Below are positions 1 to 64,000 of a stretch of 64,000 nucleotides of DNA, piece by piece (within the stretch, counting starts at the first letter, position 1; each line of letters begins with the position of its first letter). The notes under the pieces are model-generated. The model was not told the DNA's origin, ran no database searches, and was given only the letters and a program-made list of their open reading frames with translations. The DNA is from Pigmentiphaga kullae (GTDB taxonomy: Bacteria > Pseudomonadota > Gammaproteobacteria > Burkholderiales > Burkholderiaceae_B), in the NCBI RefSeq assembly GCF_004216695.1, contig NZ_SGXC01000001.1, forward strand, positions 1,860,001-1,924,000. Reading direction: 5' to 3'. The position numbers were made by a program, and so were the translations under genes.

Positions 1-883
1 CTTCGGCGATCACGCCGTCCTCGGCGCGGCGCACCCGCAGCGCGACCGGGCGGTCGGTGTCGCCGTGCTGGACCGCGTTGGCCAGCAGGTTGGCCAGCAA
101 CTGCGCGAGGCGGTTGGCGTCCCAGCGGCCGGCAAGCCGCCCCTGGCATTCCAGTAAGAAGTCCCGTTCCGGATGTACGGCCCGGATCTCGTCCAGCGCG
201 CGCGCGCAGACGTCCTTCAGGTCGCTGTTCGAGAGCGCCAGCGGAAGCGGGCTGCCCAGGCGGGTGCGGGTGAAGTCCAGCAGGTCGTCGATCATGCGCT
301 GCATGCGCGAGCCGCTGTGCCCGATGCGCGTGGCGGCTTCCCTGCACCGGTCGGGAAGCTCGTCGGTCAGCATGAGGGCCTGCGCCGACATGGCGATGGC
401 GCCCAGGGGCGTCCGCAGGTCATGGGCGAGGATGCCGACGAACAGGTCGCGGGCTCGTTCGAGGCCCGCCGAGTAGCGGGAAATCGATTCCTTCAGCGCC
501 AGGTCCAGCGCTTGGTTGAAGCGCACCAGGTCTTCGCGCGCATCGGTTCCCATCTCGTCGGTTTCGCGCCCCCAGCGCTCCAGGATGTTGGCGCGCAGCG
601 CGCAGAACTCGGCCACCATCTCGGTCAGGGTGAAGCCGGCTCGCAGCCGGTTGCGGGCGTGGACGTGCGCCTGGCGGGTGACGCCATGCGCGGCTTCCCC
701 GTTGTCGGTCCCCTGGGGGCCGGCCCGCAGCTCGGCCGCGAGTTGGCGCAGCAGGGACCGGGCCGAGGTCTGCAGGGCATGCTCGGACACGGCCGAGCGC
801 CGCAGGTCCAGTTGCCGGGCGAAATTGCGCCAGTCGCTAAGTAGCAGGTCCAGGTTCGCGTCGATGAAGTCGGCCAGTCTCAT
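1..883 (-). CDS. sensor histidine kinase, partial (C-terminus beyond left edge)
   Basis: ATG at 883 is preceded by GGGAGGGG; 294 codons are visible before the window ends. The first 140 or so residues are soluble and helical, with no membrane segment, resembling the RsbRD-type N-terminal region of some cytoplasmic kinases (fold assignment is weak). An H-box AHDLRTPLG follows, with phospho-acceptor His154, then a dimerisation helix and the N-box LLANLLANAVQHG near residues 262-274 of the ATPase domain. The G boxes lie outside the window. It sits 82 bp downstream of the glycan locus on the same strand and could be its last gene. A partner regulator might lie to the left, or the receiver of the ABC fusion at 11236-13950 could be a target; both ideas are inference. 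Confidence 0.88.
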   Translation of the reverse strand, partial: MRLADFIDANLDLLLSDWRNFARQLDLRRSAVSEHALQTSARSLLRQLAAELRAGPQGTDNGEAAHGVTRQAHVHARNRLRAGFTLTEMVAEFCALRANILERWGRETDEMGTDAREDLVRFNQALDLALKESISRYSAGLERARDLFVGILAHDLRTPLGAIAMSAQALMLTDELPDRCREAATRIGHSGSRMQRMIDDLLDFTRTRLGSPLPLALSNSDLKDVCARALDEIRAVHPERDFLLECQGRLAGRWDANRLAQLLANLLANAVQHGDTDRPVALRVRRAEDGVIAE

Positions 884-965
884 AGCCCCTCCCGGCATAT
901 ATGGCCACGCGTGGGATAGCGCTGCACGACGGGGTGCCGGCATGCTTGCCGGCGGATTGTAGATC

Positions 966-1982
966 CTAGAGAGGGCTGGCGGATGCATGAGCAAGGCTGG
1001 TTACAAGCTTGGCGGCGGGCGCCGGCCCCGACTGGAAGAAGCGCTGCCGGAAATAGGCCAGGGTGCGCCGCAGGCCTTCTTCCAGCGGCGTGCCGGGCTC
1101 CCAACCCAGCATGCGGCGGGCGAGATCGATGTCGGGACAGCGCCGTACCGGGTCGTCCTGGGGCAATGGCCGCAGCTCGATGTCCGACGCCGAACCGGCC
1201 AGTCCGCGGATGGTCCGCGCTATTTCCAGCACCGTGGTTTCGTGGGTGTTGCCCAGGTTCACCGGGCCGTGGAAGCCGTCGGGACTGTTCATCAGGCGCA
1301 CCAGGCCGTCGATCAGATCGTCCACGTAGCAGAACGACCGGGTCTGGCCGCCGTCGCCATAGACCGTCATGGATTCTCCGGCCAGCGCCTGCATCATCAG
1401 GTTGGATACGACGCGCCCGTCGTCGGGCCGCATGCGGGGGCCGTAGGTGTTGAAGATGCGGGCGATCTTGACCTGCAGTCCATACTGGCGCTGGTAATCG
1501 GCGAACAGCGTTTCCGCGCAGCGCTTGCCTTCGTCGTAGCAGGCCCGTATGCCGTTGGGATTGACGTGGCCCCAGTAGTCCTCGCGCTGGGGGTGGCGGT
1601 CCGGATCGCCGTAGACCTCGCTGGTCGAGGCCTGCAGGATGCGCGCGTTCAGGCGCTTGGCCAGGCCTAGCATGTTGATGGAGCCGTGCACGCAGGTCTT
1701 GGTGGTCTGCACCGGGTCGTGCTGGTAGTGCACCGGCGAGGCGGGGCAGGCGAGGTTGTAGATCTCGTCGGCCTCGATGTAGAGCGGGAAGGTGATGTCG
1801 TGGCGCAGCAGCTCGAAGGCAGGATGGCCGATCAGGTGGGCGATGTTGGCCTTGGTGCCGGTATAGAAGTTGTCGACGCACAGGACCTCGTGTCCGGCTT
1901 CGATCAGCCGCGTGCACAGGTGCGACCCCAGGAAGCCGGCACCGCCGGTGACGACGATGCGGCGTGGCAGGCGTGGGTTCAT
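966..1982 (-). CDS. NAD-dependent epimerase/dehydratase, UDP-glucuronate decarboxylase (UXS)-like
   Basis: 338-residue extended SDR. The N-terminal NAD motif [10 protein letters not shown] lies near residues 13-22, the YxxxK catalytic pair is in the CYDEGKR context near 145-150, and SEVYGDP is the usual substrate-site segment. [16 protein letters not shown] resembles UDP-xylose synthases, which convert UDP-glucuronate to UDP-xylose. This fits with the UDP-glucose dehydrogenase at 15730-17097, which would supply UDP-glucuronate. The start at 1982 overlaps the stop of the upstream glycosyltransferase by four bases (ATGA), so translation is coupled. A related UDP-sugar epimerase cannot be excluded. 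Confidence 0.87.
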
Positions 1983-2980
1983 GATTGCATCTCCTCGGAG
2001 TGGGCGGCCAGGTCGGGGGACGTGCGCGTCGCTTGCGCGAAGACGTCCATCCAGTCGCGTACGAAGCGGTCGATGCCGAAGCGCTGCAAGGCCCGCAGGC
2101 GCGCCTCCTGGCCCCAGGCGCGGGCCAGTTCGGGGTCGGCCAGAAGTTCGTGCATGACGTCGGCCAGGCAGTCCAGGCGGGTGTCCACGTAGCCGTTGGC
2201 GCCGTTCTCGACCACGGTGCTCATTTCCGTGGTGGCCAGGCCGACGACGGGCACGCCCGCCATCATGGCCTCGATTACGGCCAGCCCAAGGCTGGTGTAG
2301 CGGATGGGGTTGAAGAAGAAGCGGTAGCGGGCCATGAGCGCGGGCAGCTCGAGGTTGGGCACCTCGCCCAGGCCGCCCAGCGACTGGGCGTCCATGCCGG
2401 CCAGGTCCAGCGGCACGCGGGCGCGCAGCGCATCGTAGACATCGGCCCCCAGGCGCCGGCCGCGGCGTTTCAGGTGATTCACCACGACGATGCCGCGCGG
2501 CGTCGTGCCCTGGTATTCGACGTCCGGAGGCAGCCGCACGCCGTGCTCGACCACGCGCGCGGGCGTGCAGCCGCTGTCCCACATCAGGGCGTTGAACGGG
2601 GTGACGTGGACCAGGGTGCCGCGGGGCTCCTGGAACCAGTGCACCGTATTGGTGGGGTGCTGCTGCGGCGGGTCGTGTTCCAGGTAGATCTGCGGCAGCT
2701 GGCGCTGCGCGGCCGACAGCAATTGACCGCGATCCTCCAGGTAGGCCTGCCGGGATTGGTACAACACGCAGTCCAAGCGCATGTCGCGCACCTTCCCCGC
2801 GGAGACTTCGTGGACGTTGCGGCCCCACGGCAGGCCGCGTCCCAGCGGCGCATGGCCGGGCCCGCCGTCCGGGCGCGTGACGACGTGGAACTCGTGCGGC
2901 ACCTGGGTGAGGTAATAAAGGTAGTTGCCGTGTACGTGCCAGGTCAGGATGCGCAATGGTCGCGCGGGGGTATCAGGCAT
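1979..2980 (-). CDS. GT4-type glycosyltransferase
   Basis: 333 residues with the GT-B fold pattern of glycosyltransferase family 4. The C-terminal half carries [18 protein letters not shown], the EX7E nucleotide-sugar binding segment, near residues 231-248, followed by GANGYV. No signal peptide is visible, so it should act at the cytoplasmic face. It overlaps the upstream GT9 gene by eight bases and the downstream epimerase by four. The sugar donor and acceptor cannot be read from the sequence; a pentose or glucuronate donor is plausible given the UDP-sugar enzymes in the locus. Confidence 0.85.
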
Positions 2981-4058
2981 GGCTGGGCTCCTTGCAAAGC
3001 ATGCGTTCGGCCTGGCGGATCACCTCCGAGGCCTTGATTCCGAGCGCGCACGGATGGCCGATCGGGCAGTCGGGGTAGGCGCAGGGCCGGCAGGCCACGT
3101 CATGCCAGAGCACCACGTGCCGCGTACGGTCGGCCGGCGCCCAGCGATGCACGTCGCTGCCGCTGGCGACCACCACACTGGGGGTGCGCATCGCCGCCGC
3201 CACATGCGAGACGCCGGTATCGTTGCAGATCAGCAGACGGCATCGTTCGAGCAGGGCCGCCAGTGTGCCCAGGTCCGTGCGGCCCGCCAGGTCGCGCAGC
3301 GGCGTACCGGCCAGGCGCGCGACCTGGCGTGTCAGCGCGCGTTCTTCGCCGCTTCCGGTCAAGGCCACGTCGAAGCCCGCCCGCGCGACCGCCGAGGCCA
3401 CGGCCGCATAGCGGTCCGCCGGCCAGCGGCGCGAGGACAGGCGGGCACCGGGGTGGACCAGTACCGTGCGGTCCGGCCGCAATCCTTCCCGCGCGGCCAA
3501 CCGGGCGGCCGCCTGCCTGTCTTCGTCCGCCAGCGGAAACTCCAGCGCGGCGTCCATGCAGGGAACGTCCAGGAAGCGCATCAGCGCCAGGTAGCGCTCG
3601 ACTTCCGGCAGACGATCGGGCCAGGGCAGCCACCAGGCATTGCGCTCGGAGCCGGGCGCCTGCCCGGGCTGGAAGCCGGCCAGGCGTGCGGCGCCCAGGC
3701 GGCGCACGATGTCGTTGGTCAGGCGGCCGCTGCCGTGCAATTGCAGGGCGACGTCGAAGCGCTGCGCCCTGGCCCGGTCGAAGAAGGCGGGCAGCGCCTC
3801 GGGGCGGGCAGGTTGTTCCGGCAGGCCCTCCAGTCCGGGAAAGGCGGCCAGTTCGTCGACATAGCGGGCGAAGCGCTGCTGGAACGCCCGCGCCCCCGCC
3901 AGGCCGACCAGGGTGATCCGGGCGTGGGGAAAGCGCGCGCGCAACGCCCGCAGGGCCGGCACGGCGCACAGCATGTCGCCCAGCTGCAGCGCGCGGAACA
4001 CGGCGATGCGGCGGGGTTCGGGTTGCCACAGCGGATGGACGTCCGGCGTGTCCGTCAT
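2973..4058 (-). CDS. GT9 family glycosyltransferase, ADP-heptose transferase-like
   Basis: 361 residues from ATG 4058, chosen because it makes an ATGA overlap with the upstream GT2 stop; a longer open frame upstream has no support. Family 9 features are the N-terminal FRALQLGDMLCAVPALRALR, the mid-protein VLVHPGARLSSRRWPADR and the ICNDTGVSHVAAAM donor-site motif. The C-terminus holds a Cys cluster ACRPCAYPDCPIGHPC, also typical of LPS heptosyltransferase II proteins and shared by the second GT9 at 6803-7927. It probably transfers heptose from ADP-heptose to a cytoplasmic acceptor. Which of the two GT9 enzymes acts first is unknown. Confidence 0.87.
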   Translation of the reverse strand: MTDTPDVHPLWQPEPRRIAVFRALQLGDMLCAVPALRALRARFPHARITLVGLAGARAFQQRFARYVDELAAFPGLEGLPEQPARPEALPAFFDRARAQRFDVALQLHGSGRLTNDIVRRLGAARLAGFQPGQAPGSERNAWWLPWPDRLPEVERYLALMRFLDVPCMDAALEFPLADEDRQAAARLAAREGLRPDRTVLVHPGARLSSRRWPADRYAAVASAVARAGFDVALTGSGEERALTRQVARLAGTPLRDLAGRTDLGTLAALLERCRLLICNDTGVSHVAAAMRTPSVVVASGSDVHRWAPADRTRHVVLWHDVACRPCAYPDCPIGHPCALGIKASEVIRQAERMLCKEPSHA

Positions 4059-5044
4059 AGGAATTTCGCCTTGAAATGCCACGCCCCGCGCAGCCGCCAG
4101 AACAGGGAAAGCGGAGGGATCAGGACCGAGGTGACCAGCATCTCGATCACGTGCGACGGTGCGAGCGACGCGCCGCGCAGCCGGACGAGGCAGAAGTGCA
4201 GAGTCAGGGCCGACCAGACCGCCAGCCCACCCCACGCCAGCAACGGAAGGCCGGCCGTGGCGCCCGCCAGGATGGCCAGCGCCGCCGCGACGATGGCGAA
4301 GTAGTTCCAGGGGGGGCGGCGGCGTATGCGCGACCGGTACAGCAGCGGATGCTTCTTGTAGAGCAGGGCGTCGAAGAACACCTTGCGCTGCTGGCCCACG
4401 CTGATGCCGACGGGCGCCGGCCTGACCGGATGCAGCACGACGGCGTCCTCGGCCCGCGCGATCCGGCGGCCGTGCGCCAGCAGCGTGAACTGCAGGTCGG
4501 AGTCCTCGCGCCAGGCCAGCGTGAACCGCTCGTCGAAGCCGCCCACGGCGACCAGCGCCCGCTTGCGCACCAGGCAGTTGGCGGTGGCGAACTCCGCGTG
4601 TTCCAGGCCGCCGGTATCCCGCTCATGGTCGCGCGGCCGGTCTGGCAGCGGCACGCGTATCCGGCCGACGACAGCATCGACGTCTTCCGTCATCGCGTCC
4701 AGGCCGCGGCGCAGCCAGGATGGCGTGGGAATCGTGTCGTCGTCGGTGAAGGCGATGATGGGGGCGCGCGCTTCTTCCCAGCCCCGGTTGCGTGCGCCGG
4801 AGGGGCCTTGCGTGCCTTCGGCTTCAAGGCAGCGCACGCTCAATCCGCGCGCGGCATGTTCCCGGGCCAGCGTTTCGACCACGCGGCGGGTCTCGCGATC
4901 CGGGCCGTCGTCGACCACCAGCAGCTCGAAACGCCGGGGATCGAGGTCCTGCCACGTCAGCGCCCGCAGGCAGCGTCGCAGCATGCGCGGCCGGCGATAG
5001 GTCGGCACGACTACCGAGACCAGCGGGGCCGGAAAGGTACTCAT
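4055..5044 (-). CDS. GT2 family glycosyltransferase with C-terminal membrane segments
   Basis: 329 residues from ATG 5044, which overlaps the carbamoyltransferase stop by four bases. The GT-A domain starts with VSVVVPTYRRP, has LLVVDDGPD, then the metal-binding AFTDDDT (DXD-like) near residues 98-104 and a WREDSDL segment typical of the catalytic base region. Two or more hydrophobic stretches follow residue 230 (YFAIVAAALAILAGA and the stretch ending in LTSVLIPPLSLFW), anchoring it to the inner membrane. It probably extends the glycan assembled by the neighbouring GT9 and GT4 enzymes. Donor specificity is not predictable here. Confidence 0.88.
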   Translation of the reverse strand: MSTFPAPLVSVVVPTYRRPRMLRRCLRALTWQDLDPRRFELLVVDDGPDRETRRVVETLAREHAARGLSVRCLEAEGTQGPSGARNRGWEEARAPIIAFTDDDTIPTPSWLRRGLDAMTEDVDAVVGRIRVPLPDRPRDHERDTGGLEHAEFATANCLVRKRALVAVGGFDERFTLAWREDSDLQFTLLAHGRRIARAEDAVVLHPVRPAPVGISVGQQRKVFFDALLYKKHPLLYRSRIRRRPPWNYFAIVAAALAILAGATAGLPLLAWGGLAVWSALTLHFCLVRLRGASLAPSHVIEMLVTSVLIPPLSLFWRLRGAWHFKAKFL

Positions 5045-6780
5045 GCCGATTTCTCCAACAGGAAGGAGCCGATGGCGAGTGCATCCAGCGGAGACGTCCA
5101 GAAGCATTCGATCGCATCGCGCGGCGTGCATACGACGGGTTCGCCCCGGGTATTGAAGGAGGTGTTCACCAGGACCGGCACGCCCGTGCGGCGTTCGAAC
5201 GCCGCAAGCAGGTCGTAGTACGCCGGATGCTGGTCGCGCCGAACCGTCTGCACCCGCGCGGTGCCGTCGGTGTGACGCACGGCAGGAATGCGATCGGCCT
5301 TGTCCGCCAGGACGTCGAAGACGAACAGCATGAAGGGCGCGACGATGGGGCCGGGGCGCGAAGTGGCGAACCAGTCGCGGGCGCGTTCTTCCATGACGAC
5401 CGGCGCCACCGGCCGGAAGTCTTCGCGGTCCTTGATCTCGTTGAGCCGGGACTGCATGCCCGGATCGATGGGCGAGGCCAGGATGGAGCGCGCGCCCAGG
5501 GCGCGCGGCCCGAATTCCATGCGGCCCTGGAACCATCCCACGATCCCGCCCCGCGCCAGCAGATCCGCCGTGGCTTCGGCAATGTCCGCCGGCCTGCGGT
5601 AGGACAGCTTCGAGCGTTGCAGGAAGGCCTCGATCTCATCGTCGCCGAATTCCGGTCCCAGGAATGCGTGCTCCATGACCCAGCGGCGGTCCTGTCCCGC
5701 GCGCTGCCGGCTGTCCACCCACAGCGCGGCGCCCAGCGAGGTGCCGGAGTCTCCCGCGGCCGGCTGCACCCATACCTCGCGGAAGGGGCCGCGCTCGCGC
5801 AGGCGCGCGTTCATGACACAGTTCAGCGCCACGCCGCCGGCCATGCAGAGGTTGGGCGAACCCGTCTCGCGATGCAGCCAGCGCGCCATGCGCTCCACCG
5901 TCTGCTCCAGCGCGAACTGCAAGGACCGGGCGAGATCGTAGTGATGCTTTTCCAGCGGGCCGCCCCGGCGCCGCGCCGGGCCGAAGCGCTGCGCCAGCGA
6001 CAGCGGCGACACGGTATAGCCGCCGTCGTCGCCCACACGCATGACCTCCTCGAAGAAATCCGCGTGGCGCGGTTCGCCGAAAGAGGCCAGGGCCATCACC
6101 TTGTATTCGTCGGAGGAATGCAGGAAGCCCAGGTGGCGGGTGACTTCCTCGTACAGCAGACCCAGCGAATGGGGAAGGTCGATCTGCTTGATGCGCCGGT
6201 AGGCGCCGCCGGCGTAGTGTCCGTAGCTGGTGGTGGCGCGCTCGCCCCGGCCGTCCATGGTCAGGACCGCCGCGTCGTCGAAGGGAGCGGCCAGGAACGC
6301 GCTGGCCTCGTGCGCCAGGTGATGCTCGACGAAATGCCAACGCCGCAGGATGTCGCCGGAGGTCGCTCCGCGCAAACGTTCCTGGAGATGATGCGGGGCG
6401 CCGTCGGCCAGTTGGCGGGGCGCGTTGACCACATACGACAGGAACAGCGGATCCCAGGGCGAAGTCGTCGCCGTGGGGCTGCCGCTGCGCGAGGGCTCCA
6501 GCGGCAGCAGGATGTGCCCATCCACGGCCTGTTCCTGCAACAGCAGGGACGGGTCGTACGAATAGGCGAAGTGGTCGACCTGCCGAAGGTCGATGCCGGC
6601 CTGTGCCAGGCAGTAGTCGATGGCGTGGAAAGGCAGTTGCCAGGTCGTGAACGGCACTGGCCGCTTGCCGTGCTTGACGTGGGTGAAACGCTCTTCTTCC
6701 GCCGCCGCCAGCACCACGCCGTCGCGGACCAGTGTCGCGGAACAGTCGTGGTAGACCGCGTTGATTCCCAGTGTGTACAT
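5041..6780 (-). CDS. NodU/CmcH/TobZ-type O-carbamoyltransferase
   Basis: 579 residues, the full length of this family. The N-terminal Kae1-like domain begins LGINAVYHDCSATL and contains EEERFTHVKHGKRP and the metal-binding EHHLAHEASAF (His-x3-His) near residues 153-163. The C-terminal YrdC-like part has GRMEFGPRALGARSILA, NEIKDREDFRPVAP and VLVNTSFNTRGEP, all hallmark stretches. Family members make carbamoyl-adenylate from carbamoyl phosphate and ATP, then pass the carbamoyl group to a sugar hydroxyl or similar. In this locus the acceptor is likely a heptose or another glycan residue, as known for carbamoylated heptose in pseudomonad LPS cores. It lies 22 bp after the upstream GT9 and is coupled to the GT2. 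Confidence 0.92.
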   Translation of the reverse strand: MYTLGINAVYHDCSATLVRDGVVLAAAEEERFTHVKHGKRPVPFTTWQLPFHAIDYCLAQAGIDLRQVDHFAYSYDPSLLLQEQAVDGHILLPLEPSRSGSPTATTSPWDPLFLSYVVNAPRQLADGAPHHLQERLRGATSGDILRRWHFVEHHLAHEASAFLAAPFDDAAVLTMDGRGERATTSYGHYAGGAYRRIKQIDLPHSLGLLYEEVTRHLGFLHSSDEYKVMALASFGEPRHADFFEEVMRVGDDGGYTVSPLSLAQRFGPARRRGGPLEKHHYDLARSLQFALEQTVERMARWLHRETGSPNLCMAGGVALNCVMNARLRERGPFREVWVQPAAGDSGTSLGAALWVDSRQRAGQDRRWVMEHAFLGPEFGDDEIEAFLQRSKLSYRRPADIAEATADLLARGGIVGWFQGRMEFGPRALGARSILASPIDPGMQSRLNEIKDREDFRPVAPVVMEERARDWFATSRPGPIVAPFMLFVFDVLADKADRIPAVRHTDGTARVQTVRRDQHPAYYDLLAAFERRTGVPVLVNTSFNTRGEPVVCTPRDAIECFWTSPLDALAIGSFLLEKSA

Positions 6781-6802
6781 GGACGGACTCCTTGAAGGAC
6801 GT

Positions 6803-7927
6803 TCAGGCGGCCTGCGTGGCGGCGCCTGAGCGGCGCCGCCAGGCCAGCAGTTCGTGCGCGGCCCGGACCACGGCGGCGGGGTCGACGCCCGCCAGGCAGG
6901 CGTGGTGGCCTTCCGGGCAGACGCTGCGATAGCAGTACTTGCAGGGCACGTCGCGGTTCAGCAGGCGGTGTTCGACGCCCCAGGGCGCGTGCTGGGGGTT
7001 GGTCAACGCATACAGGTCCGCTACCGGCGTGCCGACGGCCGCCGCCAGGTGCACCGGTCCGCTGTTGTTCGACACGAGCACCGCCGCTTCGGCCAGCAGC
7101 GCGCCCAGTTCCCCCAGGCTCAACGCACCCGCCATGTCGGTCGCGCGCCGGCCCGCCAGGACGTCGACGTGCTCGGCCAGCGGCCGTTCCCCGGTGTCTC
7201 CGGTCAGCACGACCGGAGCGGTGGCGGACAGTTCGCGGACCACCCGGGCGAACAGTTCGGGCGGATAGCGCCGGGACGGCGCGCTGGCGCCCGGGTGGAC
7301 CACGATGCAGGAGGCTGCGTCTGCAATGCCGCGGGCGGCGAGTTTTCCCCGCATCGATGCACGATCGGCCGGCCGCACGGCGAACTCCAGTCCCTCGGCC
7401 GCCGGGCGGGCACCGATCGACGCCACCAGGTCGAGCTGGCGCCGGGTCTCGTGGCGTCCGCCATCCATGGGGACATCGTCCTTCGTCCAGTCCGTAAGCA
7501 ACTGGTACGGGTTCTCGCGGGCATGGGCAAGCACGCGCGGGATGCCGGCCAGCCGGCACATCAGGGCGGCAGGCAGCGCGCTCTGGCTGTACACGGTAAA
7601 GATCGCCGCCGCGTCGAAGCCTCCGGCGCGCAACCGCTCGATCATGGCCAGGTCGGGGGCGGGATTGGCCGTCCGCAGGTTCTTCACCCACGGTGCCTCG
7701 TAGGCGATCGTCGCATCTACGCTGGGCAGGTGCGGGGCCAGCCGGGCGCCGGCGGGCGAGCATAGCAGCGTGACGCGCCGGCCGGCCGCCGACTGCTTCA
7801 GCGCGCGCAGCGCCGGCGTGGTCATCAGCACGTCGCCCAGGTTGTCCAGTCTGATGCAGAGCAGGTTCGCGGCCCGGTCCCAGCCCGTGTTCACCGGCAT
7901 GTCGTCCTGCCGCGCGGGGGCACTCAT
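6803..7927 (-). CDS. GT9 family glycosyltransferase, LPS heptosyltransferase-like
   Basis: 374 residues from ATG 7927, which overlaps the stop of the GmhB-like gene by four bases. The N-terminal LLCIRLDNLGDVLMTTPALRA is typical of WaaC/WaaF relatives. VVHPGASAPSRRYPPELF and VSNNSGPVHLAAAVGTPV mark the ADP-heptose site. The C-terminus has the Cys cluster PCKYCYRSVCPEGHHAC seen in heptosyltransferase II proteins. Being directly coupled to a heptose bisphosphatase homologue makes ADP-heptose the best guess for the donor. It is cytoplasmic or peripheral, with no signal or membrane segment. Confidence 0.9.
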   Translation of the reverse strand: MSAPARQDDMPVNTGWDRAANLLCIRLDNLGDVLMTTPALRALKQSAAGRRVTLLCSPAGARLAPHLPSVDATIAYEAPWVKNLRTANPAPDLAMIERLRAGGFDAAAIFTVYSQSALPAALMCRLAGIPRVLAHARENPYQLLTDWTKDDVPMDGGRHETRRQLDLVASIGARPAAEGLEFAVRPADRASMRGKLAARGIADAASCIVVHPGASAPSRRYPPELFARVVRELSATAPVVLTGDTGERPLAEHVDVLAGRRATDMAGALSLGELGALLAEAAVLVSNNSGPVHLAAAVGTPVADLYALTNPQHAPWGVEHRLLNRDVPCKYCYRSVCPEGHHACLAGVDPAAVVRAAHELLAWRRRSGAATQAA

Positions 7928-8505
7928 GCCACCTCCCTGGCGCGTAGCGCCACCGCCACGATGGTGGCCGCCTGTCCGAAGCCATCCACGACGTAGTCGG
8001 GCTCGCGGAACGGACCCCCCACCCATTCGGTTTCATGGCCGTTGTTCAGCAGCACGGTGCGGCAGCCCGCGCGGCGGCCGGCTTCCACGTCGTCCAGGAT
8101 GTCGCCGATGAACCAGGAGCGCTCCAGGTCCAGGTCCAGATCGCGCGCTGCCTGGCGCAGCAGCCCGGGTCGGGGTTTGCGGCAGGTGCAGGGCAGGGCA
8201 TAGGGACGGCGCACGCCGCGCGCCAGGTGGGGGCAGTAGTAGAACCCGTGCAGCCTCGCATGGGCGCCTTCGAACATGCGCGCCAGTTGCAGGTGCACGC
8301 CTATCAGCGCCTCTTCTTCGAAGAGTCCGAGCGCGACGCCGGGCTGGTTCGTGATGACGACCATGGGCGCGTTCGTGCCTCCGAGGCGCCGCAGGCCCGC
8401 TTCCACTCCCCGCTCGAAGCGCATCCGCGCCGGATCGACGTTGTAGGCGTCGTTCACCAGCAGCGTGCCGTCCTTGTCCAGGAATATCGCCGGTTTCAGG
8501 GCCAT
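7924..8505 (-). CDS. HAD-IIIA phosphatase, D,D-heptose 1,7-bisphosphate phosphatase (GmhB)-like
   Basis: 193 residues. Motif I is FLDKDGTLL with nucleophile and acid Asp10/Asp12; motif II is VITNQPG; motif III and IV are CRKPRPG and WFIGDILDDVEAG. Cys and His residues in CPHLARGVRRPYALPCTC form the zinc clip characteristic of GmhB. GmhB removes the 7-phosphate from heptose 1,7-bisphosphate in ADP-heptose synthesis. No gmhA or hldE is visible, so the rest of the pathway must be elsewhere, and this copy may be a dedicated paralogue. It overlaps the SDR by 10 bases and the GT9 by four. Confidence 0.9.
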   Translation of the reverse strand: MALKPAIFLDKDGTLLVNDAYNVDPARMRFERGVEAGLRRLGGTNAPMVVITNQPGVALGLFEEEALIGVHLQLARMFEGAHARLHGFYYCPHLARGVRRPYALPCTCRKPRPGLLRQAARDLDLDLERSWFIGDILDDVEAGRRAGCRTVLLNNGHETEWVGGPFREPDYVVDGFGQAATIVAVALRAREVA

Positions 8506-9227
8506 GACGTTTCTCGCATCGGCAGCACCATCACCTCGGGGATGACGGTTTCGTCGGGTTGCAGCAGGACGAAGCGCACGGTGCGCGCGACGTTGCCCGG
8601 GTCCTGGAGCGTGTCCGTGTCGATGTCGGGAAAGCGGTCCAGCAGGAAGGGCGTGCGCATGCCGCCGGCCACCACCGCCGAAACCTTGATGCCCTGGGGT
8701 CTAAGCTCGGCGTGCAGGGCGTGCGACAGGCCCAGGAGGCCCCACTTGGTTGCGTGGTAGACGGCGGCGTTGGGCCAGGCGCGCTTGGAGGCGGTCGAGG
8801 CGATGTTGACGATGTGTCCGTGTCCGCGCTGCTTCATGTGGGCGCAGGCATGCCGGGACACCAGAAAGGGCCCGGTCAGGTTGGTGCGCAGGATGCGGTC
8901 CCAGTCCGCCAGCCCCAGTTCGTCGATGGGTACGGTCAGGTCGATGGCGGCATTGTTGACCACCGCATCCAGGTGGCCGAAACGAGAGATGGCGCGGTCG
9001 ATGGCAGCCCGCACGTCGCTCTCGTTGCCCACGTCGAAGCCGATCGCATCGGTGTGCGCGCCGATGCGCCGGGCCATCGCATGCGCCTTGCCCTCGTCGA
9101 TGTCGCCGATCAGGACGTGGGCGCCGTCGGCCGCCAGTTCCTGGCAGATGGCCGCGCCCAGTCCCTGCCCCCCGCCTGTCACCAGTACCGTCCTGCCTGC
9201 CATGCTCGTGGGTGTCCGGGATGTCAT
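8496..9227 (-). CDS. short-chain dehydrogenase/reductase
   Basis: 243 residues from ATG 9227, preceded by a strong AAGGAG site. A classical SDR: NAD(P) motif TGGGQGLG near residues 18-25, NNAA near 94-97, catalytic Ser in IASTASK, and YHATK supplying Tyr and Lys near 155-159. An acidic residue after the second strand (GDIDEG) suggests NAD rather than NADP. It overlaps the GmhB-like gene by 10 bases, so its substrate is probably a sugar intermediate of the glycan, but the family is too broad to name one. Confidence 0.88.
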   Translation of the reverse strand: MTSRTPTSMAGRTVLVTGGGQGLGAAICQELAADGAHVLIGDIDEGKAHAMARRIGAHTDAIGFDVGNESDVRAAIDRAISRFGHLDAVVNNAAIDLTVPIDELGLADWDRILRTNLTGPFLVSRHACAHMKQRGHGHIVNIASTASKRAWPNAAVYHATKWGLLGLSHALHAELRPQGIKVSAVVAGGMRTPFLLDRFPDIDTDTLQDPGNVARTVRFVLLQPDETVIPEVMVLPMRETSWP

Positions 9228-9243
9228 GCTTTTCTCCTTGATG

Positions 9244-10536
9244 TCATTTGGCGGCCAAGGCGGCTTCGGCCATCGGTTCGCGCCGCGTGCGGCGGGGCAG
9301 GGCCGGGGCCTGGGCCAGGCCGGCATAGGCGCGCAGCATGTCGCGGGCAACGAAGTTCCAGGTGAACAGCTTCTGCGCGCGCCGCAGGCCGTTGCGGCCC
9401 AGCCGCCTGGCTGTCTGCTCGTGCCGGGCCAGGAAGGCCAGGCGTTCGGCCAGCGCCTCGGGATCGCGCGGCGGGACGAGATAGCCGGTCTTGCCGTCGA
9501 TCACGGTGGACCGTATGCCGCCCACCGCCGCGCCCACGACGGGCCTGGCGCAGGCCATGGCCTCGACCGGCGTGATGCCGAAGGGCTCGTACCAGGGCGT
9601 GGTGACGAACACGTCGCACGCGCCGTAGAACAGCGCCAGGCGATCGCGGTCGCATCGTCCGCAGAAGGACACCGCCTCGCCTACGCCTTCCTCGTGCGCG
9701 ATGCCGCGCAGCCGTCCCAGTTCCGGCGTGGCCAGGTCGTCGGGCCGCGCCGCGTCGCCGCCCACCACGCACAGGACGGCATCCACGCCATGGCGGCGAC
9801 GCAGGACGGCCAGCGCGCGTATGACGTTGTCCACGCCCTTGCGCGGCACCATGCGGCCCAGCTGCAGCAGCGTGAATTTCTCCGGGCTCCATCCCAGCGC
9901 CACGCGGGCGGCGGCCCGGTCCATGGGCGCGAGTTCGTCGGCATCGAAGCCGCAGGGAATGATGTCTATCTTCGCGGGGTCGGCGGCATAGTGCTCGACC
10001 AGGTCCTCGAGGTCCTGCGGGCATTCGGCGATCAGCTTCTCGGCCCGGCGAACCAGTTCCAGCTCGATGGCGTAGCGTTCCGCGGGAAACCGGTCCGCGC
10101 TGCCCTGGTGCTTGCGGCGCACGCGGTCCAGCGCGTGGAAAGTCATGACCAGCGGCACGCCGAATTCGCGCGTGACCGGCAGGGCCGCCAGGCCCGACAT
10201 GAAGAAGTTGGCATGGACGACGTCGTAGATCGGCCAGTTGTTGCGAAAGTAGTGAAGCAGGAATTCCGAGAAGTGCCCCATGTAGGGCAGCAGCGATTCC
10301 TTGGCAATCGGGCGCGCGGGGCCGGCGGGAACATGGATGACCCGCACGCCCGGCTGCCAGGCCAGCGTGCGGGGCAGCGAAGGGTCGTCCAGGCGGGTGA
10401 AGACGTCGACCCGGTTGCCCTGGGCGGCAAGCTCGCGCGCCAGGTGCGCGACATAGATGTTCTGGCCGCCGCTGTCCACGCTGCCGGGGGGCGCCAGCGG
10501 GGATGCATGTTCACTGACGAGGGCGATGGTGCGCAT
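9244..10536 (-). CDS. GT4 family glycosyltransferase (MshA/sucrose-synthase-like)
   Basis: 430 residues. ATG 10536 is preferred over a longer frame because VSEHASPLAPPGSVDSGGQN is the expected N-terminus of this group, where the GGQN turn binds the acceptor; AAAGGGACATCACC precedes it. The C-terminal half contains LQLGRMVPRKGVD and EPFGITPVEAMACARPVVG, the EX7E donor-binding motif near residues 317-335. It is 16 bp upstream of the SDR and probably the first gene of the heptose/carbamoyl sub-operon, since a 146-bp gap separates it from the gene before. The donor is unknown; relatives use UDP-GlcNAc, UDP-glucose or GDP-mannose. Confidence 0.88.
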   Translation of the reverse strand: MRTIALVSEHASPLAPPGSVDSGGQNIYVAHLARELAAQGNRVDVFTRLDDPSLPRTLAWQPGVRVIHVPAGPARPIAKESLLPYMGHFSEFLLHYFRNNWPIYDVVHANFFMSGLAALPVTREFGVPLVMTFHALDRVRRKHQGSADRFPAERYAIELELVRRAEKLIAECPQDLEDLVEHYAADPAKIDIIPCGFDADELAPMDRAAARVALGWSPEKFTLLQLGRMVPRKGVDNVIRALAVLRRRHGVDAVLCVVGGDAARPDDLATPELGRLRGIAHEEGVGEAVSFCGRCDRDRLALFYGACDVFVTTPWYEPFGITPVEAMACARPVVGAAVGGIRSTVIDGKTGYLVPPRDPEALAERLAFLARHEQTARRLGRNGLRRAQKLFTWNFVARDMLRAYAGLAQAPALPRRTRREPMAEAALAAK

Positions 10537-10682
10537 GGTGATGTCCCTTTCGTTGATCAGCACAACTACGGGGACAGGCACCGCATCTTCCGTTCCCGGC
10601 CCGAGAAGCGGCTCCAGTCTCCATGGGCTTTCCGGCCACACCAGTAAGGCCTACACGAGCGTGAACTTCTTGCCGACGTTTC

Positions 10683-11201
10683 CTACAGGACCAGTCCGCG
10701 GGACTCCGACAGTGCCCGGCCCTTGACGATCGCCCGCAGGCAGGCGGCAACGGTCATCGCGAAGGCCTCGTCGTACCAGGGGTTGGCGCCGCTGGACGCG
10801 ACCACGTAGCCGTCCAGGCACGCGGTGCCCCACAGCGTGGAGTCGGTTTCCCGCAGCAGTTGCGGATACGCGGTCTGCACGAGGTGGCTTTCGATACCCG
10901 TACGCCAGCTGATCCGGGCCTTGCCGCGCGCGAAGGCGGCGTAGTCGGCATCCCACTGCTGCGGGTCGCCGACGGCGTGTTCGTAGAGAATGGCCTCCTC
11001 GAACTGGTCCCGGCCGGGGGAACTGGCCGGATCCATGATGACGAGATACAGGAAGCCGCTTTCGCCGACGCGGGTGTCGCGCATCGCGGCCTCGATCATC
11101 GGCAGCGCCATGCGGACAGCCTGTGCGGCCGCTTGCCTGTCCGCGTAGAAGCTGGGCGCGGACACCGTGGAGGCCGAGGCAAGAAAGGGATTGCCGTTCA
11201 T
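10683..11201 (-). CDS. conserved hypothetical protein of unknown function
   Basis: 172 residues, with AAGGAGTCTTCCC placed well before ATG 11201, so expression is likely. There is no signal peptide or membrane span. The C-terminal half, with TLWGTACLDGYVVASSGANP and YDEAFAMTVAACLRAI, is faintly reminiscent of GlcG/HbpS-like small sensor or haem-binding proteins, but the match is too weak for a name. It lies 34 bp after the ABC-receiver fusion on the same strand, so the two are probably co-transcribed, and it might work with that protein's regulatory half. Confidence 0.72.
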   Translation of the reverse strand: MNGNPFLASASTVSAPSFYADRQAAAQAVRMALPMIEAAMRDTRVGESGFLYLVIMDPASSPGRDQFEEAILYEHAVGDPQQWDADYAAFARGKARISWRTGIESHLVQTAYPQLLRETDSTLWGTACLDGYVVASSGANPWYDEAFAMTVAACLRAIVKGRALSESRGLVL

Positions 11202-11235
11202 GGGAAGACTCCTTGGTGGTGGGAATGGGGGGGGC

Positions 11236-13950
11236 TCAGGCGGTCGGACCCGGGCCGGGGCGCGTGTGGTCGCGCACCAGCGTGGCGACCGTGGCGGCCA
11301 GTTCGTCGGGGTCCACCGGCTTGGCCAGGTGCACCTGGAAACCCGCCAGCAGCGCGCGCATGCGGTCCATGGGCTGGGTGCGGCCGGTCAACGCGACCGC
11401 CGGCATGAGGTCGGGCAGCGAGACCGAACGCCGGGATTCCAGGCTCCGGATCTCCTGCAGCACTTGATGGCCGTCTTCGTCGCCCAGCGACAGGTCGCAC
11501 AGCAGCACGTCCGGCCACTGCTCCGACGGGGTGCGTTCCAGGTAGGACAGGGCGGCATGGCCGGAGTCCATGGGCAGCACCTTCGCCCGATAGGTTTCCA
11601 GCACGGCGCCGATCTGCTCCAGGACTTCGGCCTGGTCGTCCACGGCCATCACGCTGATGCCGTCCAGCGACACCGCGCCCGCCTTGCCGTGTGCGGGCGG
11701 AGCTTCTTCGGCCACCGCGCGCAGCGGCAGGCTGAGCACCCGCGTCTCGCCCCGGCCCGTGCGCACCGCGTGTGTCGTCAGCTTGCCGCCCTGGCCCTCG
11801 ACCACGGCCCGGATGTGCATGGGATCGAACACCGTCGAACCGTCCGGCGACACGGGGGGCGGCACGGAGCCGTGCTCCAGCGCGACGATGGCCTCGTCGT
11901 CGCGGCCGTCGGTGACGGACAACCGCGCATTGCCGTCGGTCGTGTCCAGCCGCAGTTCCATGCGGCCGCCGGGCGGACTGACGGCGATGGCGTTCATGCA
12001 GAGTTCGGATACGACTTGCTGCAAAGTGCTGGGGTCGCCGGTGACCCGATATGGGTGCGACCCCATGAAGGTGTAGAGCTCGATGGCGCGCTCCTCGATC
12101 AACGGCCGCAGCCCGTCCAGCACGCTGGCCACCAGCGCCACCATGTTGACGGGCTGACGGCTGAGCTGGCGGCTGGTGCGCTCCAGTTCGCTCTGCTTGA
12201 GCTGCAGGTTCCACATCTGGGCGTACATGCCCTGGCTGGCCAGCAGCGCTTCATGCGTGCCGCGCTCGACGATGCGGCCCTGGTCCAGCACCAGGATCTC
12301 GTCGGCATCGACCACGGTGGACAGCCGATGCGCGATGATCAGCGTGGTCCGGTCGCGCGACAACTGCGCGAGCTCGGTCTGGATGGCGCGCTCGGCCATG
12401 GTGTCCAGCGCCGAGGTGGCCTCGTCGAAGATGAGGATGGGCGGGTTCTTCAGGATGGCGCGGGCAATGGCGATGCGCTGGCGTTCGCCGCCGGACAGCT
12501 TGACGCCGCGTTCGCCCACCATCGTGTCGTACTGCGCGGGCAGGGCGTTGATGAACTCGTGGATGCGCGCCGCCCGCGCCGCTTCGATGATCTCCGCCAT
12601 CGAAGCGCCGGGCCGACCGTAGGCGATGTTGTACGCCACGGTTTCGTTGAACAGCGCCGTGTCCTGCGGCACCATGCCGATGTGGGCGCGCAGGCTCTTC
12701 TGGTCGATGGACGCGAGGTCCTGGCCGTCGATGGTGATGCGGCCGGCGTCCGGTTCGTAGAAGCGGAACAGCAGCCGGGCCAGCGTCGACTTGCCCGAGC
12801 CGCTGCCGCCCACCACGGCCACCGTGGCGCCGGGATCAATCCGGAAGTCCACGTTCCAGAGTATCTGCCGGCCAGGTTCGTAGCCGAAGTCGACCGAGTC
12901 GAACCGGACCTCGCCCCGCTTGAAATCCAGCGGCGGCAATTGGCGCGCCTCGTCCGTCTCGGGTGGGGTGTCGAGCAGCGCGAACAGGCGCTCGGCGTTG
13001 ATGACGGCATCCTTGGACTGGCGGAACACCATGCCCAGCGTATTGAGCGGCAGGCTGATCTGGATGATGTAGGCGTTGACCAGGACCAGGCTGCCTACGG
13101 TCATGTGGTCCAGGACCACCTCGCGGCCGGCCAGCAGCATGACCGAGGCCACGCCCATCGCGATGATGGCGCTCTGGCCGACATGCAGCACGGACAGCGC
13201 CTGCTGGTTGGCCACGCCCGCTTCGCGCCATCGTTCCAGCAGCTTGCGAAAGCGCACCAGTTCGTAGCGTTCGTTGGTGTAGAACTTGACCGTCTCGTAG
13301 TTCAGCAGCGTATCGACCAGACGCCCGCTGGTGGCGGAATCCGCGACGTTCATCTCGCGTTGCAGCGCCGCGCGGCGCTCGGTCAGCGCGAAGGTGAAGA
13401 TGCTGTAGCCCAGCAGCGCCAGCGCCACGATGACGGTGAACCAGATGTCGTAGCCGATCGCCAGGACGACGGCGACCACGCCGATCTCGAACAGCGTCGG
13501 CACGACGGTGAACAAGGTGGTGCCGAGCAGGAAGGTGATGCCGGCCGATCCGCGGTCCACGTCGCGTGCCAGCGACCCCGTCTGGCGCGCGACGTGGAAG
13601 CGCGGACCCAGGCGGTGCAGGTGCGCGAAGGTGCGTTCGTTGAAGCCGGCCACGATTTCGTGCAGCACCGGCGAGAACACCACGTCGCGCAGTTCGTTGA
13701 ACAGGGTGCCCAGGAAGCGCAACAGCGCGTAGGCCAGCAGCAGGAAGACGGGCAGCACCAGCGGATGAGCGGGTTGGCTCAGTTCGTCCACGACGCTCTT
13801 GAGCAGCATGGGAACCGCCACCATGACCAGCTTGGCCAGGATGAGCAGCGCCAACGCCGCGAATACGCGCCGCCGCGCCACCCAGAGGGGCGGACCCAGC
13901 GTGCGTGCGAGCTGCTGGCTGAGGGGCTTGGCGCTCGTGGCCTGGGCCAT
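11236..13950 (-). CDS. Atm1/HMT1-like ABC exporter fused to degenerate HATPase and receiver domains
   Basis: 904 residues from ATG 13950, chosen for GGGAG ten bases upstream; an in-frame ATG at 14010 lacks a ribosome site. Residues 25-315 are a six-helix ABC exporter membrane domain. The nucleotide-binding domain has Walker A GGSGSGKST near 379, signature LSGGERQ near 485 and Walker B ILIFDEATSALD near 505, all intact; ALFNETVAYNIAYGRP resembles Atm1/HMT1 exporters. From about 590 to 735 comes a histidine-kinase-type ATPase fold with N-box VVSELCMNAIAVSPPGG, but the G boxes look eroded and no His-containing dimerisation domain is present. Residues 766-885 are a receiver with VDD, phospho-acceptor LLCDLSL, ALTGR and AKPV all in place. 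The normal family is about 600 residues. It sits inside a glycan locus, so export of a glycan precursor is possible; Atm1-type thiol export is the alternative. Confidence 0.9.
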   Translation of the reverse strand: MAQATSAKPLSQQLARTLGPPLWVARRRVFAALALLILAKLVMVAVPMLLKSVVDELSQPAHPLVLPVFLLLAYALLRFLGTLFNELRDVVFSPVLHEIVAGFNERTFAHLHRLGPRFHVARQTGSLARDVDRGSAGITFLLGTTLFTVVPTLFEIGVVAVVLAIGYDIWFTVIVALALLGYSIFTFALTERRAALQREMNVADSATSGRLVDTLLNYETVKFYTNERYELVRFRKLLERWREAGVANQQALSVLHVGQSAIIAMGVASVMLLAGREVVLDHMTVGSLVLVNAYIIQISLPLNTLGMVFRQSKDAVINAERLFALLDTPPETDEARQLPPLDFKRGEVRFDSVDFGYEPGRQILWNVDFRIDPGATVAVVGGSGSGKSTLARLLFRFYEPDAGRITIDGQDLASIDQKSLRAHIGMVPQDTALFNETVAYNIAYGRPGASMAEIIEAARAARIHEFINALPAQYDTMVGERGVKLSGGERQRIAIARAILKNPPILIFDEATSALDTMAERAIQTELAQLSRDRTTLIIAHRLSTVVDADEILVLDQGRIVERGTHEALLASQGMYAQMWNLQLKQSELERTSRQLSRQPVNMVALVASVLDGLRPLIEERAIELYTFMGSHPYRVTGDPSTLQQVVSELCMNAIAVSPPGGRMELRLDTTDGNARLSVTDGRDDEAIVALEHGSVPPPVSPDGSTVFDPMHIRAVVEGQGGKLTTHAVRTGRGETRVLSLPLRAVAEEAPPAHGKAGAVSLDGISVMAVDDQAEVLEQIGAVLETYRAKVLPMDSGHAALSYLERTPSEQWPDVLLCDLSLGDEDGHQVLQEIRSLESRRSVSLPDLMPAVALTGRTQPMDRMRALLAGFQVHLAKPVDPDELAATVATLVRDHTRPGPGPTA

Positions 13951-14028
13951 GGACGACGGACTCCCGTGACGGCGCGGTCGCGCCGGAACGCGGCCCACAG
14001 CAATATGCATACCCGGGATGCGGCAGCG

Positions 14029-14958
14029 CTAGCGTTCGCGCGAGGATGGCGCCGAGCGCCGGCCGGGCGGCGGCACGGGGCTGCCCCCTGCCTCCATGCC
14101 GCGCGCCAGGGTCCGCCGCATGGCCAGCACCCGGGGCGGAACGACGCGGCGTTGGCCGGGAATCCACCGCAGTCCGCCCAGCGCCGACACGGCGACGGCA
14201 AGCCGATCCGTGCCCCGCAGGCCGCTTAGGATGCGCAGGGTTTCCCGGCCGGCCTCGGCCAGGGGCAGGCGCAGCCACGCCGTCCAGATCTCGTTGCGGG
14301 CCAGCAAGCGGCGCCGCAGCGGGGTATCGCGCCTGGGCGAGGGCTGGTGGCGGGTGACGATGCGCGGGCAATAGACCATGCGCCAGCCGGCGGCGGCGAA
14401 GTCCAGGGCCATCAATGCTTCTTCGGCTCCGATGAAGAAGGCGGGATGGTAGCCCCCGGTCTCCAGGAAGGCGCAGGCCCGCATGACGGCGGCGCCGGCT
14501 AGGAAGCCGAGCAGGGCCTTGCCCGGCAGCCCGCGCGAAGGCAGCGGGCTGCGCGCCATGCGCTCGCAGGCGGGATCGGGACGTTCTTCGGCGCGCACCC
14601 GTACTTGCGCGCACAACACGGCGATGTCGGGGTGGCGGTCCAGGAGGTCAGCGGCCAGGTCCAGCGAGTGCGGCTGCCAGCAGGTGTCGTCGTCGCAGAA
14701 GGCCACGTAGGGCGTGCGGGTCCATTGCACGCCCAGATTGCGGCCGGCGGCGCCCAGGTTGCCGCCCGCCTCGATCACGTGCAGGTCCGGAAAGGCTGCG
14801 CGCAGCGCGTCCGCGGTGCCGTCGCGGCTGCCGTTGTCCACCACGCACAGCCGGACCCGGTCGGGCAGCGCGCTCAGTCCGCCGACCGTGCGCAGCACTT
14901 CGTCGCGCCGGTCATGAGTCAGGACGACGATGGTGACGCGGGGTTCAGCCGGTGCCAT
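14029..14958 (-). CDS. GT2 family glycosyltransferase
   Basis: 309 residues from ATG 14958, overlapping the end of the PIG-L gene by 14 bases; an upstream in-frame ATG at 15003 would lie deeper inside that gene. The GT-A core reads VTIVVLTHDRRDEV, CVVDNGSRDGT and VAFCDDDTCWQP, giving the DXD metal site near residue 90, and NLGAAGRNLGVQ binds the nucleotide. A charged Arg/Pro-rich tail of about 40 residues follows the catalytic domain. It was probably co-transferred with the PIG-L deacetylase and may act on the same sugar. No membrane anchor is obvious. Confidence 0.87.
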   Translation of the reverse strand: MAPAEPRVTIVVLTHDRRDEVLRTVGGLSALPDRVRLCVVDNGSRDGTADALRAAFPDLHVIEAGGNLGAAGRNLGVQWTRTPYVAFCDDDTCWQPHSLDLAADLLDRHPDIAVLCAQVRVRAEERPDPACERMARSPLPSRGLPGKALLGFLAGAAVMRACAFLETGGYHPAFFIGAEEALMALDFAAAGWRMVYCPRIVTRHQPSPRRDTPLRRRLLARNEIWTAWLRLPLAEAGRETLRILSGLRGTDRLAVAVSALGGLRWIPGQRRVVPPRVLAMRRTLARGMEAGGSPVPPPGRRSAPSSRER

Positions 14959-15619
14959 GGCGCGCCAGCCTCCATAGGCGTTCGGGCAGATCCGTATCCT
15001 CATGGCCGCCTTCGCCGAAGGCGCGCAACTGGCTCGCGTAGGCGCGCACAGCGCGCGCTTTCAAGCCGCGGGCCGGCGGCGCGATGGCGGGCGTCAGCCG
15101 CCAGCCCGAGCGCAGCAGCGAGGCCAGCCGTTCCTGCAGCAGGCCGGGAAGGCGGCGGTACAACGCGTCTTCGTAGCATAGCCAGTCCAGGTCCGGATAC
15201 CGCGCGTGCATGCGCAGGCACGCCTCGTGGACGACGAGGTGGTCGGAGTGGAAAAGGCCCATCGGCACGGCCACCATGCCGCCGCGCTGGCGCTCCAGGC
15301 AGGGGGCGAGTCGTTCTTCGATGTCTTCGGGCCGATAGTCGCCCCCGTACTGCGCATCGAGCAGGTCCAGCCACACCGGCCTGGCGCCCAGCATCGCCAG
15401 CGCCGCGACATCCTCGGCGCGGCGGGCACGCATGGCTTGTTCCGCGTCCAGGAAACCGCATCGGCGGTCCCAGTCGGTCAGGCAGGAGTCCGTGGGCGTT
15501 CCGGCGAAAACGGTGACGACCGTGGCGCCGGGCGTGCGCTCGAGCAGCTCGCCGCAACTGAAGACGGCATCGTCCAGATGGGGGGACACGATGATCGGGG
15601 CAGGTGGTGAATGGCTCAT
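14945..15619 (-). CDS. PIG-L/LmbE family deacetylase
   Basis: 224 residues. The zinc motif HLDD (SPHLDDAVFSCGEL) lies near residues 14-17 and the second ligand region is FHSDHLVVHEA near 125-135. The family removes acetyl from N-acetylglucosaminyl groups or related sugars, for instance in mycothiol, bacillithiol and glycopeptide biosynthesis. AAGG lies nine bases before ATG 15619. It is the first gene of the leftward glycan unit and diverges from UDP-glucose dehydrogenase across a 110-bp promoter region. It probably deacetylates an amino sugar placed by a neighbouring transferase. Confidence 0.9.
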   Translation of the reverse strand: MSHSPPAPIIVSPHLDDAVFSCGELLERTPGATVVTVFAGTPTDSCLTDWDRRCGFLDAEQAMRARRAEDVAALAMLGARPVWLDLLDAQYGGDYRPEDIEERLAPCLERQRGGMVAVPMGLFHSDHLVVHEACLRMHARYPDLDWLCYEDALYRRLPGLLQERLASLLRSGWRLTPAIAPPARGLKARAVRAYASQLRAFGEGGHEDTDLPERLWRLARHGTG

Positions 15620-15684
15620 GGCGGCTACCTTGCCACCGGCCGGGCGGAACAGGTGTAACGAGATTGAGACCCGCGCCAGGGGAA

Positions 15685-15709
15685 CGGATCTTGCTGGATG
15701 GAAGATCCG
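15685..15709. promoter_or_regulatory. inverted repeat between PIG-L gene and ugd
   Basis: CGGATCTT and AAGATCCG form a perfect eight-base inverted repeat with a nine-base spacer. It is centred 33 bp before the ugd start codon and 78 bp before the divergent PIG-L start, so it could be an operator for both units or a leader hairpin. No regulator is assigned to it. Confidence 0.4.
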
Positions 15710-15729
15710 ACATTCACAGGGAGCAGGCC

Positions 15730-17097
15730 ATGAATCTCGCCGTCATCGGTGCCGGCTACGTAGGACTCGTGACCGGCGCATGCCTGGCCGACGTGGGCAA
15801 CCGGGTGCACTGCGTCGACCGCGACGCCGCCCGGCTGCATCAGCTCCGGGGCGGCCATCTGCCCATCTACGAGCCCGGGCTCGATGCGCTGGCCGCGCGC
15901 AACGCGTCCTCGGGCCGGCTGGTGTTCACCGATGACCTGCCGGGCGCCGTGGCCGACGCCGATGCGGTATTCATCGCGGTGGGCACGCCCTCGCGCGAGG
16001 ACGGGGCGGCGGACATCGGCCAGGTGCTGCAGGCTGCCGCGGACATCGCGCGTTCGGCCACGCGCGACCTGCTGGTGGTGGTCAAGTCCACCGTGCCGGT
16101 GGGGACCTGCGACCGTGTGCGCGAAGTCGTCGAGGCGGAACTGGCCCGCCGCGGCGCCCCGTGCGAACTGAGGGTGGCCTCCAATCCGGAGTTCCTGAAG
16201 GAAGGGCATGCGGTCGAGGATTTCCAGCGTCCCGACCGCATCGTCATCGGCACCTCCGACGACGATGACTGCGCCTTGCTGCGTACCCTCTACGCGCCCT
16301 ACAACCGCAACCACGACCGGCTCATCTGCATGGACATCCGGTCCGCCGAGTTCACCAAGTACGCCTCGAACGCGATGCTGGCGGCCCGGATCTCGCTGAT
16401 GAACGAGCTGGCCTGCCTGGCCGAGAAGGTGGACGCCGACATCGAGTCGGTACGCCGTGGCACCGGCTCGGATCCGCGCATCGGCTATGACTTCCTGTAT
16501 GCCGGGGCCGGCTACGGCGGGTCCTGCCTGCCCAAGGACGTGCGCGCGTTGATACGCCTGGCCGACGAGTACGGCGCGGCGGCCGACATACTGGGCAGCG
16601 TGCAAGCGGTCAACCTGCGCCAACGGGCCCTGCTGTACGAGAAGATCGACCGCTTCTTCCGCGGCAGGCTGGCCGGCCGTCGCATCGCGGTATGGGGCCT
16701 GGCCTTCAAGCCGGCCACCGACGACATTCGCGAGGCGCCGTCCATCGACCTGATCGGGCGCCTGCTGCGCGCCGGCGCCACGGTGCGAGGCTACGACCCC
16801 GTCGCCGGCGCCAATGCGCTGCGGGTCCTGGGGCAGGATGGGTTCTCCATCGCGGACGATGCCCGGGCCGCGTGCCAGGGGGCCGATGCGCTGGTGGTGA
16901 TGACCGAATGGCGCGAATTCAAGTCGCCGGATTTCCGCGGCCTGGCCCGGGCCCTGCGCGCGCGGGCCGTTTTCGACGCCCGCAATCTGTACGATCCCGG
17001 CTACGTACGATCCTGCGGCCTGCACTATGAAGGCGTGGGACGGGCCGGCGGCCATCCGGCGCATCGGCCTTCGCCCGTCCCGGCCGCCGTGCGCTAG
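15730..17097 (+). CDS. ugd: UDP-glucose 6-dehydrogenase
   Basis: 455 residues from ATG 15730, preceded by AGGGAGC; the open frame extends upstream but without a site. It oxidises UDP-glucose to UDP-glucuronate with two NAD. The N-terminal Rossmann motif is VIGAGYVGL, the central helix carries EFTKYASNAMLA, and catalytic Cys266 lies in GYGGSCLPKD. The C-terminal domain has FKPATDDIREAPS. The extra 15-20 residues after the core are Arg/Pro-rich and of no obvious role. Its product would feed the UXS-like decarboxylase at 966-1982. Its stop codon overlaps that of the convergent Mn-catalase gene. Confidence 0.95.
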   Translation: MNLAVIGAGYVGLVTGACLADVGNRVHCVDRDAARLHQLRGGHLPIYEPGLDALAARNASSGRLVFTDDLPGAVADADAVFIAVGTPSREDGAADIGQVLQAAADIARSATRDLLVVVKSTVPVGTCDRVREVVEAELARRGAPCELRVASNPEFLKEGHAVEDFQRPDRIVIGTSDDDDCALLRTLYAPYNRNHDRLICMDIRSAEFTKYASNAMLAARISLMNELACLAEKVDADIESVRRGTGSDPRIGYDFLYAGAGYGGSCLPKDVRALIRLADEYGAAADILGSVQAVNLRQRALLYEKIDRFFRGRLAGRRIAVWGLAFKPATDDIREAPSIDLIGRLLRAGATVRGYDPVAGANALRVLGQDGFSIADDARAACQGADALVVMTEWREFKSPDFRGLARALRARAVFDARNLYDPGYVRSCGLHYEGVGRAGGHPAHRPSPVPAAVR

Positions 17098-17972
17098 CGT
17101 CCGGTTTCCGCTCCCAGCTCGGCCCCGGTGGTGGGGTCCGCGTCGGGGTCGGAGGCCGTACGCGCGGCAAGGTCTTCCAGCGCGGTTTCCTCGTCCGGGT
17201 CCAGCGCTACCCGGGGCTGGCCGTCACCCCCATCCACCGCGCACTGCTCCTTGCGCTCGGACACGTAGGTGAAATGGCCGTCGCCGTTCCACGAGCCGCG
17301 CATGTCGCCTTCGCCTTGCGACATATTGAAATAGACGTTGGCGAAGTGCGGGTCGCCCGGAAGCTTGCCGGGTGGGAAGTTGGGCGTGATCGCGTACAGG
17401 GCCTTCTCGAAGGACTGCTGGTGCGAGATCTCCCGCGTCATCAGGAATTGCAGCGCGTTCTTCACGCCGGCGTCGTCGGTCAGGTTGATCAGCCGTTCGT
17501 AGATGATCTTGGCGCGGGCCTCGGCGGCGATGTTCGACCGCAGGTCCGCCGTCGGTTCGCCTATCGAGTCGATGTAGCCCGCATGCCAGGGGGCGCCGCC
17601 CGAATTGACCAGCGCCGGGCCGCCCCCGTAGAGCACCTGGGTCAGGTGCGAGTCGTTGCCCGCGCCGGTGATGGACCGGTAGAGTTCGGCGGTTTCCTCG
17701 GCCGCTTCGGCCAGCTTGCCCTTGGCCCCTTTGTTGAGCATGGCGACGATGGTGCCGATCACCTCGAGGTGGCTCAGCTCCTCGGTGGCGATGTCCAGCA
17801 GCATGTCCTTGCGGCCGGGGTCGTCCTCGGCCAGCCCCTGGGTGAAATAGCGACACGCGGCCGCGAGCTCCCCCTGCGGGCCGCCGAACTGTTCCAGCAT
17901 CAGGTTGGCCAGCCCCGGATTGCATTCCGAGACGCGGACGGTGTATTGCAGGCGTTTGTTGTGCGCGAACAT
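17094..17972 (-). CDS. manganese catalase
   Basis: 292 residues from ATG 17972, preceded by AAGGAGATCTTC; the long frame upstream of this is not supported. This is a dimanganese (non-haem) catalase that breaks down hydrogen peroxide. The two ExxH metal motifs are in ATEELSHLEVIG near residues 65-76 and MTREISHQQSFEKAL near 179-193, and NAPWHAG/IDSIGEP-type loops of the family are present. The last 50 residues are an acidic, flexible tail (DPDEETALEDL) as in soluble members. It is cytoplasmic, convergent with ugd and divergent from the chemoreceptor. Such catalases often accompany stress or envelope genes. Confidence 0.93.
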   Translation of the reverse strand: MFAHNKRLQYTVRVSECNPGLANLMLEQFGGPQGELAAACRYFTQGLAEDDPGRKDMLLDIATEELSHLEVIGTIVAMLNKGAKGKLAEAAEETAELYRSITGAGNDSHLTQVLYGGGPALVNSGGAPWHAGYIDSIGEPTADLRSNIAAEARAKIIYERLINLTDDAGVKNALQFLMTREISHQQSFEKALYAITPNFPPGKLPGDPHFANVYFNMSQGEGDMRGSWNGDGHFTYVSERKEQCAVDGGDGQPRVALDPDEETALEDLAARTASDPDADPTTGAELGAETGR

Positions 17973-18030
17973 GAAGATCTCCTTGAGGAACGAACGCTTC
18001 GCCCCGCAGGAATCGTTCCCATGCCGCCTA

Positions 18031-18044
18031 CCGGGATATCCCGG
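18031..18044. promoter_or_regulatory. palindrome upstream of Mn catalase
   Basis: CCGGGATATCCCGG is a perfect 14-base palindrome 59 bp before the catalase start and 144 bp before the divergent chemoreceptor start. Its size and position fit a dimeric repressor or activator site. No regulator is identified. Confidence 0.35.
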
Positions 18045-18187
18045 ATGCGCCGGCCCGTCATCCTCCAGCAAAAAATGCTCAACTCCCGCCCCCCGCTGCC
18101 GTAAACACGGAAACGCCCGCCACGCGAAGGGCACGTGTGCGCACGAAACGACCGGCACGAGCCGGCAACAACGGTTTGGGGTAAAGA

Positions 18188-20221
18188 ATGGCTGTGTCTC
18201 TCGGCTTGGGTCGGCGTTCGCTGGCCAAACAGGTACTGGTGCTGGCGCTTTCCGTCAGCGCCGTCGTCTCGCTGGTGACCGCCGTCGTCGTGGCCTGGCA
18301 GGGCTTGAAGGCGGGCAAGGAGGCGGTCGAGCGCGAAATGATGGACGCGCTCGGTTCTGTCAATTCCAGCCTCGTGTCCTCCTTCGAGTCCTCGCGGGGG
18401 CGGGTCGAACGCCAACTGCTGGTGTTCCAGCGCATGCTCGGCGAGCTCCCGTCGCCGGACGGCACGCTTACGGAAACCGGGGTCGCCGGCGAAGTGATGA
18501 CGGTGCGGGCGGGCGAAAACGTCCTCAACGGCAATTCCGCCATCCTGCAGCGCATGCGCAGCTACACCGGCGCCGAGCCCGAACTCGTGGTGCGCCACAA
18601 CAACCGGTGGATCCGCGCCGCGACCCTGCTGCGTGGCCCCGATGGCTCGCCGCTGACCGGCCAGCCGGTGCCCGCCGACGATTTCGTCGCGACCACCATG
18701 GACTCGCAGCAGGCGGCGACCAACGTCGTCTATCGCAACAAGCGGTGGTATGCGCTGCACGTGCGGCCGCTCAAGGACGACAACGGCAAGATCTTCGGCG
18801 GCATTGCCCTCCAGGTCGACATGTCGGACGACGTCGCCAGCGCGCTCGATTTCATCGAGAGGACGGAGGTGGCCGGCCACGGCACCATGTTCGCGATGAC
18901 GCCGTCCGTGAACGGCACCTCGGAGTTCCTGGTCCATCCCCTCTACAAGGGCAAGACCGTGGAGGAAACCCCGGAAGCCGACCGGCCCTTCTTCCGCGAC
19001 CTGGTCGACCATGGACTGGGCTCCCTGGAGGCCCACCTTTCCACCGACGACTCCGATATGCTGGTCTCGTACCAGACCGTGCCCAACTGGGGCTGGACGC
19101 TGGTGGCGACGGGGCCGAAGGCCGCGTTCATGGCGGTGCAGTACAGGCAGCTCGCGCTGATCGTCGGCCTGCTGGTGGCCGGAGGCCTCCTGACCGGCCT
19201 CCTGATCTACTACCAGATGTCCACCGCGCTGCGGCCGGTGCGGGACGTGGTCGAAGGGATCGCGAGGCTGGGCGACGGCGACCTGACGCGCGACGTGCCG
19301 GCTGGGCCGCGCGGTTCGCGCAACGAGATCCACATCATGGCCGATCGCATCAACGCCACCCGCGCCCGCATCGCCCATCTCGCCCAGCAGATGAATTCCA
19401 CCGGTTCGCAGGTCGCCACGGCCACGACCCAGACGCTGCAGGCCCTGCACCAGATCGGCAAGGGCACCGAGGTGCAGTCCGAGGCGGCCAGCGGCGTCGC
19501 CGCCGCGGTCGAGCAACTGACCGTGTCCATTTCGCAGATCGCCGACAACACCCGCGAAGCCAACAGTTTCTCCCGCACGTCCAGCACGGCGGCCGAGGAA
19601 GGCGCGGTGGTCGTGACCCAGACGGTGTCCGAAATCGAGAAGATGGCCGGCCAGGTCGCCAGTTCGGCCGAGGTGGTGCAGGAGCTGGAAGCCTCGTCGC
19701 GGCAGATCTCGGCGGTGGTCAAGACCATCCAGGAGATTGCCGAGCAGACCAATCTGCTGGCGCTGAACGCCGCCATCGAGGCGGCCCGCGCCGGCGAGGA
19801 AGGGCGCGGCTTCTCGGTGGTCGCGGACGAGGTCCGGGGCCTGGCCGAGCGGACGAAGTCCTCGACGGCGCAGATCGCCCAGGTCATCGCCGCGGTGCAG
19901 AAGCAAACCTCGGTGGCCGCCGATGCCATGCGCCAGGTCAACGCCGACATGCAGCGCTCGGCCGAAGGCGCGCGCCAGGCCGGCGACGTGCTGGTCCGCA
20001 TCCGCGAGGCCGCCGGTCGCACGGCCGAAGTCATCGCCGACATCTCGAACGCCGCCATGGAACAGAAATCGGCGTCCGAGCAGATCGCCAGCCGGGTCGA
20101 GCAGATCGCCCAGTATTCCGAGGAATCGGCGGCGGCGGTGCAGCAATCGGTCGCATCGGCCGAGTCGCTGCAGAACCAGGCGCAAGTCCTGGACGAGACC
20201 ATCCGCACCTTGAGGACGTGA
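18188..20221 (+). CDS. methyl-accepting chemotaxis protein with periplasmic Cache domain
   Basis: 677 residues. A membrane helix at about 17-39 precedes a 275-residue periplasmic sensor region with Cache-like features ([40 protein letters not shown]). A second helix at about 319-341 leads to a HAMP domain. The cytoplasmic signalling hairpin tip [20 protein letters not shown] lies near residues 517-536, as in all MCPs, followed by [12 protein letters not shown]. There is no C-terminal CheR-binding pentapeptide. It senses an unknown small ligand and signals to CheA/CheW, which are not in this window. GGGG lies shortly before the ATG. A short dispersed repeat follows the stop codon directly. Confidence 0.95.
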
Positions 20222-20251
20222 GGGGCGCCCGAAGGGCGTAGGGGGTGGGCT
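20222..20251 (-). repeat. partial copy of dispersed intergenic repeat (family 2)
   Basis: The 30 bases directly after the chemoreceptor stop are identical to 35149-35178, reading GGGGCGCCCGAAGGGCG then TAGGGGGTGGGCT on the plus strand. CGCCC-GAA-GGGCG forms a tight hairpin. It is the short arm of the longer element present at 35097-35178 and, inverted, at 45851-45930. Confidence 0.8.
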
Positions 20252-20293
20252 ACACTCCACAGGCACCTTGCCAGTCTAAGACGCCCACCAGTA

Positions 20294-21571
20294 ATGACTC
20301 TCGCCTCCGTCAGCGCGATCGAGCTGATCGCCACCGTCCTGTTCGCGATCGCGATCATCCATACCTTTTCGGTGCCCGCCTTTGCCGCGCTGGCGCACAA
20401 GGGTGGGCGGCACGCGGGGCTTTGGCACTTGCTGTCCGAGGTCGAGGCGGTATTCGGGTTCTGGGCCTTCGTGCTGCTGGTGGCCATGGCCGGCCTGTCG
20501 GGCGCCGGGGCGGCCGTCGAGTACATGGACACGCGCAATTTCACCGAGCCGCTGTTCGTGTTCGCCATCATGGTCATCGCCGCCAGCCGGCCCATCCTGA
20601 ACCTGGTGACGCAACTGGTGGGCGCCGTTGCCGCGCTGGTGCCGGGCAGCCGGTCGGTCGCGGTCTACTTCCTGACTCTGTCGGTGGTGCCGCTGCTGGG
20701 TTCGTTCATCACCGAGCCGGCGGCCATGACGCTGGCGGCGGTCATGCTGCGCGACACCAGCTTTCACCGCATCGAGGACACGCGTTTCAAGTATTTCACC
20801 CTGGGCGTGCTGTTCGTCAACGTCTCGATCGGCGGGGTCCTGACCTCGTACGCGGCGCCTCCTGTGCTGATGGTGGCGTCCACCTTCGGCTGGGACAGCG
20901 CCTACATGCTGGCCCATTTCGGCTGGCGCGCGGCATGCGCGGTGGTCCTGAACGCGCTGATCGTGACGCTTTGCTTCCACCGCCTGGTCCGGGCCCAGAC
21001 GCCCGCCGCCTCGGGCGAAGCCGGGCAGGAGCGCCGGGTGCCCTTGACCGTGACGGCCGTGCACCTGGCCTTTCTGGCGGCTGTCGTGCTGTTCGCGCAC
21101 CATCCGGCGGTGTTCGTCGGGCTGTTCCTGCTGTTCATCGGCTATACCGAGGCCTACCGGAAGTACCAGCGCCCGCTGATGATCAAGGAAGGCCTGATGG
21201 TGGGGTTCTTCCTGGCCGGTCTGGTGGTGCTGGGCGGCCTGCAGAAATGGTGGCTGCAGGACCTGCTGGCCGACATGTCGCCGCTGGTGCTGTACTGGGG
21301 CGCGACCGCGCTGACCGCCGTCACCGACAACGCGGCGCTGACCTATCTGGGTTCGCTGGTGGACGGCACCTCGGAAGCCTGGCGCACCATGCTGGTGGCG
21401 GGCGCCGTCACGGGCGGCGGGTTGACCGTCATCGCCAATGCACCCAATCCGGCCGGTTTTGCGGTCCTGAAGGGTTCCTTCCCGGGCGGGACCATCACGC
21501 CGCTCGCCCTGCTGCTGGGCGCCGCGCTGCCTACGGCGATCGCGGCGGTCTTCTTCCTGCTGCCGGTCTAG
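20294..21571 (+). CDS. putative Na+/H+ antiporter family membrane protein
   Basis: 425 residues with about eleven hydrophobic segments across the whole length. Conserved stretches SFITEPAAMTLAAVMLRD and TAVTDNAALTYLGSLVDG place polar and acidic residues inside membrane helices, and FNVSIGG-type plus ANAPNPAGF turns match the uncharacterised Na_H_antiport_3 family. Transport of sodium and protons is inferred from family naming, not shown. It starts 72 bp after the chemoreceptor, beyond a short repeat, so it probably has its own promoter. It is followed by the fmdB leader region. Confidence 0.75.
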   Translation: MTLASVSAIELIATVLFAIAIIHTFSVPAFAALAHKGGRHAGLWHLLSEVEAVFGFWAFVLLVAMAGLSGAGAAVEYMDTRNFTEPLFVFAIMVIAASRPILNLVTQLVGAVAALVPGSRSVAVYFLTLSVVPLLGSFITEPAAMTLAAVMLRDTSFHRIEDTRFKYFTLGVLFVNVSIGGVLTSYAAPPVLMVASTFGWDSAYMLAHFGWRAACAVVLNALIVTLCFHRLVRAQTPAASGEAGQERRVPLTVTAVHLAFLAAVVLFAHHPAVFVGLFLLFIGYTEAYRKYQRPLMIKEGLMVGFFLAGLVVLGGLQKWWLQDLLADMSPLVLYWGATALTAVTDNAALTYLGSLVDGTSEAWRTMLVAGAVTGGGLTVIANAPNPAGFAVLKGSFPGGTITPLALLLGAALPTAIAAVFFLLPV

Positions 21572-21706
21572 GGGCGGTGAATTTCCCGCCGGCGCCGTTT
21601 TTCCGCCTCGTCGCGCTAAATACCCAAAAAGTCGCTAAAATTCAAGGCTTTGATCAATTTCCCGAAGTCCGGCCCGCCGGTCCAGATAGCTTTGGCCGCT
21701 CTTTGA

Positions 21707-21735
21707 GTGTTCCCCGCGGACGCGGGGATGAACCG
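21707..21735 (+). CRISPR. solitary type I-E-like CRISPR repeat unit (no array)
   Basis: The 29 bases begin GTGTTCCCCGCG and end CGCGGGGATGAACCG, with GA between, matching the length and pattern of type I-E repeats, including the seven-base stem and the ATGAACCG tail. No second repeat follows at 60-61 bases and no cas gene is in the window, so it is an orphan unit. It lies nine bases before the ribosome site of fmdB, in the probable leader of the fmdB-DUF502-aspS transcript. The preceding 90 bases (about 21614-21660) are AT-rich. Confidence 0.6.
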
Positions 21736-21757
21736 GTATGCCTGAGGAGTCTTGGCG

Positions 21758-22108
21758 ATGCCTATCTACGCCTACAAGTGCAGTGCCTGCGGACACCAGC
21801 AGGATGTCTTGCAGAAGCTGTCCGATGCCCCGTTGACCGACTGCCCCCAGTGCGGGCAGTCCACTTTCTCCAAGCAATTGACCGCGGCTGGCTTTCAGCT
21901 CAAGGGATCGGGCTGGTACGTAACCGATTTCCGCAACAACGGTGGCGGCAAGTCCGGCGGTTCGGCCGCCTCGTCGACGTCGTCCACGGAAGGCAGCTCG
22001 TCCACGGAAAACAGCTCGTCCACGGCAAGTGCTTCGTCCGGCTCGGATTCCGCGGCTTCGTCGGCGCCGGCCACGCCCGCGCCGAGCACGCCGCCAGCCT
22101 CGACCTGA
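21758..22108 (+). CDS. FmdB family zinc-ribbon protein with Ser/Ala-rich tail
   Basis: 116 residues from ATG 21758, with GAGGAG eight bases upstream; an in-frame TTG six bases earlier is less likely. The first 45 residues form the FmdB putative regulatory domain, MPIYAYKCSACGHQQDV, with Cys pairs CSAC and CPQC binding zinc. After residue 65 the protein is almost only Ser, Ala, Thr and Pro, a flexible tail common in Burkholderiales members. The function is unknown. It precedes DUF502 and aspS, a conserved order, and is likely the first gene of that operon. Confidence 0.9.
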   Translation: MPIYAYKCSACGHQQDVLQKLSDAPLTDCPQCGQSTFSKQLTAAGFQLKGSGWYVTDFRNNGGGKSGGSAASSTSSTEGSSSTENSSSTASASSGSDSAASSAPATPAPSTPPAST

Positions 22109-22145
22109 CCCGGACGCGGCGCCGTCCGCTCCTACTGGAACCTTC

Positions 22146-22745
22146 GTGTTCAAACGCTACTTCGTCACTGGATTGCTGATCTGGGTCCCACTGGTCATCA
22201 CCTTGTGGGTCCTGGGCCTGGTCGTGTCGACGCTCGAGGCCGTCGTGCCGTCGGTGCTCACGTCCGAGTCGCTGTTCGGCACCCACATACCCGGCTTCGG
22301 CCTGGCGGTGGTGATCCTGGTGGTGCTGCTGACGGGAATGGGCGCGGCCAACCTGCTCGGGCGCAAGCTGCTCGAGGTCTGGGAAGGCCTGCTGGGCCGC
22401 ATCCCGCTGGTGCGTTCCATCTACAACTCGGTCAAGCAGGTCAGCGACACGGTGCTGGCGCCCAACGGCCAGGCCTTCCGCAAGGCGGTGCTGGTGCAGT
22501 ATCCGCGCGAAGGATCCTGGACGCTGGCCTTCCTGACCGGGACCCCGGGCGGCGAGGTGGCCGAACACCTGCCCGCCGACTGCGTGAGCGTTTACGTACC
22601 GACGACGCCGAATCCGACGTCGGGCTTCTTTTTGATGGTGCCGCGCGCCGATATCGTCGAGCTCGGCATGTCTGTGGATGCGGCCTTGAAGTACATCGTA
22701 TCGATGGGGGTGGTGGCGCCGGGTTCTCCGGCGCGGGGCAATTGA
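22146..22745 (+). CDS. DUF502 family membrane protein
   Basis: 199 residues from GTG 22146, chosen because [21 protein letters not shown] is the usual N-terminus of DUF502 and because sequence upstream is an Arg/Pro-rich frame read through fmdB. Two membrane helices (about 8-30 and 55-80) are followed by a soluble domain with [15 protein letters not shown] and [13 protein letters not shown]-like text ([14 protein letters not shown]). The role is unknown; membership of the fmdB-aspS operon is conserved in betaproteobacteria. It ends 76 bp before aspS. Confidence 0.88.
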
Positions 22746-22821
22746 CGTCCCCAAGGACGTCCGGCGCGCGCGTGCGCGGCCCGGCCCTGCATCGATACAC
22801 ACCAATTTAGACGGAGATTTC

Positions 22822-24621
22822 ATGCGTACCTGCTATACCGGCCAGGTCTCGACCGAGCACCTGGGACAAACCGTGACCCTGTTTGGCTGGGTGCATCGTC
22901 GCCGCGACCATGGCGGCGTCATCTTCATCGACCTGCGCGACCGCGAAGGCCTGGCCCAGGTCGTCTGCGATCCTGATCGCGCCGACACCTTCCAGATCGC
23001 CGAGCGCCTGCGCAACGAATTCTGCGTGCGCGTGACCGGCCTGGTCCGCAAGCGCCCCGAGGGCACGACCAACCCCGCGCTGAAATCGGGCGAAATCGAA
23101 GTGCTGGCGCACGACATCGAGATCCTGAACGCGTCGGTGACGCCGCCGTTCCAGCTCGACGACGAGAACCTGTCGGAAACCACCCGCCTGACGCACCGCG
23201 TGCTGGACCTGCGCCGCCCGCAAATGCAGCAGAACCTGATGCTGCGCTATCGCGTGGCGATCGAGTCGCGCAAATACCTGGACGGCCTGGGTTTCATCGA
23301 CATCGAAACGCCCATGCTCACCAAGAGCACGCCCGAAGGCGCGCGCGACTACCTGGTGCCCTCGCGCGTCAACCCCGGCCATTTCTTCGCGCTGCCGCAA
23401 TCGCCCCAGCTGTTCAAGCAACTGCTGATGGTGTCGGGCTTCGACCGCTACTACCAGATCGTCAAGTGCTTCCGCGACGAGGACCTGCGCGCCGACCGCC
23501 AGCCCGAGTTCACCCAGATCGACTGCGAGACCTCGTTCCTGAACGAACAGGAAATCCGCGACATCTTCGAGAACATGATCCGTCACGTGTTCAAGGAGGT
23601 GAAGGGCGTCGAGCTGGCCAACCCGTTCCCGGTCATGCCGTGGAGCGAGGCCATGGGCCGCTTCGGTTCCGACAAGCCGGACCTGCGCGTCAAGCTCGAG
23701 TTCACCGACCTGACCGACGTCATGAAGGACGTCGACTTCAAGGTGTTCGCCGGCGCTGCCAACAGCGAAGGCGGCCGGGTGGTGGCGCTGCGCGTGCCGG
23801 GCGGCGCCGAGCTGAGCCGCAGCGAGATCGATGCCTACACGCAATTCGTCGCCATTTATGGCGCGCGCGGCCTGGCATGGATCAAGGTCAACGAACTGGC
23901 CAAGGGCCGCGACGGGCTGCAATCGCCCATCGTCAAGAACATCCACGATGCCGCGCTGACCGAGCTGCTCAAGCGCAGTGGCGCGCAGGACGGCGACATC
24001 CTGTTCTTCGGGGCCGACAAGGCCCGCGTGGTCAACGACTCGATCGGCGCGCTGCGCGTGAAGATCGGCCACAGCGAGTTCGGCCGCAAGCAGGGCCTGC
24101 TCGAGGGCGACTGGAAGCCGCTGTGGGTGGTCGACTTCCCGATGTTCGAGTACGACGAGGAAGAGCAGCGCTACACCGCCGCCCACCATCCCTTCACCTC
24201 GCCCAAGGACGGCCACGAGGACCTGCTGGAGACCGATCCCGGCGCCTGCCTGGCCAAGGCCTACGACATGGTGCTGAACGGCTGGGAAATCGGCGGCGGC
24301 TCGGTCCGTATCCACCGCGAGGAAGTGCAGAGCAAGGTGTTCCGCGCGCTGAAGATCGATGCCGAGGAAGCCCAGGTCAAGTTCGGCTTCCTGCTGGACG
24401 CGCTGCAGTACGGCGCGCCCCCGCACGGCGGCATCGCCTTCGGCCTGGACCGCATCGTCACGATGATGGCCGGCGCCGAGTCCATCCGCGACGTGATCGC
24501 CTTCCCCAAGACCCAGCGCGCCCAGTGCCTGCTGACGGGCGCGCCGTCGGAAGTGGACGAGAAGCAGCTGCGCGAACTGCACGTGCGCCTGCGCGCCGCC
24601 GAGGTCAAGACGGCGCAGTAA
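22822..24621 (+). CDS. aspS: aspartate-tRNA ligase, probably non-discriminating
   Basis: 599 residues, the full bacterial length, with ACGGAG ahead of ATG 22822. The N-terminal OB fold reads the anticodon ([20 protein letters not shown]). Class II motifs follow: motif 2 [18 protein letters not shown] near residues 217-234 and motif 3 [13 protein letters not shown] near 535-547; the bacterial GAD insert lies between. His30 and Gly81 occupy the positions associated with relaxed tRNA choice in Pseudomonas and Neisseria enzymes, so it may also charge tRNA-Asn for amidation by GatCAB; this is inference. A strong terminator follows. Confidence 0.98.
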
Positions 24622-24650
24622 GCGACCGGCTTCGCCACGCGGCCATCCGG

Positions 24651-24680
24651 GCCCCGCTTCGAAAGAGGCGGGGCTTTTTT
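24651..24680 (+). terminator. intrinsic terminator after aspS
   Basis: GCCCCGC at 24651-24657 pairs with GCGGGGC at 24668-24674, followed by six T. The loop is ten bases. It ends the fmdB-DUF502-aspS transcript 30 bp after the aspS stop. Confidence 0.9.
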
Positions 24681-24762
24681 CATCGTCGGGCCGCCCCAAG
24701 ATGAAAAACGCCCCCTTGGCGGGCAGCGCCGCCGCGCAGCGGCAAGCGTGGGGGCTTTTTTC
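24676..24762. repeat. 87-bp dispersed repeat, copy 1 (family 1)
   Basis: This stretch matches 34604-34690 over 87 bases with four mismatches and no gaps, in the same orientation. It contains TTTTTCATC/GATGAAAAA arms (24676-24684 and 24700-24708) and a second GCCCCC/GGGGGC hairpin ending in a T tract, so it can also serve as a terminator for either strand. It encodes no plausible protein. Confidence 0.9.
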
Positions 24763-24782
24763 TTTTTTTCTTGTAAGCGCCC

Positions 24783-25406
24783 CTACACCTTGTGGATGCG
24801 GTACACGCAGCGGCCACCCCCCGCCAGCAGGTGCTGCTCGCGCGCCACCTGGGCGTCCTGGCCTGCGATCTCCTGGAACAACTGCAGTTCCGAGCGGCAA
24901 AAGCCCTGGCATGCCTGCGCCGCCGCGCAGATCGGACAGTGGTCCTCCACCAGCAGCCAATCGGCGCCGTCGCGCTCCACCCGCGCCATGTAGCCCTCGT
25001 TGGAACGGACCTGCGCCAGTTGGCGCAGGCGTTCCTCCAGGCTTTCGCCATCGCAGGCCGCCGCATAGGCGACGCGGGCTTCGGCCTCGCGCTTGGCGAT
25101 CAGGCGGTCCAGGCCTTCCTCGCCGAACAACTGCCGGATCGAATCGATCAACTGCGTCGTCAACTGGGCGTGCGTGTCGGGAAAACGACGGTTGCCCGCC
25201 TCGGTCAGGACCCAGTCCTGGCGTGGCCGGCCGGCGCCCGCCGCGGGCTGCTGTCGGCCTTCCACCAGACCCGCCGCCACCAGCTTCTGCACCTGCTGGC
25301 GCGCGGCCTCGGAGGTCAGGTCCAGCTTGCGGGCGAGGGTGGCGGTGGAGACCGGCCCATGGGTCTTGATGAAGAACAGGATGCGATCGGCGGTAGGGAA
25401 TACCAT
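24783..25406 (-). CDS. SufR-like HTH transcriptional regulator with C-terminal Cys cluster
   Basis: 207 residues. Residues 1-75 form a winged helix-turn-helix (TADRILFFIKTHGPVSTATL, then LTSEAARQQVQKLVAAGLVE). The C-terminal part has DHCPICAAAQACQGFC near residues 154-169 and a last Cys in GGGRCVYRI, the arrangement seen in SufR-like regulators that bind an iron-sulfur cluster. It would therefore sense iron-sulfur status, oxygen or nitric oxide; cluster binding is inference. It is divergent from the RND efflux operon, with an 11-base inverted repeat 17-57 bases before its own ATG, so it probably represses itself and the pump. Confidence 0.85.
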   Translation of the reverse strand: MVFPTADRILFFIKTHGPVSTATLARKLDLTSEAARQQVQKLVAAGLVEGRQQPAAGAGRPRQDWVLTEAGNRRFPDTHAQLTTQLIDSIRQLFGEEGLDRLIAKREAEARVAYAAACDGESLEERLRQLAQVRSNEGYMARVERDGADWLLVEDHCPICAAAQACQGFCRSELQLFQEIAGQDAQVAREQHLLAGGGRCVYRIHKV

Positions 25407-25422
25407 TCAATTTTCCAAGGTT

Positions 25423-25463
25423 TTTCTTGCATAAATAAAAGGTGCTCTCTAATATGCAAGAAA
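25423..25463. promoter_or_regulatory. inverted-repeat operator with overlapping divergent promoters
   Basis: TTTCTTGCATA (25423-25433) and TATGCAAGAAA (25453-25463) are perfect 11-base inverted repeats with a 19-base spacer, so half-sites are 30 bases or about three turns apart. On the plus strand TTGCAT at 25427 is followed after 17 bases by TAATAT; on the minus strand TTGCAT is followed after 17 bases by ATTTAT. Each arm thus supplies a possible -35 element for one of the two divergent units. Confidence 0.7.
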
Positions 25464-25581
25464 CTGCTTTGATAATAGGCCTTGCCGGTCCCGTTGTCGA
25501 GGAATCCGGGTTGCCGTTTGCGTTTCCCCGGTCCCGCGGCCGCGCCCGGACGGGCTCCCTCCCTCCTTCAAGGTTCGCATC

Positions 25582-26691
25582 ATGCGCAAGAAAATCCTGG
25601 TGGGCACGGCGATACTGGCCGCCGTCGTCCTGGCCGGCGTGCGCGTCGCCGCATCGGGCGGCGACGACGCTCCGCCCGCCGCCTCCTATCCCGCGCCCAA
25701 GGTGGCGGTGGCCGGCGTGCAGCGCGCCCGGCTGCCCCAGGTCTACGTGGGCGTCGGCGAACTGGAGGCCGTCCGCCAGGTCCTCCTGGCCACCGAAGTG
25801 GGCGGGCGCATCACGCGCATCGCCTTCGAGTCGGGCCAGCGAGTCAAGGCCGGACAGGTGCTGGTGCAGTTGAACGATGCCCCGGAACAGGCCGAGGCGC
25901 GTCGCCTGGAGGCGCAACTGCGCAACGCCGAACTCCAGCTCGCCCGCGTGGTCCGCCTGCTGGACGAGGATGCCGCCACGCGCGAACAGCTCGACAACGC
26001 CCGCGCCGCGCGGGACATGGCGCAGGGGGAATTGCAGCGGGTCCAGGCCCTGATCGCGCAGAAGACGGTCCGCGCGCCGTTCGACGGCGTGCTGGGTCTG
26101 CGCCGTGTCCATGCCGGGCAGTATCTGAATGCCGCAGATCCCATCGCGACGCTAGTCGATGCCGCGTCGCTGCGGGCCAATTTCTCGCTGGACGAACAGG
26201 CCGTTCCGCGGCTGCGGACCGGCCAGCCCGTGGACGTGCGGGTGGACGCCTATCCGGGCAAGCGCTTTCGCGCCACGATCAACGCCATCGATCCGATGAT
26301 CTCGCGTTCGCGCACCGTGCGGGTCCAGGCCAGCCTGGCCAATGCGGAAGGCGCGCTGAAAGCGGGCATGTACGCCAGCGTCAGGGTCGAGCGCCAGGAT
26401 GGCCCGGCCTCGGTGCTGGCGGTGCCCGAGACGGCGGTCACCTATACCGCCTACGGCGATACGGTGTTCGTCGTGCAGGATGCGCCGGGCAAGGGGCTGG
26501 TGGCCAAGCGGGTGGCGGTCAAGGTCGGTACGCGCCACGAAGGCCTGGTGGAAATCGAAGAAGGCCTGCGCGAGAACGACCGCGTGGTCACCTCGGGCCA
26601 GCTCAAGCTGAACGACGGCATGCCGGTGGAACTGAGCGCGGGCGATACGCTGCGCGACTCCGCGTCCGCCACGCGCGTCTCCGGCATCTGA
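25582..26691 (+). CDS. RND efflux periplasmic adaptor (membrane fusion protein)
   Basis: 369 residues. An N-terminal membrane anchor (KKILVGTAILAAVVLAGV) is followed by the biotinyl-lipoyl half motifs EVGGRITRIAFESGQRVKAGQ and VRAPFDGVLGLRRVHAGQYL, which flank a coiled-coil hairpin at about 105-155. The beta-barrel and membrane-proximal domains follow. It links the inner-membrane RND pump to the outer-membrane channel. It is the first gene of a four-gene operon whose next start lies 13 bp on, and it is probably controlled by the divergent SufR-like regulator. Confidence 0.94.
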   Translation: MRKKILVGTAILAAVVLAGVRVAASGGDDAPPAASYPAPKVAVAGVQRARLPQVYVGVGELEAVRQVLLATEVGGRITRIAFESGQRVKAGQVLVQLNDAPEQAEARRLEAQLRNAELQLARVVRLLDEDAATREQLDNARAARDMAQGELQRVQALIAQKTVRAPFDGVLGLRRVHAGQYLNAADPIATLVDAASLRANFSLDEQAVPRLRTGQPVDVRVDAYPGKRFRATINAIDPMISRSRTVRVQASLANAEGALKAGMYASVRVERQDGPASVLAVPETAVTYTAYGDTVFVVQDAPGKGLVAKRVAVKVGTRHEGLVEIEEGLRENDRVVTSGQLKLNDGMPVELSAGDTLRDSASATRVSGI

Positions 26692-26704
26692 ACCGGGTGC
26701 CGCC

Positions 26705-29700
26705 ATGACATTCACCGACGTCTTCGTCCGCCGCCCGGTCCTGGCCCTGGTGGTCAGCGCGCTGATCCTGCTGCTGGGCCTGTTGTCCCTGAGCCGGCTG
26801 CCGATCCGCCAGTATCCGCTGCTCGAGAGTTCCACCGTCACCATCACGACCGAATATCCCGGCGCCTCCGCCGAGCTGATGCAGGGCTTCGTCACGCAGC
26901 CCATCGCCCAGGCGGTGTCCTCGGTGGAAGGCATCGACTACCTGTCCTCGTCTTCGGTGCAGGGACGCAGCATCGTGACGGTGCGCATGGAGTTGAATCG
27001 CGATTCTACGCAGGCCCTGGCCGAGGTCATGGCCAAGGTCAACCAGGTGCGCTACCGCCTGCCCGAGCAGGCCTACGACCCGGTGATCGAGCGGTCGGCC
27101 GGCGAGTCCACCGACGTCGCCTATGTCGGCTTCGCCAGCGACACGCTGTCGATGCCGGCGCTGAGCGACTACGTGCGCCGGGTGGTGGAGCCGAAGTTCT
27201 CCGGCATCGAGGGCGTCGCCAAGGTCTCGGTCTATGGCGGGCAGCGGCTGGCGATGCGGCTGTGGCTGGACCCCGACAGGCTGGCAGGGCGGGGCCTGAC
27301 CGCGGCCGACGTGGCCGAGGCCGTGCGGCGCAACAACTACCAGGCGGCGCCGGGCAAGGTGAAGGGCATGTACGTGATCGCCAACGTGCGTGTCGATACC
27401 GATCTCATCAGTGTCGAGGAATTCCGCGACATGGTGGTCCACAGCGACGCCAACGGACTGGTGAGGCTGCGCGACGTCGGCACCGTGGAACTGGGCGCGG
27501 CCTCGACCGAGAGCAGCGCCACCATGGACGGCACGCCGGCGATCTTCGTGGGCCTGGCGTCCACGCCGTCCGGCAATCCGCTGGTGATCGTGGACGGCAT
27601 ACGCAAGCAACTGGCCGAGATCGACAAGACCCTGCCGCCGGGCGTGCACGCGCGGCTGGCGTTCGAGACCTCGCGCTTCATCAAGGCGTCCATCGACGAG
27701 GTGGTGCACACGCTGATCGAGGCGCTGGTCATCGTGGTGGCGGTGATCTTTCTGTGCCTGGGGTCGCTGCGCACGGTGCTGGTGCCGATCGCCACCATTC
27801 CGCTGTCCATGCTGGGCGCGGCGGCGCTGATGCTGGCGTTCGGCTTCAGCGTGAACCTGCTGACGCTGCTCGCCATGGTGCTGGCCATCGGGCTCGTGGT
27901 GGACGATGCCATCGTGGTGGTCGAGAACGTCCATCGCCACATCGAGGAAGGGCGCTCGCCCGCCGCGGCCGCGCTGATCGGCGCGCGCGAGGTGGCGGGC
28001 CCGGTCATCGCCATGACGCTGACCCTGGCGGCCGTGTATGCCCCCATCGGCCTGATGGGCGGGCTGACCGGCGCCCTGTTCAAGGAGTTCGCGTTCACGC
28101 TGGCGGGCTCGGTGGTGGTGTCCGGCGTGATCGCGCTGACGCTGTCTCCGGTGATGAGCTCCTTTCTGCTGCCCGCGCAGCAGAACGAAGGGCGCATGGC
28201 CCGGCTGGCCGAGCGTTTCTTCGGCGGCCTGACGCGCGGCTACGCAGCGGTGTTGCAACGTTCGCTGCGGCACCGCTGGGTGACGGGCACGCTGGCGCTG
28301 GCGGTCTGCGTGAGCCTGCCGGTGCTGTATTCGATGCCGCAGCGCGAACTGGCGCCGGTGGAGGACCAGGCCAGCGTGCTGACCGCGGTCAAGTCGCCGC
28401 AGTACGCCAACCTCGACTACGTCGAACACTTCTCGCGCAAGCTGGACGACGTCTACAAGAGTCTGCCCGAGACCACGGGCCGCTGGATCATCAACGGCAG
28501 CGACGGACTGGCGTCCAGCATAGGCGGCATCGACCTGTCGGCCTGGGGCGAGCGCGACCGTTCGGGAGCCGAGGTCCAGTCGGCGCTGCAGGCGGCCGTG
28601 AACGACGTCGAGGGCAGCAGCATCTTCGCGTTCCAGCTGCCTGCGCTGCCGGGCTCCACAGGCGGACTGCCGGTGCAGATGGTGCTGCGCAGCTCGCTGG
28701 ACTACCGCACCCTGTTCGATGTCATGGAGGACGTCAAGCAGCGTGCCCGGCAGAGCGGTCTGTTCGTGGTGGTGGACAGCGACCTCGACTACAACAATCC
28801 CGTCGTGCAGGTGAAAGTGGACCGTGCCAAGGCCAACAGCCTGGGCATAGGCATGCGCGACATCGGCGAATCGATGGCGGTGCTGGTGGGAGAGAACTAC
28901 ATCAACCGCTTCGGCCTGGACGGCCGTTCGTACGACGTGATCCCGCAAAGCACGCGCGAGCGGCGGCTTACGCCCGAGGCGCTCGCACTCCAGTACGTGC
29001 GCACCGCCGAGGGCGACCTCGTGCCGCTGTCATCGGTGGTCGCGGTGTCGATGCAGGTCGAGCCCAACAAGCTGACCCAGTTCGACCAGCAGAATTCGGC
29101 TACCTTCCAGGCCATTCCCGCGCCCGGCGTGACGCTGGGCGATGCGGTGGCCTTCCTGGAATCGGTGGCGGCGAGCCTGCCCGCGGACTTCAGCCACGAT
29201 TGGCAATCGGACGCCCGCCAGTACAAGCAGGAGGGCAATGCGCTGGCGCTGGCCTTCGCCGCGGCGCTGATCGTCATCTACCTGGTGCTGGCGGCCCAGT
29301 ACGAAAGCCTGATCGATCCGCTGGTCATCCTGATCACCGTGCCGCTGTCCATCTGCGGCGCGCTGATGCCGCTGGCGCTGGGCGGGGCCACGCTCAACAT
29401 CTATACGCAGATCGGGCTGGTGACGCTGATCGGCCTGATCAGCAAGCACGGCATCCTGATGGTGGAGTTCGCCAACGAACTGCGCGCCGCCGAAGGCCTG
29501 ACGCCTATCGAGGCCGTGCTGCGCGCCGCGCAGATCCGCCTGCGGCCCATCCTGATGACCACGGCCGCCATGGTGTTCGGGCTGCTGCCGCTGCTGGGCG
29601 CCTCCGGCGCGGGCGCGCAAAGCCGCTTCGGCCTGGGCATCGTCATCGTCTGCGGCATGGTGGTGGGCACGCTGTTCACCCTGTTCGTGCTGCCCACCGT

Positions 29701-29791
29701 CTATTCGCTGCTGGCCCGCGACCACGCCACCGGCGAAGCGCGCCGGCGTGAACTGGCCGAGGCCGGCGCCGCCGCGCCGCAGGCGCATTGA
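26705..29791 (+). CDS. RND multidrug efflux permease
   Basis: 1028 residues, the full HAE1-type length, with twelve membrane helices and two large periplasmic loops. The start FTDVFVRRPVLALVVSALIL is typical of MexI/MdtB-like pumps. The proton-relay pair is present in AIGLVVDDAIVVVENV near residues 394-409, and the repeat-half counterpart is LIGLISKHGILMVEFANELR. It captures drugs from the periplasm and inner leaflet and passes them to the outer-membrane channel, driven by protons. Substrates cannot be predicted. It sits between adaptor and channel genes in one operon. Confidence 0.96.
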   Translation: MTFTDVFVRRPVLALVVSALILLLGLLSLSRLPIRQYPLLESSTVTITTEYPGASAELMQGFVTQPIAQAVSSVEGIDYLSSSSVQGRSIVTVRMELNRDSTQALAEVMAKVNQVRYRLPEQAYDPVIERSAGESTDVAYVGFASDTLSMPALSDYVRRVVEPKFSGIEGVAKVSVYGGQRLAMRLWLDPDRLAGRGLTAADVAEAVRRNNYQAAPGKVKGMYVIANVRVDTDLISVEEFRDMVVHSDANGLVRLRDVGTVELGAASTESSATMDGTPAIFVGLASTPSGNPLVIVDGIRKQLAEIDKTLPPGVHARLAFETSRFIKASIDEVVHTLIEALVIVVAVIFLCLGSLRTVLVPIATIPLSMLGAAALMLAFGFSVNLLTLLAMVLAIGLVVDDAIVVVENVHRHIEEGRSPAAAALIGAREVAGPVIAMTLTLAAVYAPIGLMGGLTGALFKEFAFTLAGSVVVSGVIALTLSPVMSSFLLPAQQNEGRMARLAERFFGGLTRGYAAVLQRSLRHRWVTGTLALAVCVSLPVLYSMPQRELAPVEDQASVLTAVKSPQYANLDYVEHFSRKLDDVYKSLPETTGRWIINGSDGLASSIGGIDLSAWGERDRSGAEVQSALQAAVNDVEGSSIFAFQLPALPGSTGGLPVQMVLRSSLDYRTLFDVMEDVKQRARQSGLFVVVDSDLDYNNPVVQVKVDRAKANSLGIGMRDIGESMAVLVGENYINRFGLDGRSYDVIPQSTRERRLTPEALALQYVRTAEGDLVPLSSVVAVSMQVEPNKLTQFDQQNSATFQAIPAPGVTLGDAVAFLESVAASLPADFSHDWQSDARQYKQEGNALALAFAAALIVIYLVLAAQYESLIDPLVILITVPLSICGALMPLALGGATLNIYTQIGLVTLIGLISKHGILMVEFANELRAAEGLTPIEAVLRAAQIRLRPILMTTAAMVFGLLPLLGASGAGAQSRFGLGIVIVCGMVVGTLFTLFVLPTVYSLLARDHATGEARRRELAEAGAAAPQAH

Positions 29792-29801
29792 GGAGCATCG
29801 C

Positions 29802-31214
29802 ATGTACAAGCAACCTGTCATGCCCGCCATGCTGGCCATGGCGGCACTGATCGCCGGATGCGCCGTCGGGCCCCGCTACGAGGCGCCGCCGGTGGCTACG
29901 ATCGCGCTGGCCAGTCCCGAGCAGGCCCGGTTCTCCGCCCAACCTTCCGCGGCGCCCTGGTGGTCGTTCTTCGACGATCCCGCGCTGGAGCGCCTGATCG
30001 CCGCCGCGCTGGAACGCAACCACGATGTCCGCCAGGCCTATGCCAGCCTGCAAGGCGCGCGGGCGATGTACGACGAGCGCGAGCTGGATCGCTATCCCGC
30101 CGTGACCGCGCAGGCCGCCTGGCGCCGTGGCGTCCAGCAGCAGGCCATGGCCACGGGCGATCCCGAGCGCAAGCCCTTCGAGAACTTCCGCGCCGGGTTC
30201 GATGCGCAGTGGGAAATCGACCTGTTCGGCCGCCTGGCCCACCTGGCCGCGTCGGCCCAGGCACAGGCCGACGCGGCGCGGGCCGACCTGGACCGCGTGC
30301 GGCTGGCCATCGCCGCCGACGTCGCCCGCTATCACTACGAGTACCAGGGCTTGCAGCGCCGCCTGGAGGTCGCGCGGGCCCAGGCCGAGAGCTGGCGCCA
30401 GACGGTGCGGCTGGTGGACGCCAGCGTCCGCGCCGGCAGCGGACTGCGAGAGGACCTGGAGAACGCGCGCGCGAACCTGGCCCGCAGCGAGGCGGCCATC
30501 GCGCCGCTGTGGGCGGCCAGCCAGGAGACCCGCTACCGGCTGGACGTGCTGCTGGGGCGGCGGCCGGGCGAGACGGCCGTGCCGGCCGATGCCGGCGGGC
30601 AGGCCCCGCTGGTGGGCCGCCTGCCGCTGGGCGACGTCGACGCGCTGATCCGCAACCGGCCCGATGTGGTGCGCGCCGAAAGACTGCTTGCCGCCAGCAC
30701 CGAAAACGAGGGCGCGGCCACCGCCGACCTTTATCCGCGCGTGAGCCTGGGCGGGTTCATCGGCTTTTTCGCGCTGCGCGGCGGCGACCTCGGCGGCGCC
30801 GCGCGGGCGTTCGAAGTCGCGCCCACCGTCGACTGGCCGGCGTTCCGGCTGGGCAGCGCCCGCGCGCGGCTGCGCGCCGCGCACGCGCAGTCGACCGGCG
30901 CGCAGGCCCGCTACGAACAGACGCTGCTGCTGGCGCAGGAAGAGGTCGAGGGGGCATTGACGCGGCTGGCCCACCAGCAGGAACGCCTGGCGGCGCTGGC
31001 GCGGTCCGCGGCGCACGCGCGTTCGGGGCTGGAGATCGCCACGCGGCGCTATCGGGCCGGCGCGGGACCGTACCTGGCCGTGCTGGAGAACCAGCGCAGC
31101 TACTACCAGATCAGCCAGGAGGCCACGGAAGCGGAGACCGCCTCGTACGTGAACGCGGTGGCCTTGTACAAGGCCCTGGGCTGGGGTATGGGCGCAGCAG
31201 GAGAAAATTCATGA
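29802..31214 (+). CDS. outer-membrane efflux lipoprotein (NodT/OprM family)
   Basis: 470 residues from ATG 29802 with AGGAG eight bases upstream. The signal ends in the lipobox LIAGC, with lipidated Cys20. Two OEP repeats follow; WWSFFDDPALERLIAAALERN and GFDAQWEIDLFGRLAHLAAS are typical of the family, as is RNRPDVVRAERLLAASTENE-like text (IRNRPDVVRAERLLA). It forms the trimeric channel of the tripartite pump. Its stop codon overlaps the start of the next gene, an MFS transporter, by four bases. Confidence 0.95.
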   Translation: MYKQPVMPAMLAMAALIAGCAVGPRYEAPPVATIALASPEQARFSAQPSAAPWWSFFDDPALERLIAAALERNHDVRQAYASLQGARAMYDERELDRYPAVTAQAAWRRGVQQQAMATGDPERKPFENFRAGFDAQWEIDLFGRLAHLAASAQAQADAARADLDRVRLAIAADVARYHYEYQGLQRRLEVARAQAESWRQTVRLVDASVRAGSGLREDLENARANLARSEAAIAPLWAASQETRYRLDVLLGRRPGETAVPADAGGQAPLVGRLPLGDVDALIRNRPDVVRAERLLAASTENEGAATADLYPRVSLGGFIGFFALRGGDLGGAARAFEVAPTVDWPAFRLGSARARLRAAHAQSTGAQARYEQTLLLAQEEVEGALTRLAHQQERLAALARSAAHARSGLEIATRRYRAGAGPYLAVLENQRSYYQISQEATEAETASYVNAVALYKALGWGMGAAGENS

Positions 31215-32620
31215 GCGCATCGGCCTTGCCCGACGCTTCCTGGGGCGAACTGCTCCACGGCCGCAATGCGCTGCGGTCCATCGCGCTGGCCGGCGGCGTC
31301 GCGCTGCATGCCATCAACGTCTATGTCGTAACTACCATCCTGCCCAGCATGATCGCCGACATAGGCGGGCTGGAGTACTACGCCTGGAACACCTCGCTGT
31401 TCGTCGTCGCGTCCATCGTGGGGTCGGCGCTGTCGGCCCGGCTGCTGGAACTGCTGGGGCCTCGCGGCGCCTACCTGCTGGCGCTGGCCGCCTTTGCGGC
31501 GGGATCGGCATGGTGCGCGCTGGCCCCTTCCATGCCCAGCCTGCTGGCCGCCAGAACGGTGCAGGGCTTCGGCGGCGGCGTGCTGCTCGCGCTGAGCTAC
31601 GCGCTGATCCGCCAGGTGTTCGAGGCCCGCCTGTGGCCCCGGGCGATGGGGCTGGTGTCGGGCATGTGGGGCGTGGCGACGCTGTGCGGCCCCGCGGTGG
31701 GCGGACTGTTCGCCGGGGAAGGGCATTGGCGCTGGGCCTTCTGGTCGCTGATTCCGGTGGCCGCCGTGCTGGCCGCCATCGTGTCCGTCCAGTTGCCGGG
31801 CCGGACGCGGCCCGCGGGCGATGCCGGCATGTGTCCGCCTTACGCGACGATAGGCCTCCTGGTCGTGTCGGTGCTGGCCGTGTCCCTGGGCAGCCTGACC
31901 TCGAGCGCGCTATGGAACCTGGCCGGCGTCGCGGTGGGCTGCCTGCTGGCCGTGGGCATCGCGGCGATCGACCGGTGCGCCGCCGCGCGGCTGCTGCCGA
32001 CGGGCGCGTATTCGCTGTCGGCCCGGCTGGGCATGCTGTACGCGTTGATGAGCCTGCTGGTGGTCGGCATCACGACCGAGATCTTCGTGCCGTATTTCCT
32101 GCAGGTCATCCACGGCATGACGCCGCTGGCTGCGGGCTACCTGACCGCCGTCATGGCGGGGGGCTGGACGCTGGGTTCGGTGGGCAGCGCCGGCCGGCGC
32201 GGCACCGCGGCCGACCGGATGGTGCGCGCGGGTCCGTGGATCAGCCTGGCGGCGCTGGTGGCGCTGGCGGTCCTGACGCCGCGCGCCGGCTGGCTGGAAA
32301 GCGTGCCGGGCCTGGTGCTGTACTGCCTGGCGCTGGCCGGCGTGGGCCTGGGCATAGGCGTGGGCTGGCCGCATCTGCTGACACGGCTGTTCGTCGCGGC
32401 GCCCGCCGGGGAAGAAAACCTGGCGTCGGCCTCGATCACGACGGTGCAGCTGTACGCGATGTCGCTGGCTTCGGCGCTGGCCGGCATGGTGGCGAACGCG
32501 GCCGGGCTGGCCGATCCGGGTGGGGTGGCCGGCGCCCAGGGCGCCGCGCTCTGGCTGTTCGGCGCCTTCGCCGTGGCGCCCGCGCTGGCCGTGTTCCTGT
32601 CGCGCCGCGTGGCGGGCTGA
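31211..32620 (+). CDS. MFS transporter coupled to the RND operon
   Basis: 469 residues from ATG 31211, which overlaps the channel gene's stop (ATGA). Hydrophobic segments indicate 12-14 membrane helices. The first helix region reads ALHAINVYVVTTILPSMIADIGG, and the family motif between helices 2 and 3 is replaced by LSARLLELLGPRGAYLLAL; RTVQGFGGGVLLALSYALI is the usual fourth-helix stretch. It belongs to the drug/proton antiporter-like MFS group; substrate is unknown. Coupling to a full tripartite pump suggests it moves the same compound into the periplasm for RND export. Confidence 0.88.
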   Translation: MSASALPDASWGELLHGRNALRSIALAGGVALHAINVYVVTTILPSMIADIGGLEYYAWNTSLFVVASIVGSALSARLLELLGPRGAYLLALAAFAAGSAWCALAPSMPSLLAARTVQGFGGGVLLALSYALIRQVFEARLWPRAMGLVSGMWGVATLCGPAVGGLFAGEGHWRWAFWSLIPVAAVLAAIVSVQLPGRTRPAGDAGMCPPYATIGLLVVSVLAVSLGSLTSSALWNLAGVAVGCLLAVGIAAIDRCAAARLLPTGAYSLSARLGMLYALMSLLVVGITTEIFVPYFLQVIHGMTPLAAGYLTAVMAGGWTLGSVGSAGRRGTAADRMVRAGPWISLAALVALAVLTPRAGWLESVPGLVLYCLALAGVGLGIGVGWPHLLTRLFVAAPAGEENLASASITTVQLYAMSLASALAGMVANAAGLADPGGVAGAQGAALWLFGAFAVAPALAVFLSRRVAG

Positions 32621-32630
32621 AGCCGAACGG

Positions 32631-33059
32631 CTACGGAGGATTCAGTTCCGAGTCCTGCCACGGGTCGTAGCTGCCGAAGTGCCAGACGTAGCCTTCGGGA
32701 TCGGCGAGCGTATAGCCCTTGCCGCCGTAGTCCTCTTCCTGGATGGGGCGCACGATGCGGGCGCCGGCCTTGATGGCGGTGGCGTAGTGCGCATCGGGAT
32801 CGGCGACCACGACGTAGGGCGTCTGCGTCTGCCGGCCGCCGATGTCGGCCGGAAAGGCGGTGAGCTGGCGCATGAGTTCGCTCGTTCCCGAGCCCAGCAT
32901 GATCATGCCGTCTCCCAGAGTGAGCTGCGCGTGCGCGATCGTGCCACCTTCGCCCGGTACCACCAGGTGCTGGACAAAGCCGAACGCCTGGCAGAGCCAG
33001 TCGATGGCGGCGGGGGCGTCGCGATAGACCAGGCAGGGCATGATGGAGGTGCGTGTCAT
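32631..33059 (-). CDS. VOC/PhnB-like glyoxalase superfamily protein
   Basis: 142 residues from ATG 33059, preceded by AGGAG. Two beta-alpha-beta-beta-beta units are visible: the first with PCLVYRDAPAAIDWLCQAFG, the second with YVVVADPDAHYATAIKAGA, ending in YTLADPEGYVWHFGSY, where the Asp-Pro-Glu/Gly turn is characteristic. Members include resistance proteins and enzymes; the function here is unknown. It converges on the MFS gene with an 10-bp gap and follows the LysR regulator by 81 bp on the same strand. Confidence 0.85.
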   Translation of the reverse strand: MTRTSIMPCLVYRDAPAAIDWLCQAFGFVQHLVVPGEGGTIAHAQLTLGDGMIMLGSGTSELMRQLTAFPADIGGRQTQTPYVVVADPDAHYATAIKAGARIVRPIQEEDYGGKGYTLADPEGYVWHFGSYDPWQDSELNPP

Positions 33060-33140
33060 GAACGGTCTCCTGGAGCGGGAAAGCATGGGGGGCGTACGAA
33101 AACCGTAGCACGGCGCCCGCGTGGCGAACAAGGCGCCGCG

Positions 33141-34022
33141 TCAGGCCCGGGCTTCCAGCTCGACCGCCTGTTCGCGCATGTCGTCGATCAGCGCTGCCAG
33201 CACGGTTTCGTTGGCGTCGCGCGGGTGCGCGACCACGCCGATCTCGCGGAAGAAGGGCGGTCCGGGCAGCTCGACGATGCGCACCTGCCGGTCGGCGGCC
33301 GCGTCCACCAGCGCGCCCGGGATGACGGCGCAGCCCAGCCCCTCGCGGACCATGCGCAGGATGACGGCCGGTTCGTCCAGTTCCATGAATTCGTCCACGC
33401 CGCTCGAGAGGCGACGCAGGAACTGATCGACCAGATGTCCGCCATGCGACTTGCGGTTGTAGCGGATGAAGGGCAGCGCCGCCGCCACCGCCTGCCAGTC
33501 GCCCCGCGTCCCGCGCGGCGCGATGCCGACGTAGCGCTCGCGCATCAGCGCCGTCCACTTCAGGTGGCGGGGCAGGTTCAGGTTCGGCTTGATCAGCACG
33601 GCCAGGTCCAGTTCCTGCTCGTCCACCTGCGTCAGGAGCTGCGAGGACATGCCCGGCACGACGTTGACGTGCACGGCGGGCTGGGACAGCCGGAAGCGCC
33701 GCAGCGCGCCGGGCAGCAGCCCGGTCTGCGCCGTCGAGATCGCGCCCACGGTGATCGCCATCGGCGCCGGCTGCCGGCTGGCGCCGCGCATGGCCTGGTA
33801 GCGCTGCACGATGTGCTCGGCCTCGGGCAGCAGTTGGCGCCCGCGCTCGCTCAGGCGCACCGACTTGCCTGCCCGCTCGAACAGCAGGCAGCCCAGGTCT
33901 TCCTCCAGCCGCTTGATCTGGGTGCTGACGGCCGACTGGGTCAGCCCCAGGCGCGCGCCGGCGGCCGAGAAGGACGAGCCGCGGGCGGCGGCGATGAAGG
34001 TCTGGAGGTAGCGGATCACCAT
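33141..34022 (-). CDS. LysR family transcriptional regulator
   Basis: 293 residues. The N-terminal winged HTH has LQTFIAAARGSSFSAAGARL and TQSAVSTQIKRLEEDLG, positions 5-45, then the linker helix and a periplasmic-binding-protein-like effector domain from about 88 on. It is divergent from the small VOC gene at 34150-34572 across 127 bp, so it likely controls that gene and itself. An effector is not predictable. Two directly repeated AACTTTCGTT boxes lie in the shared promoter region. Confidence 0.92.
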   Translation of the reverse strand: MVIRYLQTFIAAARGSSFSAAGARLGLTQSAVSTQIKRLEEDLGCLLFERAGKSVRLSERGRQLLPEAEHIVQRYQAMRGASRQPAPMAITVGAISTAQTGLLPGALRRFRLSQPAVHVNVVPGMSSQLLTQVDEQELDLAVLIKPNLNLPRHLKWTALMRERYVGIAPRGTRGDWQAVAAALPFIRYNRKSHGGHLVDQFLRRLSSGVDEFMELDEPAVILRMVREGLGCAVIPGALVDAAADRQVRIVELPGPPFFREIGVVAHPRDANETVLAALIDDMREQAVELEARA

Positions 34023-34068
34023 GGGAACAGCGGGGAGTTAATAGAAAAAATCGATGGCAAGGCCGGGA

Positions 34069-34097
34069 AACTTTCGTTTCGCATCGGAACTTTCGTT
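34069..34097. promoter_or_regulatory. direct repeats in LysR/VOC intergenic region
   Basis: AACTTTCGTT occurs at 34069-34078 and again at 34088-34097, 19 bases apart, in the only intergenic space between the divergent LysR and VOC genes. Spacing near two helical turns fits two protein contacts on one face. Assignment to the LysR protein is inference. Confidence 0.4.
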
Positions 34098-34149
34098 CAA
34101 TACAATCATAGCCCGGGCCCGGATGGCGGGCCTGCACCGGAGTTTCCTC

Positions 34150-34572
34150 ATGGCTGGCATTCCCCTGTTCCACCTCGCTTTCCCCGTCGACGACCTGGCG
34201 CAGGCGCGGGCCTTCTATGGCGAGCTGCTCGGCTGTCCCGAGGGCCGCAGCTCCGACGCCTGGGTCGACTTCAACTTCCATGGCCACCAGATCGTGGCTC
34301 ACCTGTCGCCGGGCGAGGCCGGCACGCGCCATACCAGCGCGGTCGACGGCGACGACGTCCCCGTGCGCCACTTCGGCGCCATCCTGCCCATGGACGAATG
34401 GGAGGCCCTGGCCGAGAAGCTGCGCCAGGCCGGCACGCGGTTCGTGATCGAGCCGCACGTCCGCTTCAAGGGCGAAGTGGGCGAACAGGCTACTATGTTC
34501 TTTTTGGATCCTTCGGGCAACGCGCTCGAATTCAAGGCATTTGGCGACCTCGGCCAGGTGTTCGCGAAGTAG
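34150..34572 (+). CDS. VOC family protein (glyoxalase-like dioxygenase fold)
   Basis: 140 residues from ATG 34150. The first half has [20 protein letters not shown] with a His metal position near residue 8, and the second half ends [15 protein letters not shown], giving the Glu ligand near 131. Relatives include extradiol dioxygenases, glyoxalase I and fosfomycin-resistance enzymes. HxE-type metal binding looks intact, so enzyme activity is likely but the substrate is unknown. The divergent LysR gene is the probable regulator. A T-rich hairpin and an 87-bp repeat follow its stop. Confidence 0.88.
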
Positions 34573-34603
34573 CCGGCAGGCGGCGCGATCCCGGCCAGGC
34601 CGG

Positions 34604-34690
34604 TTTTTCATCGCCGGGCCGCCCCAAGATGAAAAACGCCCCCTTGGGGGGCAGCGCCGCCGCGAAGCGGCAAGCGTGGGGGCATTTTTC
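34604..34690. repeat. 87-bp dispersed repeat, copy 2 (family 1)
   Basis: Direct repeat of 24676-24762 with 83 of 87 bases identical. It starts at the T tract of a CCGG/CCGG hairpin after the VOC gene and ends 14 bases before the DUF423 start, so it may provide the terminator for VOC. The two copies bracket 9.8 kb of efflux and VOC genes. Confidence 0.9.
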
Positions 34691-34703
34691 AAGGAAGCGC
34701 TGC

Positions 34704-35075
34704 ATGTTGTTATCTTCTCGAGTCCTGCTGGGGTGCGCCGCACCGATGGGCGCCGCCGGCGTCATGCTGGCCGCCATGGCCACGCACCTGACGGGAGGCG
34801 GCATCCTGTCCACCGCCGCGCTGTTCCTGCTGCTGCACGCCGCCGCCATCACCGGCCTGGCCGCCATGGTGCCCCACGTCCAGCGCGGCCGCACCGCCCT
34901 GATCGGCGCCGCGGCCCTCATCATCGCCGGCACGCTGCTGTTCTCCGTCGACCTGGCCCTGCGCCAGCTGGCCGGCATGAAACTGCTGGGCGGCACCGCC
35001 CCCTTCGGCGGCGGCGCCATGATCGTAGGCTGGCTGGGCGTCGCCATCGCCGCCCTCATGCCCAACCACCGCTGA
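34704..35075 (+). CDS. DUF423 family inner-membrane protein
   Basis: 123 residues from ATG 34704 with AAGGAAG upstream. Four hydrophobic segments fill the protein, and GAAGVMLAAMATHL, LLLHAAAITGLA, LFSVDLALRQLAG and TAPFGGGAMIVGWLGVAIAA match the YgdD/DUF423 family of small membrane proteins of unknown function. The usual motif, a Gly-rich third loop followed by a last helix, is present. It stands alone between two dispersed repeats. Confidence 0.85.
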   Translation: MLLSSRVLLGCAAPMGAAGVMLAAMATHLTGGGILSTAALFLLLHAAAITGLAAMVPHVQRGRTALIGAAALIIAGTLLFSVDLALRQLAGMKLLGGTAPFGGGAMIVGWLGVAIAALMPNHR

Positions 35076-35096
35076 CCCCCACCAGCCCGTTGGTTG

Positions 35097-35178
35097 CCAG
35101 GGCACAGCGGATCCGGCTCCGCCGGTCCGCCAGTGCCGCCCCCTCGAGGGGGCGCCCGAAGGGCGTAGGGGGTGGGCT
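35097..35178 (-). repeat. dispersed intergenic repeat, complete copy A (family 2)
   Basis: Read on the minus strand it starts AGCCCACCCCCTACGCCC, passes through a CCCCCTCGAGGGGG hairpin and the block GGACCGGCGGAGCCGGATCC, and ends near CCCTGG. Copy B at 45851-45930 shares this order, and 20222-20251 matches its first 30 bases exactly. It lies between convergent genes, where it may act as a transcription barrier. Confidence 0.8.
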
Positions 35179-35184
35179 TCCCTT

Positions 35185-35748
35185 TCAGGGCGTAGGGGGG
35201 GGAAACTTCTCCACCCAAGCCACGTACCGATCCACGAATCCCTGGATGAACTTGGCGCTGGCCTCGTTGGTGATCTTGCCTTCCGCGTCCACCAACCCGC
35301 CCGTGTACTGCACGAAAATGCTCGGCTGAGGCAGCACGGGCACGTCCAGCGCCGACAGCACCATGCGCAGGTGTTCCTGCGCCAGCGCGGTGCCGACCTG
35401 GCCGGGCGAGGCGCCCATGATGCCGGCGGGTGTGCCCGGCCACGAACTCTTGCCCCAGGGGCGCGAGCCCCAGTCCAGCGCGTTCTTGAGCACGCCGGAG
35501 TACGACCGGTTGTATTCCGGCGTGAAGAACAGCAGGCCGTCCACGGACTCCACCTGCTGCTTGAACGTGACGACGGACGCCGGCAGGGCGGTATCGAGAT
35601 CCTGGTTGTACAGGGGCAGGTCGCCGATGGCGATTTCTTCGGTCTGGAAGTGGGACGGCAGCAGTTTCGTCACCGCCTTCGCCAGTTGGCGGTTGAACGA
35701 TTCCTTGCGGAGACTGCCGATGATCACGCCGATCTTGGTGGTGCTCAT
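35185..35748 (-). CDS. NADPH-dependent FMN reductase
   Basis: 187 residues from ATG 35748. A flavodoxin-like fold: IGVIIGSLRKESFNRQLA binds the FMN phosphate near residues 6-23, and FFTPEYNRSYSGVLKNALDW near 75-94 is the family signature. Members reduce FMN or quinones and azo compounds using NADPH, often as part of oxidative-stress defence (ChrR/YieF-like). It is cytoplasmic and about the usual length. It is divergent from the phosphatase-family gene at 35898. Confidence 0.93.
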   Translation of the reverse strand: MSTTKIGVIIGSLRKESFNRQLAKAVTKLLPSHFQTEEIAIGDLPLYNQDLDTALPASVVTFKQQVESVDGLLFFTPEYNRSYSGVLKNALDWGSRPWGKSSWPGTPAGIMGASPGQVGTALAQEHLRMVLSALDVPVLPQPSIFVQYTGGLVDAEGKITNEASAKFIQGFVDRYVAWVEKFPPPTP

Positions 35749-35897
35749 GAAGATTCCCGGATCTGGATGCGAAAAGGGGATGCCGGAGCGCGGTGGCCAC
35801 GCGTGGCGGCCGGCCGCTCCGGAGCGGGGAACTGCCGATTCATGATAGCGCAGCGAATCCACTAGAATGTATCCCTTGTCCCATCTTGATGCTCACG

Positions 35898-36770
35898 ATG
35901 TCAGTCGTTCGTATCGTCAGCTACAACATTCACAAGGGCGTGTCCGCCCTGGGCAAGCGCGAGTCCGTGCAGGAACTGCGCCTTGGTCTGCACGGGTTGC
36001 GCGCGGACCTGGCCTTCCTCCAGGAAGTCCAGGGCCGCAATGACAGGTCCGGCACCTTGCACGAGCAGCACGAGATGCTGGCCGCGGCGCTGCGGCTGGA
36101 GGCCGCCTATGGGCGCAATGCCGTCTACCGGCATACCGACCACGGCAATGCGCTGCTGTCGCGCTTCCCCATCTTGTCGCACCAGAATCAGGACATCTCC
36201 GATCACCGCATGGAGCAGCGCGGCCTGTTGCACGCGTGCGTGGGCATAGGCGGACACGAGGTGCATTGCTTCGTGGTCCATCTTGGACTGTTCGCGGGCA
36301 GCCGCTCGCGCCAGGTCGGCGCGCTGGTGTCGCGCATCGAGGAAGTCGTGCCGCCTTCGGCCCCCATCCTGATCGCGGGCGACTTCAACGACTGGACCAA
36401 CGTGCTGTCGGACATCCTGGTCGAACGCCTGGGGCTGCATGAGGTGTTCGCGACCGCGCCGCGGGGCAACAACGTGGAGCTGCCGCGCCTGCGCGATTCG
36501 GTCCGCATGCTGGGCCGGGTGCTGCGGGGCGGGGAAGCTTCGCCCTGGCGGCTGCGGCCGGGGTTCCAGGGGCCGCCCAAGCTGGGCCTGGGCAACGAGC
36601 TGATGGCGCCTCGTCCGCCCCGCACCTTCCCCGCCATCTTTCCGTGGTTGAGGCTGGACCGCATCTACCAGCGCGGCTTCTCGGTCAGGCAGGCCAGCGT
36701 GCTGTACGGCCGGCCCTGGACGCGCCTGTCCGACCACGCGCCGCTGCTGGCCGAACTGGAACTACCCTGA
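35898..36770 (+). CDS. endonuclease/exonuclease/phosphatase family protein
   Basis: 290 residues from ATG 35898; an ATG nine bases earlier is equally possible, as neither has a clear ribosome site. Catalytic features of the DNase I-like fold are RIVSYNIHKG (Asn), LAFLQEVQGR (metal Glu near 38), APILIAGDFNDW (Asp/Asn near 155) and LSDHAPLLAEL (catalytic His near the end). It likely hydrolyses phosphodiesters or a phospholipid-related ester. In Burkholderiales this gene often lies close to aspS and a cardiolipin synthase; here about 11 kb separates it from aspS. Its last nine bases overlap the convergent MFS gene. Confidence 0.9.
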   Translation: MSVVRIVSYNIHKGVSALGKRESVQELRLGLHGLRADLAFLQEVQGRNDRSGTLHEQHEMLAAALRLEAAYGRNAVYRHTDHGNALLSRFPILSHQNQDISDHRMEQRGLLHACVGIGGHEVHCFVVHLGLFAGSRSRQVGALVSRIEEVVPPSAPILIAGDFNDWTNVLSDILVERLGLHEVFATAPRGNNVELPRLRDSVRMLGRVLRGGEASPWRLRPGFQGPPKLGLGNELMAPRPPRTFPAIFPWLRLDRIYQRGFSVRQASVLYGRPWTRLSDHAPLLAELELP

Positions 36771-38114
36771 CAACTGCGTGCCGGGCCGCGCCGCGCTGAC
36801 CGCGGAGGCCGCGGCCAGGAACACGGCGGCCAGCACCAGGCCGGTGGTCGGCCCGTGCGCCGAGGCGGCGGTGAAGGCCAGCGCCACCAGCGCCGCGCCC
36901 AGGGCCATGCCGAACTGGCGCGCGGTGGCCTGCAGCCCGCCCGCGCCGCCGCTGCGATGGCGCGGCGCCGCGGTCAGCATGACCCGGTTATTGGGGGTCT
37001 GGAACATGCCGAAGCCTGTGCCGCAGACCACCATGCAGGCCATGATCCAGCCGTTGGGCGTGCTGGCCGGCAGCAGCGAGATGACCACCAGGCCGCCGGC
37101 AACCAGCCCCGCGCCTATCGAGCACAGGATCGATGGCGCGATGGACTCCGACAAGCGCCCGGCCACGGGGGCGGCGATGGCCACCGCCAGCGGCCAGGGC
37201 ACCATCAGCATGCCCATTTCCAGCTGGCTGCGGCCCAGGGTCTGCTGGAAGTAGAAGGGCAGCGAGATGTAGGAAATGGTCTGGCCCGAGAACGCGCAGA
37301 CCGAGGCGCCGACCGAGAACGCGAACTGGCGGATGCGCAGCAGGTCGAGCGGCAGCAGCGGCGTCGCCTGGGTCAGTTCGCGCCGGACCAGCGCCAGACC
37401 GCTGACCGCGCCGCAGGCCAGCAGCGCGAGCGCCGTCATGAAATCGTGCAGCAGCCGGTCCACGCCGACCACGATCAGGCCGAAGGTCAACCCGCTGAGG
37501 GCGGCGCTGAGGGCATCGAAAGGGCGCTTGGCGAGTTCGGTCTCGGGCAGCATGCGGCTGCCGATGGACAGGATGAACAGGCCGATGGGAAGGTTGACCG
37601 CGAACAGCCATGGCCAGGAGGCGACCGACAGGATCAGCGATCCTATCATCGGTCCGGCGGCGGACGAGGTCGCGACGACCAGCGCGTTATAGCCGATGGC
37701 CCGGCCGAACTGCTTCTGCGAATAGATGAAGCGCAGCAGCGCCGGCGTGACGCTCATGACCGCCGCCGCGCCCAGGCCCTGGAACACGCGGAAGGAAATC
37801 AGCATCGTGAACGACTGCGACATCGCGCAGCCCGCCGAGGCGATGGTGAAGGCCGTCAGGCCCGCGCCGAACACCCGCCGGTAGCCCAGGATTTCGCCCA
37901 GCGACGAGAAGGGCAGCAGGGCGACGACGATCGCGAGCTGGTAGGTGTTGACGATCCAGACGGCCTGGGCAGGCGAGACGCCCAGGTCACGCGCGATGGA
38001 CGGCAGCGCGACGTTGGTGATGGTGGTTTCCAGGACGGTCATCGCCATCGCCAGCATCGTGGCTGCCAGGGCCCAGTACTTGCGCGGCGGGGTAAGTCCG
38101 TCCAGGGGATGCAT
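36762..38114 (-). CDS. MFS transporter, DHA2 (EmrB/QacA) type
   Basis: 450 residues from ATG 38114. Fourteen-helix drug:H+ antiporter pattern: TVLETTITNVALPSIARDLG is the helix 1 motif with the DHA2 Asp replaced by Glu, GEILGYRRVFGAGL is motif A, and FRVFQGLGAAAVMSVTPALL is motif B. It is probably a drug or small-molecule exporter. It lies 38 bp downstream of the VanX-type gene on the same strand, which suggests co-transcription. The exact start is uncertain because no strong ribosome site is seen. Confidence 0.88.
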   Translation of the reverse strand: MHPLDGLTPPRKYWALAATMLAMAMTVLETTITNVALPSIARDLGVSPAQAVWIVNTYQLAIVVALLPFSSLGEILGYRRVFGAGLTAFTIASAGCAMSQSFTMLISFRVFQGLGAAAVMSVTPALLRFIYSQKQFGRAIGYNALVVATSSAAGPMIGSLILSVASWPWLFAVNLPIGLFILSIGSRMLPETELAKRPFDALSAALSGLTFGLIVVGVDRLLHDFMTALALLACGAVSGLALVRRELTQATPLLPLDLLRIRQFAFSVGASVCAFSGQTISYISLPFYFQQTLGRSQLEMGMLMVPWPLAVAIAAPVAGRLSESIAPSILCSIGAGLVAGGLVVISLLPASTPNGWIMACMVVCGTGFGMFQTPNNRVMLTAAPRHRSGGAGGLQATARQFGMALGAALVALAFTAASAHGPTTGLVLAAVFLAAASAVSAARPGTQLSG

Positions 38115-38152
38115 CTTCTTGTTGTGCGTGCGCCGTGCGCGCGGCGCGCGGA

Positions 38153-38935
38153 TCAGCGTACGGGGAAATTGAAATAGGTGTCCGGATACGGCTCTTCGTC
38201 CAGAGTGTAGTGCCACCACTCTTCGGGCAGGTTGCGAAAACCGTGCCTGGCCATCAGTTCCTTCAGGAACCGGCGATTGTGTCGGACAGCCTCGGGTAAA
38301 TCAGGATTGTCTGTATGCGACTTTACATCAAAAAGGTCGAAGGGGGTTCCCATGTCGACCTCGCCGCCGGCCAGCAGCGGACCACGGACGGGCAGGGCGG
38401 AGGCGGTTTCAGGCTCCAGCGCGGCCAGCGTCAGATCCACCGTGCTGCCCCGGCTGTGGCCGGATCGCTCGGCGATGTAGCCCAGTTCGAGCAGCGCGGC
38501 CTTGTCCACGCCGGGGAAGTATTCGGCCTTGGTCTTCTGGTCGGCTGCGTCGCGCGTCCAGGCCACGAAATCGGTCACGGCGCGCTGGGGCCGGTAGCAA
38601 TCGAAGATCTTCAGCGTCAGGCCCTGGGGCCGGACTTCGCGCTGCACGGCCAGCAGGCGCCGCGCGGCGGGTTCGGTCAGGATGCAGGTGGGGGCGTCGT
38701 AGCCCGCCGCCGGCCGGCCCATGAAGTTGGCGCTGCCGTGATAGCGGATGTCCAGCCGCACGGTCTGGGCGACGTCGGTCAGGTGGACGAAGCCGACGGG
38801 GATGGGAAGAAGCGGGTCTTCCTGGGCGTGGGCGACCGGCGAGAGCAGCGCCGCGGCGGCGAGACAGGCGCCGGTGGCTTGCGCCAGCGAACCGGCCGGG
38901 CGCCGGTCGTCCTGGTCGGAGGAGCGGTTCTTCAT
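38153..38935 (-). CDS. D-alanyl-D-alanine dipeptidase (VanX/DdpX family), exported
   Basis: 260 residues. A signal peptide ends at AHAQ (cleavage after residue 37), preceded by LAAAALLSPV, so the enzyme is periplasmic. The peptidase M15D zinc motif is SGHSRGSTVDLTL near residues 155-167 (His and Asp ligands), with EEWWHYTL near 236-243 giving the catalytic Glu and the third ligand. It hydrolyses D-Ala-D-Ala; in Gram-negatives this usually salvages cell-wall dipeptide rather than giving vancomycin resistance. No vanHA or dipeptide transporter is adjacent; an MFS gene follows instead. Confidence 0.93.
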   Translation of the reverse strand: MKNRSSDQDDRRPAGSLAQATGACLAAAALLSPVAHAQEDPLLPIPVGFVHLTDVAQTVRLDIRYHGSANFMGRPAAGYDAPTCILTEPAARRLLAVQREVRPQGLTLKIFDCYRPQRAVTDFVAWTRDAADQKTKAEYFPGVDKAALLELGYIAERSGHSRGSTVDLTLAALEPETASALPVRGPLLAGGEVDMGTPFDLFDVKSHTDNPDLPEAVRHNRRFLKELMARHGFRNLPEEWWHYTLDEEPYPDTYFNFPVR

Positions 38936-39000
38936 TCGGGCATTCCATCTTGAAGCAGCGCATATTATGCGGCGTACGGCGCGCGGCGGGCCAGTTGCGC

Positions 39001-39006
39001 TATACT
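39001..39006 (+). promoter_or_regulatory. -10 element ahead of Mn riboswitch
   Basis: TATACT matches five of six bases of the sigma-70 -10 consensus and would start transcription near 39012-39014, just before the riboswitch. No good -35 is seen at 16-18 bases. Confidence 0.5.
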
Positions 39007-39011
39007 TGCGC

Positions 39012-39160
39012 CCGTCATTGGGGAGTAGCCTCCTTGCCTTCGGGTGCAAGGGCCTGCGTCAACACACTTGCCTACGGGCATGGCGCAGGCGGTCCAGGAC
39101 TTGGCAAGACCTTTGATCGTGCAGCTTCCGGTGGGCCGGGGCTGTTGCACGATCATTCGG
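39012..39160 (+). promoter_or_regulatory. yybP-ykoY manganese riboswitch
   Basis: The conserved parts of this class are all present in order: GGGGAGTAGCC at 39020-39030, the internal stem with GTCAACA near 39058, and GGCAAGACCTTTGATCG near 39103-39119. TGATCGTGCA (39114-39123) at the aptamer end can instead pair with TGCACGATCA (39146-39155), giving a natural on/off switch. A GGGCCGG/CCGGCCC hairpin also sits ahead of the start codon. It leads directly into a UPF0016 manganese exporter gene, the standard target: manganese binding should raise expression. Confidence 0.93.
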
Positions 39161-39191
39161 TCAACCGTCCGGCCCGGAGCGCGTATCAAAC

Positions 39192-39752
39192 ATGGAAGCC
39201 TTCCTCGTCTCGACCGGCATCGTCGCCCTGGCCGAGATCGGCGACAAAACCCAACTACTCGCCCTGTTCCTGGCTGCCCGCTGGCGGCGGCCCTGGCCCA
39301 TCATCCTGGGCATCTTCACCGCAACCATCGTCAATCACGCCCTGGCCGGCGCCGTCGGCGCATGGCTGACGCAGGTCATCGGCCCCGATGCGCTGCGCTG
39401 GATACTGGGCGTTTCCTTCATCGCCATGGCGGCCTGGATGCTCGTTCCCGACAAGCTCGACGAAGCCGACACCGGCAGGCTCCGGCTGGGCGTGTTCGGC
39501 ACCACGGTCGTGGCGTTCTTCCTGGCGGAGATGGGAGACAAGACGCAGGTCGCGACCGTCGCGCTGGTCGCCCAGTTCCAGGCCTATTACGCCGTCGTGG
39601 CCGGAACCACCCTGGGCATGCTGATCGCCAACGTGCCGGCCGTGCTGCTGGGCGACAAGCTGGCCCACAGGCTGCCGGTGCGCCTGGTGCATGGCATCGC
39701 GGCGCTGATCTTCGCCTGTCTGGGGCTGGCTGCGTTGTTCGGGCTGTTCTGA
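39192..39752 (+). CDS. UPF0016/GDT1 family manganese exporter
   Basis: 186 residues with six hydrophobic segments in two homologous halves. Each half carries the family signature in a membrane helix: EIGDKTQ near residues 15-21 and EMGDKTQ near 111-117. Bacterial members (MneA/Mnx) export manganese, and the upstream manganese riboswitch supports this directly. It therefore protects against excess manganese. No coupled gene follows; the nucleotidase begins 92 bp on. Confidence 0.94.
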   Translation: MEAFLVSTGIVALAEIGDKTQLLALFLAARWRRPWPIILGIFTATIVNHALAGAVGAWLTQVIGPDALRWILGVSFIAMAAWMLVPDKLDEADTGRLRLGVFGTTVVAFFLAEMGDKTQVATVALVAQFQAYYAVVAGTTLGMLIANVPAVLLGDKLAHRLPVRLVHGIAALIFACLGLAALFGLF

Positions 39753-39844
39753 CGGGTGCAACAGGATGTTCATGGAAGCTTCACGACCGTTACATGACAG
39801 GTCGCCATGCTTGGCGATCTTCTGTGGACATACGGACGAAGACC

Positions 39845-41794
39845 ATGAAAAAGATCCTGGGGGCCGGCGCGGGCCTGGCCGCGGTTCTGCTGACGGCGGG
39901 GTGCCTGTCGTCGGGCGACGACGATCCCATTCCCGTCGACCCGGGGCCGCAGGCGCGGCCCCTGGCGCTGACCATCCTGCATATCAACGACCACCATTCC
40001 CACCTGGACGCGACTTCGTCCACGCTGCAATTGAAAGTGGCCGACGGCTCGCGCAAGGCGGTCACGGTGTCGGCCGGCGGCTTCCCCCGGGTCAAGAGCG
40101 CGATCGACGAGCTGGCGGCGAAGTCCCCCAACGTGCTGAAGCTGCACGCCGGCGACGCGCTGACCGGTACGCTGTATTTCAACCGGGCGGGCGCGGTGGG
40201 CGAGCCCGATGCCGCCATGATGAATACCGTGTGCTTCGACGCCTTCGCGCTGGGCAACCACGAGTTCGACAAAGGTGACAGTGGCCTGAAGGGTTTCATC
40301 GACCTGCTCCACGCCGGAAGCTGCAAGACGCCCGTGCTGAGCGCCAACGTCAGCTTCGCCGCGGCGTCGGCGCTGCATCCCTCGCGCGCGCCGGGCGCCG
40401 TGTCGCCCTCGACCATCGTCGAACGCGACGGCCAGAAGATCGGCATCATCGGCCTGACGATCGCGGCCAAAACCCAGGCTTCCTCCAGCCCCGACAAGGG
40501 CACGGTGTTCGAGGACGAGGCGGTGGCCGCCCAGCGCCAGATCGACGCGCTGCGCAAGCAGGGCATCGACAAGATCATCCTGCTCAGCCACACCGGCTAC
40601 GGCTACGACAAGCAGATCATCGCCAGGCTCGACGGCGTGGACGTGCTGGTGGGCGGCGATTCGCACACCCTGCTGGGTCCCGACGCGATGGCGGCCACCT
40701 ACGGCATGGGCGCGACGCCGGGCGGCGCGTATCCCACGCGGGTGACCGACAAGCAGGGCAAGCCGGTGTGCCTGGTCCAGGTCTGGGAGTACAGCCGGGT
40801 GGTGGGCGAGCTGAAAGTCGAGTTCGACGCGAAGGGCGAGGTCAGCAAGTGCGAGGGCACGCCGCATGCCCTGATCGGCGATGACTTCGCCATCGGCGGC
40901 GCGGCGGTGGGTGCGGCTGACCGGACCGCGATCCTGGCGGACGTGCAGGCCAGCGGCTTCCTCAAGGTGACCGCGCCCAACGCCGCGGCCGCGCAGCGGC
41001 TGCAACCCTTCAAGCTGAAGGTGGACGAGTTCAACAAGACCGTCGTCGCGCAGGCTCCCGAGGAACTGTGCTCGCGCCGCGTCCCGGGCGGATCGCCCAC
41101 GCAGACCGCCGGCTGGAACGACTACGGCCGTTCGAGCGCGGCCTGCAATGCGCAGGGCGACGTGACCCGCCGCGGCGGCGACATCCAGCAGATCGTCGCG
41201 CAGGCTTTCCTCGAAATCGCGCAGAAGTCCTATGGCGGCGCCGACCTGACGCTGCAAAGCGGCGGCGGAGTGCGCGTACCCCTGCAAGGCGACATCACCG
41301 CCGGACGCGCGATCGAAGTCGTCCCCTTCGGCAACCAGTTGTACCGCCTGGAAGTGACCGCCACGGAAATCAAGAACCTGCTGGAAGACGGTATCGAGGC
41401 CACCTATGGCGGCACCGGCGCCACCGGGCCCTATCCCTACACCGGCGGATTGCGCTGGGACGTGGACGCCACCCGGCCCAAGGGCAGCCGCGTCGCCAAC
41501 ATCGAGCTGCGCGACAGCGCCACCGGCAACTGGGCGCTGCTGGACCTGGGCGATGCCACCCGCACCTACAAGCTGTTCGTGCTGAGCTTCAATGCCAACG
41601 GCGGCGACGGCTATGCCACGCTGGCGGCGGTCCCGGCGTCGCGCAGGCTGGACGTGGGCGTGTTGGATGCCGATGTGTTCCTGGAGTACATCGCGGCCCA
41701 ACCCAAGGCGGGCACCGGCCTGCCGCAGTTGCGCAAGATCGATGCGGGGCTCTACAGCACCAAGTCGCATCGGGACGCCTTCAGCGTGGACTGA
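39845..41794 (+). CDS. 5'-nucleotidase/UshA-like lipoprotein
   Basis: 649 residues from ATG 39845. The signal ends LLTAGC with lipidated Cys20, then a short acidic linker. The metallophosphatase domain has HINDHHSHLD near residues 46-55, LHAGDALTG, FALGNHEFDKGD, and SHTGYGYD/VGGDSHT, covering the dimetal ligands. The C-terminal 5'-nucleotidase domain, with GWNDYGRSSAACNAQGDVTR and TLQSGGGVRVPL, binds the base. It removes phosphate from nucleotides in the periplasm or at the outer membrane, supplying nucleoside and phosphate. Its 3' end overlaps the convergent orphan gene by 14 bases. Confidence 0.93.
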   Translation: MKKILGAGAGLAAVLLTAGCLSSGDDDPIPVDPGPQARPLALTILHINDHHSHLDATSSTLQLKVADGSRKAVTVSAGGFPRVKSAIDELAAKSPNVLKLHAGDALTGTLYFNRAGAVGEPDAAMMNTVCFDAFALGNHEFDKGDSGLKGFIDLLHAGSCKTPVLSANVSFAAASALHPSRAPGAVSPSTIVERDGQKIGIIGLTIAAKTQASSSPDKGTVFEDEAVAAQRQIDALRKQGIDKIILLSHTGYGYDKQIIARLDGVDVLVGGDSHTLLGPDAMAATYGMGATPGGAYPTRVTDKQGKPVCLVQVWEYSRVVGELKVEFDAKGEVSKCEGTPHALIGDDFAIGGAAVGAADRTAILADVQASGFLKVTAPNAAAAQRLQPFKLKVDEFNKTVVAQAPEELCSRRVPGGSPTQTAGWNDYGRSSAACNAQGDVTRRGGDIQQIVAQAFLEIAQKSYGGADLTLQSGGGVRVPLQGDITAGRAIEVVPFGNQLYRLEVTATEIKNLLEDGIEATYGGTGATGPYPYTGGLRWDVDATRPKGSRVANIELRDSATGNWALLDLGDATRTYKLFVLSFNANGGDGYATLAAVPASRRLDVGVLDADVFLEYIAAQPKAGTGLPQLRKIDAGLYSTKSHRDAFSVD

Positions 41795-42617
41795 GTTCCA
41801 CGAAATGTCCCGCGCTGTCCACCACGGCGCTGCCGACCATTGCAGTAGCCGGGCCGATGGCAAATTGAGCTTTGATTCCAGCATCAAGGTTCGCTTGGGC
41901 GAGGCCGGAGTTGATCGCACCGGAGGCAGCGAACGAGACTGGGAACAGTTGGAAGGTGGTGCCTATCTTCTTGAATACATCGATTGCGGTCATCTGATCG
42001 CGGCGGTCGCCTTCGGCTAAGGTTGGTTCCAGCGATTCGCGAGTCTTGCCCCACGACGGCGTGTCCGTTGCCTTGCTATTGATGTTCGATCCGAAATGAA
42101 CCAGAAGAATTGTTATCGCACCGGATAGGGCACCTTGCTTGGCCGGGGCCATCGCCGGCAGGAATTTGGCGATCAGATTGGCCATGGCAAATGGAGCGCC
42201 ATTGGCGAAACCCTTTAGGGCGTTGGCGGGAAGATCGATAGCCAGATCGGCAAAGGTAAAAAGGCTTTCCAATTCGTGCGGGTTTTCGCCCCGCTCAAGC
42301 AGTCGGTCCGCCCGCTGCTGCGCGAGCACTTCGACCGCGGCGTCGTTTTCTCCGTTCTTGAACGAGGCGAACTGTCGCTGGGTTACCGCGAGCAGGTCCG
42401 CACGAAGTGCCACCCGAGTTGCCGTAGAAGTGTTGTGGATGGATACGGCATCGCGAAGCGACAGTTCGATGGAGTTGCCCCGCCTGACCAATTCGTTCGA
42501 AGAAGTATTCAACGAAGTTGGAGGCGGAGGCCGTTCACGGTTCGAGCCCTCTTGAGGGGGAGGCTCGGATGCGTGAGCCGTATCCAGCGGTGAGGGGTTG
42601 TGAGGGGTGACATGCAT
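41781..42617 (-). CDS. orphan hypothetical protein in low-GC island; possible secreted protein
   Basis: 278 residues from ATG 42617, with AAGGA six bases upstream. The first 55 residues are rich in Ser, Thr, Pro, Asn and Glu with almost no hydrophobic run (MHVTPHNPSPLDTAHASEPP), then helical text follows, with a semi-hydrophobic stretch LPANALKGFANGAPFAMANL and GALSGAITILLVHFG. No family is recognised and there is no Sec signal. The polar N-terminus is of the type seen in type III secreted effectors, but no chaperone or secretion gene is near, so this is only a suggestion. The GC content is about 55 percent by hand count of several lines, well below neighbours, suggesting recent transfer. Confidence 0.7.
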   Translation of the reverse strand: MHVTPHNPSPLDTAHASEPPPQEGSNRERPPPPTSLNTSSNELVRRGNSIELSLRDAVSIHNTSTATRVALRADLLAVTQRQFASFKNGENDAAVEVLAQQRADRLLERGENPHELESLFTFADLAIDLPANALKGFANGAPFAMANLIAKFLPAMAPAKQGALSGAITILLVHFGSNINSKATDTPSWGKTRESLEPTLAEGDRRDQMTAIDVFKKIGTTFQLFPVSFAASGAINSGLAQANLDAGIKAQFAIGPATAMVGSAVVDSAGHFVELSPR

Positions 42618-42761
42618 GATATTTCCTTGAGTGAGACCGTCGTGGCTATCCTGTAGGAAGAGATGCCTCAACGATGTTTCGCATGGGTGATGGATGGGCG
42701 GCGGTAGGTTTCTGCGACGCTGTGCCGCACGGACCAGTAAGACGGAGCGCGCGGCGTAGTC

Positions 42762-43124
42762 CTATACACATCTGAACTGGGTGTCTGTTTCGTAGTCGTT
42801 GCTGGTGCTTAATGAAGGGAACACCGGTGTGTTGACATAGGCAGCCAGTTCAGCGGGTTGGCCGCGTCGGCCGGCTGCTTTCAGGGGAGGCCCCAAAAGG
42901 CGAGAGTGGGTCTTGATTACGATGTGGCGAAGCTGCCGATTGAAACAAGTGGATTTGGCCAGTCCGAGCGAATCGTTCAATGAATGTTGCTCGCTGGCAG
43001 CAATCGCGATGCTGCGGTAGCTGCCGTCTTCTTGTGACAGCAGGCTGACTTTGGCTGGGATCGCCGAGCATGCGGCCAGCAGGTAGACGGGCAGGGAAAG
43101 GATGACGTAGGCCTTGTTGCGCAT
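42762..43124 (-). CDS. small predicted lipoprotein in low-GC island
   Basis: 120 residues from ATG 43124, with AAGGAG eight bases before. The signal VILSLPVYLLAAC gives a lipobox LAAC with lipidated Cys19, so the protein should be anchored in the outer or inner membrane. The rest is polar with two Cys residues (STCFNRQL and the terminal FRCV) that could form a disulfide. No family is recognised. It lies in the same GC-poor island and strand as the orphan gene at 41781-42617, 144 bp upstream of it. Confidence 0.75.
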   Translation of the reverse strand: MRNKAYVILSLPVYLLAACSAIPAKVSLLSQEDGSYRSIAIAASEQHSLNDSLGLAKSTCFNRQLRHIVIKTHSRLLGPPLKAAGRRGQPAELAAYVNTPVFPSLSTSNDYETDTQFRCV

Positions 43125-43441
43125 GGCAAGCTCCTTGACGGGAGGCGAAGTGGTGCCTGTGGACATGAGTGGCAAGTGCACCGTGGGCGGTTCCGGCGTA
43201 TTCTTCGCGCACCATGCAGCGGCGACTCCGGCGCTGTGAGGGAGTCGTACGCTTCGCATGGGTGGCCGCCAGGACGCAGGAAGTTCTCCACGGCGGTAGA
43301 CTATCCGGTGTGACGGGCCGCCCGATGCGCGGGTGGCCGCCTGATGCCGGGTTTCCTCAGTCCGCTCATGCGCCGGCCTCGCCACGCATGCCCCTTATAG
43401 ATGGGGCCGGCGATGCCGGCCCGCTTACCGCCAGGAAGATC
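43125..43441. other. 317-bp intergenic region between island and beta-oxidation operon
   Basis: No gene is supported here. It contains a copy of TTCGCATGGGTG at 43254-43265, also found at 42678-42689, and near its right end a perfect GGGCCGGC/GCCGGCCC inverted repeat (43404-43411 and 43415-43422) 20 bases before the next start codon. Promoters for both flanking genes must lie here but none stands out. Confidence 0.6.
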
Positions 43442-45847
43442 ATGTCGAATTTCATTGTCCGCAAAGTCGCCGTGCTGGGAGCCGGCGTCATGGGCGCCCA
43501 GATCGCCGCGCACTGCGTCAATGCCAAGGTGCCGGTCGTGCTGTTCGATTTGCCCGCCAAGGAAGGCCCCAAGAACGGCATCGTCCTGAAGGCCATCGAC
43601 AATCTGCGCAAGCTCAGCCCCGCCCCGCTGGCGGTGCCGGAACTGGCGGCGCTGATCGAGCCCGCCAATTACGAAGACGACCTGGCCAAGCTGAAGGAAT
43701 GCGACCTCGTGATCGAGGCCATTGCCGAACGCATGGACTGGAAGCATGATCTGTACGCGAAGGTGGCGTCGGCGATCGGTCCGCAGGCCATCTTCGCCAC
43801 CAATACCTCGGGCCTGTCGATCACCGAGCTGTCCAAGGGCATGGCGCCGGCGCTGCTGCCGCGCTTCTGCGGCGTGCACTTCTTCAATCCGCCGCGCTAC
43901 ATGCACCTGGTGGAGCTGATTCCCACCGCGCATACCGAGCCCGCCATCCTGGACCGCCTGGAAGCCTTCCTGACCACGGTGCTGGGCAAGGGCGTGGTGC
44001 GGGCCAAGGACACGCCCAATTTCATCGGCAACCGCGTCGGGGTGTTCGGACTGCTGTCGGCGATGATCGAGGCCGAGCGCTTCGGGCTGACCTACGACGT
44101 GGTGGATGACCTGACCGGCGCCAAGCTGGGCCGCGCCAAATCCGGCACTTTCCGCACCGGCGACGTGGTCGGGCTGGATACGCTGGCGCACGTCATCAAG
44201 ACGATGGAGGATTACCTGCCCGACGATCCGTTCGCCGCGCACTACGGCACGCCGCCGGTGCTGGCCGGGCTGATCAAGCAGGGCGCGCTGGGGCAGAAGA
44301 CGGGCGCGGGGTTCTTCCGCAAGCAGGGCAAGGCCATCCTGCGGCTGGACCCGGCCAAGGGCGAGTACGTGCCGGCCGACGGCAAGGCCGACGACGCGGT
44401 CGCGCGCATCCTGAAGAACAAGGACGCCGGGCAGCGCCTGCAGGCGCTGCGCGACAGCGAGCATCCGCAGGCCCAGTTCCTGTGGGCCATCCTGCGCGAC
44501 ACCTTCCAGTACATCGCCGTGCACCTGGCAGACATCGCCGGCACCGCGCGCGACGTGGACTTCGCCATGCGCTGGGGCTTCGGCCAGGGCGTGGGCCCGT
44601 TCGAGCTGTGGCAGCAGGCGGGTTGGCTGAAGGTCGCGGAGTGGGTGCAGGCGGACATCGCGGCGGGCAAGACGCTGTCCAGCGCGCCGCTGCCGGCCTG
44701 GGTGACCAGCGGTCCGGTGGCCGAGCGCGGCGGCGTGCACACGCCGGAAGGGTCGTGGAATCCGGCGGCGGGCAGGTTCGAGCCGCGCTCCAGCCTGCCG
44801 GTCTACGCGCGCCAGATCTTCCGCGCGCCGCTGGCGGGCGAGGGCATCGTGCCGCTGGCTGCCGGCAAGACGGTTTTCGAGGACGAGGCCGTGCGCCTGT
44901 GGACGTTGGACCGCACCGGCCTGGACGATGTGCTGATCGCCTCGTTCAAGACCAAGATGCATACCATCAGCCCCGCCGTGACGCTGGGGCTGCTGCGCGC
45001 GGTGGATCTGGCCGAGGAAAGCTACCGCGGGCTGGTGGTCTGGAATCCGGGCGAGCCGTTCTCGGCGGGCGCCGACCTGCAGGCCATCGTGCCGCTGTTC
45101 ATGAGCGGCGGCGTGCAGGCTGTCGCGCCCGAGGAGGAACGCCTGCAGCAGTTGATGCTGCGGCTGCGCTACGCCCAGGTGCCCACGGTGGCCGCGCTGG
45201 CGGGCATGGCGCTGGGCGGAGGCTGCGAGCTGTCGGTGTACTGCGCGCGCCGCGTGGCGCACTTCGAGACCTATCTCGGCCTGGTCGAGGTGGGCGTGGG
45301 GCTGATCCCGGGTGGTGGCGGCCTGACCTACCTGGCCCGGCGCGCGGCGCAGGAGCGGGCGCTGGCGCCCGACATGCCGCTGATGGCCTTCTTGAAGAAA
45401 TATGCCTTCCAGGCCGCCACGGCGCAGGTTTCCAAGTCCGCGGTCGAGGCCCGGCGCATGGGCTACCTGCTGGACGACGATCCCATCGTGTTCAACGTGC
45501 ACGAGGTGCTGTACGCCGCCATCCGCGAGGCGCAGTCGCTGCACGACACGGGCTGGCGCGCGCCGTGGAAGGCGCCTTTCGCGGCCGCCGGCAGCGAGGG
45601 CATCGCCATGCTGAGCGCGCAACTGGTGAACATGCGCGACGGCGGTTTCATCTCGGACTACGACTACCGCCTGGGCCATGCGATTGCCGAGATCCTGTGC
45701 GGCGGTGAGATCGAGGCGGGGGCGCTGGTGGACGAACAGTGGATCATGGCGCTGGAGCGCAAGACGTTCATGTCGCTGCTGGGCGAACCCAAGACCCAGG
45801 AGCGCCTGATGGGCATGATGCAGACCGGCAAGCCTGTGAGGAATTGA
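43442..45847 (+). CDS. 3-hydroxyacyl-CoA dehydrogenase/enoyl-CoA hydratase bifunctional protein
   Basis: 801 residues from ATG 43442. Unlike FadB the dehydrogenase comes first: KVAVLGAGVMGAQIAAHCVN binds NAD near residues 8-27, catalytic His lies in GVHFFNPPRYMHLVELI near 140-156, and GLDTLAHVIKTMED closes the second dehydrogenase domain. The hydratase half follows from about 500, with GAGADLQAIVPLF-like FSAGADLQAI and AGMALGGGCELSVYC forming the oxyanion hole. This FadN/YusL-like order is common in betaproteobacteria. It performs hydration and oxidation of fatty acyl-CoA. It is followed by a thiolase gene after a 147-bp gap containing a dispersed repeat. Confidence 0.94.
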   Translation: MSNFIVRKVAVLGAGVMGAQIAAHCVNAKVPVVLFDLPAKEGPKNGIVLKAIDNLRKLSPAPLAVPELAALIEPANYEDDLAKLKECDLVIEAIAERMDWKHDLYAKVASAIGPQAIFATNTSGLSITELSKGMAPALLPRFCGVHFFNPPRYMHLVELIPTAHTEPAILDRLEAFLTTVLGKGVVRAKDTPNFIGNRVGVFGLLSAMIEAERFGLTYDVVDDLTGAKLGRAKSGTFRTGDVVGLDTLAHVIKTMEDYLPDDPFAAHYGTPPVLAGLIKQGALGQKTGAGFFRKQGKAILRLDPAKGEYVPADGKADDAVARILKNKDAGQRLQALRDSEHPQAQFLWAILRDTFQYIAVHLADIAGTARDVDFAMRWGFGQGVGPFELWQQAGWLKVAEWVQADIAAGKTLSSAPLPAWVTSGPVAERGGVHTPEGSWNPAAGRFEPRSSLPVYARQIFRAPLAGEGIVPLAAGKTVFEDEAVRLWTLDRTGLDDVLIASFKTKMHTISPAVTLGLLRAVDLAEESYRGLVVWNPGEPFSAGADLQAIVPLFMSGGVQAVAPEEERLQQLMLRLRYAQVPTVAALAGMALGGGCELSVYCARRVAHFETYLGLVEVGVGLIPGGGGLTYLARRAAQERALAPDMPLMAFLKKYAFQAATAQVSKSAVEARRMGYLLDDDPIVFNVHEVLYAAIREAQSLHDTGWRAPWKAPFAAAGSEGIAMLSAQLVNMRDGGFISDYDYRLGHAIAEILCGGEIEAGALVDEQWIMALERKTFMSLLGEPKTQERLMGMMQTGKPVRN

Positions 45848-45850
45848 TGT

Positions 45851-45930
45851 GGCCCCCCCCTACGCGCTGACGCGCGCCCCCCAGGGGGCGATGCGGGTGG
45901 ACCGGCGGAGCCGGATCCACCGCATCCTGG
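45851..45930 (+). repeat. dispersed intergenic repeat, copy B (family 2)
   Basis: Begins GGCCCCCCCCTACGCGCTG, has a CCCCCC/GGGGG hairpin and contains GGACCGGCGGAGCCGGATCC, matching copy A (35097-35178, opposite strand) at 20 of 21 bases over that block. It lies between the dehydrogenase and thiolase genes of the beta-oxidation pair. Confidence 0.78.
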
Positions 45931-45994
45931 GTGAGCAGGGCTTTGGAATATGGCGGCGCTTGCCGGCGCCACGGACGAATTGAAGGAGATGGGG

Positions 45995-47194
45995 ATGTCA
46001 CGTCAGGTTCAGGATGCGTATGTCGTTGCCGCGTCGCGCACGCCGATCGGGAAGGCGCCGCGGGGGGCGCTGCGGACGGTGCGGCCGGATGATTTGTTGA
46101 TCCATGCGCTGCGGGCGGCGCTGGCGCAGGTGCCGGGGCTGGATCCGCAGCGGATCCAGGATGCCATCATTGGTTGCGCGATGCCGGAGGGCGCGCAGGG
46201 GATGAACGTGGCCAGGATTTCCACCCTGCTGGCCGGCCTGCCGCAAAGCGTGGGCGCGGTCACGGTGAACCGTTTCTGCGCGTCGGGGCTGACCGCCATC
46301 GCGATGGCCGCCGACCGGATCCGCGTGGGCGAAGCCGACGTGATGATCGCCGGCGGCACCGAGTCGATGAGCATGGTGCCGATGATGGGCGTCAATCCGT
46401 CGCTGAACCCGAAGGTGTTCGAGGGCGACGAGAACATCGGCATTGCCTACGGAATGGGCCTGACCGCCGAGAAGGTGGCCGCCCAGTGGAAGGTGTCGCG
46501 GGAGGACCAGGATGCGTTTGCGCTGGCCTCGCACCAGAAGGCGTTGGCCGCCCAGCAGGCGGGCGAGTTCAAGGACGAGATCGCGCCCATCGAAGTGGTG
46601 ACGCGCCTTCCCGACCTGGAGGCGGAGAAGGTGGCGGTGCGCAAGCGCACGATGTCGCTGGACGAGGGGCCGCGCGCCGATACCAGCGCCGAGGCGCTGG
46701 GCCGCCTGCGGCCGGTGTTCGCGGCCAAGGGCAGCGTGACCGCGGGCAACAGTTCCCAGACCTCGGACGGCGCGGGCGCGCTGGTGCTGGTGTCCGAGAA
46801 GGTGCTCAAGGAATTCAACCTGGTGCCGCTGGCGCGTTTCGTGACCGCCACGGTGCGGGGCGTGCCGCCGGAGATCATGGGTATCGGCCCCAAGGAAGCG
46901 GTGCCCGCCGCGCTGCGGCAGGCCGGCCTGTCGCTGCCCGACATCGACTGGATCGAGCTCAACGAGGCCTTTGCCGCGCAGTCGCTGGCGGTGATCCGCG
47001 ACCTGGGCCTGGATCCGTCCAAGGTCAATCCCATGGGCGGCGCGATCGCGCTCGGCCATCCGCTGGGGGCGACCGGCGCGATCCGTGCCTCGACCGTGGT
47101 GCATGCGCTGCGGCGCAGGAACCTGAAGTACGGCATGGTCACGATGTGCGTGGGCACGGGCATGGGCGCCGCGGGAATCTTCGAGCGGGTCTAG
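45995..47194 (+). CDS. acetyl-CoA C-acyltransferase (3-ketoacyl-CoA thiolase)
   Basis: 399 residues from ATG 45995 with AAGGAG upstream; a second ATG six bases earlier is too close to that site. The active-site Cys lies in VNRFCASGLTAIAMAADRI near residue 90, and the C-terminal motifs NPMGGAIALGHPLGATGAIR and MCVGTGMGAAGIFE supply the His and second Cys. It cleaves 3-ketoacyl-CoA to acetyl-CoA and a shortened acyl-CoA, completing the cycle begun by the gene before it. It is cytoplasmic and full length. Confidence 0.96.
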   Translation: MSRQVQDAYVVAASRTPIGKAPRGALRTVRPDDLLIHALRAALAQVPGLDPQRIQDAIIGCAMPEGAQGMNVARISTLLAGLPQSVGAVTVNRFCASGLTAIAMAADRIRVGEADVMIAGGTESMSMVPMMGVNPSLNPKVFEGDENIGIAYGMGLTAEKVAAQWKVSREDQDAFALASHQKALAAQQAGEFKDEIAPIEVVTRLPDLEAEKVAVRKRTMSLDEGPRADTSAEALGRLRPVFAAKGSVTAGNSSQTSDGAGALVLVSEKVLKEFNLVPLARFVTATVRGVPPEIMGIGPKEAVPAALRQAGLSLPDIDWIELNEAFAAQSLAVIRDLGLDPSKVNPMGGAIALGHPLGATGAIRASTVVHALRRRNLKYGMVTMCVGTGMGAAGIFERV

Positions 47195-47235
47195 ATGCGG
47201 CCGGGGATGCCGCGCGGCGACGGGAGGGATGCGCA

Positions 47236-47652
47236 ATGGCCGAGTTCGTCACCCTGGAAGTCCATACCAACCCTTGGGATGCCCACATCACGCGCGGGCT
47301 GCTGGAAAGCGAGGGAATCCCGGTGCTGCTGCAGAACGAGCATCAGGTATGGGCCAACTGGCCCTTCTCGCTGGCCCTGGGCGGCGTGCAGGTGCAGGTT
47401 CCCGCAACGTCGCTGCCGCGCGCGCAGGCCGTGCTGGCGCGCCGCAACAGCGGGGAATACCAACAGGAAGTGTTCGACCAGCCCATCGCCGCGCGATGCG
47501 AGGCCTGCGGCGGCACGCGGTTCGCGCGCGACGTGAACTGGCCGCAGGTGGCGCTGGCGCTGGTGACGCTATGCTGGAGCAGCGTCATCTTCCCGCCCCG
47601 CCGGGGGCCCATGAAGTGCACGGACTGCGGGACGCCGGCCGGCGACGCTTAG
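47236..47652 (+). CDS. DUF2007 domain protein with C-terminal zinc ribbon
   Basis: 138 residues from ATG 47236 with GGAGGG upstream. The first 70 residues form the DUF2007 fold (EVHTNPWDAHITRGLLESEG, GVQVQVPATSLPRAQAVL), proposed to act in signal transduction. From residue 88 CEACGG and CTDCGT give a four-Cys zinc ribbon split by a short hydrophobic helix (VALALVTLCWSSVIF). The function is unknown. It is 41 bp downstream of the thiolase and may be co-transcribed with it. Confidence 0.82.
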   Translation: MAEFVTLEVHTNPWDAHITRGLLESEGIPVLLQNEHQVWANWPFSLALGGVQVQVPATSLPRAQAVLARRNSGEYQQEVFDQPIAARCEACGGTRFARDVNWPQVALALVTLCWSSVIFPPRRGPMKCTDCGTPAGDA

Positions 47653-47661
47653 GCCGCCCGC

Positions 47662-48159
47662 CTACGGGCCTTTCGCGCGATCGGCGTTCTCCTGCATCCG
47701 GCGCAGCAGTTCCAGCAGCCGTTCCACGTCTTCCCCGTCGAATCCTTCCAGCATCCTGGCCTGCCTGTCCATGGCCCGGGCGATCAGCGCCTGGCTGGTC
47801 TGCCGGCCCCGCGGCGTCACGCTGAAGATGGTGCGGCGGGCATCGGCGGGGTCCGGGATCGAGCCCACCAGTCCCGCCTGCGCCAGCTTGGCCAGTGTGC
47901 GGCTGATCCAGGCCTTGTCGATGTGCATGACCTGGCACAGGGGCGTGACGCCCATGTCGCCGCGCGTGGCCAGCACCACCAGGCAGCGGTATTCGGGCAG
48001 GGTCAGGCCGGCCACCTCCTGCGCATCCCGTTCGGCCAGGCCGCCCAGGCTGGACGACAGGCGGAAGATGACGAAGCCCAGCAGCGAAGCCAATTCGAAA
48101 TCGACCGGCGCGGGCCCGCGCCGGCGGGACGAGGATCGGGAGGGGGCGGTCATGGGCAT
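47662..48159 (-). CDS. MarR family transcriptional regulator
   Basis: 165 residues from ATG 48159 (an ATG six bases later is possible). The winged HTH spans GLTLPEYRCLVVLATRGDMG, VMHIDKAWISRTLAKLAQAG and the wing SIPDPADARRTIFSVTPRG, residues 50-120, and helices at both ends form the dimer. Divergent to the sulfatase/Bug operon across 138 bp, with a perfect inverted repeat in between. It probably represses that operon until a substrate-related ligand binds. Confidence 0.91.
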   Translation of the reverse strand: MPMTAPSRSSSRRRGPAPVDFELASLLGFVIFRLSSSLGGLAERDAQEVAGLTLPEYRCLVVLATRGDMGVTPLCQVMHIDKAWISRTLAKLAQAGLVGSIPDPADARRTIFSVTPRGRQTSQALIARAMDRQARMLEGFDGEDVERLLELLRRMQENADRAKGP

Positions 48160-48224
48160 CGGCCGGGACGAGAGTGGAACGAACAGGCGCCATGTTGACA
48201 GAAGAGCGTGTCGGACGCCAATTC

Positions 48225-48247
48225 GTTGTCAAAACATCATTGACAAC
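48225..48247. promoter_or_regulatory. MarR-type operator with back-to-back -35 elements
   Basis: GTTGTCA (48225-48231) and TGACAAC (48241-48247) form a perfect inverted repeat with a nine-base spacer. The right arm provides TTGACA at 48240-48245 for the sulfatase and the left arm provides TTGACA on the minus strand at 48227-48232 for the MarR gene. Binding here would block both promoters. Confidence 0.65.
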
Positions 48248-48297
48248 ACAACAAAAAACGCGCATCGTCTCTTCCGCATCGTTCAACGACCCGCTTC

Positions 48298-49728
48298 ATG
48301 GCTTCCAATCTCCTGATCATCCTGTCGGACGAACACAGTCCCGGCGTCATGGGCTGTGCCGGCCATGGCGAGGTGTCGACCCCCAACCTGGACGCGCTGG
48401 CCGCCTCGGGCACGCGCTTCGCCAACGCGGTGTGCGCCAGTCCCATCTGCGTGCCGGCCCGCGCCGCGCTCGCCACCGGGCGGGCCGTGCACGAGGCCGG
48501 GTACTGGGACAACGTCGATGCCTACGACGGCGCCGTGCCCGGCTGGCACCACGTCCTGCGCGAGCGCGGGCACGAGGTGGTGTCCATAGGCAAGCTCCAC
48601 TACCGCGGCGCCCAGGGGGACGACTATGGCTTTTCCGAGAGCCTGCTGCCCATGCACATCCACGGCGGCCGGGGCGAGGTCAAGATGCTGCTGCGCAATC
48701 CGCCCGCCTCGCTGGGCGACGGCGCCAACATGCTGGCCTCGGCGCGCGCGGGCGAGTCGGACTACAACCGCTACGATGACCGCATCTGCGACACGGCGGT
48801 CGAATGGCTGCGGCGCAAGGCGGCGGCGCCCGTCCCGGACAAGCCCTGGGTGCTGATGGTGTCGCTGGTTGCGCCGCATTTTCCGCTGACCGTGCCCGCG
48901 CCCTTCTTCGACCGCTATGCCGGGCTGCCGCTGCGCCTGCCCAAGGCCTATCGGTTCGGCATCGACGACGAGGCCCATCCCTTTATCCGGCAATATGCGC
49001 GCGAGACCGGCTACAACGTGCATTTCCGCGACGAGTCGGACGTCAGGCGGGCGCTGGCCGGCTACTACGGCCTGGTCAGTTTCCTGGACGCCAAGGTCGG
49101 CGCGCTGCTCCAGGCGCTCAAGGCCTGCGGGCTGGACGACAGCACCCGTGTCATGTACTTGAGTGACCACGGCGACAACGTGGGCGCCCGGGGGCTGTGG
49201 GGCAAGAGCACCATGTACGCCGAGTCGGTGGGCATACCGATGATCCTGTCCGGGCCGGACATCGCGGCCGGGCGCATCGAGCGCACGCCCGTCGGCCAGA
49301 CCGACGTCTACGATACCGTGCTCGACGCCGTGGGCGTGCCGGCCGAGGCCGGAGGGGCCTCGCCAACGGCGCGCTCGCTGCTGCGGGAGCTGCCCGCGGG
49401 CCGCGCGGTGCTGTCCGAATACCATACCGTGGGCTCGCGCGCAGGCGTCTTCATGCTGCGCGATGCCCACACCAAGTACGTCCACTACTGCGACCATCCT
49501 CCCCAGTTGTTCGACCTGGACGACGATCCGGACGAGCTGCGCGACATCGCCGCGCAGTCGCCGGGACGGGTGCGGGCCTGGCGCGAGCGGCTGGCCGGCT
49601 TCTGCGACCCCGGCGAGGTCGATCGCCGCGCCAGGGCCCGGCAGGCCGAATTGATCCGCCGCTACGGCGGCGACGCGGCGATCCGGGCGGGCGCGGGCAT
49701 AGGGGGATACACGCCGGTGTCGGCGTGA
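48298..49728 (+). CDS. formylglycine-dependent sulfatase
   Basis: 476 residues. The sulfatase signature CVPAR has Cys51, which would be converted to formylglycine, and LIILSDEHSPGVMG near residues 5-19 and YLSDHGDNVG near 281-290 give the metal-binding acidic residues; GKLHYRG supplies Lys and His. The protein has no signal peptide, so it is cytoplasmic and acts on an imported sulfate ester, perhaps choline- or aryl-type. It starts an operon with a Bug-type receptor 66 bp on and is divergent from a MarR regulator. The specific substrate is unknown. Confidence 0.92.
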   Translation: MASNLLIILSDEHSPGVMGCAGHGEVSTPNLDALAASGTRFANAVCASPICVPARAALATGRAVHEAGYWDNVDAYDGAVPGWHHVLRERGHEVVSIGKLHYRGAQGDDYGFSESLLPMHIHGGRGEVKMLLRNPPASLGDGANMLASARAGESDYNRYDDRICDTAVEWLRRKAAAPVPDKPWVLMVSLVAPHFPLTVPAPFFDRYAGLPLRLPKAYRFGIDDEAHPFIRQYARETGYNVHFRDESDVRRALAGYYGLVSFLDAKVGALLQALKACGLDDSTRVMYLSDHGDNVGARGLWGKSTMYAESVGIPMILSGPDIAAGRIERTPVGQTDVYDTVLDAVGVPAEAGGASPTARSLLRELPAGRAVLSEYHTVGSRAGVFMLRDAHTKYVHYCDHPPQLFDLDDDPDELRDIAAQSPGRVRAWRERLAGFCDPGEVDRRARARQAELIRRYGGDAAIRAGAGIGGYTPVSA

Positions 49729-49794
49729 GGAATGGCTTTCATCGCGGCGCCTGGCGCCGCGTCATCGACAGAACGAACAGGCAGGAGACATGAC

Positions 49795-50763
49795 ATGAGG
49801 TATTCCAAGGTCCTGCGCGGACTGCTCGCGGCCATGCTGGCCGCCGCGGCCGGCGTGGCGCAGGCGCAGCAGGCCGGCGCGCGCCTGCTGGTGGGCTATC
49901 CCGCCGGCGGCGCGCCCGATGCCGTGGCGCGGGTATTCGCGGAGCACCTGCGGCAGGTTGCCGGCATCCCGGTGGTGGTGGAAAACCGCGCCGGCGCGAC
50001 CGGCAAGCTGGCCATCGACGCCGTGCAGGCGGCGCCCGCCGACGGCCAGACGCTGATGGTGATGCCCGCCAGTTCGCTGCTGCTGACGCCCATGGTGCTG
50101 AAGTCCGCCAACTACGATGCCGTCCGGGATTTCGCCCCGGTGTCCGCGCTGGCCGAATACGGTTTCGGCGTGGCGCTGGGACCCGCCGCGCAGGGAGCCA
50201 CGCTGGCCGAGTTCATGGCCTGGGCCAAGGGCCATGCCGACCAGGCCAACTACGCGACCCCCGGGCTGGGCACGCCGCAGCATTTCCTGGGCGCGGAACT
50301 GGCCAGGCAGGGCGGTACGCCGCTTACGCACGTGCCTTACCGCGGGGGCGCCAATGCCGTCACCGACGTGCTGGGCGGACAGGTCGCGGCGCTGATCACG
50401 ACCGAGCAACTGCTGGTGCCCTACCAGGCCCAGGGCAAGCTGCGCGCGGTGCTGATCACCTCGCCGCAGCGCAACGCCAAGCTGCCCGGTGTGCCGACCG
50501 CGCGCGAGGCGGGCCTGCCGCAGCTCGAGGCGGTGGATTGGTTCGGTCTTTTCGTGAAGGCGGGAACGCCGGCCGACAGGCTGGCCGAATGGCAGGCGCG
50601 TGCCGATGCGGTGCTGGCCAGCCCGGCCTACCGCAAGGCGGTCGCCGATCTGGGCTACGCCTTGCCGGGCCGGCCCACGGCCGGGCTCGGGCCCCGGCTG
50701 GAGCGCGAGCGGGGGCAGTGGAGCGACCGGATGCGGGTTTCCGGTTTCAAGGCAACGGAATAA
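49795..50763 (+). CDS. Bug-type tripartite tricarboxylate transporter substrate-binding protein
   Basis: 322 residues from ATG 49795 with AGGAG upstream. A Sec signal (LLAAMLAAAAGVAQA) is cleaved near residue 24. The family pattern VGYPAGGAPDAVARVFAEHL, VVENRAGATGKLA and VPYRGGANAVTDVLGGQV is clear; Bug proteins bind carboxylates or other small acids in the periplasm. No TctA/TctB membrane gene is adjacent, which is common for Bug paralogues in Bordetella. Its pairing with a sulfatase suggests uptake or sensing of the sulfated substrate. Confidence 0.93.
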   Translation: MRYSKVLRGLLAAMLAAAAGVAQAQQAGARLLVGYPAGGAPDAVARVFAEHLRQVAGIPVVVENRAGATGKLAIDAVQAAPADGQTLMVMPASSLLLTPMVLKSANYDAVRDFAPVSALAEYGFGVALGPAAQGATLAEFMAWAKGHADQANYATPGLGTPQHFLGAELARQGGTPLTHVPYRGGANAVTDVLGGQVAALITTEQLLVPYQAQGKLRAVLITSPQRNAKLPGVPTAREAGLPQLEAVDWFGLFVKAGTPADRLAEWQARADAVLASPAYRKAVADLGYALPGRPTAGLGPRLERERGQWSDRMRVSGFKATE

Positions 50764-50841
50764 GATTTGCTGGGGAGCGCAGGCCGCGCGGACAGCCGGG
50801 GCGCGGCTGGCGGTGCGGACTCCCGGCGCGAGGAGCAGGCC

Positions 50842-51141
50842 ATGCAGAAGTTGAATGCGCAGGACATCGAGCAGGCGATGGCGGAATTGCCCGACTGGCA
50901 GTTGGACGCGCAGCGGGGCGCCATCCGGCGCCGGTTCCAGTTCGAGGATTTCAGCCAGGCTTTCGCGTTCATGACGCGCATCGCCCTGTACGCGGAAAAG
51001 AACGATCACCATCCGGAGTGGTCCAACGTCTACAACCGGGTGGACGTCACGCTGACCACCCATGACGCGAACGGCCTGACGCAGCGCGACATCGACCTGG
51101 CGCGCCATGCCGACGAGGCCGCGCGCGCCCATTCCAGGTAA
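50842..51141 (+). CDS. phhB: pterin-4a-carbinolamine dehydratase
   Basis: 99 residues from ATG 50842, preceded by GAGGAG. The DCoH/PCD family motif is [20 protein letters not shown] near residues 50-69, with the two His of the active site, and [20 protein letters not shown] follows. It dehydrates the carbinolamine formed by phenylalanine hydroxylase so that tetrahydropterin can be recycled. It lies nine bases upstream of phhA, an order found in several proteobacteria, though phhA is often first. Confidence 0.95.
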
Positions 51142-51150
51142 GAGGCCAGG

Positions 51151-52041
51151 ATGAAGCAGCCATCGACCGCGCCCAAGCACGGTCTTGCCGCCGGCGAGGC
51201 GGGCCGGCCGGAGCGGGCGGACTGGACCGTGGACCAGGGCTGGGACCATTACACCCAGGAAGAACACGCGGTCTGGAAGTTCCTGTTCGAGCGGCAGTCC
51301 AGGCTGGTGCCGGGCCGCGCCTGCCGGGAATTCGAGGCGGGCATGCGCGACCTGCCCATAGGCGCGGACCAGATTCCCGATTTCCGCCGCCTGAGCGAGG
51401 TGCTGTCCCGGCGCACCGGCTGGCAGGTCGTGGCGGTGCCCGGCCTGGTCCCCGACGACGTATTCTTCGACCACCTGGCCAACCGGCGCTTTCCCGCCGG
51501 GCAGTTCATCCGCCGCGCCGACCAGCTCGATTACCTGGAAGAGCCCGACGTCTTCCACGACGTCTTCGGCCACGTGCCCATGCTGATGAATCCCATCCTG
51601 GCGGATTTCGTGCAGGCCTACGGCGAAGGCGGGCTGCGGGCCCAGCGCATGGGCGTCCTGCCCAACCTGGCCCGCGTGTACTGGTACACCGTGGAGTTCG
51701 GCCTGGTGCAGCAGGCCGAGGGCCTGCGCATCTACGGCTCGGGCATCATCTCGTCGTACGCGGAAAGCCTGTTCGCGCTGGACGATCCCTCGCCCAACCG
51801 GGTCCGCTTCGAACTGGAGCGCGTGATGCGGACGCGCTATCGCATCGACGATTTCCAGGAAACCTATTTCGTGCTGCACGATCTGGAAGAGTTGCTGGAG
51901 CTGGCGCAGGTGGATTTCGCGCCCATCTACGAGCGCATCCGTCAGCAAGCCGAACTGGAGCCCGGCGTCCTGCTGCCGGGAGACGACATCATGACCCGGG
52001 GCACCGGCACCTACCACGCCGCGCGGGCGCAAGGGAACTGA
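51151..52041 (+). CDS. phhA: phenylalanine-4-monooxygenase
   Basis: 296 residues, the usual length of bacterial enzymes. Iron ligands are His136 and His141 in VFHDVFGHVPML and Glu182 in YWYTVEFGL. GSGIISSYAES near residues 205-215 is also conserved. Using tetrahydropterin and oxygen it converts phenylalanine to tyrosine, with phhB recycling the cofactor. The SDR gene begins one base after its stop, so the three genes form one transcript. Confidence 0.97.
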   Translation: MKQPSTAPKHGLAAGEAGRPERADWTVDQGWDHYTQEEHAVWKFLFERQSRLVPGRACREFEAGMRDLPIGADQIPDFRRLSEVLSRRTGWQVVAVPGLVPDDVFFDHLANRRFPAGQFIRRADQLDYLEEPDVFHDVFGHVPMLMNPILADFVQAYGEGGLRAQRMGVLPNLARVYWYTVEFGLVQQAEGLRIYGSGIISSYAESLFALDDPSPNRVRFELERVMRTRYRIDDFQETYFVLHDLEELLELAQVDFAPIYERIRQQAELEPGVLLPGDDIMTRGTGTYHAARAQGN

Positions 52042-52042
52042 C

Positions 52043-52750
52043 ATGGCATCGACACAGACGGGCCGGCGCACGGTGATGATCACCGGCGCGGCCGGAACGC
52101 TGGGCGGCGCGGTTGCCGCGGCCTTTGCCGCCGAGGGCGCCAACCTGGTGCTGCTGGACCGCCGCGAGGCGCGGCCGCCGGCGGGGCCGGACGCGGCCTT
52201 GTGCCTGGTCGCGGCGGTGGACCTGCTGGATGCCGGCGCGGTGGCGGACGCCGCGGGCCGCGCGCGCGACCGCTACGGCGCGATCGACGTGCTGTGCAAT
52301 ATCGCGGGCGGTTTCCGCATGGGCGAGGCGGTGCACGAGACCAGCGACGCCACCTGGGATTTCCTGCTGGACCTGAACGCCCGCAGCATCATCCATACCG
52401 CGCGCGCCGTCGTGCCCGGCATGGTGGAGCGGGGCGAAGGCCGGATCGTCAACGTCGCCGCCCATGCCGCCCAGCGCGGGGTGGCCGGCATGGGCGCCTA
52501 TTGCGCCTCGAAAAGCGCGGTCATGCGGCTGACCGAATCGATGGCCGCGGAGCTGCGCGAACGGGGCGTGAACGTCAATGGCGTCATGCCCACCATCATC
52601 GACACGCCCGAGAACCGGCGCGACATGCCGGATGCCGATCCCGCGCGCTGGGTGGCGCCGGCCGACCTGGCCGAAGTGATCCGCTTCCTGGCCTCGCCGG
52701 CGGCGCGCGCCATCCACGGCGCGGTGGTGCCGGTGACGGGCCTGTCCTGA
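52043..52750 (+). CDS. short-chain dehydrogenase/reductase next to phhA
   Basis: 235 residues. Cofactor motif ITGAAGTLGGAVAAAF near residues 13-28, NIAGG near 87-91, Ser in VNVAAHAAQRG replaced by His/Ala (the usual Ser is not obvious), and YCASKSAVM with Tyr and Lys near 152-156. One base after phhA, so translationally linked; a role in pterin reduction or phenylalanine catabolism is possible, for example as a dihydropteridine reductase-like enzyme, but this is inference. No other member of the pathway follows. Confidence 0.85.
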   Translation: MASTQTGRRTVMITGAAGTLGGAVAAAFAAEGANLVLLDRREARPPAGPDAALCLVAAVDLLDAGAVADAAGRARDRYGAIDVLCNIAGGFRMGEAVHETSDATWDFLLDLNARSIIHTARAVVPGMVERGEGRIVNVAAHAAQRGVAGMGAYCASKSAVMRLTESMAAELRERGVNVNGVMPTIIDTPENRRDMPDADPARWVAPADLAEVIRFLASPAARAIHGAVVPVTGLS

Positions 52751-52759
52751 CGCCGCGGT

Positions 52760-53695
52760 TCAGGCCAGCCCGGCGTTCAACGGGGCCAGTTCGTCGATGA
52801 TGTCCGGCAGCGGCCGGGCGCCCGCCGGCAGGTTCAGGCTGACGTGATGCGTGCCGGCCTCGCGCATGCGGGCGAGGATGCCGGCCAGCGCCCGCACGCC
52901 GGTGCGGTAGCCCAGTTCGATGGCTTCGGCGGGCGCATCGGGGCGGTCCAGCAACTCCACGCGCATGGCGACGCCGAACGCGCGGAACTGGCCCGGTGCG
53001 GCGCGCTCCACCGCCTGGCGCCACATGGCGTGACGGCCGCGCTGGACCTCGGGCGGACGATGGTAGGTGGTCCAGCCCACCGCGTGGCGGGCGATCCAGT
53101 CCAGACTCTGGCCGGCCGAGCCGACGGCCAGCATGGGCACGGGGGTAGCGGGGCGTGGCCGCAGGCTGAAGGCCACGGGCGGGTCGTCGTGCAAGTCGGG
53201 CACGACGCGCGGCGGCGTGTCCAGCGCGGCCGACAACTGTTCCCAGCGGGCCCGGAAGTCCTCGCGCCGCGTGGCGGAGTTTCGGCCGAACGCCAGGTAT
53301 TCGGGCGGTCGGTCGCCCGATCCCAGTCCCAGCACGAAGCGCCCCGGCGCCAGCGCGGCGACCGAGACGGCGCCCTTGGCGACGTGCAGCGGATGGCGCA
53401 GCGTCAGCACGATGGCGCCGGTCACCAGATGGATGCGCCGGGTGCGGGTGGCCAGTGCGCCCAGCCATGTCCAGGGATCGAGGTGGCCGATGGCTTCGGG
53501 ATAGCCGGGATGGTTCAGCGGCACGTCGCGCACCCACAGCGCGGCGAAGCCCGCCGCCTCGGCCTGTGCCGCGAGATCCAACTGGCGGGGGAAATCCACC
53601 TCGCGCCGGCCGGCATGTTCGGCGGCGTCGACCCAGGGCAGGGCCAGCCCCAGCGTCAGCCGGTCGGCCTGGAACAGGGGCGCCGCGGCGTTCAT
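52760..53695 (-). CDS. LLM class flavin-dependent oxidoreductase
   Basis: 311 residues. The luciferase-like TIM barrel shows LGLALPW near residue 15, AAQAEAAGFAALWVRDVPL near 45-63, ATRTRRIHLVTGAIVL, and VLGLGSGDRPPEYLAFG, which marks the flavin-phosphate side. Members oxidise diverse substrates with FMNH2 or F420. It ends 10 bp from the convergent SDR and starts next to the ModA-like gene on the same strand (seven-base gap), so both are likely one operon. Confidence 0.9.
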   Translation of the reverse strand: MNAAAPLFQADRLTLGLALPWVDAAEHAGRREVDFPRQLDLAAQAEAAGFAALWVRDVPLNHPGYPEAIGHLDPWTWLGALATRTRRIHLVTGAIVLTLRHPLHVAKGAVSVAALAPGRFVLGLGSGDRPPEYLAFGRNSATRREDFRARWEQLSAALDTPPRVVPDLHDDPPVAFSLRPRPATPVPMLAVGSAGQSLDWIARHAVGWTTYHRPPEVQRGRHAMWRQAVERAAPGQFRAFGVAMRVELLDRPDAPAEAIELGYRTGVRALAGILARMREAGTHHVSLNLPAGARPLPDIIDELAPLNAGLA

Positions 53696-53702
53696 GGCGG
53701 CC

Positions 53703-54392
53703 TTAGACGGGCTCCATGCCGTTCTTGCGCTTGATCCCGTCGGCCTCGGCGCTGGCCATGAAGGCCAGCAGCTCGCGTACCGTGTCCGGCTGGGCCGACG
53801 TAGCGGCGACGCCGGCGGAGAACGTGGTCATGATCTGCAGGCCGGGAGGCAGGGGCCCCACGATGTCGATGCCCGGCACGTTCATCATCTCGCTCAGCTG
53901 CTGGAAGCCAAGGTCGACTTCGCCCTTGGCGATCAGCGTGCCCACCGGGATGCCGGGCTTGGACTGGACGGTGCGGTCCTTGATCTGGTCGGCGATGCCC
54001 CAGCGTTCGAACAGTTTGGACAGGTAGACGCCGCTGGGACCGGTGGAGTAGCCGATGGTGCCTCCGGCAAGCACGGCCTGCTTGAGCGCGGCCTCGGAGC
54101 CGATGTCCGGCCGCGGTGCGCCGGCGCGCACGGCCACGTAGACGCCCGATTCGACCAGGTCCACGCGGCTGCCCGCCACGATATGGCCCGCCTCGGTCAT
54201 CTGGTCGATGACGTTGGCGGCCAGCACGATGGCGTCGAAGGCTTCGCCGGACTGCACGCGCCGGGCGGCATCGACGCCGCCGACGGACTCCACCAGGACG
54301 TCCCGGGCCTGCGCCTGCGGGTACTGGGCGACGAGATCGGCAAGCAACTGCTTGGTTGCCATCGAGGAAAGGATGTGGATCTGGGATGCCAT
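53703..54392 (-). CDS. ModA-like substrate-binding domain protein without signal peptide
   Basis: 229 residues, with AGGAAG ahead of ATG 54392. The fold pattern is that of molybdate-type periplasmic binding proteins (MASQIHILSSMATKQLLADL, EAFDAIVLAANVIDQM, GTIGYSTGPSGVYLSKLFE), but there is no signal peptide or lipobox, so it should stay in the cytoplasm. Such proteins are widespread in Bordetella relatives and their role is unclear; they may bind a small molecule as sensor or carrier. Upstream and downstream there are no ModBC genes. Confidence 0.82.
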   Translation of the reverse strand: MASQIHILSSMATKQLLADLVAQYPQAQARDVLVESVGGVDAARRVQSGEAFDAIVLAANVIDQMTEAGHIVAGSRVDLVESGVYVAVRAGAPRPDIGSEAALKQAVLAGGTIGYSTGPSGVYLSKLFERWGIADQIKDRTVQSKPGIPVGTLIAKGEVDLGFQQLSEMMNVPGIDIVGPLPPGLQIMTTFSAGVAATSAQPDTVRELLAFMASAEADGIKRKNGMEPV

Positions 54393-54490
54393 GGTTTGCT
54401 TCCTGTAAGTCGGCGGCCGGCACGGCCCTGCCGGCAGATTAGAACATAGGGGCGTCGCGCGTCGGGACGCCTGCTCGGCCGGGTGCCGGC

Positions 54491-54844
54491 CTACGAGCGA
54501 TGCGTCAGGATGTTGACCAGATTGCCGAACGGGTCGCGCACGTAGAAGCGCCGCACGCCCCAGGCTTCGTCGCAGGGCCCGTAGACGATCTCGGCCCCGT
54601 GCGCGCGGGCGCGGGCCAGCACGTCGTCCACGTCGTCGACCTCGATGGACAGCGCCGGCACGGGCGTGCCCGAACCGCCTTCGCTGGCCACGCTGACCTG
54701 GGGCGTCTGGCTGCCGCCGGACGCGAAGGTCATGAGCCAGCCGTGGTCCATGACCACGTCCAGGCCCAGCAGCCTGCCGTAGAACTCCCGCGCGAGGGCG
54801 GGGTCAGGGGTGGAGAGATTGGCGACGATGCGGCGGACGGTCAT
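54491..54844 (-). CDS. VOC family protein
   Basis: 117 residues from ATG 54844; a longer frame upstream is not supported. The first module is RIVANLSTPDPALAREFYGR and the second ends FYVRDPFGNLVNILTH, the usual metal-site turn. PEHGWLMTFAS-type text (DHGWLMTFASGGS) and ALSIEVDDVDDVLARARAHG are typical of the glyoxalase/bleomycin resistance group. The function is unknown. It is divergent from the DUF445 gene and separate from the ModA-like gene. Confidence 0.87.
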   Translation of the reverse strand: MTVRRIVANLSTPDPALAREFYGRLLGLDVVMDHGWLMTFASGGSQTPQVSVASEGGSGTPVPALSIEVDDVDDVLARARAHGAEIVYGPCDEAWGVRRFYVRDPFGNLVNILTHRS

Positions 54845-54963
54845 GGCGGTCGTGCTCCGGAAGCGAATCTTGACCGGAGATTCTATCGCCCGCGACCCCC
54901 GCGGCTGGAAGCGCGCCGCGGCCGTGGGTAAAGTGGAGGCTTGCCCACCGAAGCACCGCCGTC

Positions 54964-56256
54964 TTGAATCCTTCCCCATCCGCCGATCCCCGCCTGGCCC
55001 GCCTGCGCCGCATGAAACTGGGCGCGCTGGGCCTGCTTGCCGCGTCGCTGGCGGGTTTCGGGCTCAGCCATGCGATGGGCGGGCAGGGCGCCTGGGCCTG
55101 GGTCCGGGCCTTCTGCGAGGCCGCCACGGTGGGCGCGCTGGCCGACTGGTTCGCGGTGGTGGCGCTGTTCAAGCGGCCGCTGGGCCTGCCGATTCCCCAC
55201 ACCGCCATCGTTCCCGCCAACCAGGCGCGCCTGGGGGACAACCTGGCCGTGTTCGTGCGCGATCATTTCCTGGCGCCCGACGCGCTGCTGGCCAGGCTCC
55301 AGGTATTCGACCCGGCCAGCCGGCTGGGCGCATGGCTGAGCGAGCCGGCCCAGGCGCGCATGGCGGCGGGCATGGCGCGCACGTGGCTGTCGCAGGCGCT
55401 GGACCTGCTGGACGAGCGGGTCGTGCGCGAGGCCATCCAGTCTTTTGTCGTCGCCCGCCTGCGGGCGTGGGATGCCGGGGCGACGGCGGGAGAGGTGCTG
55501 GGATTGCTGACGCGCGACGGCCGCCATCATCAATTGCTGGACGAGGCCCTGCGGCGCCTGGGCGGCTACCTGGACGACGAGGGCGTCAAGGAGCGGGTGT
55601 CGGACCTGATGGTGAAATACGCGCGCAAGGAATGGCCCAGGATCGTCGGGACCGTGAACCTGGTGAAACCGGTCGAAGGGATCGCCGACAATCTGGCGGA
55701 CCGGCTGGCGCGCGCGCTGCTGGATGAACTGCACGAGGTGTTGTCGCGGCCCGATCATCCGCTGCGCCAGGACTACGAGGCCTGGGTGGCGGACTACGTG
55801 GCGCGGCTGCGCGACGATCCGCAACTGCGCGAGCAGATCGACGGCATCAAGTCGCGGCTGATCGACCACCCCTCGGTGCAGGCGTACGTGCAGGGGCTGT
55901 GGGCAGAGATCCACGCGGCCCTGCGCCGCAACCTGGATGCGCAAGACTCGCCGCTGGCGCGGCACCTGGAGCAGAGCCTGCTGGGACTGGGCCGCCAGCT
56001 GGCCGCCAATCCCGCCCTGCGCGAAGCGATCAACGAACATGTCATGACCGGCGCGCGCAGCCTGGCGGCCCGGCTGCGCGAAGGGGTCACCGAGCATATC
56101 GCCCAGACCGTCAAGGGCTGGGACGAAAAGCGGCTGGTGCAGGCGCTGGAGCTGAGCGTGGGCCCCGACCTGCAATACATCCGCTACAACGGCACGCTGG
56201 TGGGCGGGCTGATCGGGATCGGCCTGCACGCGCTGGTGCTCGCCTTCGGCGGCTGA
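54964..56256 (+). CDS. DUF445 family membrane protein
   Basis: 430 residues from TTG 54964; ATG 55012 is an alternative start, and neither has a good ribosome site. One membrane helix near residues 18-38 and another at the extreme C-terminus (LVGGLIGIGLHALVLAFGG) flank a long helical region with Pfam DUF445 features: ATVGALADWFAVVALFKRPLG near 55-75 and IPHTAIVPANQARLGDNLA. Function unknown; related proteins exist in many proteobacteria. It converges on the MFS gene at a 16-bp gap. Confidence 0.85.
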   Translation: MNPSPSADPRLARLRRMKLGALGLLAASLAGFGLSHAMGGQGAWAWVRAFCEAATVGALADWFAVVALFKRPLGLPIPHTAIVPANQARLGDNLAVFVRDHFLAPDALLARLQVFDPASRLGAWLSEPAQARMAAGMARTWLSQALDLLDERVVREAIQSFVVARLRAWDAGATAGEVLGLLTRDGRHHQLLDEALRRLGGYLDDEGVKERVSDLMVKYARKEWPRIVGTVNLVKPVEGIADNLADRLARALLDELHEVLSRPDHPLRQDYEAWVADYVARLRDDPQLREQIDGIKSRLIDHPSVQAYVQGLWAEIHAALRRNLDAQDSPLARHLEQSLLGLGRQLAANPALREAINEHVMTGARSLAARLREGVTEHIAQTVKGWDEKRLVQALELSVGPDLQYIRYNGTLVGGLIGIGLHALVLAFGG

Positions 56257-56272
56257 GCGGCGGCCGGCCGCG

Positions 56273-57817
56273 CTACGCCGCGTCGTCGCGCAGTGCCTGG
56301 GCGCGGGCGGATCCGCCGCGCAGGATGCAGGCCGCGGCCACGGCCGCGCACAGGGTCAGTACGGCGCCGACCGCCGCGGAGAGTTGCAGCGCATCGACGA
56401 ATGCCCCGCGTGCCACCGCCAGCATGGCGTCGGCCAGCGGCGTGGGCAGCGCATGCGCCGCCGCCACCGCGGCGCCCAGCGTCGACGAGGCGGCCTCGGC
56501 TACTTGTGCCGGAATGCCGTCCGGCATGCCCGCCGATAGGCCGGAACGGTAGATCATCGTGCCCATGCTGCCGAATACCGCGATGCCGAGCGCGCCGCTG
56601 AATTCGGCGCTGGTTTCGGAGATGGCCGAGGCCGAGCCCGCCCGCTGCGGCGGCGCCGAGGTGATGATCATCTCGTTGCCGATGGTGAACACCGGCGCCA
56701 TGCCCAGACTCATCACGATCAGGCCCGCCATGATGGCTTCGAGTCCGTAGGGGCGGTCGGCCAGCAGCACCATCAGGAAACCGGCAGCGGCCGCGAGCAG
56801 TCCGCCCACGAAGATGGACAGCGGCGGCACGCGCCGGGCCAGCCTCGGGGCGAGCAGCGAGCCCGTGACGAAGCCCAGCGCCCAGGGCACGGTGACCAGG
56901 CCCGCCCGCAGCGGGTCCAGGCCCAGCACCAGTTGCAGGTACTGCGTGATGAAGATGTAGACGCCGAACATGGCGAGGCAGGACAGCGCGTAGGCGGCGA
57001 TGGCGGCGCTGAAGGCCGGCCGCATGAACAGGTTCAGGTCCAGCAGCGGATAGGGCAGGCGCCGCTGGCGCCGCACGAAGGCCACGCCCACCGCGAATCC
57101 CGCCGCGATGATGGCGGCGGCGGCCCACGACGCGCCGTGCTGGGCGATCTGCTTGAGTCCGTAGATCATCGCCAGCACCGCGAACAGGGACTGCGCCACG
57201 CTGGGCGGGTCGATGCGGCCTGCGTCCGGGTCGCGGTATTCCGGCAGCAGCACCGGGCCGAGCACGAGCAGGAGCAGCATCACCGGCACCGCGACCAGGA
57301 AGACCGATCCCCACCAGAAGAATTGCAGCAGCACCCCGCCCACCAGCGGCCCGATGGCGCTGCCCAGCGAGAAGCTGGCGATCCAGACGCCGATGGCGAA
57401 CTGGCGTTCGTGCTCGTCGTGGAACATGTTGCGGATCAGGGACATGGTCGACGGCGCCAGGGTGGCGCCCGCGATGCCCAGCAGGGCCCGCATGGCGATC
57501 AGCATGCCCGCGCTGTCGGAGAAGGCCGCGATGGCCGAGGCGACACCGAATGCCGCGGCGCCGATCAGCAGCAGCTTGCGCCGCCCGATGCGGTCGCCCA
57601 GGGTGCCCATGGTGATGAGCAGGCCCGCGACCAGGAAGCCGTAGATGTCGATGATCCACAAGAGCTGCGAGCTGGACGGGTTCAACTGCGCGCTGATGGC
57701 GGGCAGGGCGAGGTTGAGCACGGTCAGGTCCATCGCGTAGACCATGCAGGGCAGCGCGATGACGGCCAGCCCTATCCATTCCTTGCGGGTAGCCTTGAGA
57801 GACGGGGATGAGGTCAT
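56273..57817 (-). CDS. MFS drug transporter, DHA2 type, in ECF42 operon
   Basis: 514 residues with 14 predicted membrane helices. MDLTVLNLALPAISAQL is the helix 1 motif with the Asp conserved, GTLGDRIGRRKLLLIGAAAF is motif A and ALLGIAGATLAPSTMSLI motif B; the helix 5 stretch SAIGPLVGGVLLQFFWW is motif C. SmvA-like exporters share this pattern. The start lies seven bases after the ECF sigma factor stop, so it is the last gene of the ECF42 operon and probably expels a toxic compound detected by that system. Confidence 0.92.
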   Translation of the reverse strand: MTSSPSLKATRKEWIGLAVIALPCMVYAMDLTVLNLALPAISAQLNPSSSQLLWIIDIYGFLVAGLLITMGTLGDRIGRRKLLLIGAAAFGVASAIAAFSDSAGMLIAMRALLGIAGATLAPSTMSLIRNMFHDEHERQFAIGVWIASFSLGSAIGPLVGGVLLQFFWWGSVFLVAVPVMLLLLVLGPVLLPEYRDPDAGRIDPPSVAQSLFAVLAMIYGLKQIAQHGASWAAAAIIAAGFAVGVAFVRRQRRLPYPLLDLNLFMRPAFSAAIAAYALSCLAMFGVYIFITQYLQLVLGLDPLRAGLVTVPWALGFVTGSLLAPRLARRVPPLSIFVGGLLAAAAGFLMVLLADRPYGLEAIMAGLIVMSLGMAPVFTIGNEMIITSAPPQRAGSASAISETSAEFSGALGIAVFGSMGTMIYRSGLSAGMPDGIPAQVAEAASSTLGAAVAAAHALPTPLADAMLAVARGAFVDALQLSAAVGAVLTLCAAVAAACILRGGSARAQALRDDAA

Positions 57818-57824
57818 GGAGGAG

Positions 57825-59105
<1,281 letters not shown>

Positions 59106-59109
59106 AGGC

Positions 59110-59517
59110 TCAGCCCTGCTCGACCGTGGCCGGGTCCATGTAGAAGACCTCCCATGCATGGCCGTCCGGGTCGTCGAAGCCATGGCTGTACATGAAGCCG
59201 TGGTCCTGCGCAGGCCGCGGCGCCGTGCCGCCGGCGGCCAGGGCCTTGCGCACCATGTCGTCGACGGCTTCCCGGCTGTCGCAGGTCAGGGCCACCAGGA
59301 CTTCGGTGCTTTGCCGGGCATCGCTGATCGGCTTGCTGGCGAAACCACGGAAAAAATCCGTGGTGAGCAGCATGGCGTAGATGTTCTCGCCGATGACCAT
59401 GCAGGCGGCCTTTTCGTTGGTGAACTGGGCGTTGAAAGTGAAGCCGAGCTGGCCGAAGAAGGCCTGGGTGCGCGGCAGGTCGGAGACGGGCAGGTTGACG
59501 AAGATCTGCTTGTGCAT
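59110..59517 (-). CDS. VOC family protein in ECF42 operon
   Basis: 135 residues from ATG 59517, preceded by AAGGA. The text KQIFVNLPVSDLPRTQAFFG and MYSHGFDDPDGHAWEVFYMD identifies a bleomycin-resistance/glyoxalase-like protein of the type often placed beside YCII-related DGPF genes. His and Glu of the second module suggest metal binding, though the first module lacks a clear His ligand. The sigma factor gene follows after four bases. Its substrate is unknown; detoxification of a reactive compound is plausible. Confidence 0.88.
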   Translation of the reverse strand: MHKQIFVNLPVSDLPRTQAFFGQLGFTFNAQFTNEKAACMVIGENIYAMLLTTDFFRGFASKPISDARQSTEVLVALTCDSREAVDDMVRKALAAGGTAPRPAQDHGFMYSHGFDDPDGHAWEVFYMDPATVEQG

Positions 59518-59543
59518 GGCGGGTTCCTTGGAAGATGGGCGCG

Positions 59544-59954
59544 TTATCGGCTGGTGGTTTCCAGCTTGCGGAAGCGGTCCACCGCTTCGCTCGGGCCGAG
59601 GTCGTCCAGCTCGAAGAGCTCGCGCACCTCGATCTCGCCGTCGGCATCCGCCATGGGCGAGGGAAAGCGCCGGGCCCATTCCATGGCTTCCTCGCGCGAG
59701 CGGACCTGGATCAGCGTGTAGCCGGCGATCAGTTCCTTGGTCTCGGCGAACGGGCCGTCTATGACCGTACCCTTGCCGGCCCGGTAGCGGACGCGCCAGC
59801 CCCGGGACGACGGCTTCAGGCCGTTGGCGTCCAGCAGCACGCCGGCCCTGGCCAGTTCCTCGTGGTAGGCGGTCATCGCGGCCAGCAGGGGTTCCTCGGG
59901 CATGACGCCGGCCTCGGTGTCCGCGGTGGCGCGGACGATGATCATGAATCGCAT
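59544..59954 (-). CDS. DGPF/YCII-related protein, ECF42 partner
   Basis: 136 residues. The family motif is clear in VIDGPFAETKELIAGYTLI near residues 64-82, within a ferredoxin-like YCII fold. DGPF proteins are the conserved partners of ECF42 sigma factors and usually their main transcription targets. A promoter-like TGTCGA-17-CGTC lies 50 to 76 bases before ATG 59954. The biochemical role is unknown. Confidence 0.9.
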   Translation of the reverse strand: MRFMIIVRATADTEAGVMPEEPLLAAMTAYHEELARAGVLLDANGLKPSSRGWRVRYRAGKGTVIDGPFAETKELIAGYTLIQVRSREEAMEWARRFPSPMADADGEIEVRELFELDDLGPSEAVDRFRKLETTSR

Positions 59955-60003
59955 GGCGGTTTCTCCGGTGGTTGCAAGCCCGCACGTGGGCTTCTGACCC
60001 TAC

Positions 60004-60030
60004 GACGATCGGCGCGTGCCGGAATCGACA
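60004..60030 (-). promoter_or_regulatory. candidate ECF42 promoter
   Basis: On the minus strand TGTCGA (60025-60030) is followed after 17 bases by CGTC (60004-60007). From memory this matches the -35 and -10 pattern reported for ECF42 sigma factors in Streptomyces. It is placed 50-76 bases before the start of the DGPF gene, first of four closely linked genes that include the sigma factor. Confidence 0.6.
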
Positions 60031-60069
60031 TGGCGGAGGCGACCTAGGGAAACTACCAGATCGAGCGGC

Positions 60070-60423
60070 TCAGCGATAGCACGGCGCCACTTCCCGGACC
60101 TCGACCGTGCACCATTGCGCCGCCGGGCAGGTTTGCGCGATGGCCACCGCTTCCTCGCGCGTGGCGCAGTCCAGCAGGAAGAAGCCGCCTATCATTTCCT
60201 TGGCTTCGGCGAAGGGCCCGTCCACCAGGCGTGCACGTCCGTCCTGTTTCCGCACGCGCACGGCGCTGTCCTGCGAGGCCAGCGATTCGGCGGCCAGCAG
60301 CAGGCCGCGCGTCTTCAGGTCGGCGCCGAAGGCGACCATGCGGTCGTAGAGTTCGCGGCCGGCCTCCTCGCTGCGTTCGGCGCGCTGGCCGGTGGGTTCG
60401 ACGATGAGCAGCATGTAGGCCAT
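60070..60423 (-). CDS. second DGPF/YCII-related protein
   Basis: 117 residues from ATG 60423; a TTG 12 bases upstream is possible. The YCII domain starts AYMLLIVEPTG and contains RLVDGPFAEAKEMIGGFFLL near residues 65-84, the DGPF core. The C-terminus CPAAQWCTVEVREVAPC is Cys-rich. It resembles the ECF42 partner at 59544-59954 and lies 115 bp upstream of it on the same strand. Both may be regulated together, though no TGTCGA box is seen ahead of this one. Confidence 0.87.
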   Translation of the reverse strand: MAYMLLIVEPTGQRAERSEEAGRELYDRMVAFGADLKTRGLLLAAESLASQDSAVRVRKQDGRARLVDGPFAEAKEMIGGFFLLDCATREEAVAIAQTCPAAQWCTVEVREVAPCYR

Positions 60424-60674
60424 GGGGACTCGCAAGAGAGGGCCGCGGGACGCGGCCGGCGAAGGCGGAGCGCCCGATTCTTGCAGATTTCGCGTCTTTT
60501 TTCATGACAGCGTGTAAGCACGGCGGGCCGGCGATTCAGATGGCCAACTGATAGAACCACAACTTTTTCTCGTTTGCCTGTCTCGCCGCCCACGGGTGAA
60601 ATGCCTGCCATGTCGCCGCGGGGCATCGGAAGGCGGGCCTTGCTTTCCGGGCCGTCCGGCGGGAAGGAGACGAA

Positions 60675-61685
60675 ATGAGGCAGGGAAGTGCAGAGGCGGG
60701 CAAGGGTCGTCGCCGGTGGCTGGCGGCATGCGCCGCGGCCGTGGGTATCGCGGCCGCGGTGCCCGCGATGGGACAGCCGGCCTGGCCGGCGCGGCCGGTG
60801 CGGATCGTGGTGCCCTACGCACCCGGAGGCGGCGTGGACGTGATCGCCCGGGCCCTGGCCGAACGGCTGGGGCAGAAATGGGGCCGGCCGGTCATCGTCG
60901 AGAACAAGCTGGGCGCGGCTTCCATCATCGGCGCCGACGCCGTCGCCAAGGCGGCGCCCGACGGCCATACCCTCCTGGTGACGAGCGAATCGACCATCAC
61001 CAGCAACCCCTTCCTGTACGACAAGCTGCCCTACGATGCCGTGCGCGACCTGGCGCCGGTCTCGCAACTGGTCAGCCTGCCGCAGATGGTGCTGGCGCAT
61101 CCCTCGGTGAAGGCCAATTCGCTCGATGAGCTGGTCGCGCTGGCGAAGGCCCGCCCCGACGAACTGAACTATGCCTCGATGGGATCGGGCAGCCTGCCCC
61201 ACCTGCTGTTCGAGGGACTGCGGCACAAGACGGGCATACAGATCACCCAGGTGCCCTACAAGGGGATCATGCCGGCCGTGACGGCGCTGCTCGGCGGCGA
61301 GGTGCAACTGGCCATGGTGGGCGCGGCCATCGCCGAGCCCCACATCCGCGCGGGCAAGATGAAGCCGCTGGCCATCGCGCGGGCCAGCCGGCTGCCGTCC
61401 GAACCGAACGTGCCCACCCTGGCGGAAGCGGGCTATGCCGACATCGACCCGCGCGAATCCTGGTTCGGCCTGTTCGCCACCGGCGGCACGCCCGACGCCG
61501 TGATCCAGCGCATCCATGCCGACGTGAAGGCGATCGCCGCCGACCCGGAATTCCAGCAGCGCTTCGTGGCCGCGCGCGGCTTCGACCCGGTGTTCTCGTC
61601 GCCGGCGGCGTTCACCGCCGCGCTGCGCGACGAGATGCGCCACAAGGAACGCCTGATCCGCCTGACCGGTGCCAAGGCCGACTAG
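60675..61685 (+). CDS. Bug-type tripartite tricarboxylate transporter substrate-binding protein
   Basis: 336 residues. A Sec signal with a long positive N-terminus (AGKGRRRWLAACAAAVGIAAA) is cleaved near residue 33. Family text: VRIVVPYAPGGGVDVIARAL, VVENKLGAASIIGADAVAKA-like VIVENKLGAAS, LNYASMGSGSLPHLLFE and VPYKGIMPAVTALLGG. GGAAGGAG lies just upstream of ATG 60675. It binds a small organic acid or amide in the periplasm. The adjacent amidohydrolase, four bases on, likely works on the same ligand. Confidence 0.93.
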   Translation: MRQGSAEAGKGRRRWLAACAAAVGIAAAVPAMGQPAWPARPVRIVVPYAPGGGVDVIARALAERLGQKWGRPVIVENKLGAASIIGADAVAKAAPDGHTLLVTSESTITSNPFLYDKLPYDAVRDLAPVSQLVSLPQMVLAHPSVKANSLDELVALAKARPDELNYASMGSGSLPHLLFEGLRHKTGIQITQVPYKGIMPAVTALLGGEVQLAMVGAAIAEPHIRAGKMKPLAIARASRLPSEPNVPTLAEAGYADIDPRESWFGLFATGGTPDAVIQRIHADVKAIAADPEFQQRFVAARGFDPVFSSPAAFTAALRDEMRHKERLIRLTGAKAD

Positions 61686-61688
61686 GGG

Positions 61689-63035
61689 ATGGGCATGCAG
61701 TCAGCAAGATGGCGCGAGGCGGCCGGACACGTGGCCGGCCTGCCCGCGCGCGAGGAGTTCGTGATACGCGGCGGCCATGTAATGACCATGGCCGACGGCA
61801 TGGACGACCTGCCGGACGCCGACGTCCATGTCCGCGACGGCACGCTGGTGGCGATCGGCCGGGGGCTGCGCGTGCCGGGCGCGCGGGAGCTGGATGCGCG
61901 CGGCATGATCGTGATGCCGGGCTTCGTCGACACGCACTGGCACCTGTGGAACTGCTCGCTGCGCGCGCTGATGAGCGGCGACGAGGCGGCGCGCGGCTAT
62001 TTCCCCGTGACCTTGTCCGTGGGGCCGAAGTTCACGCCGGACGACTCCTACCATTCGGTGCGGCTGGGGCTGGCCGAAGGTTTGGCGGGCGGCATCACCA
62101 CGGTCCACAACTGGTCGCACAACACCCGCACGCCCGATCACGCGCGCGCGGAACTGGCGGCCATGCGCAGCCTGGGCATACGGGGCCGCCTGGCCTACGG
62201 CTGGGGGCAGGACCTGCCGCTGGACCGCGCGATGGACCTGGCGGGCCTCGCCGAAGTCGCCCGGGAAGCGGCCGGCGATCCCATGATCCACTTGGGCGCG
62301 GCGCTGCGCACGCCGGTTTCCAATCCGCGCGGCACCGTACCCATCGACGTCGTGCGCACGGAATTCGCGGGCGTGCGGCGCCTGGGGCTGCCCATCACCA
62401 TGCACGCGCGTCCCGGCGTGGTGTCGGTGCTGGACGCGCACGGCCTGCTGGGGCCGGACCTGCAACTGGTGCATCCTCAGGGCGTGTCGCCGCAGGAGCA
62501 ACTGCGGCTGGCCGCCTGCGGCGTCTCGTTCTCGTGTTCGCCGGTGATCGAGGTGTTGTACGCCCAGGCATCGCGCGGCGTGATCCAGTTCCACGAGCTG
62601 GAGTGCGCCTGCGTGCGGCAGAGCCTGTCGGTGGACAGTTCGTCGGCCTCGGCCAATGCCGATTTCTTCTCCTGCATGCGCACCCTGCTGTGGTCGCACC
62701 GCCAGCGTTTCGGCGCCGAGGTACCGCTTACGGCGCGCCGCCTGCTGCGGCTGGCCACGCTGGATGGCGCGCGCGACCTGGGCATCGCGGACCACGTCGG
62801 TTCGCTCGAGGCGGGCAAGCGGGCCGACGTCATCCTGGTCCGCACCACGGACCTGAACATGGCGCCGGTGGTGGACCCGGCCTTCTCGCTGGTCTACTCG
62901 GCCCAGCCGGCCAACGTGGACACGGTCATCGTCGACGGACGGGTCTTGCGCCGGCACGGGCAATGGACCGCCTGCGATTCCGCGCAGATCGTGCGCGACG
63001 CGGCCCAGTCCGCGCGCGAGCTGGCCGCGCGGTGA
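61689..63035 (+). CDS. amidohydrolase superfamily metal-dependent hydrolase
   Basis: 448 residues. The HxH metal motif is in VMPGFVDTHWHLW near residues 76-88, a second His in ITMHARPG near 236-243, a third in QLVHPQG near 260, and Asp in LSVDSSSASAN near 316. N- and C-terminal beta strands form the composite domain (RGGHVMTMADG and GSLEAGKRADVILVRT). Relatives include chlorohydrolases, cytosine deaminases and 5-methylthioadenosine deaminases; which reaction applies is unknown. It follows the Bug receptor with a three-base gap, so a catabolic operon for a ring or amidine compound is likely. Confidence 0.9.
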   Translation: MGMQSARWREAAGHVAGLPAREEFVIRGGHVMTMADGMDDLPDADVHVRDGTLVAIGRGLRVPGARELDARGMIVMPGFVDTHWHLWNCSLRALMSGDEAARGYFPVTLSVGPKFTPDDSYHSVRLGLAEGLAGGITTVHNWSHNTRTPDHARAELAAMRSLGIRGRLAYGWGQDLPLDRAMDLAGLAEVAREAAGDPMIHLGAALRTPVSNPRGTVPIDVVRTEFAGVRRLGLPITMHARPGVVSVLDAHGLLGPDLQLVHPQGVSPQEQLRLAACGVSFSCSPVIEVLYAQASRGVIQFHELECACVRQSLSVDSSSASANADFFSCMRTLLWSHRQRFGAEVPLTARRLLRLATLDGARDLGIADHVGSLEAGKRADVILVRTTDLNMAPVVDPAFSLVYSAQPANVDTVIVDGRVLRRHGQWTACDSAQIVRDAAQSARELAAR

Positions 63036-63065
63036 ACGCGCGCCGGCCGCCGGGCCGGCGTGGCG

Positions 63066-63974
63066 TCAGCCCCGTTCCTCGAACTGCTTGCAGTGGGCCG
63101 CCAGGTGGGCGCGGAAGGACGCGGCCGCCGGCGACAGCGAGCGGCCGGGCTGCGTGACCAGCTCGATCTTGCGATACACCACCGGGTCGTGCAGCACGCG
63201 AAAGCGCGCGCGCTTCGATCGGGCCAGCAGCCCCGCGTAGGACGGCAGTACCGCGATGCCCAGGCCGGCCTCGACCAGACCGATGGCCGACCACAGATAG
63301 TGCACCTCGAAGCGCGGCTCGGCCGCGATGCCCGACTGGTGCAGTACGCGGTCGATCTGCGGCAGCGAGCCGCTGGACTGCGGCACGACGATCATCGGCT
63401 GGCTGGCCAGGTCGGCCCAAGCCAGGTCCCGCCGTCGTCGCGCCAGCGGCCATGCGCTGGGAATCATGGCGCCCAGCGGATGGCGCATCAGCAGGCTGCG
63501 GTTCAGCTCCACCTCATTGCCGGTGAACACCCCCACGCCCAGGTCGACCTCGCCCTGCTGCACCTGCCGCAGGATGACGTCGACCGGCGCGTCGGACAGG
63601 CGGACTTCGATGGCGGGATGGGCGGCCTGGAAGGTGGCGATGGCGTCGGGCAGCAGTGTGGCCGCCATGACCGGCGTGGTCGCCACCGTGACGCGCCCGC
63701 GGCGCATCTGCACCAGGTCCTGGGTGCGGCGGATGGCTTGCTCGACTTCGCCCAGGATGCGTTCCGCATGCTGCAGGAATTCGGCGCCGCCCTCGGTGAC
63801 CGCGAGCTTGCGCGTAGACCGGTCCAGCAACTGCAAGCCCAGCTGGCCTTCGAGTTCGCGCACCAGCAGGCTGGTGGCGGACTGGGTCAGGTGCAGCCGC
63901 CGCGAGGCCGCGGTGAAACCGCCGCAATGCACGACTTCGACGAACGCGCGCATCTGGCGCAGGGTCACATTCAT
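63066..63974 (-). CDS. LysR family transcriptional regulator
   Basis: 302 residues with ATG 63974. The winged HTH is near residues 3-60 (MRAFVEVVHCGGFTAASRRL and TQSATSLLVRELEGQLG), then a linker helix and an effector domain from about 91 that ends in QPMIVVPQSSGSLPQI and VEAGLGIAVLPSY. CbbR/CysB-like in layout. It converges on the amidohydrolase, so it is a candidate regulator for the Bug/amidohydrolase pair. Its promoter lies at the right edge and is only partly visible. Confidence 0.92.
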   Translation of the reverse strand: MNVTLRQMRAFVEVVHCGGFTAASRRLHLTQSATSLLVRELEGQLGLQLLDRSTRKLAVTEGGAEFLQHAERILGEVEQAIRRTQDLVQMRRGRVTVATTPVMAATLLPDAIATFQAAHPAIEVRLSDAPVDVILRQVQQGEVDLGVGVFTGNEVELNRSLLMRHPLGAMIPSAWPLARRRRDLAWADLASQPMIVVPQSSGSLPQIDRVLHQSGIAAEPRFEVHYLWSAIGLVEAGLGIAVLPSYAGLLARSKRARFRVLHDPVVYRKIELVTQPGRSLSPAAASFRAHLAAHCKQFEERG

Positions 63975-64000
63975 ACGGCGAGGCCACCTATTCTTGCCTG

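What the first reader, a model, noticed from the sequence alone, without database searches (positions are those of the whole stretch)
11236..13950. ABC exporter fused to a kinase-like ATPase and a receiver domain
A complete ABC exporter (membrane domain plus intact Walker A, signature and Walker B) continues in the same frame into a histidine-kinase-type ATPase fold, then a receiver with all key residues (VDD, LLCDLSL, ALTGR, AKPV). No phospho-His domain is present and the G boxes look eroded. A transporter with its own phosphorylation input would be a new way to gate export by two-component signalling. It sits in a glycan locus whose far end encodes a sensor kinase.
Basis: partly seen in the sequence, partly recalled or inferred. 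Interest (0 to 1): 0.78.

Follow-up and report, generated by a model that had tools for sequence, protein, structure and literature searches.

The report
ABC exporter fused to pseudokinase and receiver
A bacterial export pump carries, as part of the same protein, a broken kinase piece and an intact phosphorylation switch, and it occurs together with one sugar-polymer pathway, so export of something made there may be switched by the cell's signalling kinases.

Summary
Window 11239-13950 (minus strand) encodes 904 residues: an ATM1-clade ABC exporter, then a histidine-kinase-type ATPase domain without phospho-histidine part and G boxes, then an intact receiver. It is no artefact: 41 of 268 family genomes match at E<=1e-200 and one more was found later. 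In 57 non-redundant copies the phospho-aspartate and T/S are kept in 57, the lysine in 56, DxGxG in none. Selection is purifying in every domain. A tree of ABC parts gives one origin (support 89); three unfused sisters lie among similar glycan genes. All 42 fusion genomes found also have the cluster's carbamoyltransferase; 5 genomes have that enzyme without the fusion. Two of eight glutathione-site residues of Atm transporters are switched across the clade. Best reading: the transporter is the output and the receiver its phosphorylation input, with a pseudokinase spacer. Phosphorylation, gating and substrate are untested. Against it: no kinase neighbour is conserved across the family, and one genome (Solimonas aquatica) has the tail as a separate gene without the pump. 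In four genomes of the window's genus a kinase without receiver ends the same gene run. New variant of a known kind.

The parts
11236..13950 (-). ABC exporter - pseudo-CA - receiver fusion, 904 aa plus stop
   Evidence: full-length homologues
13048..13863 (-). ABC exporter membrane domain (residues 30-301); the Atm-type TM6 stretch is residues 301-310
12412..12855 (-). Nucleotide-binding domain (residues 366-513); Walker A, signature and Walker B intact, H-loop at residue 541
11707..12153 (-). Degenerate histidine-kinase-type ATPase (CA) domain, residues about 600-748; no H-box, no DxGxG
11287..11652 (-). Receiver domain, residues 767-888; D771/D772, phospho-acceptor D819, T855, K877
10683..11201 (-). 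172-aa conserved protein of no family found, co-occurring with the fusion
9244..10641 (-). Glycosyltransferase (GT4 type)
   Evidence: neighbour in other loci
8496..9350 (-). Short-chain dehydrogenase (ORF limits; match begins about residue 50)
6803..8026 (-). Heptosyltransferase-like glycosyltransferase (GT9)
5041..6780 (-). Carbamoyltransferase; present in all 42 fusion genomes found in the family
4055..5536 (-). Glycosyltransferase GT2 (ORF limits; match begins about residue 171)
2973..4235 (-). Second GT9
1979..2980 (-). Glycosyltransferase group 1
966..1982 (-). NAD-dependent epimerase/dehydratase; the annotated Paraburkholderia cluster has a UDP-glucuronate decarboxylase beside it
1..994 (-). 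Sensor histidine kinase RsbRD_N-HisKA-HATPase_c, 406 aa, runs about 224 bases beyond the window; no receiver domain by Pfam
14029..15003 (-). Glycosyltransferase GT2, upstream of the fusion
14945..15619 (-). PIG-L family deacetylase
15604..17097 (+). UDP-glucose/GDP-mannose dehydrogenase family protein

Best explanation
This is a dedicated ABC exporter of the ATM1 clade that serves a carbamoylated, probably heptose-containing glycan pathway and carries its own two-component input. The C-terminal tail of a hybrid histidine kinase (CA domain plus receiver, without the phospho-histidine part) was fused once to the end of the nucleotide-binding domain. The CA part then lost its ATP-binding boxes and is now a spacer or adaptor. 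The receiver is kept ready for phosphorylation on D819 by a kinase acting in trans (in the window's lineage perhaps the receiver-less kinase at the end of the same gene run). ABC exporters of this type work as dimers (established for the family), and the tail hangs on the C-terminal end of the NBDs, so phosphorylation should change how the two tails pair and so favour or block NBD closure. Shown: domains, conservation, one origin as the simplest history, association with the glycan genes. Inferred: phosphorylation, direction of control, partner kinase, substrate.
For: Receiver chemistry is kept while kinase chemistry is lost: acid pair Asp 55 (plus 2 Glu) and 56 of 57, acceptor Asp 57, T/S 57, Lys 56 of 57, against N-box Asn 17, DxGxG 0 and H-box 0 of 57. 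ABC motifs are intact in 57 of 57 apart from one Walker A Ser replaced by Arg and one gap at the Q-loop. dN/dS 0.016-0.317 in all four parts in the 11 close pairs I chose. One origin on the ABC tree (34 fusions, SH-aLRT 89), sister to three unfused proteins, together apart from 41 AtmA-like rows at 100; on a tail tree 18 kinases form one side of a branch at 99. The unfused sisters sit among glycan genes of the same families, so the exporter probably belonged to such a pathway before the fusion. All 42 fusion genomes found have the carbamoyltransferase, Fisher 7e-44 by genome; by genus 15 of 15, 3e-8; it is over 20 kb away or on another contig in 10. Of 45 named fusion loci 34 have at least two glycan-cluster genes in the stretch, against 0 of 32 control loci after removal of L129, a probable cut fusion. 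The C-terminal model has helices and strands in an order that I read as CA-like, then five beta-alpha units (mean pLDDT 77.8). A same-strand kinase without receiver in 4 genomes of the genus.
Against: The tail can stand alone: in Solimonas aquatica (L124) it is a separate gene with no fusion-clade exporter in the genome, so it may have work apart from the pump. No kinase is a conserved neighbour: 7 of 45 named loci have one within about 8 kb, against about 5 expected from one HATPase_c match per 127 kb in the window's own genome; 6 of 24 further unnamed 20-kb stretches, some of them the same places, have one. The operon kinase was found in 4 of the 7 fusion genomes of the genus; in G004 the stretch searched lacks it, and in G001 and G006 only the surroundings of the fusion were searched. 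Extensive glycan clusters occur without this exporter (G242, G208, two in G087), so the pathway does not strictly need it. No full-length structure was obtained, so packing of the receiver on the NBD is unknown. In G001 and G006 the fusion lies 175 kb from the carbamoyltransferase and the 172-aa companion was not found.
Confidence: 0.47

Rival explanations
1. The tail is a scaffold or phosphate sink: the receiver exchanges phosphate with a kinase to tune that kinase's main regulator, or positions the pump near a kinase, and does not gate transport.
For: A lone tail without the pump exists in Solimonas aquatica. The tail evolves faster than the NBD: dN/dS of the middle part is higher in 9 of 11 pairs and of the receiver in 10 of 11. 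The middle domain has no catalytic boxes left.
Against: The receiver is present in the fusions that are complete: 40 of 41 alignments run to residue 884 or beyond and the 41st (G165) ends with its contig. One lone tail among 78 loci of the scan; it groups loosely with a fused tail, as if the pump part was lost.
Confidence: 0.23
2. The fusion works in the other direction: the transporter senses its substrate and the tail passes that on, as in transporter-kinase fusions such as CbrA and CrbS.
For: Transporter-kinase fusions are known in which a symporter domain is joined to a kinase (abstract starts seen in the listing).
Against: No H-box and no DxGxG in 57 of 57, so the tail should not autophosphorylate. 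NBD motifs intact, so it looks like a working pump.
Confidence: 0.08
3. The receiver no longer does phosphorylation signalling; it and the CA part form a stable dimerisation module with residues kept for folding.
For: Rare changes occur at key positions: Gly in place of one acid (L056), Arg for Lys (L043), Glu for Asp in two.
Against: Acceptor Asp and T/S are kept in 57 of 57 while the neighbouring CA lost its boxes.
Confidence: 0.15
4. It is an ordinary ATM1 transporter for glutathione compounds that happens to have a tail, with the glycan link a by-product of inheritance as an island.
For: 53 percent identity to the AtmA-like paralogue of the same genome; TM6 stretch with P301, L302, G306 and R310 kept.
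Against: Two of eight glutathione-site residues are changed (Gln at 197 in 32 of 34 fusions, His at 256 in 33 of 34, both in 3 of 3 unfused sisters; AtmA-like rows keep Arg in 40 and Asn in 41 of 41). Carbamoyltransferase in 42 of 42 even though unlinked in 10.
Confidence: 0.15

Closest known systems
ATM1/ABCB7-type exporters (NaAtm1, AtAtm3)
   Same: Nearest structures by sequence: 7n58 (plant Atm, 511 bits) and 4mrn (NaAtm1, 508 bits) over the ABC part; TM6 stretch PLNTLGMVFR against PLNFLGSVYR of AtAtm3 (PMC9000953 passage).
   Different: Two changes in the glutathione site across the clade, residence among glycan genes, and a tail of some 310 residues that unfused relatives lack.
Hybrid histidine kinases (CA-receiver ends)
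   Same: The tail aligns in order with CA plus receiver of hybrid kinases; best in the own genome E 4.2e-26, whose domain order was checked.
   Different: No phospho-histidine domain, no ATP-binding boxes; the N-terminal partner is a pump.
SLC5/STAC transporter-kinases (CbrA, CrbS)
   Same: A transporter domain and two-component domains in one chain (abstract starts in the listing).
   Different: There a kinase core is present; here none is left and the receiver most likely acts on the transporter.
Rv1747 with PknF
   Same: An ABC transporter with forkhead-associated domains, in an operon with a kinase that modulates it (abstract starts in the listing).
   Different: FHA domains and Ser/Thr kinase there; receiver and Asp phosphorylation here.

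Membership tests
ABC exporter (ABCB-like) | Membrane domain plus Walker A, signature, Walker B, H-loop | tested here: met
   Pfam in 32 of 32; motifs in 57 of 57 with one Walker A Ser replaced and one Q-loop gap
ATM1/ABCB7 group | Closest to Atm proteins by sequence | tested here: met
   Best PDB matches are Atm proteins; own AtmA-like paralogue 53 percent
ATM1/ABCB7 group | Eight glutathione-site residues named in PMC9000953 | tested here: not met
   6 of 8 kept; positions of R328 and N387 are mostly Gln and His
Receiver domain | Acid pair, phospho-acceptor Asp, T/S, Lys | tested here: met
   55 (plus 2 Glu), 56, 57, 57, 56 of 57; five beta-alpha units in the model
Receiver domain | Is phosphorylated on the Asp | not testable with these tools
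   needs protein
Histidine kinase | H-box phospho-histidine | tested here: not met
   0 of 57 by pattern
Histidine kinase | ATP-binding boxes (G1 DxGxG; G2) | tested here: not met
   DxGxG 0 of 57; a loose G2 pattern hit 2 of 57, the one seen in context (L042) lies by the last strand and looks like chance
HATPase_c homology | Profile similarity to kinase CA domains | tested here: met
   hhalign 99.9, E 1.9e-35; HMM 44 of 45; Pfam E<=0.01 in 27 of 32
Transporter-kinase fusion (CbrA type) | Kinase core behind the transporter | tested here: not met

The most novel reading that the evidence does not exclude
The first exporter that is itself the output domain of a two-component system: a phosphorylated receiver, attached through a dead kinase domain, sets the pumping rate of a glycan-pathway exporter quickly and without transcription, in many Burkholderiales.
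Probability: 0.38. Interest if true: 0.82.

Novelty: new variant of a known kind. Interest (0 to 1): 0.62.

Why it matters
Two-component systems usually act through transcription, enzymes or the flagellar motor. A pump that carries its own receiver would let bacteria switch export directly and would give a single-protein system for asking how receivers drive large machines and what a pseudokinase domain does between them. It also points to an uncharacterised carbamoyl-glycan gene cluster, shared by many Burkholderiales, with a dedicated exporter and a 172-residue companion of no family found here.

Tried and rejected
Sequencing artefact or chance fusion: rejected by full-length copies in many genomes. 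Tail as a separate gene: first thought absent; on rechecking the 33 non-ABC loci I found one, L124, and corrected the report. Those 33 are 29 kinases with an H-box, L127 and L158 with DxGxG only, L124 the lone tail, and L129, a frame cut by the contig start with 172-aa protein, GT4, SDR and HAD beside it, probably one more fusion; it was the single control locus with glycan genes. A pump-part remnant near L124: no hit of the ABC part there, and the best ABC matches in that genome are 27-40 percent identical. Unfused sisters: they end 8-26 residues after the point where the fusions go on, and the kinase HMM found nothing in their stretches. A kinase as conserved neighbour: not supported. A link to the Burkholderia low-oxygen (lxa) locus, suggested by stress-type neighbours: passages of PMC6127331, PMC8305402 and PMC3759415 showed no such cluster, dropped. 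A known family for the 172-aa companion: no PDB match, and in Pfam one of six members touched QslA at E 0.034, taken as chance. Print: searches in the open PMC subset listed no paper on such a fusion in the titles and abstract starts shown; lists were cut at 10-15 papers and subscription papers are not covered. One search read several loci on the wrong strand; redone. Antisense ORF 11167-14229 (+) is taken as a shadow of the real gene.
Full report
WHAT IS THERE. The frame 13950-11239 on the minus strand encodes 904 residues. Pfam finds an ABC exporter membrane domain (30-301), an NBD (366-513), a partial HATPase_c (638-682, below cut-off) and a receiver (767-888). The nearest structures of the ABC part are Atm1-type exporters (511 and 508 bits). 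The NCBIfam models shown (best 25 of 244) are all below their cut-offs. The window's genus is taken to be Pigmentiphaga, because contigs of same-genus genomes have the same lengths as named Pigmentiphaga contigs; this is inference.

THE MIDDLE DOMAIN. A profile of residues 590-748 from the 57-sequence alignment against a profile of 30 DHp-CA regions (29 from kinases and the window's kinase) aligns 153 columns at probability 99.9 and E 1.9e-35, starting in the CA linker after the phospho-histidine helices. An HMM of the same 30 hits it in 44 of 45 named fusions, Pfam HATPase_c in 27 of 32 at E<=0.01. In the window's own genome the tail matches kinases colinearly over CA plus receiver, best E 4.2e-26 (two of them checked). 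In 57 non-redundant fusions no H-box and no DxGxG is found, and the N-box Asn is left in 17. The C-terminal AlphaFold model (325 residues, 25 sequences, mean pLDDT 77.8, pTM 0.47) shows alternating helices and strands that I read as a CA fold with a poorly modelled lid (residues 115-126 below 50), then five beta-alpha units. The pTM is modest, so the placing of the two domains is not to be trusted, and no fold search could be run.

THE RECEIVER. Acid pair Asp 55 (plus 2 Glu) and 56 of 57, acceptor Asp 57, T/S 57, Lys 56 of 57. dN/dS by domain in 11 close pairs that I chose, not all independent: membrane 0.026-0.166, NBD 0.016-0.132, linker plus CA 0.047-0.317, receiver 0.032-0.216. The middle part exceeds the NBD in 9 of 11 pairs, the receiver in 10 of 11. 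All parts are under purifying selection, the tail less than the NBD.

DISTRIBUTION. Forty-one of 268 family genomes match at E<=1e-200, in 15 of 43 genera; 40 of these alignments run to residue 884 or beyond, and the 41st (G165) stops at 751 because its contig ends soon after. A 42nd genome (G220) turned up when six discrepant genomes were searched with the tail, so the count may be low. In an even sample of the order at least 7 of 399 genomes have full-length matches (capped list) and in the phylum 3 of 398 at 1e-205. The scan of named genomes gave 78 loci: 45 ABC fusions (44 by motif, plus L091, whose Walker A has Arg), 31 kinase-like loci, one probable cut fusion (L129) and one lone tail (L124). 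Named carriers include Pigmentiphaga, Bordetella, Achromobacter, Pollutimonas, Rhizobacter, Methylibium, Hydrogenophaga, Comamonas, Azoarcus and Solimonas soli. Seven large replicons filed as plasmids, from Caballeronia, Paraburkholderia, Burkholderia and Cupriavidus, carry it; five are annotated there, just as ABC proteins (neighbourhoods of two).

ORIGIN. In a quick tree of 78 ABC parts (30 of the 57 fusions plus 4 more), the 34 fusions form one side of a branch (SH-aLRT 89, below the 95 star), sister to three unfused proteins (99), and these 37 are apart from 41 AtmA-like rows (100). One gain of the tail is the simplest history. The three unfused sisters stop 8-26 residues further on than the common end and have GT4, SDR or GT9, and in two cases HAD genes of the same families beside them; no carbamoyltransferase was among the called genes there.

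THE LONE TAIL. In Solimonas aquatica (L124:7941-8870, up to 309 aa) pseudo-CA and receiver stand without a pump; that genome's ABC matches are at most 40 percent identical and its tail match is this gene. On a tail tree it falls beside the fused tail of Solimonas soli (47 percent identity; set support 84, not starred), while 18 kinases form one side of a branch at 99. Loss of the pump part is the likelier history, but the tail seems able to persist alone, which counts for the scaffold or sink reading; I lowered the main odds from 0.50 to 0.47 and the novel case from 0.40 to 0.38 for it.

CONTEXT AND ASSOCIATION. In the window the same strand carries PIG-L, GT2, fusion, a 172-aa protein, GT4, SDR, GT9, carbamoyltransferase, GT2, GT9, GT1, an epimerase and a kinase. 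Of 45 named fusion loci 34 have at least two and 40 at least one of nine glycan-cluster gene types in the fetched stretch; five have none, two of them on short contigs (L089, L091). Of 33 non-fusion loci one had any, and that is L129, the probable cut fusion; without it 0 of 32. All 42 fusion genomes have the carbamoyltransferase at 1e-150; 5 more have it without fusion; Fisher 7e-44 by genome and 3e-8 by genus; in 10 of 42 the genes are over 20 kb apart or on different contigs. The genome test ignores shared descent, which is why the genus count is given. The five were searched again: G087 and G208 hold only unfused relatives at 50-51 percent, G242, G167 and G251 nothing at 1e-120; the last two genomes are incomplete. 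G242, G208 and G087 (two clusters) hold extensive clusters without the exporter. So the exporter goes with the pathway, not the reverse. The 172-aa protein occurs in 41 genomes, 39 of them with the fusion; exceptions are G001, G006, G219 (fusion alone) and G115, G242 (protein alone); it is unlinked in 8.

SUBSTRATE SITE. PMC9000953 (passages read) names T317, R324, R328, N387, Q390, L433, G437 and R441 of AtAtm3 as conserved glutathione-site residues. By the alignment these are T186, R193, Q197, H256, Q259, L302, G306 and R310. Gln at 197 is found in 32 of 34 fusions and 3 of 3 unfused sisters where AtmA-like rows have Arg in 40 of 41; His at 256 in 33 of 34 and 3 of 3 where they have Asn in 41 of 41. 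The change thus came before the tail. A shift away from glutathione disulfide is likely; a glycan or glycolipid substrate is inferred from context only.

PHOSPHATE SOURCE. The window's kinase (RsbRD_N, HisKA, HATPase_c; no receiver by Pfam) follows the epimerase on the same strand, and by the ORF list the next likely gene is on the other strand. It is kept in G000, G007, G002 and G008. Elsewhere kinases are near the fusion in 7 of 45 named loci, about the chance level by my estimate, and in 6 of 24 unnamed stretches that partly repeat them. Most members must use unlinked kinases, if any.

MECHANISM. Shown: a pump with intact ATPase motifs, a degenerate CA part, an intact receiver, common descent and pathway association. 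Inferred: that the receiver is phosphorylated in trans and that this alters NBD pairing. Passages of PMC6424863 describe C-terminal interleaving helices in a model of an Atm relative; the tail is attached at that place, which makes control of NBD closure plausible.

VERDICT. A real, conserved and, as far as can tell, undescribed architecture, new as a combination, made of known parts. Gating by phosphorylation is the leading idea and directly testable.

Noticed in passing
window 10683-11201 (-): A 172-aa protein with no Pfam or PDB family; 39 of the 41 genomes that have it (of 268) also have the fusion, in 8 of them unlinked.
   Followed up: partly
L124:7941-8870 (+): A lone pseudo-CA plus receiver gene in Solimonas aquatica, without the exporter.
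   Followed up: partly
window 5041-6780 (-) and L223, L225, L226, L227: A carbamoyltransferase-GT9-HAD-SDR-GT4 glycan cluster that also exists without the exporter; product unknown.
   Followed up: partly
L008, L009, L122, L144: A subgroup of fusions whose middle domain has diverged furthest while the receiver keeps its key residues; in L144 the kinase HMM no longer sees the middle domain.
   Followed up: partly
L212, L117, L090, L214, L216: Some fusion loci lie next to BON-domain, PRC-barrel-like or other stress-type genes (read from sequence and from annotation).
   Followed up: no
window 17094-18158 (-) and 18188-20221 (+): Manganese catalase and a Cache-type chemoreceptor beside the glycan locus.
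   Followed up: no
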